A stretch of 26,336 nucleotides of DNA from a virus. The translations under genes were made by a program, and so were the position numbers. Positions within the stretch are counted from its first letter, which is position 1, and every line of letters starts with the position of its first letter. The notes beneath the pieces were generated by a model. The model made no database searches and was not told the origin of the DNA. It was given only the letters and a program-made list of their open reading frames with translations. Shown in pieces: positions 1 to 26,336 of this stretch. Location: positions 1-26,336 of the IMG/VR virus record IMGVR_UViG_3300032116_001148. One strand, 5' to 3'.

Positions 1-240
1 GACTACACGTTCCGTGCGAATGAGGAACTCTGGTCGCCGGGCTTCATCACGGCCATCGAGTACCAGCTTGCCTCGATCTTCGCCTATTCCGTTGCCGCTC
101 AGACCGACCTCTCCGACCTGATGGAGAAGCGTGCGCTGCGGCAGATGACGATTGCTCGCAACATCGACTCGCAGAGCCAAACCACGCGGCGTCTGAATGT
201 GCAGAGGTATCATCAGCTTCGCACGACCATTCGGGGGTGA
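1..240 (+). CDS. Tail tube protein A-like (T7 gp11-like), C-terminal fragment
   Basis: The window opens inside this gene; 79 codons are visible before a TGA. The visible part is rich in Arg and Gln and ends with R-Y-H-Q-L-R-T-T-I-R-G, in keeping with the C-terminus of podoviral tail tube A (adaptor) proteins, which join the portal to the tail nozzle. The assignment rests mainly on position: it ends 3 bases before a tail tube B-like gene, the gp11-gp12 order of T7. The N-terminus, start codon and most of the fold lie outside the window, so the call is an inference from context. Confidence 0.6.
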   Translation, partial: DYTFRANEELWSPGFITAIEYQLASIFAYSVAAQTDLSDLMEKRALRQMTIARNIDSQSQTTRRLNVQRYHQLRTTIRG

Positions 241-243
241 CGC

Positions 244-2421
244 ATGGGCGTGAAGCTTGCGCAGACGAACTTCTCTTCCGGTGAACTCGATCCCCTGATG
301 GATATGCGCCACGACACGGGCGCGTATCAGAACGGGGCTCGTAAGCTGCGCAACATTGCCCTACTCAATCAGGGAGGCGGCACTCGCCGTCCTGGGACCG
401 AGCATCTGAATACCCTGACGGGTCGCTCGCGTCTGATCCCATTCGAGTTCTCGTCTTCCGAGCGATACATCTTCGCGCTGTCCAACACTCAGCTGAAGGT
501 GTTCAGCACGTCGGGCACCCTGCTCCAGACGCTCACGGCTCCGTGGACGACCGCGATGCTGTTCGAGCTAACCTTCACTCAGGCTGCTGACGTGATGGTC
601 ATCTGCTACCCGACGATGAAGACCCAGATCATCCGTCGTACCGCAGCGGACACGTTTACGATTGCCGACTTCGCCTTTGATTCGAGCATCAACTCGAACA
701 AGGTGTATCAGCCCTACTACAAGTACGCCGCCGATACGGTCACGCTCTCTGCAAGCGGGACGACCGGAAGTGTGACTCTGACGACTAGCGCCAGCTACTT
801 CGTCGCCGGGCATGTCGGAATGCGCATTCGGTGGTTCGGCGTTGAGATTGAGATTACTGCCGTTACGAACGGCACCACTGCCACGGGCACCGTTAAAGGT
901 ACGCTTGAAGGCACCTATGATCTTGATCCGTTCAAGACGGAGCATTCCAGTTCGACGATCATCGTCACCCATGTGGCGCACGGTCTTACCACCGGACAAT
1001 CGATCACGATTTCGGGGGCGAACACCACTGGTGGTATCAGCAACAACCAGATCAACGGGACTCGGACGATCACCGTGATCGACGACAATCACTACTCGAT
1101 TGTCGCGGGCGGCAATGCCAGCACGTCGGAAGACGGTGGCGGGACCAACGTGAAGTTCACGGGCAACAATATCCCGACCCGCAACTGGGACGAGCCCGCC
1201 TTCTCCGTGGTCTCTGGCTATCCCGGTGCTGTCAGCTTCCACGAGGCGCGTCTGTGGTTCGGTGGTTCCTACTCGCAGCCTGACGGTCTGTGGGCCTCGA
1301 AGATCAATCAGTTCTTCAACTTCGATGTGGGCGAAGGACTCGACAACGAGTCGATTCAAGTCACGGTCGGCTCCGATGACATCTCGTCGGTGAGGCATCT
1401 CGTTTCGAACCGCCACCTTCAGGTGTTCACGGCCACGTCCGAGTTCTATGTGCCGCGTGTTCCGAACAACACGATTACGCCGAGCAACATTTCGATCTCT
1501 CGCCAGACGCCTTACGGGTGCAGCGCCCTGAGCCCGCAGCCCTTCGACGGCGCGACGGTCTACCTTCAGGCGAGCCAGAAGGTCGTGCGCGAGTTTCTGT
1601 ATACGGATACGGAACAGGCTTACAACTCGCCCGCGCTGTCGATGCTGGCCGAGCACCTGATTCTTACACCGCACGACATGGCCGTATCCTACGGCACTGC
1701 CAAGAGCGGCGAGCAGTATCTGCTGGTCGTGAACAACGATGGCTCTCTGGCCGTCTTCCATTCTGCCCGAGCCGAGAAGCTGGCCGGATGGACGCTGTGG
1801 ACGACGAAGGGTTCCGGCTCCGAGACTGCCAAGTTCGATTCGGTGATGACCATCGGCGAGCGCATCTACGTCTCGGTGCAGCGCAACAGCAGCTATCACC
1901 TCGAACGCTTTGCCGAAGAAGACCTTGACTCGACTCTTGATGGGTCGAAGACGTTCACCGCAAGCCCGGCTACTACGGGTTGGGCTATCGGCTCGATCTA
2001 TGCGAACAAGACGGTGTCAGTCGTTTCCGGCAACTACTATCTTGGCGACTTCACCGCCTCGGCGGGTGGAGAGATCGTGCTGAATAACGCGGTCACGAGC
2101 ATCCGTGTCGGGTATAACTACATCCCCGAGATCGAGACGCTGCCCGTGCATCTTCAGCTTGCCGATGGCGTTTACACCGGAAGGCCGAAGCGCATTGCAC
2201 GAGTGATCCTCGGCCTGAACTCTACTCTGTCGGTCAGCGTTGCGGGCAATCGCCTCATCATCCGTCAGGTGCGAGACGACTTTTCGAACGCCCCGAACCC
2301 CGTTACCGGTAAGCGGGAGTTCTTCTTGCTCGGCTACAATCGTGATGCGACCATTACCGTGACGCAGACGGAGCCTCTGCCGATGCGCGTCCTTGGTCTT
2401 GCGATGGAGGTATCGGCCTAA
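244..2421 (+). CDS. Tail tube protein B-like (T7 gp12-like nozzle protein)
   Basis: This 725-residue protein is the likely nozzle of the short tail. Its N-terminus (Q-T-N-F-S-S-G-E-L-D, then G-G-G-T-R-R-P-G-T at about residues 44-52) is the recurring opening of podoviral gp12-like proteins, where the RRPGT motif follows a G-rich turn. The rest is Ser/Thr/Val-rich beta-sheet sequence. Residues of about 239-300 (T-H-V-A-H-G-L-T-T-G-Q-S-I) look like the small beta module often labelled an E1 FCCH-like domain in phage tail proteins, probably an inserted decoration. The ATG follows the preceding stop by 3 bases, and the TAA shares one base with the next ATG, so translation is probably coupled along the tail operon. 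Confidence 0.85.
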   Translation: MGVKLAQTNFSSGELDPLMDMRHDTGAYQNGARKLRNIALLNQGGGTRRPGTEHLNTLTGRSRLIPFEFSSSERYIFALSNTQLKVFSTSGTLLQTLTAPWTTAMLFELTFTQAADVMVICYPTMKTQIIRRTAADTFTIADFAFDSSINSNKVYQPYYKYAADTVTLSASGTTGSVTLTTSASYFVAGHVGMRIRWFGVEIEITAVTNGTTATGTVKGTLEGTYDLDPFKTEHSSSTIIVTHVAHGLTTGQSITISGANTTGGISNNQINGTRTITVIDDNHYSIVAGGNASTSEDGGGTNVKFTGNNIPTRNWDEPAFSVVSGYPGAVSFHEARLWFGGSYSQPDGLWASKINQFFNFDVGEGLDNESIQVTVGSDDISSVRHLVSNRHLQVFTATSEFYVPRVPNNTITPSNISISRQTPYGCSALSPQPFDGATVYLQASQKVVREFLYTDTEQAYNSPALSMLAEHLILTPHDMAVSYGTAKSGEQYLLVVNNDGSLAVFHSARAEKLAGWTLWTTKGSGSETAKFDSVMTIGERIYVSVQRNSSYHLERFAEEDLDSTLDGSKTFTASPATTGWAIGSIYANKTVSVVSGNYYLGDFTASAGGEIVLNNAVTSIRVGYNYIPEIETLPVHLQLADGVYTGRPKRIARVILGLNSTLSVSVAGNRLIIRQVRDDFSNAPNPVTGKREFFLLGYNRDATITVTQTEPLPMRVLGLAMEVSA

Positions 2422-2933
2422 TGTGTGTCTCCGTTCTTGTTGCCAGCACCCTCATCAGCGCGGCTGGTCAGGCTATCCAAGCATCCCAGGCATCTGCTGC
2501 GGCTGAAGCTGAAGCGGATTACAGGAACTATCAGCTTGGCGTTCAGAACGAGCAGCTCGCCGAAGATCGCAAGCTGACCGAGCTTCAGGCACTCGAAGCC
2601 GAAAGCCAGCGTCGTGATCGTGCCCGCGAAATCCGCGCAGCTAACGAAGCCTTCACGGCTGGATCGGGCGTAGGCGAAAGCCGTTCGTTCCTTCAGGGCG
2701 CTGGCGCTGCGGGCGAACAGGCTCTTCGCAAGGACATCACGAACATCCGCTTGCAAGGTTCGGTTGCTACCGGGCGCATCACCGATCAGATCGGCGTGAA
2801 TCGTGTCGAGGCTCAGTTTGCTCGTGACCGTGCGTCGATGATCGGGCAGCAAGCTCGCACCGGAGCCGTGATCGGTACGCTGACGTCTGCTGCTTCGAAT
2901 GCGTATCGCTATACGCAGTACAAGACCAAGTGA
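2421..2933 (+). CDS. Internal virion protein, T7 gp14-like
   Basis: This 170-residue protein has a hydrophobic, Ala-rich N-terminus (residues 1-30, V-L-V-A-S-T-L-I-S-A-A-G), then a long charged helical stretch rich in Glu, Gln and Arg, and a Gly/Ala segment near the C-terminus. That layout and its place between the gp12-like nozzle and the two large internal proteins match the smallest podoviral ejection protein (T7 gp14), which enters the outer membrane during DNA delivery. The ATG overlaps the previous stop by one base (TAATG). No enzymatic motif is visible. The call is based on synteny plus general composition. Confidence 0.75.
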   Translation: MCVSVLVASTLISAAGQAIQASQASAAAEAEADYRNYQLGVQNEQLAEDRKLTELQALEAESQRRDRAREIRAANEAFTAGSGVGESRSFLQGAGAAGEQALRKDITNIRLQGSVATGRITDQIGVNRVEAQFARDRASMIGQQARTGAVIGTLTSAASNAYRYTQYKTK

Positions 2934-2941
2934 GGTAGGCC

Positions 2942-5896
2942 GTGGCTATTCAACGTGATCGTGAACAGATCGGTGTCCAGCCGAGCGGTCGCCTGATCCG
3001 CGAGTTCCGTACCGAGCTTCCCGAGCCTACGACTGGAGCGCTTGTCTCGCGCTTTGGCAGTGCCGTGGGTGAAGTCGGCGAAGGCATGATGAAGCAGGAG
3101 GCCGACAAGGCCGCAAAGGAAGCGATTGCCGCCGCTCCTGTAAAGGACGTAAACGGCAACTACGTTGCGCCGCCTCCGCCCGAGACGTTTGGTCCTTATG
3201 CCGCGAAGATTTATTCCGAGGCAGTCGACACTCGCTATAAGAACAACGTCTTTCAGGACTTCCAGACTAAGCTGAACGAGATTGCTGCTGCGAATCAGAG
3301 CGATCCTGTTCGCTCATTCGAGCTCATGAATGCTCATGCTCGCGGCGTTCTGAAGGGCATCGATCAGCGGTTTGCGCCTGATCTGGAAGCCAACTTCACT
3401 CGCGAAGTGAACGAGCGTCAGCGCGGCATTCTGAATCTGAATGCGTCTCGCGAGCGTGAGGCTACGGTTCAGGACTTGAAGGTTCAGCTTGTTCGGTACA
3501 ACGAGCAAGCGATGGATGCATGGTCCCGTTCTGCGGGCAATCCTGAGATGGAGGCTGAAGCTCGTCGGCTTCAGACTGAGGCGCTCAACACGCAGCGTCG
3601 ACTCGTCCAGTTAGGCGCTGACACTAACATGAGCGTGCAGCAGCTTGAGGCTACGCAGCGCTCGAACCAGTATGCCGGAACCCTCATCTCTGCTTTCAAC
3701 CGTGCTATCGAGGAAGGCTCTCTGACGCCGGAAGCTCTGGCCGATGCCCACATGATCTCGCAGGGTCTTGGCGGCAAGAAGTCGGTCACTATCGGTGGCA
3801 TGACCTTCTCTGCCGATGACGTGCTTCGTGAGATTTCTGATCCGCGCATTCGCCAGATGCTCGGCTCGCGAATCAACACGATCCGTACCGATCTGTCTCA
3901 GAGCTTTGTTCGCGATACTGCGACGGAAAATGCCCGGCGCATCAACGACTACCACGACCGCAACCCCGGTGCTGCGGGTTTCCCGGCCAACACGACAGCG
4001 GAGCAACAGCGTTACGCCGTAGAGACGTGGGCTCAGACCAACAATGTGAATCCGTTCACGCCTGAAGGCTATCAGGTCATCGTCAGCCGCTATGGCGCGG
4101 TGCCTGATAAGTTCTACAATCAGGTTTTCTCCAACATCACCATGAAGACGCCTGAGCAGCTTGAGCGCCTTCGTCCGCTCTGGAGCGCGATGGGCAGCAC
4201 GATCCTTCGCGACGGCTCGCGTGCCAACACGCAGAGCATGGCGCTGGATGCGAAGGACGATGCCTTCATGTGGTGGTACACCACCCTGCGTGGCAACAAT
4301 GAGGGCATGGACCCTGTTGCTGCTGCGGAGGCCGCTCGTAAGAATGTCGAGCGTGGGATGACGCGCATCTCGGAAGAGAGTGCAAACGATATCCTGATGA
4401 AGCAGTTTCGTCTGCGTCAGGGTAATCAGGCCACGGTCACGAACCTCTACGACAAGTTCAAGAGCACGACCGATATCGATCTGACGACGATGAGCGATGA
4501 CTCTCGTCGTTATATCCTTTCGACGGCTGCCGCTTTTGTCGCGAGCGACATGCCGCTCGATGAGGCGCTTGATCGTGCAGGCCGCCACTTCAAGACGAAC
4601 TTTGAAGCGAACCCCTACACTCTGACTTATGGCGTCAAGGGCAAGGGCGGTTTCACTGAGAGGGCAACAAATCCTCCTGCGCTTCCGTCTGCTGATGGTA
4701 CGTCGAGCTATGACTACCTGAAGCCCCTCGTCGGTACGGCGATCAAGGAGATGGCCGATCCGAATCAGATGGGCTTTAAGCTCGATGGTCTCGAAGTCGG
4801 CAAGAACGTGTGGCTGAAGCCTGTCGGCACCAGCATTGCGAATCCTGCGTATCAGCTTTGGTACTATGAGAAGGGTGGAGTCCAAGTACCCATCAAGACC
4901 CGTGACAACACCATCGTCACGATGTTCATTGGCAACTACATCAAGGCGCAGGACGAATATGCTCGCGCCTCGGTTGTCGAAATGGAAAGGACTCGTCGCG
5001 AGTCTCTCTCACAGCTGAACATTGGAGAGCTTGCCGGCGCACCCCCAAGCGCCATGGGCGATTCCTTTGTGCCTGGTCAAGCAGCCGAGGCCATGGGCAC
5101 TCAGCCTCCGCAGAGGGCTGCTCCTGCCCCTCAGACGCCCGCCTCTTCCATGGAAGGCTTTGTGGCGACGGAGGGTCTCGAGATCAGCGGGCAAGCTCCT
5201 GTTGCCGCTCCTGCTGCTCCCGGTAAGCCTCCGCTCTATATCGTTCCTCGTGCCGAGCATGTCATGCCTCCTCCGATGATTCGGAAGATGTTGCAGCGCA
5301 ACGAGGATACGATTGAACTGCGCTCGATCCCGAAGGGTCCGCAGCGTCGAAGCGAAGCGGCCGGCATGGTTCAGGCGGCTTCGTTCGGTGGTGAGAGTGG
5401 TCCTGCTCCCACGACGATTAATCGTGCAATGCAGTTCCTTGGCGTTAACGAACAGAATGGCAGGGCCACGCTGACGGCCTTCTTCCAGAAGACCATCGGT
5501 GAGGCTGTTGATCCTGTGAATACGCCGTGGTGTGCAACCTTCGCCAACGCCATTCTGCGTGAGACCGGATACCTCGGCACCAACTCGAAGTTTGCTCGCT
5601 CCTTCCTTGCCTATGGCGAAACGCCCGAGACGCCGTCCAATGGCGACATCGTGGTGCTGCGTCGTGGTAGAAGCGAAGTCAGCGGCCATGTCGGATTCTT
5701 CATGGGCTATGAAGAACGCGGTGGCCAGCGGTACGTTCGTGTCCTTGGCGGCAACCAGAGCAATGCTGTAACTGAGCAACTGTTCCCGGCCAGCGAAGTG
5801 CTGGGGATTCGTCGCCCGGTGAAGTTGCAGGAAGCCCGCAATCTGCCGGGGGTCGAGGGTACAACTTTCGCGCAGTTCAATGAGGATGTGGGCTGA
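2942..5896 (+). CDS. Internal virion protein, T7 gp15-like, with C-terminal peptidoglycan hydrolase domain
   Basis: A 984-residue ejection protein with a GTG start just after a GAGG ribosome binding site. Residues 1 to about 700 are mostly helical, as expected for the gp15-like component of the ejection conduit. A Pro/Ala-rich linker follows at about 700-800. The C-terminal 130 residues form a TIGR02594/CHAP-like cysteine hydrolase: W-C864-A-T-F-A-N, G-H916-V-G-F-F and G-G-N938-Q can serve as the Cys-His-Asn triad. Such domains cut the peptide part of peptidoglycan, so this is probably the virion lysin that opens the wall during entry. In T7 the wall-cutting domain sits on gp16 and is a transglycosylase; here it is on the gp15-like protein. 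The stop overlaps the next start (TGATG). Confidence 0.82.
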   Translation: MAIQRDREQIGVQPSGRLIREFRTELPEPTTGALVSRFGSAVGEVGEGMMKQEADKAAKEAIAAAPVKDVNGNYVAPPPPETFGPYAAKIYSEAVDTRYKNNVFQDFQTKLNEIAAANQSDPVRSFELMNAHARGVLKGIDQRFAPDLEANFTREVNERQRGILNLNASREREATVQDLKVQLVRYNEQAMDAWSRSAGNPEMEAEARRLQTEALNTQRRLVQLGADTNMSVQQLEATQRSNQYAGTLISAFNRAIEEGSLTPEALADAHMISQGLGGKKSVTIGGMTFSADDVLREISDPRIRQMLGSRINTIRTDLSQSFVRDTATENARRINDYHDRNPGAAGFPANTTAEQQRYAVETWAQTNNVNPFTPEGYQVIVSRYGAVPDKFYNQVFSNITMKTPEQLERLRPLWSAMGSTILRDGSRANTQSMALDAKDDAFMWWYTTLRGNNEGMDPVAAAEAARKNVERGMTRISEESANDILMKQFRLRQGNQATVTNLYDKFKSTTDIDLTTMSDDSRRYILSTAAAFVASDMPLDEALDRAGRHFKTNFEANPYTLTYGVKGKGGFTERATNPPALPSADGTSSYDYLKPLVGTAIKEMADPNQMGFKLDGLEVGKNVWLKPVGTSIANPAYQLWYYEKGGVQVPIKTRDNTIVTMFIGNYIKAQDEYARASVVEMERTRRESLSQLNIGELAGAPPSAMGDSFVPGQAAEAMGTQPPQRAAPAPQTPASSMEGFVATEGLEISGQAPVAAPAAPGKPPLYIVPRAEHVMPPPMIRKMLQRNEDTIELRSIPKGPQRRSEAAGMVQAASFGGESGPAPTTINRAMQFLGVNEQNGRATLTAFFQKTIGEAVDPVNTPWCATFANAILRETGYLGTNSKFARSFLAYGETPETPSNGDIVVLRRGRSEVSGHVGFFMGYEERGGQRYVRVLGGNQSNAVTEQLFPASEVLGIRRPVKLQEARNLPGVEGTTFAQFNEDVG

Positions 5897-8800
5897 TGCC
5901 GTCATTCGATGAAGTCCTGCTCTCGGAAGCCAATGCGATGCGAGCGGAGGGTCTCGACCCGACCGAGGGTGCGTTCACGCCCCTCATGCCTCGCGTCATG
6001 GACAATCGGCTGCCGAACAGCTTCGTCGATAACATTTATGATAGCATCTCGGTCCAGCCTTTCTGGCTGCTGACCAAAGAGGTCATGGACTCGAACTATC
6101 CGCCCGAGCCTGACTATGATCCTCTCGCTGCCGAGAATATCAAGGGCTACGAGTTCTATGCGTCCTATCTGCGTGAGGCTCGCTCACGCGCTCATGCCGA
6201 TTCGATCAAGCGTCGGATCGATACGATTGGCGAAACCAAGAAGCGGCTTGAGGAAGATTCGGGAATCGCTGAAGAGCTGATTGCCGAGTTCGCGAACCCG
6301 ATCAACTACCTGCCTTTCGGTGCCGTTCGCACGGGCGTAGGCTTTGCTCGCGGTGCCGTCCGTGGTGCTGGTGCCTTTGCGCCTGTGGTGCTCGCGGAAG
6401 AAGGTCTTCGCTCTCAGGTTGACCCGACCGCAACTAGGGAAGAACTGCTGACCAATGTGGCCACTGGCGTGGTTCTTGGTGGTCTGATCGGTGGCGGCAT
6501 TGGAGTCATTGGCGGCAATACCGGACTCGCTCGCGTTGCGAAGGAGTACGATACCTTCCAGCGTGCGATGGATGGTGCGCCTGTTCCGACCCGTGACGTG
6601 CCTGTCGAGCCGGGTGCATTCGTTGCCGAGCCGACGAACGTGCCTACCGGGGTTGCCCCTGCGTTCGGTCTGGAGCGTATAACGAACCGCGTTACGGGCT
6701 ATCGCCGTCTCATCTCGTACAACATTCGCGCACTCGAAGACCTCGCCAACGGCATGGTCGGAGAGTTCGATCTGATGTTCAATCGGAACAAGGTCGGACC
6801 TGACGGTACCGCTCCCCTTCCGACGCAGCGGTCTGCTTGGCTTGAGTCTGGCATGTGGCGTGGCATGGCCGCAGACACGCTCAAAAAGCTCGACGCGATC
6901 TATAACGAATACCTGGGCGGTGGTGCTGCTCCGACGACGATTGCCAACGTCAACATCCCGGTCACGATGCAGCGTGTCGGTCAGGCGTTCGGCATGCGTC
7001 CGTCCGATGGCAAGATGACCTACAACGACTTCATGGATGCGATCTTCCGCGCCCATAAGCAGGATGGCGTGAAGGCCGATGATCCCTTCGTCGGCAGGGC
7101 TGCCTCGGTGGTCCGTGAGTTCTTCGACAAGGCTCGTGATGAGGGCGTGAAGACGGGCTTCCTCTTCAACCAGCGATTCGCTGCTGGGGCGTTTGCCAAG
7201 TACTCTGAGAGGGCTGCTCGCTTTCGGGGTGAAATCGAGAAACTTCAGGCCAAAGACCTTCTAACCGACAAAGAGCGCGTGAAGCTCGGGCTTCTTGTGC
7301 AGTCATTTGCAAACGCGCAGAGCAATGCCAAACGCTATTCGTTGGCTAGAATGTCTGAGCAGCGGCAGACCTTAGGTGCCGCACCTATGCCGCGCACCCG
7401 CGTCGACATGATCCCTGCGAATGATGGGATTATGCCGCGCCGCGCTGAAGAGGCCGGCATTGGTCAACCCCCTGCTGCGAATCAGATTCTTCAACGCTTC
7501 GTAAATACGGACACCCAATTCAATCCGGCGAATGACGGACGAATTGTTATTGACGCTTTTGCCGACAATAGGAGTCTGGAAGAGGCTGCGCTTCTTTACA
7601 AGACTGGCAAGCCTTTTGTTGCTGATTCTTTCCACGGGACCACTTACATCTTTGATCGTTTCGACCCTGAGTTTTTGGGTCAAACCACCTATGCTGCATC
7701 TGCAAAAGAAGCATTTTTTTCTGCTCGTTCCACGAAGACGGCTGAATTCTATTCCAATATTGACAATCCTGATCTTAATACCATTGATCAAGATATAAAG
7801 AAGACGCTTCAGCAAAGCATTGGCAAGTCTCCATTGGCATTTGCTGCACATGCCAGAGACCTTGCTTCTGAGTTCCCCATTTTTTTTAAAAATCAGGACG
7901 CAGAAAGAACGTTTTGGAGTATGACTGCTGACGCTCAAAAATATGAAGACCTTTCTCAGTATATCTCTTTTAGGTACATGAATCCGGAGGAAGGCCCGCT
8001 TCCCGATGCTTTTTCTAAAAAGTATATGTATAACAATATGTTAATCCCTGAGTTTGAAGTTGACGTACTCAATGGCACGTTTGATCCTGAAGGGGATCAG
8101 ATGCTCATTGAGCTGCGGAATACAGTGCTCGATATTCGTCAGTCTGTTAATAGGTTTGACATTAACTCTATTGAGGGCGTGGAAGTTGATGAGATACCTT
8201 TGCCCGAGTCAAACATTCATATGCTTCGAATCCGAATGGACAATCCTCTTGTCCACGACTATCAGGGCGAAAGATATCGTGATATTAGTTATTTAAGCTT
8301 AATTAAAAAAGCTAAGGAAGGGGGGCATGATGGCGTAGTCATGCTCAACACATATGATGGCGGTGGAAAAGACATCATCTATGCTGTCTTTGATCCCGAA
8401 AAAATGCGTGCGCGTTTTGATGCTGAGGCTTATGAAGCTACTCGGCGCACTGCTCGCATTGGTCAAAGCCGCCCTTTGAATATGCCTGATCCTGCTAATG
8501 ATCAGAACGTAGGCGTTACCCAAACCACCGCTGCGCTGCGTGGAGTTGGCGGATTTGAGCGTCCCCGCTTTGGTGGAGCCGCGAACGAAAACATTCCTGG
8601 CTATCGTGGTCCCGCGAACGATCCCTTCTATCTTCCTCGTCAGTATGACTACGAGAAGATTGCCGCTGATGAGTCTGGTCCGAAGGTGCTGCGTTCGATC
8701 CTGACGAAGTACTACACCGAGAATCCGCTCCCCGGCCTTTCGGTAACGGATGAGAATGTCGCCAAGCGTGTAGACAGCACGATGAAGACCATTCTTGGAG

Positions 8801-10386
8801 AAGCGCAGACCGGAGAGCTTCAGGTCGGCAAGGGCAGCTTTGCCCAGTTCCGCATGGAGCGTAGTCTCGACATTCCGAATGAGCTCGTCGCTGACTTCCT
8901 CGAGACCGACGTGAGCAAGCTGCTTCGCTCCTACGCGAATCGCGCAGGGTACGGGATCGAGCTGACCCGCAAGTTCGGTTCGCGGGATATGCAGGACGCG
9001 ATTGACGACACGCTTCTTCAGGCCATCGACGAGCTCGACGGTGACTACGGTCGCCTGAGCAAGACGGTAAAAGAGATACGAGACGAGATCACGACTCTGC
9101 GCGACCTTGCGACCGGGGACGCCTACGCTGCGAATCCCGCCTCTCTCTCTCGTAAGGCCGTACAGGCTCTGACGGGTTGGGCGGCTATTACCCAAATGGG
9201 TGGCTCGGCTATCACTGCGCTGACTGAAGTTGCGAAGCCGATCATGGTGCACGGCATTCAGCGCAACCTCAACTTCGTTCTCGGCCGCCTTGCTGATCCT
9301 GAAATATATAAAAATCTTTCGGAAGAAACCCGTGTGCTCACGGGCGAGGGTCTCGAAGTCACGCTGAACATGCACGCCCATCGCTTCACGGAGCAGGGTG
9401 GACTGACTGCGCCTGGCATTACCAAGATTGGTCGCGCTTTCGACAAAGCGACCCAGCCGCTCATCAGCTTCTCGCAGGGGCCGTACTACATCGCCAACCT
9501 TCTCGGTCCCGTCACCGACATGATGAAGACCTACTCGGGCGCGATGTCGGCTCACTTCATGCTGGAAGACATCATCAAGGTTGCTGCTGGCAAAGCGTCC
9601 AAGAAGACGGTCGAAAAGCTGGCGACGCATGGCATCTCGGTCGATGACGCAAAGCGCATGGCCGACCAGCCCATCGAGAAGCTGACGAAGCTTCGCGTGG
9701 CCAACACGAGTGCGTGGGATGACCCTGATCTTGTTCGTCAGTTTGTTGGAGCGGTTGCGGGCGAGACTCGTCGGACCATCGTAACGGCTGGACCTGCGAA
9801 CAAGCCGAACATCTCGCAGGGCTTTATCGGCAAGGGTGACAGTCTGCGCGAAGTCGCTCTCCTACGACTGCCGTTCCAGTACATGAACTTCGGCTTTGCC
9901 GCGCTGAACAAGAACCTTCTGTCTGCCTTGCAGGGTCGTGAAGCCAATGCCTTTGCGGGCGTGGCTGCAATGGTCGGCATGGGCTACATGGTCTCGCGCC
10001 TGAAGTCTTCCGACGCCGCATGGGAGCGTATGCCTGATGAAGAAAAGATTCTTCGAGCGGTCAACCTCTCGGGCATTCTCGGCATCATCGGCGACGTGCC
10101 GAACATGATCGAGAACGCTTCGAGCGGAGAGTACGGACTGCGCCCCATGCTCGGTCTGCCTCCTGCTTACGGCTACCGTATGTACGACGAGTACAGCAGC
10201 CTCGGCCCGCTGGTCGGTCCCGGCGGCGGCAAGATCGTTGATATGTACAAACTCTTCGTGGACGACTCGACGACTGAACCGGAACAGGCTCGCATCTTGC
10301 GGCGCATGATTCCTCTCAATGACGCCTTCTACTGGAAGTCTCTCTTCACGGAAGCGGAGAGGGGTCTGACGGAGACGCTCTACTAG
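5896..10386 (+). CDS. Giant internal virion protein, T7 gp16-like, carrying an ADP-ribosyltransferase-like insertion
   Basis: At 1496 residues this is close in size to T7 gp16 (about 1300), which spans the inner membrane and helps pull in DNA. Gly-rich hydrophobic stretches at about 145-165 and 185-215 could be membrane-active. The C-terminal third (from N-D-P-F-Y-L-P-R at about 907) looks like the conserved core of these proteins. No lytic transglycosylase motif is evident at the N-terminus; wall cutting appears to be done by the preceding protein. Residues of about 500-880 are a compositionally foreign insert with an ADP-ribosyltransferase-like signature, described separately. The ATG shares a base with the upstream stop. 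The frame is open throughout, so the insert is translated. Confidence 0.8.
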   Translation: MPSFDEVLLSEANAMRAEGLDPTEGAFTPLMPRVMDNRLPNSFVDNIYDSISVQPFWLLTKEVMDSNYPPEPDYDPLAAENIKGYEFYASYLREARSRAHADSIKRRIDTIGETKKRLEEDSGIAEELIAEFANPINYLPFGAVRTGVGFARGAVRGAGAFAPVVLAEEGLRSQVDPTATREELLTNVATGVVLGGLIGGGIGVIGGNTGLARVAKEYDTFQRAMDGAPVPTRDVPVEPGAFVAEPTNVPTGVAPAFGLERITNRVTGYRRLISYNIRALEDLANGMVGEFDLMFNRNKVGPDGTAPLPTQRSAWLESGMWRGMAADTLKKLDAIYNEYLGGGAAPTTIANVNIPVTMQRVGQAFGMRPSDGKMTYNDFMDAIFRAHKQDGVKADDPFVGRAASVVREFFDKARDEGVKTGFLFNQRFAAGAFAKYSERAARFRGEIEKLQAKDLLTDKERVKLGLLVQSFANAQSNAKRYSLARMSEQRQTLGAAPMPRTRVDMIPANDGIMPRRAEEAGIGQPPAANQILQRFVNTDTQFNPANDGRIVIDAFADNRSLEEAALLYKTGKPFVADSFHGTTYIFDRFDPEFLGQTTYAASAKEAFFSARSTKTAEFYSNIDNPDLNTIDQDIKKTLQQSIGKSPLAFAAHARDLASEFPIFFKNQDAERTFWSMTADAQKYEDLSQYISFRYMNPEEGPLPDAFSKKYMYNNMLIPEFEVDVLNGTFDPEGDQMLIELRNTVLDIRQSVNRFDINSIEGVEVDEIPLPESNIHMLRIRMDNPLVHDYQGERYRDISYLSLIKKAKEGGHDGVVMLNTYDGGGKDIIYAVFDPEKMRARFDAEAYEATRRTARIGQSRPLNMPDPANDQNVGVTQTTAALRGVGGFERPRFGGAANENIPGYRGPANDPFYLPRQYDYEKIAADESGPKVLRSILTKYYTENPLPGLSVTDENVAKRVDSTMKTILGEAQTGELQVGKGSFAQFRMERSLDIPNELVADFLETDVSKLLRSYANRAGYGIELTRKFGSRDMQDAIDDTLLQAIDELDGDYGRLSKTVKEIRDEITTLRDLATGDAYAANPASLSRKAVQALTGWAAITQMGGSAITALTEVAKPIMVHGIQRNLNFVLGRLADPEIYKNLSEETRVLTGEGLEVTLNMHAHRFTEQGGLTAPGITKIGRAFDKATQPLISFSQGPYYIANLLGPVTDMMKTYSGAMSAHFMLEDIIKVAAGKASKKTVEKLATHGISVDDAKRMADQPIEKLTKLRVANTSAWDDPDLVRQFVGAVAGETRRTIVTAGPANKPNISQGFIGKGDSLREVALLRLPFQYMNFGFAALNKNLLSALQGREANAFAGVAAMVGMGYMVSRLKSSDAAWERMPDEEKILRAVNLSGILGIIGDVPNMIENASSGEYGLRPMLGLPPAYGYRMYDEYSSLGPLVGPGGGKIVDMYKLFVDDSTTEPEQARILRRMIPLNDAFYWKSLFTEAERGLTETLY
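7360..8560 (+). other. AT-rich insertion encoding an ART-PolyVal-like domain inside the gp16-like gene
   Basis: Codon use changes sharply here: 22 of the 60 bases at 7921-7980 are G/C, against 35 of 60 at 9481-9540 in the same gene. The encoded segment has F-H580-G-T near its start, then Y599-A-A-S-A-K-E-A-F-F-S and A-E-F-Y619-S, and ends with D812-G-V-V-M-L-N818-T-Y-D-G and Y-A-V-F-D-P-E-K-M. This pattern (FHGT, Y-x-A/T-S-x-x-x-A-F-F, DGV...N...VF-P) is that of the ADP-ribosyltransferase domain of phage polyvalent proteins. The family usually has Glu after the Asn; here D821 occupies that place, so activity is uncertain. The domain assignment is from memory of the motif, not from a search. 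Confidence 0.7.
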
Positions 10387-10399
10387 TGCATTGATGGCA

Positions 10400-10420
10400 T
10401 GTCGTGATCCAGCCACGACA
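10400..10420 (+). promoter_or_regulatory. Short hairpin upstream of the tail fibre gene
   Basis: A perfect 7-bp inverted repeat (TGTCGTG / CACGACA) with a 7-base loop lies in the 51-base gap between the giant internal protein and the tail fibre gene. No T-run follows, so it is a poor intrinsic terminator. It ends 6 bases before the GGAGG ribosome binding site of the fibre gene and could tune translation or protect the 5' end of a processed message. Function is inferred from position only. Confidence 0.4.
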
Positions 10421-10437
10421 AGCTGCGGAGGATGGCT

Positions 10438-12582
10438 ATGCCGATCTTGATTAACGACACTAGCGCCCGTGCTCAGTACACGGCTACTGCGTCTCAGACG
10501 GTCTTTACCGTCCCGTTCGAGTTCTTTGCGAACGCGGACCTCAAGGTCTATCGCGGCTCTACCCTTCAAACGTTGACGACTCACTACACGGTTACGGGCG
10601 CTGGCGTCACGGGCGGTGGCTCGATTACCCTTGTAACGGGTGCCAGTGCCGGTGAAATCGTTACGATTGTGCGTGATGTCCCCGTCTCCCGCACGACCGA
10701 CTTTCCGACCTCTGGTCCGTTCAATGTCGATGCACTGAACACTGACCTTGATCGCCTCACTGCGATGGTCCAGCAGCAGGAAACGCTTGATACCAGGTCG
10801 CTGCGTATCGATCAGTTCGACACGCCCAACACGCTGAATGCGCTGCCTTCGAAGACTAGCCGTGCGGGTCGCATTCTTTCGTTCGATGCTAATGGTCAGC
10901 CCAGCACCACGACTACTGCGTTTCCTGAAGCCCTTACCGCCACCAACTACATTCGTGTGAATTCTGGCGGCACGGCTTACGAACTTCGCGCTCCTGCTTC
11001 CGTTCGCTCCGACATCGGGGCTGACGATGCGTCGAACCTGACCAGCGGGACCGTGGCTGACGCTCGGCTGCCCTCTACGATGGCGAGCAAGACACTCACG
11101 AGCGTTACGATCAGCAGCGGCACGATTACGGGCATCACCGATCTGGCGATTGCTGACGGCGGCACGGGCGCTTCGTCTGCCTCGGCAGCCCGTTCCAATC
11201 TCGGCCTCGTGATCGGCACTGACGTTCAGGCTTACGATCCCCAGCTTGCTGACATCGCGGGTTTGACGCCGACCGATAACAACTTCATCGTCGGCAACGG
11301 CACGAACTTTGTCACCGAATCCGGCGCGACTGCTCGCACGTCTCTCGGCCTCGGCACGATTGCCACGCAGGACGCGAGCAACGTTTCGATCACGGGCGGA
11401 TCGATCAGCGGTGTTACGTTCACGTACACCACGCCTCTGACGGTCCCCGGCACGGCGTCTGCAACGGGCGAGATCCGGCTTGCGGAAGACACCGACAACG
11501 GCACGAACTATGTCGGGCTGAAGGCTCCCACGTCGATCAGCGCGGACATCTCTTGGACGCTTCCCGCGGCTGACGGCACCAGCGGTCAGTTCCTGTCCAC
11601 GAACGGCAGCGGTGTGCTTGCGTGGAGTTCCCCGGCTGGTGGCGGCGATGTCACTGGTCCCGCGTCTTCGACCGATAACGCCATCGTCCGCTTCGATCTG
11701 ACGAGCGGCAAGGCGATCCAGAACTCCACGGCTACGCTGTCTGACGGCGGCATCCTTCAGACTACGGAAGTCTCGACCGACACGATCAGCGAGAAGACCG
11801 CTGCGGCTGGCGTTACGATTGATGGCGTCCTTCTTAAGGACAGCGCGGTCACGACCGACACCATCAACGAAAAGACTGCGGCTGCTGGCGTCACCATCGA
11901 CAGCGTGCTGTTGAAGGATGGCGGCGCAACGCTGACGGCTCCGATCATCTTGGGTGCCGGGTCTGCTTCTACTCCGTCGATCACCACGACCGGAGATACC
12001 AACACGGGTATCTTCTTCCCGGCTGCAGATACCATTGCCTTTGCTGAGGGCGGGGCTGAAGTGGTGCGGATCAATAGCGATTCGCAAGTCGTTTACACGG
12101 CTGGCACTGCATCTCTTCCGGCCGTGACGTTCACGGGCGATTTGAACACAGGCATCTATTCTCCCGGCGCTGACCGGATCGGCTTTACCGAAGGTGGCGT
12201 TCAAGTCGGCGAGTTTGATGCGAGCAGCAACTTTCTCTTCAATAGCGGCTATGGCTCCGTTGCAATTGCCTATGGTTGCCGGGCTTGGGTCAACTTCAAT
12301 GGCACCGGGACGGTAGCGATCCGTGCGAGCGGTAACGTGTCGAGCATCACTGACCACGCGACGGGCGACTATAGCGTGAACTTCACCAACGCCATGCCCG
12401 ACGCGAACTATGCCGTGCTTGGTACTTCGGGCCAGAGTGCTGCCGCGAACAACATGAACTGTGTTGGTCGCAACTTGGACAACTCTGTGCAATCCACGAC
12501 GGCGGTTCGGCTCTACAACCTAGTTACGAACACGTCTGGCGCAATCGACAACCCGAACATCTTCGTCGGCATCTTCCGCTGA
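10438..12582 (+). CDS. Tail fibre protein with T7 gp17-like N-terminal attachment domain
   Basis: Residues 1 to about 120 (I-N-D-T-S-A-R-A-Q-Y-T, then F-T-V-P-F-E-F-F, then T-T-D-F-P-T-S-G-P-F-N) match the N-terminal domain of T7 gp17-type fibres, which binds the tail. The middle is a Thr/Ser/Gly-rich repetitive shaft with two tandem 26-residue repeats (see separate entry) and two copies of a G-D-x-N-T-G-I motif. The last 110 residues (W-V-N-F-N-G-T-G, G-N-V-S-S-I-T-D, M-P-D-A-N-Y) form a beta-rich C-terminal domain common in fibre tips and probably bind the receptor. GGAGG at 10427-10431 directly abuts an ATG at 10432 but lies 6 bases before the ATG at 10438, so the latter is chosen (714 residues). 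Confidence 0.88.
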   Translation: MPILINDTSARAQYTATASQTVFTVPFEFFANADLKVYRGSTLQTLTTHYTVTGAGVTGGGSITLVTGASAGEIVTIVRDVPVSRTTDFPTSGPFNVDALNTDLDRLTAMVQQQETLDTRSLRIDQFDTPNTLNALPSKTSRAGRILSFDANGQPSTTTTAFPEALTATNYIRVNSGGTAYELRAPASVRSDIGADDASNLTSGTVADARLPSTMASKTLTSVTISSGTITGITDLAIADGGTGASSASAARSNLGLVIGTDVQAYDPQLADIAGLTPTDNNFIVGNGTNFVTESGATARTSLGLGTIATQDASNVSITGGSISGVTFTYTTPLTVPGTASATGEIRLAEDTDNGTNYVGLKAPTSISADISWTLPAADGTSGQFLSTNGSGVLAWSSPAGGGDVTGPASSTDNAIVRFDLTSGKAIQNSTATLSDGGILQTTEVSTDTISEKTAAAGVTIDGVLLKDSAVTTDTINEKTAAAGVTIDSVLLKDGGATLTAPIILGAGSASTPSITTTGDTNTGIFFPAADTIAFAEGGAEVVRINSDSQVVYTAGTASLPAVTFTGDLNTGIYSPGADRIGFTEGGVQVGEFDASSNFLFNSGYGSVAIAYGCRAWVNFNGTGTVAIRASGNVSSITDHATGDYSVNFTNAMPDANYAVLGTSGQSAAANNMNCVGRNLDNSVQSTTAVRLYNLVTNTSGAIDNPNIFVGIFR
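11776..11931 (+). repeat. Two tandem 78-bp repeats in the tail fibre shaft
   Basis: Two consecutive 26-codon units encode T-D-T-I-(S/N)-E-K-T-A-A-A-G-V-T-I-D-(G/S)-V-L-L-K-D. The proteins differ at only a few positions, while the DNA differs at many third positions, which points to an old duplication held at protein level. Units of this kind recur in many phage fibres and probably form a repeated beta structure in the trimeric shaft. Confidence 0.75.
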
Positions 12583-12594
12583 CAGGAGCCAACC

Positions 12595-12795
12595 ATGACC
12601 GATCAGCGCATCATCTACCCCAGCGACGACGGCGGAGTGGCGATCATCGTCCCCGCTCCCGAATACGTCGCAGAGCATGGCATTGAAGCCGTGGCCGCGA
12701 AGGACGTTCCGGCGGGCAAGCCCTACAAGATCGTGGATGCTGCCGACGTTCCGTCTGACCGCACCTTCCGCGCCGCTTGGGAGTACGTGGAATGA
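12595..12795 (+). CDS. Small conserved phage protein of unknown function, downstream of the fibre
   Basis: 66 residues, preceded by CAGGAG at good spacing. The sequence has I-I-Y-P-S-D-D-G-G-V-A-I-I-V-P near the start and K-D-V-P-A-G-K-P-Y-K-I-V-D-A-A-D-V-P later. I recall similar short proteins next to tail fibre genes in alphaproteobacterial phages, where a function has not been assigned. There is no signal peptide or membrane segment. Its ATGA overlap with the next gene implies the two are made together. It could be a fibre assembly helper; that is a guess from position. Confidence 0.75.
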   Translation: MTDQRIIYPSDDGGVAIIVPAPEYVAEHGIEAVAAKDVPAGKPYKIVDAADVPSDRTFRAAWEYVE

Positions 12796-13025
12796 TCCGC
12801 ATCAACATCGACAAGGCCAAGGCCGTTGCGCACGACATGCGCCGGGCCAAGCGGGCGGAAGAGTTCGCTCCGCATGACGAGGTGATCGCCAAGCGCATCC
12901 CCGGCACGGCTGAAGCGGATGCCGAAGCGGCGCGTCAAGCTATCCGCGAGAAATACGCGGCTATCCAAACCGAGATCAATGCGGCGTCTACGCCCGACGA
13001 GATCAAGGCCGCTCTGGGCATCTGA
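12792..13025 (+). CDS. Small helical hypothetical protein
   Basis: 77 residues, Ala- and charge-rich, predicted mostly helical (M-I-R-I-N-I-D-K-A-K-A, then A-E-A-D-A-E-A-A-R-Q-A-I-R-E). The ATG overlaps the stop of the previous gene (ATGA), which fixes the start better than an upstream in-frame ATG at 12777 that lies inside the previous gene. The N-terminal pattern I-x-I-D-K-A-K-x-x-x-x-D-x-x-R is seen in small phage proteins encoded after fibre genes. No function can be assigned. Confidence 0.7.
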   Translation: MIRINIDKAKAVAHDMRRAKRAEEFAPHDEVIAKRIPGTAEADAEAARQAIREKYAAIQTEINAASTPDEIKAALGI

Positions 13026-13036
13026 TAGGACACGCC

Positions 13037-13228
13037 ATGTCGGACAGCATCAACGTTTCCGAATCGACCAAAAACGTCCTCGATGCTGTTTCTGTCGGGA
13101 CTGCTGTCGGCAGCCTTGCCGGAATGCTCCCGCACATCGCGGCGATCTTTACGATCCTCTGGACGGGCATCCGCATCTGGGAAACCGAGACGGTGCAAGG
13201 CTGGCTCGGCAGGGATAAATCCAAGTGA
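13037..13228 (+). CDS. Small membrane protein, probable holin or lysis accessory
   Basis: 63 residues with a hydrophobic span at about 18-46 (V-G-T-A-V-G-S-L-A-G-M-L-P-H-I-A-A-I-F-T) and a basic tail (W-L-G-R-D-K-S-K). The end of the span (T-I-L-W-T-G-I-R-I-W-E-T) resembles small phage membrane proteins that sit just before lysis genes. It overlaps the start of the 3TM holin gene (GTGA), so it belongs to the lysis cassette. It may be a pinholin, antiholin or accessory; the sequence alone does not decide. Confidence 0.65.
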   Translation: MSDSINVSESTKNVLDAVSVGTAVGSLAGMLPHIAAIFTILWTGIRIWETETVQGWLGRDKSK

Positions 13229-13632
13229 TCCAGACTCTTCTGCCCATCATCGGGCCGATCATCGATAAGCTGGTTGACCGCATTCCCGATCCGGCTGCGC
13301 GTGAGAAGGCGCGGCTGGAAGCGGAGGCCACCTTGCTGGCTGCTTCCATCGAAGAGATGCGCGGGCAGGTCGAGATCAATAAGGTCGAGGCTGGCAATGC
13401 GTCCGTCTTCGTGGCGGGCTGGCGTCCTGCCATTGGCTGGTCCTGTGCGCTGGCCTTTGCCTTCATGTACGTGGTCAGCCCGGTCGTCGTATGGCTCGGT
13501 GGCATGTTCGGTGTGGTTATTCCCCAGCCCACGTTCGATGCTGACGCACTAATGTCACTCACTTTCGGAATGTTGGGCATCGCGGGGTTCCGCACCTTCG
13601 AGAAGGTCAAGGGCGTAGCGCGTGCGCGATAA
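13225..13632 (+). CDS. Holin of the 3TM (GTA holin) family
   Basis: 135 residues. The N-terminus is hydrophobic and amphipathic (L-L-P-I-I-G-P-I-I-D), a charged helix follows at 25-55, then the family signature A-G-W-R-P-A-I-G-W at 64-72 starts a long hydrophobic region to about 98, with a last hydrophobic span at about 108-122. This is the arrangement of the holin family first described with gene transfer agents, which permeabilises the inner membrane for the endolysin. Start is a GTG overlapping the previous stop. Its end overlaps the endolysin start by 11 bases. Confidence 0.85.
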   Translation: MIQTLLPIIGPIIDKLVDRIPDPAAREKARLEAEATLLAASIEEMRGQVEINKVEAGNASVFVAGWRPAIGWSCALAFAFMYVVSPVVVWLGGMFGVVIPQPTFDADALMSLTFGMLGIAGFRTFEKVKGVARAR

Positions 13633-14137
13633 CTTCGATCAGTCTCTGGCGCTGCTTCTGAAGCACGAGGGCGGGTATGTGCATCACGGGCGTGATCCCG
13701 GTGGGCGTACCAATCTTGGCGTGACCCAAGCGACCTACGAGCAGTGGGTCGGGCGCATGGTCGATGAGCCTGAGATGCGGGCGCTGACGGTCGATCAGGT
13801 TCGCCCGCTCTACAAAGCCTACTACTGGGACAAGGTCCGCGCTGACGATCTGCCGCGTGGTGTGGACTATGCCGTGTTCGACTTCGCCGTGAACAGCGGT
13901 GTGCGTCGTGCCGCTCGCACGCTGCAACAGGTCGTGGGTGTGCACGACGATGGTGCCATCGGTCCGTTTACCATAGGCGCAGTTAAGGCTGCCGACGCGG
14001 CTGATCTGATTGAAGACCTGTGCAATGCTCGTATGGCATTCCTGAAGGGTCTGCCTCACTGGGATGCCTTCGGGCGTGGATGGACTCGACGTGTGAATAA
14101 TGTCGAGGATGCCGCGAAGGCGATGATAGGGCTGTAA
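13622..14137 (+). CDS. Endolysin, GH108-type N-acetylmuramidase with C-terminal peptidoglycan-binding domain
   Basis: 171 residues, normal for the family. The N-terminal GH108 domain has the catalytic motif L-L-K-H-E16-G-G-Y-V followed by D-P-G-G-R-T-N-L-G-V-T. The sequence from about 95 (L-Q-Q-V-V-G-V-H-D-D-G-A-I-G-P-F-T) is the PG_binding_3 domain that usually follows. The enzyme cuts the glycan backbone of peptidoglycan at lysis. There is no signal peptide, so it needs the holin. Start GTG lies inside the holin gene. No spanin pair was found next to it, unlike many phages of Gram-negative hosts. Confidence 0.92.
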   Translation: MRDNFDQSLALLLKHEGGYVHHGRDPGGRTNLGVTQATYEQWVGRMVDEPEMRALTVDQVRPLYKAYYWDKVRADDLPRGVDYAVFDFAVNSGVRRAARTLQQVVGVHDDGAIGPFTIGAVKAADAADLIEDLCNARMAFLKGLPHWDAFGRGWTRRVNNVEDAAKAMIGL

Positions 14138-14139
14138 CG

Positions 14140-15084
14140 ATGCCTCTTCCTCCTCTGTCTGACGAGATGCTGCGCGAGCGTATTCGCCAATACAATCAGA
14201 TGGGGAGCAACGCTGCGGCGCTGGCCCGATCTCTTGGCTTGAGCGTATCGACCGTCAAGGATCAGATGGCGACGGCTCGCCGGAAATTCCCCGAACTGTT
14301 CGACACCAACATCCACCACGTTCAGAAGGCTCCGGTCGGCTGGACGATCCCGCAGATGGTCTCTCACGAGATTGCCGACTGCTGCGTTCTGGTCGGTGGC
14401 GATCTGCACATCTGGCCGGGCGAAGTGCCGCTGATGTGGAAAGCCTTCTGCTCGGTAGCCCACCAGCTTCGACCGTCAGCCATCGTGCTGAACGGGGACA
14501 TGCTGGACGGCGCGCGTGTCAGCCGCCACGGTGCGCTGCTCGGGTCTCATGCGCCCAAGATCGATGAAGAGATTGATGCTCTGCACGATGCCCTGCGGAT
14601 GCTGCCGCACGCAGAGCTTCAACTGTGGCCTGTCGGCAACCATGACCAGCGGGTCAATTCCTATCTGGCGAACGCGGCGTCGGAGTTGGACGTGTATGTC
14701 GGCAGGCTTGAGGACCGCTTCCCGCAATGGGAGTTCTGCTATGGCGCGACCCTCTGCGACGTGGAAGTCCGTCATCGCTTTAGGGGTGGCATTCACGCTG
14801 GCTGGAACAACGCCTTGCATGCCGGCATATCCGTCATCACAGGGCACACCCACCAGCTTCAGATCACCGCTGTCCGCAATCGGAATGGATCTCACTGGGG
14901 GGTGGAGGCAGGAATGCTTGGCGACCCTCGCTCGCGGGCATTCGAGTATCACGAAGGGGCACCATCGCGCGCACACGAAGGTTTTGTTGTGCTTACTTTT
15001 GATGAGGACGGCAAGCTGATGCCGCCCGAGTTCTGCGAGATGGTGCGCGGTCGCCCCGTCTTTCGTGGCAAGCCCGTCTACTAA
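14140..15084 (+). CDS. Calcineurin-like metallophosphoesterase with N-terminal helix-turn-helix
   Basis: 314 residues. Residues 10-52 form a resolvase/Hin-like helix-turn-helix (A-A-A-L-A-R-S-L-G-L-S-V-S-T-V). The remainder carries the metal-binding blocks of the calcineurin-like superfamily: G-D88-L-H90, N118-G-D120, G-N167-H168-D and G-H236-T-H238. The enzyme should hydrolyse phosphodiester or phosphomonoester bonds with two metal ions; its substrate is unknown, and a DNA-directed role fits the fused helix-turn-helix. It is the last plus-strand gene of the late block and its stop overlaps the end of a minus-strand microgene by four bases. Confidence 0.88.
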   Translation: MPLPPLSDEMLRERIRQYNQMGSNAAALARSLGLSVSTVKDQMATARRKFPELFDTNIHHVQKAPVGWTIPQMVSHEIADCCVLVGGDLHIWPGEVPLMWKAFCSVAHQLRPSAIVLNGDMLDGARVSRHGALLGSHAPKIDEEIDALHDALRMLPHAELQLWPVGNHDQRVNSYLANAASELDVYVGRLEDRFPQWEFCYGATLCDVEVRHRFRGGIHAGWNNALHAGISVITGHTHQLQITAVRNRNGSHWGVEAGMLGDPRSRAFEYHEGAPSRAHEGFVVLTFDEDGKLMPPEFCEMVRGRPVFRGKPVY

Positions 15085-15167
15085 AGGACGTAGAGCAAGG
15101 CACCGAAGGCTGCCATATACAGCAATGACAGCAGCAGGATGGTCAGCCTGTCTTCAGGATGGGTCAT
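15081..15167 (-). CDS. 28-residue single-span membrane microprotein
   Basis: Short reading frame M-T-H-P-E-D-R-L-T-I-L-L-L-S-L-L-Y-M-A-A, then F-G-A-L-L-Y-V-L. One hydrophobic span fills residues 8-28 after a charged N-terminus. Its ATG lies inside the last codons of the dCMP deaminase gene (14-base overlap), in keeping with the packed arrangement of this strand, and an AAGG lies upstream. Its TAG overlaps the stop of the convergent metallophosphoesterase gene. Support is a good membrane segment and fitting position; there is no homology evidence. Confidence 0.5.
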   Translation of the reverse strand: MTHPEDRLTILLLSLLYMAAFGALLYVL

Positions 15168-15585
15168 GTGCCTTGCTCACCCAGACGCCAGCCTCGTCCA
15201 GCATCGTCTCTGCTGCCGTGAACTCTTCCTGCGCCATTGACGTAGTCCCATCGCCATGGACGATGTGTCCGATCCCGGCTTGGATCAGCGTGCGGGCACA
15301 GGCAGCACAGGGTGCGTGAGTCACGTACACCGAACAGCCGTCCGTCTGGATGCCGGATCGTGCAGCGAAGGCGATCAAGTTCGCTTCGGCATGGCTGGCA
15401 AACAGATACTTCTGCGGGCGCTCAAAGCGTTCCGGCAGATCATCGACGCCACGCGGCGGTCCGTTGTAGGCGGTCAGCCTGACTTCGCCATCCGGTCCGA
15501 CCAGCACTGCACCAACTTTGGTACTATCCTTGGACTTCTTCGCCGCGTGTTCGGCAAAGCCCATGTAGTAGGTAATCCAGTCCAT
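15154..15585 (-). CDS. dCMP/cytidine deaminase family protein
   Basis: 143 residues with the zinc-dependent deaminase signature H65-A-E67-A-N and P92-C93-A-A-C96, where His and the two Cys hold zinc and Glu is the proton shuttle. The N-terminus (S-K-D-S-T-K-V-G-A-V-L-V-G-P-D-G) is typical of deoxycytidylate deaminases, which turn dCMP into dUMP and so feed dTTP synthesis during phage replication. The ATG shares a base with the upstream stop (TGATG); a GTG one codon earlier is an alternative start. It lies at the downstream end of the early block. Confidence 0.9.
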   Translation of the reverse strand: MDWITYYMGFAEHAAKKSKDSTKVGAVLVGPDGEVRLTAYNGPPRGVDDLPERFERPQKYLFASHAEANLIAFAARSGIQTDGCSVYVTHAPCAACARTLIQAGIGHIVHGDGTTSMAQEEFTAAETMLDEAGVWVSKAHDPS

Positions 15586-15788
15586 CACTCGTTATCCCAC
15601 CGATCTTCAAAAGGTTTCATCTTCGCGAGTGCTCGACGCGCCGCGTCGCGAGCAGACTGGTGGCAATCGGAATATGCCACGATGAACTTCAGCGCCTCGC
15701 GCAGCCGCTCGATTTCGGTGGCGGCTTCTTCCATGTCGCCTTCAGTGGGCTCCGCATCCAAACGCAGCCGTTCCACAATGTCAGTCAT
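15585..15788 (-). CDS. Mini-gene paralogue 1 (VERLR / EIERLREAL coiled-coil protein)
   Basis: 67 residues, starting M-T-D-I-V-E-R-L-R and containing A-A-T-E-I-E-R-L-R-E-A-L, a short amphipathic helix likely to form a coiled coil, then A-R-D-A-A-R-R-A-L. It is one of four related proteins in a row here; at DNA level the 27 bases at 15691-15717 recur almost unchanged at 16076-16102 and 16401-16427. The ATG sits 7 bases after a GGAGG supplied by the end of the upstream paralogue. Unlike its siblings it ends in R-W-D-N-E, not G-E-D-K. Function unknown; similar short helical proteins are frequent in phages and prophages of alphaproteobacteria. Confidence 0.75.
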   Translation of the reverse strand: MTDIVERLRLDAEPTEGDMEEAATEIERLREALKFIVAYSDCHQSARDAARRALAKMKPFEDRWDNE

Positions 15789-15967
15789 CACTTGTCCTCC
15801 CCGAGTGCGGCGCGGGCTTCAGCGCGATCCGCCTCGTCTCCATCGTCGAGCAGGTTGTAGATGATCCGACGCAGTCGCTCGATTTCTCGTGCGGCTTCGT
15901 TGATTGTGTCTTGCTCTTCATTGGTATCGCCGAGCAAAGCGCGGACACGTTCCACAAGATTATCCAT
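15788..15967 (-). CDS. Mini-gene paralogue 2
   Basis: 59 residues, M-D-N-L-V-E-R-V-R at the start, R-E-I-E-R-L-R-R-I-I in the middle and A-R-A-A-L-G-E-D-K at the end, so it is homologous to its neighbours but the most diverged in its helix. Two ATGs lie in tandem; the second (15967) is chosen because it keeps the 7-base spacing to GGGGAGG and the TGATG overlap seen for paralogue 1. The protein is acidic and probably dimeric through the helix. Function unknown. Confidence 0.72.
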   Translation of the reverse strand: MDNLVERVRALLGDTNEEQDTINEAAREIERLRRIIYNLLDDGDEADRAEARAALGEDK

Positions 15968-16197
15968 CATTCGTCCTCCCCGAGTGCAGCGCGGGCAACA
16001 TCACCGAAGTCGTTGCTGTTCGGACCCCACGGTCCATCGTCAACATTCGGATAGTGGTTCTTAGCGTAATAGCGCAGCGCCTCGCGCAGCCGTTCGATTT
16101 CGGTAGCGGCTACTTCCATTCGCCAATCGTTCCGGCAAGAGTTGTGCGCGTGCGAACAGACATTCCTATCGCGCAGCCGTTCAACGATGTCTGTCAC
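15967..16197 (-). CDS. Mini-gene paralogue 3
   Basis: 76 residues, starting with GTG (GTGA overlap with the membrane microgene upstream) after GGGAGGG. It shares M-T-D-I-V-E-R-L-R, A-A-T-E-I-E-R-L-R-E-A-L and the ending A-R-A-A-L-G-E-D-E with the other copies. Two variable stretches are private to it: a Cys/His-containing insert (C-S-H-A-H-N-S-C) near residue 13, which might bind a metal, and an Asn/Gly/Pro-rich loop after the helix. The conserved helix with variable flanks suggests a shared binding scaffold with different specificities; that is inference. Confidence 0.72.
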   Translation of the reverse strand: MTDIVERLRDRNVCSHAHNSCRNDWRMEVAATEIERLREALRYYAKNHYPNVDDGPWGPNSNDFGDVARAALGEDE

Positions 16198-16313
16198 AGC
16201 TTCCCTCCCGACAAGATCGAAGCCGCGATGAAGCAGAGCATCAGACCCGCCATCAGGAGAGGCATGAACACCGGGACGACGAAGGTCAGGTAGGCGAGTT
16301 CACCAAGCGACAT
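16194..16313 (-). CDS. 39-residue membrane microprotein
   Basis: M-S-L-G-E-L-A-Y-L-T-F-V-V-P-V-F-M-P-L-L, then M-A-G-L-M-L-C-F-I-A-A-S-I-L-S-G-G-K-L. The frame is fully hydrophobic from residue 6 to 34, enough for one long or two short membrane spans. Its ATG overlaps the upstream stop (TGATG), lies 7 bases after GGGGAGG, and its stop overlaps the next start, so it fits exactly between two genes. The fit on both sides makes it a convincing real gene despite its length. Role unknown. Confidence 0.68.
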   Translation of the reverse strand: MSLGELAYLTFVVPVFMPLLMAGLMLCFIAASILSGGKL

Positions 16314-16498
16314 CACTTATCCTCCCCGAGTGCGTGCTTGGCGATCACCCTCATGATCCCCGGCGCGGCTTCGCTGTTCGGCACGGCCATGATTTCATGC
16401 AGCGCCTCGCGCAGCCGTTCGATTTCGTCTGCTACTTCTTTCCGTGCCCACAAATAGACGAGCGTAAGATCGTCCTGTTCGTCGCAACGACCGCTCAT
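16313..16498 (-). CDS. Mini-gene paralogue 4
   Basis: 61 residues; it shares the centre (A-D-E-I-E-R-L-R-E-A-L-H-E-I) and end (K-H-A-L-G-E-D-K) with the other paralogues but has an unrelated start, M-S-G-R-C-D-E-Q-D-D. A strong AAAGGAGG lies before the ATG, so it may be the entry point for ribosomes into the coupled mini-gene array downstream. Its final codons provide the GGGGAGG of the membrane microgene. Function unknown. Confidence 0.72.
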   Translation of the reverse strand: MSGRCDEQDDLTLVYLWARKEVADEIERLREALHEIMAVPNSEAAPGIMRVIAKHALGEDK

Positions 16499-16528
16499 TG
16501 CTTCTCCTCCTTTGGCGGCTTGTTCTTC

Positions 16529-16897
16529 TCAGCCCGCTTTTTGTTTGGCACCACGCGCTTCCGGTAGAGGTTCGACTCCAAGCTCCGCGCATACACGTTC
16601 CTTGACGAGCTCGAGGCTTTGTCTGACTTCGTGTGATTCACTGGCTGTCTCCGCTCCGATGGCTGCATAGCCCGCTATGTCGATCCAGCTATCCATATGT
16701 AGCCCACGGGTCTGCTTCAGTCTGACGACCTTCTGAAGAATCTCGATGAGTGCCACGTCGTGCGGTTCAACAGGGTGATCCAAATACAGGGAGAACATCT
16801 CGGCCATTGCCGCGAGTGTCTTCGGCGCTCCGCCGTACGTGCATTCCCGTTCCACGACGATCTTTCTCGCTGACTCCAGAATCTGACTTCTGTTCAC
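16529..16897 (-). CDS. DUF6378-like phage protein
   Basis: 122 residues. The pattern M-N-R-S-Q-I-L-E-S-A-R-K-I-V at the start, T-Y-G-G at 20-23, then H-D-V-A-L-I-E-I-L-Q-K-V-V-R-L and D-S-W-I-D-I-A-G-Y-A-A at about 70-78 is that of a phage family named DUF6378, all-helical and possibly related to MazG-like nucleotide pyrophosphohydrolases; the family name is from memory. Start is GTG after AAGAAGG. The first 131 bases overlap the 3' end of the DnaA-like gene in another frame, which is unusual for this block. Confidence 0.75.
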   Translation of the reverse strand: MNRSQILESARKIVVERECTYGGAPKTLAAMAEMFSLYLDHPVEPHDVALIEILQKVVRLKQTRGLHMDSWIDIAGYAAIGAETASESHEVRQSLELVKERVCAELGVEPLPEARGAKQKAG

Positions 16898-17378
16898 TTG
16901 CCTTCTTCCTCTTCTCGACCTGCCGAATTCCGTACAGGATGGTGGTGTGATCGCGGTTCAGAATCTCTCCGATCCTCGGCAGAGACCAATCCGTGTGCTT
17001 GTAGATGCGCCAGTAAAGTTCTTGCCGAATCCGAACGAGCTCGGGCTGCCGCCGCGGAGAGCGAATCTCGGCGAGCGAATAGCCCGTCTCCTCAGTGATC
17101 TCGGCGATCATCTGGGTGACGATCTTGCTGTATTGCATCTTGCCCTTGGTGATCGTGACGTAGTCATCGAACATTTTTTCAAGCATGCGCCACTGGTCGC
17201 GACGCGCCTGTTCCTTCATTCGCTCCTGCTGCAACCGTTGTTCGACAAGTTGCTGAGCCCAAGTCAAATGGTTCTTTTCATCATCGGCCCGTCGCTTTTG
17301 CTCTGCTGCCGCGTTGAAACGGGCAAGGCGGGCTTTGCGCTCCTCGTGAAGTTTCTGCTTCAGGCTCATGGTGCTCAT
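16767..17378 (-). CDS. Protein with DnaA domain IV-like DNA-binding domain
   Basis: 203 residues. Residues 6-75 are a highly charged helix rich in Lys, Glu, Arg and Gln, likely a coiled coil. Residues 98-157 match the C-terminal duplex-binding domain of DnaA: S-L-A-E-I-R-S-P-R-R, L-V-R-I-R-Q-E-L-Y-W, S-L-P-R-I-G-E-I-L and the hallmark D143-H-T-T. There is no AAA+ ATPase domain, so it is not an initiator by itself; it may bind DnaA-box-like sites to recruit or block host DnaA or act as a regulator. The ATG overlaps the ArdC-like stop (ATGA). The last 45 residues overlap the next gene and look unconserved. Confidence 0.8.
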   Translation of the reverse strand: MSTMSLKQKLHEERKARLARFNAAAEQKRRADDEKNHLTWAQQLVEQRLQQERMKEQARRDQWRMLEKMFDDYVTITKGKMQYSKIVTQMIAEITEETGYSLAEIRSPRRQPELVRIRQELYWRIYKHTDWSLPRIGEILNRDHTTILYGIRQVEKRKKASEQKSDSGVSEKDRRGTGMHVRRSAEDTRGNGRDVLPVFGSPC

Positions 17379-18238
17379 GCTACTTCTCTTAGTTCTTCTT
17401 CCTCATTGAAGTTGAGAATGAAGTCCGCAGCCTTGGAGGCTTGGGACGCCGCTCGAACGAGGGCTCGCTTGTCTTTCTTTGCCGCCTCGAGCCACGACTT
17501 CAGATACCTGGCGTGGTCGTCACGCACGTAATTCGTAATACCGAAGTCAGCAGACAGGAAGGCAGCGCCCATCTCGGCGATCATCTCCTCGACCGCATAG
17601 GCATCCGAGCCAAACGAGGTCGAAAGATTACGATCCAACCGTTTCTTCGCTCCAGTCCAATGGACAAGTTCGTGGAACAGCACGGAGTAATAGTTCTCCA
17701 TGGTCACGAACTGCTCGGGCTTGGGCATCCGAATCGTGTCAATAGAGGGGACGTAGCATGCACGGTCGCCACCGATGTCGATAGTGGCATTGAGGCGCTT
17801 GATCGCGTTGTCGATGTCATCACGACGGGCGATTGCGCTTGCGCCTTGTGTGGGCTCCGGCTCCATCGCCTTGGCACCTTCAACTTGCTCGGCATTGAAG
17901 ACATAAGAGACACGGCTGACGATGCTCTTGGTTGGATCGCCGCTCTCACCCTCACGCTCATACTGTTTGAAGAAGATGATCGGCGTGCCCTTTGCACCCT
18001 TGCGCACTTTGCAGTCGGCGGCTTGCCACTGATTGAAGGTTGCCCAGCGGTTCGAGCTGTAGCCCGCACGATGCGCGGCGGCCCAGCACATGAAGACGTT
18101 CACGCCCGTGTAGCGCTTCTTCGTGATGGCATTGCTGGGACGGTCAAGGCCGAGCTCTCGCCACGGCGGAGCCCAGTTGCCCGCTCCATCGACCATCTCC
18201 AAGAGGCGGTCGGTGATCTCCTGATATGCGTCCTTCAT
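17375..18238 (-). CDS. ArdC-like antirestriction protein (ssDNA-binding domain plus zincin metallopeptidase)
   Basis: 287 residues. The N-terminal part (residues 1 to about 120; W-A-P-P-W-R, N-A-I-T-K-K-R-Y-T-G-V-N, then K-V-R-K-G-A-K-G-T-P-I-I-F) is the ArdC N-terminal ssDNA-binding domain. The C-terminal part has H189-E190-L-V-H193-W-T-G, a HExxH zincin site, and Y-A-V-E-E-M-I-A-E, the usual third-ligand helix. ArdC proteins of plasmids and phages protect incoming DNA from type I and II restriction. An in-frame TTG at 18250 is possible, but the ATG at 18238 directly follows GGAGAGAG and is preferred. It follows ssb, separated by a hairpin. Confidence 0.88.
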   Translation of the reverse strand: MKDAYQEITDRLLEMVDGAGNWAPPWRELGLDRPSNAITKKRYTGVNVFMCWAAAHRAGYSSNRWATFNQWQAADCKVRKGAKGTPIIFFKQYEREGESGDPTKSIVSRVSYVFNAEQVEGAKAMEPEPTQGASAIARRDDIDNAIKRLNATIDIGGDRACYVPSIDTIRMPKPEQFVTMENYYSVLFHELVHWTGAKKRLDRNLSTSFGSDAYAVEEMIAEMGAAFLSADFGITNYVRDDHARYLKSWLEAAKKDKRALVRAASQASKAADFILNFNEEEELREVA

Positions 18239-18256
18239 CTCTCTCTCCAAAGTGAA

Positions 18257-18286
18257 GTGCCGGGGCTCATCACCCCGGCACGTTTT
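18257..18286. terminator. Strong hairpin between ssb and the ArdC-like gene
   Basis: A perfect 9-bp GC-rich stem (GTGCCGGGG / CCCCGGCAC) with a 7-base loop lies between the ssb stop and the ArdC-like start. On the plus strand it is followed by GTTTT, the form of an intrinsic terminator; on the minus strand, the coding direction, it is followed by TTCACTTTGG, a weaker tail. It may partly stop early transcripts so that ArdC is made at lower level than SSB, and may also stop antisense transcripts. Confidence 0.6.
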
Positions 18287-18669
18287 CAGAACGGCATGTC
18301 GTCATCGAGGACAGCTGCTGTCGATGGCGAACCACCAGAACCGCCATCCTCTGCTCGCGTCAGCAACTGAAGCTCACCCGAGAAGCGGCCGATGCTGACC
18401 TCGACAGCCAGCTTCTCGACACCGTCCTTCGTGTAGGTCCGCTTCTCGAGCGCGCCTTCGACGTAGACCTTCGTGCCCTTGTCCGCGAAGGAGTCGAGAA
18501 CCTCGACCTTCTTCTCGTCCCAGCACACACAGTCTACCCACATCGTCGCCTTCTCTTTGTTGACGTAGCGGTTCACGGCAACCGAGAAGCGGGCGAACCG
18601 CTTCCCATTGGTCTCCTTGATCTCAGGCTTGCGCCCGAGATTGCCGATGAGCGTAACCTTCGCCACCAT
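18286..18669 (-). CDS. ssb: Single-stranded DNA-binding protein
   Basis: 127 residues with the OB-fold pattern of bacterial and phage SSB: V-T-L-I-G-N-L-G-R-K-P-E-I at 5-17, F-S-V-A-V-N-R, W-V-D-C-V-C-W-D, and K-G-T-K-V-Y-V-E-G near 65-73. A Gly/Ser-rich linker leads to the acidic tip D-D-D-M-P-F, the site by which SSBs recruit partner enzymes. It coats single strands during replication and recombination and would act with the ERF and YqaJ proteins encoded upstream. The ATG shares a base with the upstream stop (TGATG). Confidence 0.95.
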   Translation of the reverse strand: MVAKVTLIGNLGRKPEIKETNGKRFARFSVAVNRYVNKEKATMWVDCVCWDEKKVEVLDSFADKGTKVYVEGALEKRTYTKDGVEKLAVEVSIGRFSGELQLLTRAEDGGSGGSPSTAAVLDDDMPF

Positions 18670-18893
18670 CAGGCAAGCCTCCAGACGCGAATGCTCTTGC
18701 GGTCATTCGACATGCGCGTCACGAACTTCATCTTCTTGTCTTTGTGGATTCGCGTAATCATTCCGGCGATACCCGGGCGCTTCTCAATAGGAGCAACGAA
18801 CGAGTCACCGACCTCCATATGCTGGAACGGATATTTTGAATACGGCTGAATGCCCTCCAAGGGGACGTTCTTCTCGATCTGGTAGGTCATCAT
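18669..18893 (-). CDS. Small conserved phage protein of unknown function (beta-rich, DNA-metabolism operon)
   Basis: 74 residues with M-T-Y-Q-I-E-K-N-V-P-L-E-G, then K-Y-P-F-Q-H-M-E-V-G-D-S-F and a basic C-terminal half that ends R-K-S-I-R-V-W-R-L-A. The K-Y-P-F-x-x-M-E-V-G-D-S-F block recurs in short phage proteins encoded beside replication or recombination genes. Charge and position between erf-like and ssb genes fit a nucleic-acid-binding accessory, but no function is known to me. Tandem ATGATG at the start overlaps the ERF stop. Confidence 0.75.
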   Translation of the reverse strand: MMTYQIEKNVPLEGIQPYSKYPFQHMEVGDSFVAPIEKRPGIAGMITRIHKDKKMKFVTRMSNDRKSIRVWRLA

Positions 18894-19459
18894 TGTGCGA
18901 TCTCCTTCTGTTTCGCAGCAAACATCTGACGAAGACGGGCGAGGTCTGCGGGTTGCAGGTTGCTCGCTTGCTTCTTGATTTCGGCAGCCATGTCATCGAG
19001 CATGGCCTTGTCCTGCACGAGTGCCATCATGCTTTCGAGGGCGCTCACTACAGGGTTATTGAAGACGACGTTCTGATCCTCATCAGGATCGTCACCCGAC
19101 TCCAATCCCAGCGTCTTCAGGAGGGCGTACTTGACGGCGTAGGACATGGCCTTGCCCGGTCCCTTGTCCTGATCGTCGATGCCATACCCGAAGCTATGTA
19201 CTTCGATGTGATCGTTGGGCTGATCGATGTTTACGAACCGCACATGAACCCACGCTTCGGTGCGGTTGCCCACCTGATTTGTGCTCATGTGAACGGGGTA
19301 ATAAATCACGCCCTCTTCCAGTAGAGCGGGCCGAACCTTGGCGGTCACGGCATCGTGGCTGACGATGCTGTAACGCATGCCGGCTTTCTTCTCTTTCTGG
19401 ATGTACGTCACCTTCGCCATCGCCGCAGCGATGCGTTGGTGTAGGTTCTTCGTCGTCAT
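18890..19459 (-). CDS. erf: ERF-family single-strand annealing recombinase
   Basis: 189 residues. The N-terminal domain ends in the ERF hallmark K-G-P-G-K-A-M-S-Y-A-V-K-Y-A-L-L-K-T-L-G (residues 99-118) followed by a D-D-P-D-E-D acidic stretch; M-R-Y-S-I-V-S-H-D-A-V lies earlier at 28-38. ERF proteins anneal complementary single strands and allow phage genomes to circularise or concatenate by recombination. A YqaJ-type exonuclease gene is encoded two genes upstream and ssb two genes downstream, which together make a full Red-like system. GGAGAGAGG precedes the ATG. Confidence 0.93.
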   Translation of the reverse strand: MTTKNLHQRIAAAMAKVTYIQKEKKAGMRYSIVSHDAVTAKVRPALLEEGVIYYPVHMSTNQVGNRTEAWVHVRFVNIDQPNDHIEVHSFGYGIDDQDKGPGKAMSYAVKYALLKTLGLESGDDPDEDQNVVFNNPVVSALESMMALVQDKAMLDDMAAEIKKQASNLQPADLARLRQMFAAKQKEIAQ

Positions 19460-19476
19460 AGCCTCTCTCCTGTACC

Positions 19477-19659
19477 TCAGTCTTCTTCGTCGTCGTGGTA
19501 CTCATCGCAAGCTTCTGCGTGTAGCCGCAGGGCTTCGATCCCCTCGGCTGCCAGCGTCAGGCATCGCTTGTCAGTCGATAGCGCGAGCACCGCCTCGCAG
19601 AGTTCGCGCCACCGATCTTCGAGCTCGAGGGCGCTCATGATCTTGCTGGGATCAGACAT
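19477..19659 (-). CDS. Small acidic hypothetical protein
   Basis: 60 residues, helical and acidic, ending D-E-Y-H-D-D-E-E-D. The ATG overlaps the stop of the winged-helix gene by 8 bases, and the stop lies 17 bases before the ERF gene start. The helix (L-E-D-R-W-R-E-L-C-E-A-V-L) and acidic tail could mimic DNA or bind a recombination protein, but this is only suggested by composition. No family recognised. Confidence 0.65.
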   Translation of the reverse strand: MSDPSKIMSALELEDRWRELCEAVLALSTDKRCLTLAAEGIEALRLHAEACDEYHDDEED

Positions 19660-20005
19660 CTTTCACGACCCGCCACACGATGTGATTGCGTCCGCTTGCA
19701 CGCTTATGGCGCTTGCCGCTGTCCTCGATCTTACCCTTGCGCACGAGCTCGGCACGACGTGAGCGCCAGGTCGAATTGCCATACTCCTTTCCCTGCGAGG
19801 ACATGCACATGACCTCGGTCAATTCAGGATCGGTGAACCCGAACTCGCCGCACTCGATGGCGTATTGCAGAACAAGTTCCTGCAAATGAGACAGCTTCGG
19901 TGCGATGGACTCAGCCGCCTCTTTGCTCGTGTCGGGATCGGTCGTCCGTGACAGACGACGCGCTTGGTCGTCGTACATGACGCCCAACAGATTACTCAGT
20001 GTCAT
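19652..20005 (-). CDS. Winged-helix DNA-binding protein
   Basis: 117 residues. The core T-D-P-D-T-S-K-E-A-A-E-S at 22-33, then L-Q-E-L-V-L-Q-Y-A, G-F-T-D-P-E-L-T-E-V-M, T-W-R-S-R-R-A-E-L-V-R-K-G and D-S-G-K-R-H-K is a recurrent phage winged-helix protein, with the recognition helix around 77-88. Proteins like it are encoded in replication regions and are thought to be regulators. The start is the ATG at 20005, inside the last codons of the YqaJ gene; upstream in-frame codons lie in the YqaJ gene and read as noise. Confidence 0.78.
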   Translation of the reverse strand: MTLSNLLGVMYDDQARRLSRTTDPDTSKEAAESIAPKLSHLQELVLQYAIECGEFGFTDPELTEVMCMSSQGKEYGNSTWRSRRAELVRKGKIEDSGKRHKRASGRNHIVWRVVKDV

Positions 20006-20831
20006 TGTCGTTCTCCTTCGAGGCACGGATGAGAATGCGGCCACGCTTGTCGCGCTTGGCCGTGACGCCATGGCCGTAGGCTTCGCCGATGTCGTCGGTC
20101 ACAAGGCTCTTGATGTCTTCCTTGGCAGCCTCGAACGTCTTGGCTGCCTCTTGGTTCTTGAGGAACCGCTCGACCGCATCAGTCCAAAGATTGTTGGAGC
20201 GCATGTCGGAGACGATCAGACCGTCCACCTTGATGCTCTCCGCCTTCTTCGTGATGCGGTTGATCTCTCCCTGCGGCGTGATCTCGGGCTCGACTTTCTG
20301 CTTTACATGCCACCAGAAGGACGACTCCATTTTGATGAGCCCTTCAATGTAGTCATCGTCGCGCTCGACCTTGCACCACACGGGCTCGTCGTTGCCGCGG
20401 ATGACGGAGAAGTAGCAGTAGTCCACGTCCAGCACCTCGATGTAGTGCTGAAGCTGGGGCATATAGAACCGAGCCTTGTCCCATACGCTGACGCCATTGC
20501 GGCTGTGCTTGAGCTCGACGAACGAGTTTTCGTTGGGCGCAAGCCTGTCGATGTTCGCCAGCATGAACTCGTGCTTAAGGCTGGCGTAGGTATGAGACGG
20601 CTCCATCAGTGCGATGCCCGTCATCCGCTCGAACCATTCCGCATGGAACGCTTCGGATCGAATGCCAAGCTGCACCTTGAACACGCCGCTCAAGTCTTCG
20701 GGTTGATCGAGACCCAGCTTCTCACGATAGAGACGCTGCCAGTCCCCGGCCATGATACGCATGGCGTCCGTACCGCCGATGCCGGCACTACGATTGATGC
20801 GCACGATCTGCGCGGTCTCAGTGATTGTCAT
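19992..20831 (-). CDS. YqaJ-like viral recombinase / exonuclease
   Basis: 279 residues with the YqaJ/lambda-exonuclease pattern: G-I-G-G-T-D-A at 17-23, G-x-x-S-E-x-x-H-x-x-W-F at about 56-67, the catalytic D95 in N-I-D-R, E106-x-K108 in V-E-L-K-H-S, and Q-L-Q-H-Y-I at 126-131. This PD-(D/E)xK enzyme resects dsDNA ends 5' to 3' and hands single strands to the annealing protein, here the ERF protein. GGAGAGAG precedes the ATG. The last 14 bases overlap the winged-helix gene. The C-terminal 80 residues are charged and helical, as in other members. Confidence 0.9.
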   Translation of the reverse strand: MTITETAQIVRINRSAGIGGTDAMRIMAGDWQRLYREKLGLDQPEDLSGVFKVQLGIRSEAFHAEWFERMTGIALMEPSHTYASLKHEFMLANIDRLAPNENSFVELKHSRNGVSVWDKARFYMPQLQHYIEVLDVDYCYFSVIRGNDEPVWCKVERDDDYIEGLIKMESSFWWHVKQKVEPEITPQGEINRITKKAESIKVDGLIVSDMRSNNLWTDAVERFLKNQEAAKTFEAAKEDIKSLVTDDIGEAYGHGVTAKRDKRGRILIRASKENDNDTE

Positions 20832-20871
20832 GTCGCTCTCTCCTTCGACATTGATGATCTTATTGGGTTAG

Positions 20872-21255
20872 CTAATCATGGTCAAGCTTATCTATCCGCG
20901 CCAATGCGCGAACGATACGGTCCTCCCACATTCTGAGTGTCGCTGTTGATTCCTTCGAAGCCTCGAAGAACTCGGCCGGAAGCGGCATGTTCGGATAGCG
21001 ATGGGTCTTTGCCAGCGACCGACACGCTTCCTTGAACGCAGCCTTCGGTATCTCTTGGAAGAGGGAGACGTATATTCGCAACGCCTCCTCTTCCGGTAAG
21101 TGCGCCCTGAAGATGGATGCAATTGCATTGAGCGACAGCACCACCTCCTGCGGCGTGGGCGGAAGGAGCAGCCGCCTCACCCCGTCGAGGGCGGCTGCGA
21201 GTTCCGCTCTCGACGCAGACCACTCTGCCCCGTCAGGTAACGTCCGTCGCATCAT
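20872..21255 (-). CDS. Replication accessory protein, possible helicase-loader-like
   Basis: About 127 residues from the tandem ATGATG at 21255; the frame stays open further upstream to 21450, but only by running far into the initiator gene. The core (E-E-E-A-L-R-I-Y-V-S-L-F-Q-E-I, then A-F-K-E-A-C-R-S-L-A and N-M-P-L-P-A-E-F-F-E) has the look of helical phage proteins that bind or load the host helicase. Gene order supports this: it directly follows the initiator with a short overlap, as lambda P follows lambda O. No ribosome binding site is visible, so translation is probably coupled to the initiator gene. The function is inference. Confidence 0.55.
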   Translation of the reverse strand: MMRRTLPDGAEWSASRAELAAALDGVRRLLLPPTPQEVVLSLNAIASIFRAHLPEEEALRIYVSLFQEIPKAAFKEACRSLAKTHRYPNMPLPAEFFEASKESTATLRMWEDRIVRALARIDKLDHD

Positions 21256-21883
21256 CAGCCAGGTCGTCAAAGAAGCGACGGACTCGCTGATGGTTTGATT
21301 CAGCCACGGCTGCGGGACTATGACGTACAGGTCTGGGTTCCGCTTTCCATACGGGACGAGCTCGCCGTATCCAGTTCCTGTAGGTAGCTGACCAGTCGAG
21401 CTTGAGGGTGCCGTTGGCAAGCCAGTAATCCCTGAAGCAATCTGTTTCATTGTTCACGTCCAGATCGGGGCGGGCTGCTCGTGCCCATTGAAGAAGCTCG
21501 TCGTCGGGCTTCCAGTCGAGTGTCATCCGACAGGCTGCCCTCTTCTGTTTGGTATTGATGGTTATTGAAGGTTCGGGTGCACCACATGCACCCCTCCCCT
21601 GCACGTCATGCACCCCTGCACCACGTGCACCCCTCAACGAAAGGATGAACAGATTGGTCCTGCCCGGTCGCTCTTGAACCGTCATCAACCCTTCTGCTTC
21701 AAGCTCGCTAAGAGCCTTCCTGACGGCTCTCTCTTTGTAGCCGCTGTAGAGCATCAACCGTTCGACTGAAGGCCATGCCTCGCCCACGGGATTGGCGTGG
21801 TTCGCTATCCCGATGAGCACTGCTTTGAGGACGGGCTTGTCGAGAGGCAGGTTGAACGCCCAGTTCAACGCCTCGATGCTCAT
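21233..21883 (-). CDS. Replication initiator protein (helix-turn-helix N-terminus, DnaT-like C-terminus)
   Basis: 216 residues from the ATG that overlaps the upstream stop (ATGA). Residues 10-80 are a winged helix of the HTH_36 type (W-P-S-V-E-R-L-M-L-Y-S-G-Y, then R-A-V-R-K-A-L-S-E-L-E-A-E-G-L), as in phage O-type replication proteins. A Gly/Arg/Ala-rich linker at 84-104 is encoded by the iterons. Residues 121-175 (D-Y-W-L-A-N-G, D-W-S-A-T-Y-R-N-W-I-R-R) match the DnaT-like C-terminal region that contacts primosome proteins. It should bind the iterons and recruit helicase. Confidence 0.85.
   Translation of the reverse strand: MSIEALNWAFNLPLDKPVLKAVLIGIANHANPVGEAWPSVERLMLYSGYKERAVRKALSELEAEGLMTVQERPGRTNLFILSLRGARGAGVHDVQGRGACGAPEPSITINTKQKRAACRMTLDWKPDDELLQWARAARPDLDVNNETDCFRDYWLANGTLKLDWSATYRNWIRRARPVWKAEPRPVRHSPAAVAESNHQRVRRFFDDLADDATDVT
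21578..21633 (+). repeat. Three 17-bp iterons inside the initiator gene, candidate replication origin
   Basis: Copies at 21578-21594, 21600-21616 and 21617-21633 follow TGCACNNCRTGCACCCC on the plus strand. Each contains the inverted pair TGCA...TGCA, and the third includes a perfect TGCAC/GTGCA palindrome. They code for the linker between the two domains of the initiator, the same place as the iterons of lambda ori inside gene O. An AT-richer stretch (21541-21573) lies directly beside them on the side that would be downstream in the gene, a plausible unwinding site. Confidence 0.75.
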
Positions 21884-22068
21884 GGTTCGATGTCGTCCCT
21901 CTGCCGGGCCAATGCCTCGGTGATCCAAGCCATCGCCGTGCAGATTTCATCCCACTCTTGATCGTGCGAGGGGAAGCCTTCTGGAATCTGAACGTCTCGG
22001 AACTCTTGAAGAGTCTCCCAGATGCGACTTATCCACGTCTTCGTATCGTCGGCTCGCAACTCTCCCAT
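21880..22068 (-). CDS. Small hypothetical protein upstream of the initiator
   Basis: 62 residues, Trp- and acid-rich (W-I-S-R-I-W-E-T-L-Q-E-F, then D-Q-E-W-D-E-I-C-T-A-M-A-W-I). GGAGGAGAG precedes the ATG at good spacing, and its stop overlaps the initiator start (ATGA), so the two are coupled. No family recognised; tight coupling suggests a replication-related role or simply translational delivery to the initiator. Confidence 0.68.
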   Translation of the reverse strand: MGELRADDTKTWISRIWETLQEFRDVQIPEGFPSHDQEWDEICTAMAWITEALARQRDDIEP

Positions 22069-22077
22069 GCTCTCCTC

Positions 22078-22485
22078 CTATGGGATCGTCAGTTTCCACT
22101 GCTCCACCTTGGATGCAGGGATTTCGTTGATCTTGATTTCGTACGCAGCCTCGAAGAGCTTCTTCTTCAAGGCATAGACATCCGTAATCATGCCCTTCAC
22201 ATCCTCGACGACCAACTTCTCCACACGTCCGCGCTCGTCGAGCACGGCATATCGGAAGTCCGCTCGATAGGTTGTGATCGGATGGTTGTTCAAACGGATG
22301 GCATAGTTCGGCTGGAGTTCGAGGTTCTCGATCCGACCCTGTTCGGCGAGCTCCTTCAACTGCTCGTATCGAACCGCTTCAGCATTCGATGCAAACCAAT
22401 GGCCGTCCACATGGCGACCGTTGGCATTGTACTTTCCCTTGCGGGAGCCTCGTACTTCACGAGTCGAAACAGGCAGCCTTGCCAT
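22078..22485 (-). CDS. DUF1064-type endonuclease-like protein
   Basis: 135 residues. The pattern K-Y-N-A-N-G-R at 18-24, F-A-S-N-A-E-A-V-R-Y (E36), G-R-I-E-N-L-E-L-Q-P at 50-59, Y-R-A-D-F (D76) and V-V-E-D-V-K-G (E94, K97) is that of DUF1064, a phage family with a restriction-endonuclease-like fold: acidic residues and ExxK could bind metal. Such proteins sit where other phages have junction resolvases such as RusA. Start is the ATG after GGAGAG, overlapping the XRE gene by 29 bases. Confidence 0.82.
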   Translation of the reverse strand: MARLPVSTREVRGSRKGKYNANGRHVDGHWFASNAEAVRYEQLKELAEQGRIENLELQPNYAIRLNNHPITTYRADFRYAVLDERGRVEKLVVEDVKGMITDVYALKKKLFEAAYEIKINEIPASKVEQWKLTIP

Positions 22486-22765
22486 CAGTTCTCTCCGTCT
22501 TAAGTTGAAGACCGAGGGAGGCACACCAGCACATGAAGTAGAACAGGGACGGCAGCCTGACGCCTGACTCCCATTTGTTGACCAGCCCATCGGAGACTCC
22601 GATGATCTGGCACAACCTCTCCTGCGTGATGCCTTGTCGATGGCGTTCTTCGATCAGGCTTGCGATCAATGCTCGGTAGAACTGTTCTTCCATAGGCGTG
22701 GGCCTTACAGCATAAGGCTTGATCGGCCTTCGGATTGGGTTCACATGAATTGCAAGCTGCGCCAT
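22457..22765 (-). CDS. XRE-family (Cro/CI-like) transcriptional regulator
   Basis: 102 residues. The helix-turn-helix spans 34-88: I-E-E-R-H-R-Q-G-I-T-Q-E-R-L-C-Q-I-I-G-V, then S-D-G-L-V-N-K-W-E-S-G and L-P-S-L-F-Y-F-M-C-W. The protein lacks any peptidase-like C-terminal part, so it is a small Cro-type repressor rather than a CI with self-cleavage. Its start lies 2 bases past a 32-bp inverted repeat that includes the ribosome binding site (GGGGAGAG), which could be its own operator or an RNA switch. No integrase is visible in the window, so a lysogeny role is not shown. Confidence 0.85.
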   Translation of the reverse strand: MAQLAIHVNPIRRPIKPYAVRPTPMEEQFYRALIASLIEERHRQGITQERLCQIIGVSDGLVNKWESGVRLPSLFYFMCWCASLGLQLKTERTDGKAACFDS

Positions 22766-22766
22766 C

Positions 22767-22798
22767 GTTGCTCTCCCCTATTGAAAGGGTAGAGCAAC
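22767..22798. promoter_or_regulatory. Inverted repeat covering the ribosome binding site of the XRE gene
   Basis: Perfect 8-bp arms (GTTGCTCT / AGAGCAAC) flank a 16-base centre that adds three further G-C pairs and an A-T pair after one mismatch. On the minus-strand message the 3' arm contains part of the GGGGAGAG ribosome binding site. It may hide that site in a hairpin, or as DNA be a dimeric operator for the XRE protein encoded next to it. Both readings predict autoregulation. Confidence 0.6.
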
Positions 22799-22829
22799 TC
22801 CGGCATTTCCACAAGACGTGTCCCTTGCA

Positions 22830-23096
22830 TCACTCGTTGTCGTTGTCCGCTTCGAGGTCTTTCGGGATATCCGTCTTCTTCAAGAACTCCGCTCGCGAGA
22901 TGATCTCGATACGAGGGAAACCGTTGGCGCTTGCCTTCTTCCAGCACGTCTTCTTGTTGATGTACTCTTCGCTGTAGTAGTTGCCCTCTTGAAAAAGGCG
23001 CTTCATCGCATCGACAGTTGACGGTGCGGTATCCACAATAATCATCCGATCCCAAGCGATGTGGATGATTGCATAGAGGGTGTCATGGTTCGGCAT
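22830..23096 (-). CDS. Hypothetical protein
   Basis: 88 residues from the ATG after AAGGAGAG; an upstream in-frame ATG lies within the small membrane gene and is less likely. The sequence (H-D-T-L-Y-A-I-I-H-I-A-W-D-R-M, then D-A-M-K-R-L-F-Q-E-G-N-Y-Y and an acidic end D-N-D-N-E) is alpha/beta-like with no recognised motif. Codon use and ribosome binding site match the rest of the block. Confidence 0.68.
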   Translation of the reverse strand: MPNHDTLYAIIHIAWDRMIIVDTAPSTVDAMKRLFQEGNYYSEEYINKKTCWKKASANGFPRIEIISRAEFLKKTDIPKDLEADNDNE

Positions 23097-23109
23097 TGTC
23101 TTCTCTCCT

Positions 23110-23199
23110 TCAGGGTGTGATCGACCAGATTGCGATTCCGATTCCGAAGAACAGGGCAAGGCCCAATGCTTCGACTGTCGCTTCTAGAAACTTCAGCAT
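23110..23199 (-). CDS. 29-residue membrane microprotein
   Basis: M-L-K-F-L-E-A-T-V-E-A-L-G-L-A-L-F-F-G-I, then G-I-A-I-W-S-I-T-P. Residues 11-27 are a hydrophobic span after an amphipathic start. GAAGGAGAG stands at normal distance before the ATG, the start overlaps the upstream stop by 7 bases, and the stop runs into the next ribosome binding site (TGAAGGAGAG). These junctions support a real gene of unknown role. Confidence 0.6.
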   Translation of the reverse strand: MLKFLEATVEALGLALFFGIGIAIWSITP

Positions 23200-23372
23200 T
23201 GGAACTCTCCTTCTCCAGTGGGATCATCGATCTCGTCGTAGTCGTTGAACTCTTCTAGGCTACCAAGTCCTGACAGCTGGAACGGATCGATGCCCCACTG
23301 TCTGCACTCCTCGAAGTACGCGCTCCATTCTTCCGCGTTCACTTCAGGATCGGTGTCGAAGACCTCTATCAT
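23193..23372 (-). CDS. Small acidic hypothetical protein
   Basis: 59 residues from the ATG that follows GTGGAGAGAG. It is very acidic (M-I-E-V-F-D-T-D-P-E, then F-N-D-Y-D-E-I-D-D-P) and rich in aromatic residues. Small acidic early phage proteins often bind and inhibit host enzymes by imitating DNA, but nothing in the sequence shows this here. It is the first gene after a terminator-like hairpin, so its message depends on readthrough or on a promoter I cannot identify. Confidence 0.65.
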   Translation of the reverse strand: MIEVFDTDPEVNAEEWSAYFEECRQWGIDPFQLSGLGSLEEFNDYDEIDDPTGEGEFQC

Positions 23373-23389
23373 TGTCTCTCTCCACAATG

Positions 23390-23417
23390 AAAAAAGGGGA
23401 GGCTTGCGCCCCCCCTT
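23390..23417 (-). terminator. Rho-independent terminator after the first gene of the leftward block
   Basis: On the minus strand a 9-bp stem (AAGGGGGGG / CCTCCCCTT, one G-T pair) with loop CGCAAG is followed by a T tail. It starts 5 bases after the stop of the 186-residue gene. Because more genes continue downstream with only 17 bases between hairpin and next start, it probably acts as a partial terminator that sets the ratio between the first gene and the rest. Confidence 0.75.
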
Positions 23418-23422
23418 CGGGA

Positions 23423-23983
23423 TTAGGCGACCCGCTGGCGCGGATCGGACGAAGTGAATGCCAGGTCGTCGCCGATCCCGGCTCCGTCACCGCCGACCAG
23501 CTTGGCCAGATCGGCAGCAGCGTTGCTCTGAGCCTGAACTCGCGGAGTGTAGTTGGGCTCCGCCCAGTTCTTGTCGGTGAAGTGCTCGTATGCACGGACC
23601 GAGTCTCGGAAGGCGCTGCGCACCACTTCGACCTGAGCTTGCGCTCGCAGGATGCGCTCGCGCTGCTCGTGGAACCGATCCTCCATGTTCGGACCGGGCC
23701 GCGTGCTATTGAGCATGTTGCGACCGATGGTGACGGCGCGCTCGTGGTAGTTCTGCGAGCTCTTGAGCTGGTAGAACAGAGCGTTTGCGACGGAGCGGAG
23801 AACCGCTTCCTGAGCGTAGCGCAAATCGTTGACGATGATCGGCTGCCCCGGCTCGCGAAGCTGCTCGATGTTCGGGTCTTCCTGCTCCCGCTCCTGCGAG
23901 ATGTGAGGAAGGTTGAAGAAAGCGCCTAGCTCGTTGATGAGGGACGCGAAGGACTTGTCGGTAGCGTTCTTGATCTTAGCCAT
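23423..23983 (-). CDS. First gene of the leftward block, hypothetical protein
   Basis: 186 residues from the ATG after AGGAGAG; an upstream ATG at 24019 is in frame but has no such site. The protein is mainly helical and charged, with a Gln/Glu/Arg-rich stretch at 27-45 and a probable coiled-coil region at about 102-125 (R-F-H-E-Q-R-E-R-I-L-R-A-Q-A-Q). No family recognised. It is the promoter-proximal gene of the leftward block, with its own terminator, and so is probably made in large amounts early, a profile seen for phage takeover or structural proteins. Confidence 0.72.
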   Translation of the reverse strand: MAKIKNATDKSFASLINELGAFFNLPHISQEREQEDPNIEQLREPGQPIIVNDLRYAQEAVLRSVANALFYQLKSSQNYHERAVTIGRNMLNSTRPGPNMEDRFHEQRERILRAQAQVEVVRSAFRDSVRAYEHFTDKNWAEPNYTPRVQAQSNAAADLAKLVGGDGAGIGDDLAFTSSDPRQRVA

Positions 23984-24034
23984 TGTACTCTCCTGTTGAT
24001 CTAGATTTTCCTGATACACACCTAGGTTGTTTTG

Positions 24035-24386
24035 GATTCGATCTCACGGGGTTGGATCGCGCCGTTGTACCCAGAGACACAGCTCGGGTCGCGCTACCCT
24101 TGGAGACCTTTGTAGTCGGCGAATCGTCGTCTTTTTTATGTCCGTCGCCGTTGGGACGTTAAGTGGCACGGGCCGCTGCTGGCGCACCGACCGCCTGCGG
24201 TCGGCCGTAACGAAGTGGAGGAGCCCTCCGGGCTTGCGCCTTGAGCAGCGGGCTGGGCCATAGTCCCAACCCTTAGGCGGCGGACATAAAGAAGGCGACT
24301 CGGTTGATGAAGGAGGACTCCAAGGGCAGCGCGGCGCGGTAGTCATTAGGGGGCAATGGTGTGATCCAAGCTCGTGGGATCGAATC
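24035..24386 (+). ncRNA. Large rod-like structured RNA, unrecognised class
   Basis: The region 23984-24592 lacks a protein gene. Within it, 24035-24072 pairs with 24349-24386 at 36 of 38 positions (30 Watson-Crick, 6 G-U). 24091-24111 pairs with 24312-24332 (17 Watson-Crick, 2 G-U, 2 mismatches). 24135-24157 pairs with 24263-24290 around a 5-base bulge. 24171-24185 pairs with 24236-24259, interrupted by two bulges. At the tip, 24187-24193/24198-24204 forms a 7-bp hairpin with loop CCTG and 24222-24226/24230-24234 a second hairpin. G-U pairs occur as G and T on the plus strand, so the folded RNA should be the plus-strand transcript. I do not recognise a known family. The promoter is not identified. 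Confidence 0.7.
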
Positions 24387-24547
24387 AGGGCGACCAAACC
24401 TCACCCCTCATTGCCCTTCCATTTCCCTGTCTTGCGCGAGGATCGAAGCCCGGAGGGTGGAGACGCCGAAGGTGGCTCCATTCACGAGAGCCGTGCCCGA
24501 CGAAGGAGGGACGCGCCCTAGTCCCTTGACAGCCTTTTCGACATGGT

Positions 24548-24578
24548 GCTCTCTCTAACAAAGCAGAGAGCCTCTTTT
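24548..24578 (+). terminator. Terminator-like hairpin before the small terminase gene
   Basis: A 7-bp stem (GCTCTCT / AGAGAGC) with a 10-base loop is followed by CTCTTTTCC, 14 bases before the terminase ATG. It could end the structured RNA transcript or act as an attenuator for the packaging genes. A TTGACA at 24526-24531 looks like a -35 box, but no good -10 is found at 16-18 bases, so no promoter is called. The rest of 24387-24547 has short inverted segments but no gene. Confidence 0.55.
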
Positions 24579-24592
24579 CCCTGAGCCGTAAC

Positions 24593-24985
24593 ATGCCCAA
24601 CGTGCCTACGAGAGTGCAGACGCCGAGCGGTGAGCTTACCCCCAAGCAGGATGCGTTCGTAGATGCGTATGTAGCGAACGGAGGCAAAGGGTCCGCAGCA
24701 GCCAGAGCAGCCGGTTACGCTGAGTCTTCCGCACACGTAGAAGCGAACAGAGCGCTGAAGAACCCGCTGATATTGCAGGAGATTTACAGGAGGACAGCAC
24801 TGGCCATAGGTGCTGCTGCTCCAAGGGCACTGGCGACGATAGTGGAATTGAGCTCCACAGCTAAGAGTGACTACGTAAAGCTCGAAGCCTCTCGCGACCT
24901 GCTTGATCGCAGCGGCCTGAAGGCACCCGACAAGGTCGATCACCGACTGGACGGCGAGCTGCGAATCAGTATCGACCTGTCGTGA
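24593..24985 (+). CDS. terS: Terminase small subunit
   Basis: 130 residues. The N-terminal helix-turn-helix matches the Terminase_2 pattern: L-T-P-K-Q-D-A-F-V-D-A-Y-V at 15-27, then G-S-A-A-A-R-A-A-G-Y, A-N-R-A-L-K-N-P. The C-terminal part (K-L-E-A-S-R-D-L-L-D-R-S-G-L) is a helix used for ring assembly, and the end binds the large subunit. It recognises phage DNA for packaging. The ribosome binding site is weak (no GGAGG before the ATG), unlike most genes here. The packaging site is often in or near this gene, which adds interest to the structured region upstream. Confidence 0.88.
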   Translation: MPNVPTRVQTPSGELTPKQDAFVDAYVANGGKGSAAARAAGYAESSAHVEANRALKNPLILQEIYRRTALAIGAAAPRALATIVELSSTAKSDYVKLEASRDLLDRSGLKAPDKVDHRLDGELRISIDLS

Positions 24986-25128
24986 GATTGAGCAGGGGGG
25001 GTCCAAAAACTCTCTCTCCTTGCTTGCGAGAGAACCCCAACAAATATTTTTCCCCCTCAAGGTTCGCTCATCCCCTTGCGCCTTCAGTGACTCAGGGTAT
25101 TTTGGTGAGAGAACTGTGAGGCTTCGTG

Positions 25129-25464
25129 ATGGCTACTCCTCTTTGGCAGCGTAAGGCTGGGAAGAATCCTGAAGGTGGCCTCAATGAGGCTGGTCGTCGG
25201 TCTTACAAGGCTGAGACGGGCGGGAACCTGAAGGCTCCTGTGAAGGGTGCTCCGAGTGGTCCTGAAGAAATGCGGCGCAAGGGATCGTTTCTTGTGCGCA
25301 TGGGATCGGCCAAGGGTCCGCTGCGGGATGAGAAGGGTCGGCCGACGAGGCTGAAGCTGTCCCTTGAAGCTTGGGGTCATGGTGGGGATAAGGCGAGTGC
25401 GGTTGCCAAAGGGCGTCGTTTGCTGGCCAGATACCAGGCCATGAAGAAAGCGAAGGGGAAGTGA
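25129..25464 (+). CDS. DUF6321-like small basic phage protein
   Basis: 111 residues from ATG (a GTG one codon earlier is possible) after GTGAGG. The sequence P-L-W-Q-R-K-A-G-K-N-P-E-G-G-L-N, then S-F-L-V-R-M-G-S-A-K-G-P-L and T-R-L-K-L-S-L-E-A-W-G matches a short phage family I recall as DUF6321, often found next to terminase genes in phages with small basic proteins. It is strongly basic, so DNA binding or a packaging accessory role is plausible but not shown. The next gene begins one base after its stop. Confidence 0.75.
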   Translation: MATPLWQRKAGKNPEGGLNEAGRRSYKAETGGNLKAPVKGAPSGPEEMRRKGSFLVRMGSAKGPLRDEKGRPTRLKLSLEAWGHGGDKASAVAKGRRLLARYQAMKKAKGK

Positions 25465-25465
25465 T

Positions 25466-25597
25466 ATGCCGGAAGTCAAAGGCAAGAAGTTTCCGTACAC
25501 GGCGAAGGGCATGAAGGCCGCCGCCGCTGCGAAGAAGATGGTGGCCGCCAAGACGATGGCGAAGGGCGCTGCCAAGAAGCCCAAGAAGGGCATGTGA
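25466..25597 (+). CDS. 43-residue Lys/Ala-rich protein
   Basis: M-P-E-V-K-G-K-K-F-P-Y-T-A-K-G-M-K-A-A-A, then Lys-Ala repeats to the end. 13 of 43 residues are Lys. The start K-G-K-K-F-P-Y-T-A-K-G is a recurrent motif of tiny phage proteins. The gene lies 1 base after the previous stop and 1 base before the next start, so it belongs to one transcript. The histone-tail-like composition suggests nucleic acid binding. Confidence 0.72.
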   Translation: MPEVKGKKFPYTAKGMKAAAAAKKMVAAKTMAKGAAKKPKKGM

Positions 25598-25598
25598 T

Positions 25599-26006
25599 AT
25601 GGCCGAGACGGCGACCAAGACGAATCCTTCTTTGTGGAAGCGTGTGGTCGCTCGCGTAAAGGCGGGAGATAAGGGCGGGAAGTCGGGCCAGTGGTCCGCT
25701 CGGAAAGCCCAGCTTGCGACTTTGGCGTACAAGAAGGAGGGCGGCGGGTACAAGGGTGCCAAGTCGTCCTCGAACTCCCTTGCGAAGTGGACGCGCCAGA
25801 AGTGGCGTACCAAGTCGGGCAAGCCCTCGACTCAGGGCAAAGAGGCGACGGGTGAGCGGTATCTCCCCGAGAAGGCGATCAAGTCGCTTTCGGCAGATGA
25901 GTACGCTCGCACGACCGCCGCGAAGAGAGCCGCCCTGAAGCGGGGCAAGCAGTTCTCACGGCAACCGTCCTCGGTAGCCCAAAAAGTCAAACCCCACCGC
26001 ACTTGA
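25599..26006 (+). CDS. DUF5872-like basic phage protein
   Basis: 135 residues. N-P-S-L-W-K-R-V-V-A-R-V-K-A-G-D-K-G-G, then S-A-R-K-A-Q-L-A-T-L-A-Y-K and G-G-Y-K-G form the N-terminal half. The second half has W-R-T-K-S-G-K-P-S, G-E-R-Y-L-P-E-K-A and G-K-Q-F-S-R-Q-P. This is the pattern of DUF5872, present in phages and some large viruses; function unknown. It is very rich in Lys and Arg. It may package with, or act on, DNA, but this is only inferred from charge and from being beside the terminase gene. Confidence 0.78.
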   Translation: MAETATKTNPSLWKRVVARVKAGDKGGKSGQWSARKAQLATLAYKKEGGGYKGAKSSSNSLAKWTRQKWRTKSGKPSTQGKEATGERYLPEKAIKSLSADEYARTTAAKRAALKRGKQFSRQPSSVAQKVKPHRT

Positions 26007-26020
26007 TGAGGTAGTAGGAC

Positions 26021-26191
26021 ATGGCCGAGAAAAAGCCTCCGCTGGGTAGCGGCGAGCGTTTCAAGAAGCTCACCGGGGAACTCGAAAAGCGCGGTGCAAA
26101 GAATCCGAAGGCTCTTGCCGCCTATATCGGTCGGAAGAAGTACGGCAAGCAGAAGATGCAGGAGATGGCCTCGAAGGGGCGAAAGTCGTGA
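26021..26191 (+). CDS. 56-residue basic hypothetical protein
   Basis: M-A-E-K-K-P-P-L-G-S-G-E-R-F-K-K-L, then A-L-A-A-Y-I-G-R-K-K-Y-G-K-Q-K-M-Q-E. The motif G-S-G-x-R-F-x-x-L ... A-A-Y-I-G-R-K-K-Y-G occurs in short phage proteins of the same neighbourhood. Basic and helical. Its stop overlaps the next GTG start, so the two are coupled. Confidence 0.72.
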   Translation: MAEKKPPLGSGERFKKLTGELEKRGAKNPKALAAYIGRKKYGKQKMQEMASKGRKS

Positions 26192-26336
26192 GCGACGACG
26201 AAAAGATCGTCAAGCTGCGCCTCGTGAAAAACGAACCCGCCCCCGCTGAGGAAGAAGATACCTATTCCGCCGATGACATCCTCGACGCTGCACACGGAGA
26301 GCTTGAGCATGTGATCGTCATGGGCTGGGGAGCGAA
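26188..26336 (+). CDS. Partial hypothetical protein at the window edge
   Basis: GTG start overlapping the previous stop. 49 codons are visible: M-S-D-D-E-K-I-V-K-L-R-L-V-K-N-E, an acidic Pro/Glu-rich linker, then D-I-L-D-A-A-H-G-E-L-E-H and V-I-V-M-G-W-G. The combination V-K-L-R-L-V-K ... L-D-A-A-x-G-x-L ... V-V-x-G-W-x recurs in small phage proteins near terminase genes. The end is outside the window. Function unknown. Confidence 0.65.
   Translation, partial: MSDDEKIVKLRLVKNEPAPAEEEDTYSADDILDAAHGELEHVIVMGWGA

What the first reader, a model, noticed from the sequence alone, without database searches (positions are those of the whole stretch)
7360..8560. ADP-ribosyltransferase-like domain inserted in the giant ejected virion protein
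A roughly 1.2-kb AT-rich island keeps the frame open inside the gp16-like gene and encodes FHGT, AFF, and DGV...N...VF-P signatures of the ART domain found in phage polyvalent proteins. gp16-like proteins are injected into the host, so the enzyme would arrive before any phage gene is expressed, analogous to the injected Alt ADP-ribosyltransferase of T4. D821 stands where the family normally has Glu, so it may be weakly active or degenerate.
Basis: partly seen in the sequence, partly recalled or inferred. Interest (0 to 1): 0.85.

Follow-up and report, generated by a model that had tools for sequence, protein, structure and literature searches.

The report
Injected phage protein carries ADP-ribosyltransferase domain
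A short-tailed phage has an extra enzyme domain of the ADP-ribosyltransferase kind spliced into the large internal protein that, in phage T7, is ejected into the host with the DNA, so it probably delivers a ready-made host-modifying enzyme at the first moment of infection.

Summary
Window 5896-10386 encodes a 1496-aa T7 gp16-type ejection protein, and residues ~566-850 (7591-8445) are a real ART-PolyVal domain (PF18760, Tox-ART-HYD2 clade). A profile built without the window's own clade finds it at E=1.8e-16 (best of 1000 shuffles 0.44). An AlphaFold model (pLDDT 82) matches only ART-superfamily structures among its top 50 rows (Z up to 9.2). The domain sits in a 42% GC island; flanks are 58%. 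All gp16-like relatives examined outside the window's clade lack it; in Hodr-type phages the site holds only a coiled coil and a short Pro linker. One correction: D821 is not a substituted catalytic Glu. The family's published active site is H-Y-D, and the window keeps H580, F608 and D812 (D in 91/91), so the degeneration argument fails. The island has about 6-fold fewer synonymous changes than its flanks in the most diverged pairs, which suggests recent exchange among these phages; its helical insert changes fast while the segment with H580 and F608 is constrained. ARTs in injected polyvalent proteins are known (Iyer 2017); insertion into a T7 gp16-type core was not found in the papers or sequences searched. 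Enzyme activity, injection and target are inferred.

The parts
5896..10386 (+). gp16-like ejection (internal virion) protein, 1496 aa, carrying the inserted ART domain
   Evidence: phrog_342 E=3.2e-56; T7 gp16 is itself a full-length phrog_342 member; profile-profile match to T7/SP6 gp16, 96.6% probability, E=6e-10, residues 997-1377 to T7 787-1165
7378..8625 (+). whole insertion relative to empty-site relatives (residues ~495-910): linker with PAND motifs, ART domain, linker with PAND motifs
   Evidence: In Hodr and L131-L134 the same coiled coil runs into 'YFNRIWRRDKI' through a short Pro linker; boundaries by eye, +/- ~10 residues
7480..8442 (+). AT-rich island, 42.5% GC
   Evidence: Two-changepoint likelihood scan; the ART segment is 42% GC in L003 and L004 too
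7591..8445 (+). ART-PolyVal (HYD2-type) domain, residues ~566-850
   Evidence: PF18760 24-25 bits, below the 31.2 cut-off, best stretch in the N-terminal half; clade-independent profile E=1.8e-16; fold match to ART structures
7630..7641 (+). motif 1 FHGT, H580 in strand 1
   Evidence: H in 91/91 homologues, though 75 of them were fetched with a pattern containing YHG; strand 1 of the model
7711..7719 (+). motif 2 AFF; F608 stands at the family's Tyr position in strand 2
   Evidence: Column 608: Y 53, F 26, W 7 of 91
7771..8202 (+). helical insert inside the ART fold (residues ~626-769), fast-evolving; possible target-binding part
   Evidence: Helices between residues 72 and 198 of the model; mostly gapped in other members; 19 non-synonymous to 9 synonymous codon changes between window and L003
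8329..8331 (+). D812, the Asp at the start of strand 5, taken as the D of H-Y-D
   Evidence: D in 91/91 homologues, not selected by the search pattern; precedes strand 813-819 of the model
8356..8358 (+).
   Evidence: Invariant Asp in the ten homologues of A4; column is a gap in 72/91 of the wider set
8626..10335 (+). gp16 C-terminal core, resuming at FYLPRQYDYEKI
   Evidence: Alignments A1 and A8; resembles T7 'YVPHVYDR' (T7 residues 665-672) by eye
2942..5896 (+). gp15-position neighbour with a C-terminal CHAP domain, T7/SP6 gene order
   Evidence: CHAP E=7e-7; order tail protein, 170 aa, 984 aa, gp16, tail fibre as in T7 and SP6

Best explanation
The gene is a T7 gp16-type ejection protein into which an ART-PolyVal domain was inserted, in frame, between the coiled-coil middle and the C-terminal core. 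Mechanism, step by step. (1) Packaged as part of the internal virion proteins: inferred from homology to T7 gp16 and gene order. (2) Ejected with the gp14- and gp15-like proteins before or with the DNA: inferred. (3) The C-terminal part, and with it the ART, ends up on the cytoplasmic side, where NAD+ is: inferred from the T7 model in which residues 411-1118 form a cytoplasmic ring (PMC8954989) and from the insertion mapping just before T7 residue ~665. (4) The ART transfers ADP-ribose from NAD+ to a host macromolecule, most likely a protein, before phage genes are expressed: inferred from the kept H580-F608-D812 site; the target is unknown. The fast-changing helical insert may choose the target.
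For: gp16 identity: and gene order. ART identity by sequence. By fold: AlphaFold model, pLDDT 82, 83 sequences; 27 of Foldseek's top 28 are ART-superfamily chains (tankyrase, MbcT, ParT; best E 0.07), and all 50 VIA rows are (NatT, MbcT, tankyrases, ParT, PARP1/2, Xre-RES; best Z 9.2, rmsd 3.4, 128 residues). Insertion: absent from Hodr, ctHz2215, PG9A-2, TL-2011b, the Klebsiella and Microcystis phages, T7, SP6 and L131-L140. Maintenance: open frame and active-site residues kept in window, L003 and L004; dN/dS of the segment with H580 and F608 (570-625) is 0.05-0.11. L013, a different phage, has a related ART in the ORF immediately upstream of a gp16-C homologue.
Against: No activity, virion proteomics or injection data exist for this phage. 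Motif 2 has Phe rather than Tyr, and the position of the classical PARP Glu holds I828. Foldseek E-values are not significant singly, and the VIA tool warns that Z near 8 is common. The whole-ART dN/dS is 0.3-0.43 and the insert's is up to 0.93, so much of the domain is weakly constrained. The cytoplasmic placement rests on T7, whose gp16 is only remotely alike.
Confidence: 0.68

Rival explanations
1. Non-catalytic passenger: the fold is kept but the enzyme is dead (a pseudo-ART), serving as spacer, binding module or nothing.
For: Phe for Tyr in motif 2 and Ile at the classical Glu position; whole-domain dN/dS 0.3-0.43, insert up to 0.93.
Against: H and D kept in every clade member; F at that position in 26 of 91 homologues, so it is ordinary in the family; the segment with H580 and F608 is constrained at dN/dS 0.05-0.11.
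Confidence: 0.16
2. NAD+-consuming enzyme (glycohydrolase or phosphorylase) rather than a transferase, used to lower host NAD+ or starve NAD+-dependent defences.
For: Two of the best fold matches are NatT and MbcT, toxins of the ART fold that, to my knowledge, degrade NAD+ (their activity is from own knowledge).
Against: Tankyrases and the transferase ParT score the same within 1 Z; the sequence family is ART-PolyVal, predicted by its describers to modify host proteins (PMC5512222).
Confidence: 0.1
3. The ART acts on the phage's own ejectosome or DNA (in cis), for example to regulate pore closing or protect entering DNA.
For: Covalent tethering to the ejection protein would place it at the DNA entry point (inference).
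Against: No direct evidence; the same domain family occurs in many injected or polyvalent proteins without a gp16-type core.
Confidence: 0.05
4. The island is an assembly artefact or a stray insertion in one contig.
For: Sharp composition change.
Against: The island is 91-92% identical in L003 and L004 and identical in L002 and L005, all separate records, with an open frame in all.
Confidence: 0.01

Closest known systems
ART-PolyVal (PF18760), Tox-ART-HYD2 clade of polyvalent proteins (Iyer et al. 2017, PMC5512222)
   Same: Fold, motifs (H, aromatic, D), phage setting, predicted co-injection; its relatives L013, L021 and L022 pass the Pfam cut-off
   Different: Sits inside a T7 gp16-type core rather than with LPD or N4 RNA polymerase domains; has a ~140-residue helical insert; Phe in motif 2; itself below the Pfam cut-off
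T7 gp16 / phrog_342 internal virion protein with endolysin domain
   Same: C-terminal core homologous, gene order the same
   Different: T7 gp16 has an N-terminal transglycosylase and no ART; here the lytic domain is a CHAP on the gp15-position neighbour
T4 Alt, injected ADP-ribosyltransferase
   Same: Packaged in the head and injected before gene expression; analogous strategy (PMC5512222)
   Different: R-S-E clade, a different ART branch; separate protein, not part of a DNA-ejection channel
L013 phage (IMGVR_UViG_3300021090_000069)
   Same: ART 42% identical in the ORF directly upstream of a gp16-C homologue
   Different: ART and gp16-C are in two ORFs; the N-terminal part belongs to other PHROGs

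Membership tests
ART-PolyVal / Tox-ART-HYD2 | Family profile match (PF18760 gathering score 31.2) | tested here: not met
   20.1-25.3 bits, E 0.0012 to 2.9e-5, mainly N-terminal half; relatives L013, L021, L022 do pass. So the claim is homology to the family, not formal Pfam membership.
ART-PolyVal / Tox-ART-HYD2 | Homology to accepted members | tested here: met
   Profile of 80 members without the window's clade: E=1.8e-16; without L013, L021 and L022 as well: 1.8e-9
ART-PolyVal / Tox-ART-HYD2 | His in strand 1 | tested here: met
   H580, strand 1 of the model
ART-PolyVal / Tox-ART-HYD2 | Tyr in strand 2 | tested here: not met
   F608; Phe in 26/91 homologues, so tolerated in the family
ART-PolyVal / Tox-ART-HYD2 | Asp in strand 5 | tested here: met
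   D812, 91/91; assignment of the published D to this column is inferred from the strand position
ART-PolyVal / Tox-ART-HYD2 | ART fold | tested here: met
   Model pLDDT 82; all 50 VIA rows are ART-superfamily, Z 8.0-9.2; Foldseek E not significant singly
ART-PolyVal / Tox-ART-HYD2 | ADP-ribosyltransferase activity | not testable with these tools
   Needs a biochemical assay
T7 gp16-type ejection protein | Homology to T7 gp16 | tested here: met
   phrog_342 E=3.2e-56; hhalign 96.6% to T7/SP6
T7 gp16-type ejection protein | Position after gp14/gp15-like genes and before the tail fibre | tested here: met
   the gp14-like assignment of the 170-aa ORF is weak (Pfam E=0.55)
T7 gp16-type ejection protein | N-terminal transglycosylase | tested here: not met
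   No lytic domain found in this protein; SP6 gp16 also matches phrog_342 only from profile position 206, and P22-type proteins lack it (PMC8954989), so it does not define the whole family
T7 gp16-type ejection protein | Present in virions and ejected into the host | not testable with these tools
   Needs virion proteomics and infection experiments
T4 Alt-type ART | R-S-E active site | tested here: not met
   H580-F608-D812 instead; R-S-E definition from PMC5512222
Polyvalent protein | Two or more effector-type domains in one chain | tested here: inconclusive
   Pfam finds only the ART; a single enzyme domain on a structural core, but undescribed domains cannot be excluded

The most novel reading that the evidence does not exclude
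A mobile ART cassette turns the T7-type ejectosome itself into a membrane-tethered ADP-ribosyltransferase: the cytoplasmic ring that receives the DNA carries several copies of the enzyme and modifies host machinery (transcription or defence) at the DNA entry site, with target choice set by a fast-evolving helical insert that is exchanged between phages.
Probability: 0.3. Interest if true: 0.75.

Novelty: new variant of a known kind. Interest (0 to 1): 0.52.

Why it matters
Injected ARTs of polyvalent proteins are mostly predicted from gene context. Here the enzyme is part of a T7 gp16-type protein, whose ejection has been studied in a laboratory model, so delivery of a virion enzyme before gene expression becomes directly testable. 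It also shows that the gp16 core accepts a ~410-residue insertion at a defined site, and that the inserted piece seems to move between phages independently of its flanks.

Tried and rejected
First AlphaFold job with 7 sequences: pLDDT 61, no useful fold match; replaced by the 83-sequence job. D821 as substituted Glu: rejected on column counts. Glu at the PARP-like position as a family rule: column 828 is Glu in only 31/91, window I828, so no conclusion. Bacterial genome scans with the ART alignments found no relative, both with narrow patterns. The ART-bearing 2039-aa protein of Caulobacter phage Jess A as gp16-like: not supported (hhalign 0.6%); likewise L022 and L023. Sequence search of solved structures: only a weak match to cholix toxin (E=0.014) over motifs 1-2; not pursued, none fetched. 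gp16 alignment against PDB sequences: no match. Paper searches for an ART in an internal virion protein or gp16: none found in the held library, which lacks most subscription journals.

Full report
What is in the window. The window is a 26.3-kb virus record. The + strand from 244 to 12582 reads tail protein (phrog_376), a 170-aa ORF in the gp14 position, a 984-aa gp15-position protein with a C-terminal CHAP domain, the 1496-aa protein of the finding, and a tail fibre. This is the gene order of T7 and SP6. The 1496-aa protein matches phrog_342 at E=3.2e-56; T7 gp16 itself matches phrog_342 end to end. Profile-profile comparison aligns residues 997-1377 with T7 787-1165 at 96.6% probability. It is a gp16-type ejection protein.

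The island. A changepoint scan puts the AT-rich stretch at 7480-8442, 42.5% GC against 58.6%, and third-position GC 0.41 against 0.69 over a slightly longer stretch. The frame is open throughout. The same segment at 42% GC is present in L003 and L004, and is identical in L002 and L005.

It is an ART. Pfam gives PF18760 at 20-25 bits, below its 31.2 cut-off and mainly over the N-terminal half, probably because a helical insert splits the domain. Searches brought in relatives at roughly 30-40% identity: L013, L021, L022, L023, of which L013, L021 and L022 pass the Pfam cut-off. A wider pattern gave at least 594 relatives in viral contigs. A profile of 80 of these, without the window, L011 and L012, finds the window at E=1.8e-16; the best of 1000 shuffled copies scores 0.44. 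Leaving out L013, L021 and L022 as well still gives 1.8e-9.

Fold. An AlphaFold model from 83 sequences has mean pLDDT 82. Foldseek's best matches are tankyrase, MbcT and ParT, none significant singly (best E 0.07). Structural realignment lists 50 entries, all of the ART superfamily, best Z 9.2 at rmsd 3.4 over 128 residues. The tool warns that Z near 8 is common; the uniform family of the rows, together with the sequence evidence, is what persuades me.

The active site. The describers of polyvalent ARTs report His in strand 1, Tyr in strand 2 and Asp in strand 5 (PMC5512222). In 91 aligned homologues, H580 is invariant (partly by choice of search pattern), position 608 is Tyr 53, Phe 26, Trp 7, and D812 is invariant without having been selected. 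In the model H580 lies in strand 1, F608 in strand 2 and D812 immediately before strand 5. Thus the site is H-F-D. D821 is an invariant Asp in the ten homologues of A4 and lies in a loop that most members lack (gap in 72/91).

It is an insertion. In Hodr and in L131-L134 the middle coiled coil runs through a short proline linker into 'YFNRIWRRDKI'; in the window the coiled coil is followed by about 410 residues before 'FYLPRQYDYEKI'. No other gp16-like protein examined has an ART. Among the ART loci fetched, gp16 profiles hit only the window clade, with the caveat that most of those loci were cut 1.5 kb from the match. Both linkers around the ART carry PAND motifs (residues 507, 544, 866, 906). 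The insertion point corresponds, by eye, to just before T7 'YVPHVYDR' at residue ~665, inside the part (411-1118) modelled as a cytoplasmic ring (PMC8954989).

Its history differs from its flanks. Between window and L003, 16 of 290 ART codons have synonymous changes against 242 of 766 flank codons (Fisher p=5e-22), while non-synonymous changes are about equal (26/290 against 84/766, p=0.37). L003-L004 shows the same contrast (13/290 against 230/766) and window-L004 a weaker one (22/290 against 129/766). The simplest reading is that the island was exchanged among these phages after their cores diverged. Within it, the segment with H580 and F608 has dN/dS 0.05-0.11, and the helical insert 0.38-0.93; the segment with D812 has too few synonymous changes for a stable ratio. 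Three sequences are too few to claim positive selection, and overlapping coding or another synonymous constraint is not excluded.

A second case. In L013 the 42%-identical ART is in the ORF immediately upstream of a gp16-C homologue (hhalign 98.2%). ART and ejection protein have thus come together in another lineage, in a different arrangement.

Mechanism and verdict. Shown here: a gp16-type protein, an inserted ART homologous to the HYD2-type polyvalent ARTs, kept active-site residues, and a separate recent history. Inferred: packaging, ejection, cytoplasmic exposure, catalysis and a host target. ARTs in injected phage proteins are an established idea (PMC5512222, PMC9503650); insertion into a T7 gp16-type core was not found in the held literature. 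I file it as a new variant of a known kind.

Noticed in passing
window 7576-8445 versus 6793-7380 and 8626-10335: The ART island has about 6-fold fewer synonymous codon changes between window and L003 than the flanking gp16 core, with equal protein change, suggesting recent exchange between phages.
   Followed up: partly
window 7414, 7525, 8491, 8611: Four PAND motifs (CCNGCNAAYGA) lie in the two linkers flanking the ART; could be linker repeats or old recombination joints.
   Followed up: partly
window 17375-18250 (-): Anti-restriction protein, phrog_7245 E=1e-76, a second likely counter-defence gene in the same phage.
   Followed up: no
window 18286-22590 (-): Recombination and replication block: SSB, Erf-like annealing protein, RecE-like exonuclease, replication initiation protein, Holliday junction resolvase.
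   Followed up: no
window 14140-15081 (+): Metallo-phosphoesterase (phrog_221 E=9.5e-19) next to holin and endolysin genes.
   Followed up: no
L013 4750-7338 and 7961-10552: ART-bearing ORF directly upstream of a separate gp16-C homologue (phrog_684), an alternative arrangement of the same two parts.
   Followed up: partly
L033 (PQ492659.1) 4045-12426: Limnohabitans phage DC33, a 39-kb genome with a ~3100-aa ART-bearing protein, is labelled Inoviridae in its record, which looks like a misclassification.
   Followed up: no

Follow-up and report, generated by a model that had tools for sequence, protein, structure and literature searches.

A long hairpin and an adjoining 3' domain before the early operon of a marine phage probably form an element of the F plasmid Frpo type

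Introduction

The closest described counterparts of the locus reported here are Frpo1 and Frpo2 (Masai and Arai 1997; Couturier et al. 2023, PMC9849209), promoters in the leading region of the F plasmid that work on single-stranded DNA. As outlined in PMC9849209 and PMC11541004, Frpo folds on the transferred strand into a mimic of a double-stranded promoter, and from it the gene for the single-stranded-DNA-binding protein (SSB) and other leading genes are expressed until the complementary strand has been made. PMC9849209 gives the two as 92% identical and about 5 kb apart, with Frpo2 in front of ssbF and Frpo1 in front of ygeAB.

The DNA analyzed here, referred to as the window, comprises an entire IMG/VR record (26,336 bases) and represents a fragment of a podovirus-like phage. 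The original prediction placed a rod-like structured RNA tied to terminase in the gap between its early genes and its terminase genes.

Results

The first early gene of the window (23423–23983, minus strand), taken from the open reading frame list and preceded by an AGGAG ribosome-binding site read directly from the letters, encodes 186 aa. The start codon is 52 nt left of the rod described below, which stands before this gene. The product has no Pfam family; short proteins resembling it are found at the equivalent place in several relatives. The minus-strand early operon also encodes SSB (18286–18669, minus strand; PF00436, 5e-21), an ArdC-type antirestriction protein (17375–18250, minus strand; PF08401 ArdcN, 1e-30, and PF18818, 1e-45), ERF, and a RecE-like exonuclease; SSB and ArdC are what we take to be typical leading-region genes. 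A DnaA C-terminal-domain protein (16767–17378) and a dCMP deaminase-like protein (15154–15588) are encoded on the same strand of the operon. On the other side of the gap, the terminase small subunit gene terS (24593–24985, plus strand; PF03592, 5e-13) is a neighbor outside the element. Its likely promoter is marked by a TTGACA box (24526–24531, plus strand) that lies 3' of the element. The window has no good −10 box after it; the position of the box is kept in relatives, where TATACT or TATATA often follows, and a sigma70-like TTGACA box belonging to terS follows the element in many of them. An opposite-strand open reading frame starts 60–800 nt upstream of terS in 91 of 97 related loci.

The gap holds a long imperfect hairpin with a branched tip, the rod (24035–24386, plus strand). 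As RNA, the plus strand folds into a single continuous rod with a branched tip at −233.9 kcal/mol (z = −17.6; 0 of 100 shuffles as low) and the minus strand at −178 (z = −9.4), and with DNA parameters the plus strand folds at −122.9 (z = −14.0). The structure reaches slightly outwards, to about 24025–24395. A strand-neutral arm-to-arm alignment gives 124 Watson–Crick, 19 G·U/G·T, and 2 A·C pairs (129, 16, and 1 with other gap costs). Because G·U/G·T pairs far outnumber A·C pairs in this alignment, the plus-strand bias of the rod is real, and the plus strand is supported as the folded strand. Both the rod and its plus-strand wobble bias are thus as first predicted. The prediction further took the G-U pairs to fix the sense as that of the terminase genes; since terS has its own promoter box 3' of the element, they fix the folded strand and not the sense of a transcript. 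No plus-strand promoter was found 5' of the rod.

The expectation that no known family has this shape held as well: Rfam, at gathering and permissive thresholds, gave no match for the window, only weak chance matches with E up to 5 or 10, so the rod is no known Rfam RNA. A DNA search of the rod against annotated phages gave no match. The inner-hairpin motif GAGCATGGCGAGTA was discarded as a family marker, its hits being, among the matches listed, mostly apparent chance. A near-identical phage (L083) is represented by a 17.6-kb contig whose end falls precisely on the tip of the rod, where the hairpin probably interrupted assembly.

With TerS (24593–24985) as anchor, 171 loci with enough upstream sequence were grouped into 103 sequence clusters, a sample with many fragments from metagenomes and incomplete independence among related loci. 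A hairpin occupies the divergent gap before terS in most of the roughly 100 lineages of related marine phages, over a range of 34–59% GC. The strongest 240-nt segment upstream of terS has a median z of −5.8, with 70% of values below −4; the control regions 300–900 nt downstream and 800–1400 nt upstream have medians of −1.5 (11% below −4) and −2.5 (31% below −4), respectively. Of the negative controls, four distant TerS loci (L077–L080) have no clear hairpin, and Vibrio phage VA-RY-3, a TerL relative with an equivalent divergent layout, has none of this kind.

Among 48 independent locus pairs, doubly changed rod pairs are still canonical in 209 of 323 cases (65%), whereas only 36% are canonical when the partner is moved by 2–3 bases; a strand-symmetric version gives 268 of 379. 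Because doubly changed pairs stay canonical far above the shifted control, it is the pairing of the rod that is under selection and not its sequence. The original proposal that the arms differ yet pair through selection for RNA structure is therefore right as to pairing, borne out by the compensatory changes, but probably not as to RNA, given the single-stranded-DNA elements at which domain D, described below, is found.

Arms of the rod can extend into the first early gene, and close relatives have exchanged inner hairpins. In columns 201–340 of alignment A2, two groups of loci (L031, L033, L034, and L025 versus L032 and L035) carry nonhomologous inner hairpins of the same shape, and their rods are otherwise nearly identical around the exchange. 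The L010 rod upstream of terS has, over its full 247 bp (93% identity), the opposite orientation to those of the close relatives L009 and L011, through either a single inversion or an assembly artifact at the inverted repeat. In Hodr, a cultured Pelagibacter phage, the arms form near-perfect palindromes with no clear strand preference; the 5' arm takes in the ribosome-binding site and the opening codons of the early gene, and the 3' arm extends as far as the terS promoter. In near-perfect rods like that of Hodr, small indels are at least as frequent as substitutions, which indicates bulged helices that are kept rather than decaying repeats. Over the whole phage family the strand bias is weak (219 versus 181, p = 0.06), and some lineages have none.

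Between the rod and the terS promoter lies domain D (24433–24518, plus strand), common to loci with little other similarity. It is composed of stems P1 (GCGNN/NNCGC) and P2 (GGG-A-UY/R-A-G-CCC), a short hairpin, D1, whose loop is mostly GAA, GTA, GCA, or GNNA, a second hairpin, D2 (USGAG-A-C...G-G-CUCSA), and the invariant loops GAAG and ACGA. In 28 diverse copies the Y-R pair is canonical throughout (C-G in 10, T-A in 10, and G-C in 8), the second pair of the second hairpin is G-C in 14, C-G in 13, and T-A in 1, and P1 and P2 also covary, as assessed with a shuffling test. GNA triloops account for 45 of 74 parsed D1 loops (33 GAA, 7 GTA, 4 GCA, and 1 GGA), and GNNA loops for most of the rest. 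GNA loops are a class known for compact DNA hairpins. The window's own D folds poorly alone by energy. Rfam yielded no family for D, even at E = 10 for the window region, and no match among 20 TerS loci or 12 D loci; a literature text search with the D sequence returned nothing relevant.

Two covariance models of D were used: R1, from seven phage copies with unedited sequence, and R2, a larger model with F left out of training and with hand-shortened loops in two rows of its alignment (A5). The window's own copy is in the training set of both, and both lead to the same conclusion. Matches to R1 include further TerS loci, other phage contigs, some with many copies on both strands, and bacterial genomes, in which D is found far from any terminase. 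Five contigs (L429, L436, L376, L404, and L406) carry two to eight copies each, on both strands and mostly without rods. L187 and L204 carry D on the minus strand immediately 3' of the terS match. Since most relatives have it on the opposite strand and the opposite side of terS, the element has moved or been duplicated. The Firmicutes loci L491 (Anaerovibrio) and L520 (Selenomonas) have nearly identical D copies with structured sequence 5' of them, and this similarity suggests horizontal spread. The rod is present and D is not detectable in many relatives, including the isolate Hodr; such phages may depend on the rod by itself or work in another way.

The D models also match microvirus-like contigs and plasmid leading regions. 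In a gokushovirus D lies between VP1 and VP2, and in the single-stranded-DNA microviruses it is on the coding (virion) strand. A consensus search matched 1,581 plasmids, of which 1,379 are conjugative. Among D copies outside TerS loci, a strong rod lies 5' in about a quarter, versus 2% on the 3' side. The searched segment of the F leading region has exactly two copies of D, 5.4 kb apart, one of them just upstream of ssb. The seven-sequence phage model R1 finds them at E = 5e-10 and 7e-9, and R2 detects the Frpo2 and Frpo1 loci at E = 8e-21 and 2e-18. By map position and published description, the two copies sit at the reported places of Frpo1 and Frpo2; the Frpo region was first delimited at 328 nt. 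The E. coli plasmid PCN061p4 has four copies in its leading region, all on one strand and opposite most leading genes there. Matches in R388 are weak and D-like, one of the upstream regions is not rod-like, and owing to their weakness these matches should not be counted. A G4-type primase origin was rejected, as the D model has no match in G4, which carries a priming origin, or in phiX174.

In F, a rod (DNA z = −8.0) lies 5' of D, followed by the ssb start codon on the other strand, an order and spacing shared with the phage. The rod of PCN061p4 has a DNA z of −8.5, and F, PCN061p4, and the phage have in common the order of opposite-strand gene start, long rod, and D. The distance from the opposite-strand start to D is 330–630 nt over 15 elements. 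The highly stable one-strand stem-loop of about 300–450 nt that characterizes Frpo/ssi elements is thus found both in the window and at the F locus. In all three replicons D is on the template strand of the opposite-strand genes, which in F and PCN061p4 would be the transferred strand; in the window, rod and D are on the plus strand and the early operon on the minus strand, the Frpo/ssi orientation. On the D strand, the rods of D-bearing elements have 125 G·T against 48 A·C pairs (p = 4e-9), as expected if the D strand is the one that folds. A simple scan gave no leftward sigma70 consensus in or near the rod, although sigma70 may not be the preference of the host, and no minus-strand sigma70 promoter is consistent across relatives.

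Discussion

We consider it probable, at about 0.7, that the rod and D together are an element of the Frpo/ssi type, folded in single-stranded DNA and acting for the early operon on the minus strand. This reading rests on the equivalent parts, in equivalent order, that the phage sets against an operon with SSB, ArdC, ERF, and a RecE-like exonuclease; the SSB and ArdC content and the GNA-loop preference of D1 are supporting and not decisive. When single-stranded, the plus strand would fold into a duplex-like rod with D at its 3' side, and D would be the module recognized by a protein or polymerase. RNA would then be made leftwards, with the plus strand as template, into the operon for these four proteins, as mRNA and/or as primer for minus-strand DNA. 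Promoter or primer activity in the phage is proposed, and we likewise infer that infection exposes a single-stranded plus strand, that RNA polymerase initiates on it, and that the early operon benefits. Against this reading, we know of no obligatory single-stranded-DNA stage in a tailed double-stranded-DNA phage. Further points against it are the copies of D without rods on both strands of some contigs, the weak strand bias of the family, the relatives without D, the poor fold of the window's D when taken alone, the weak R388 matches, and the lack of a leftward sigma70 consensus.

The rod and D are not specific to terminase and are probably not an RNA. D in conjugative-plasmid leading regions, single-stranded-DNA phages, and bacterial genomes far from terminase, together with the placement of plasmid and phage units alike upstream of opposite-strand genes, speaks against the RNA tied to terminase that was originally envisaged. 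In place of a packaging RNA, a terminase regulator, or a decoy RNA, the order of parts and the covariance match indicate single-stranded-DNA promoters of the F Frpo type.

Were the element a single-strand initiation site for replication only (ssi/sso type), the folded plus strand would prime complementary-strand synthesis and the nearby genes would be incidental. D on the virion strand of microviruses, the contigs with several copies on both strands, and an early block with SSB, ERF, and a RecE-like exonuclease are in keeping with such a site, and Frpo of F is itself reported as both promoter and primer site. We regard it as unlikely: in phages and plasmids alike the element keeps a fixed place shortly before the start of an opposite-strand gene, which together with the four copies in the PCN061p4 leading region suggests gene expression, and the G4 priming origin and phiX174 give no match. 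A structured noncoding RNA from the plus strand, such as an antisense to early mRNA or the leader of a late transcript, would account for the better plus-strand fold, the G·U excess, and the covariation. It is rendered quite improbable by D-bearing homologs at plasmid single-stranded-DNA promoters and on the virion strand of single-stranded-DNA phages, by the GNA loops, and by the terS promoter box 3' of the rod with no plus-strand promoter on its 5' side. Similarly doubtful is a double-stranded-DNA cruciform or a packaging or replication signal, be it pac/cos-like or an N4-like extruded hairpin promoter: the rod adjoins terS and the Hodr palindromes are near-perfect without clear strand preference, but D-bearing elements favor G·T over A·C and D lies far from terminases. 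The pac/cos or genome-end variant was rejected, as complete contigs have no consistent ends at the rod. A neutral relic of inverted duplications, to which arms overlapping coding sequence, the L010 inversion, and the exchanged inner hairpins might point, is already contradicted by covariation far above control, by a hairpin kept in most lineages over 34–59% GC, and by the indel-rich near-perfect rods.

If the Frpo/ssi reading is correct, marine tailed phages might even time infection by the state of their strands, early or late genes being chosen by DNA strandedness, an extension that we offer tentatively. A plus strand made single-stranded by resection or replication would let the rod and D drive the minus-strand early and anti-defense operon, and conversion to double strand would silence that operon and free the adjacent terS promoter. 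Such a switch, if true, would be a plasmid-establishment device transplanted into phages. The data suggest an Frpo-like switch before the early genes in a large group of marine tailed phages. Conjugative plasmids are known to use single-stranded promoters; the rod-and-D unit before the early operon of abundant marine podoviruses, together with D in single-stranded-DNA phages, suggests one widespread DNA-fold family common to plasmids and viruses, whose members the D covariance model provides a means to find. It also raises the question of whether a double-stranded-DNA tailed phage expresses anti-restriction and SSB genes from single-stranded DNA.

Several known systems resemble the phage element in part. 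A phi29-type packaging RNA was rejected, with no Rfam match and a TerS (PF03592) in the phage. The cabRNA of staphylococcal phages (PMC10686824) is likewise a structured nucleic acid linked to terS, but it is an RNA inside the terS–terL coding sequence and not an upstream divergent hairpin, and there is no homology; a cabRNA-like origin of the rod was rejected on location. The N4 hairpin promoters, which have GNA loops, and the complementary-strand origins of M13 and G4 are DNA hairpins read by polymerases, as proposed here, but unlike the rod they are short, and D is absent from G4 and phiX174. The CUP elements of IncN plasmids (Delver and Belogurov 1997, cited in PMC6289460) likewise recur as upstream elements of MOBF leading regions, in which copies of D are found; they are ArdK-bound double-stranded-DNA operators and promoters, unlike D as read here. 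The ssi/Frpo-like candidates of plasmid leading regions (Samuel et al. 2024, PMC11541004) are, as described there, intergenic folded elements before anti-defense and SSB genes, as here; that survey, in its account of the search, used BLAST and promoter boxes in conjugative elements and reports no covariance model or phages. Frpo1 and Frpo2 themselves differ from the phage element in replicon, a tailed double-stranded-DNA phage without conjugal single-stranded-DNA entry, and the rods cannot be aligned in sequence, the −35 and −10 boxes of the Frpo stem not being recognized in the phage. They correspond to it in a long stem-loop upstream of an opposite-strand gene start, a 3' domain D (E = 8e-21) on the template strand, and an SSB gene under its control in F and, as proposed, in the phage.
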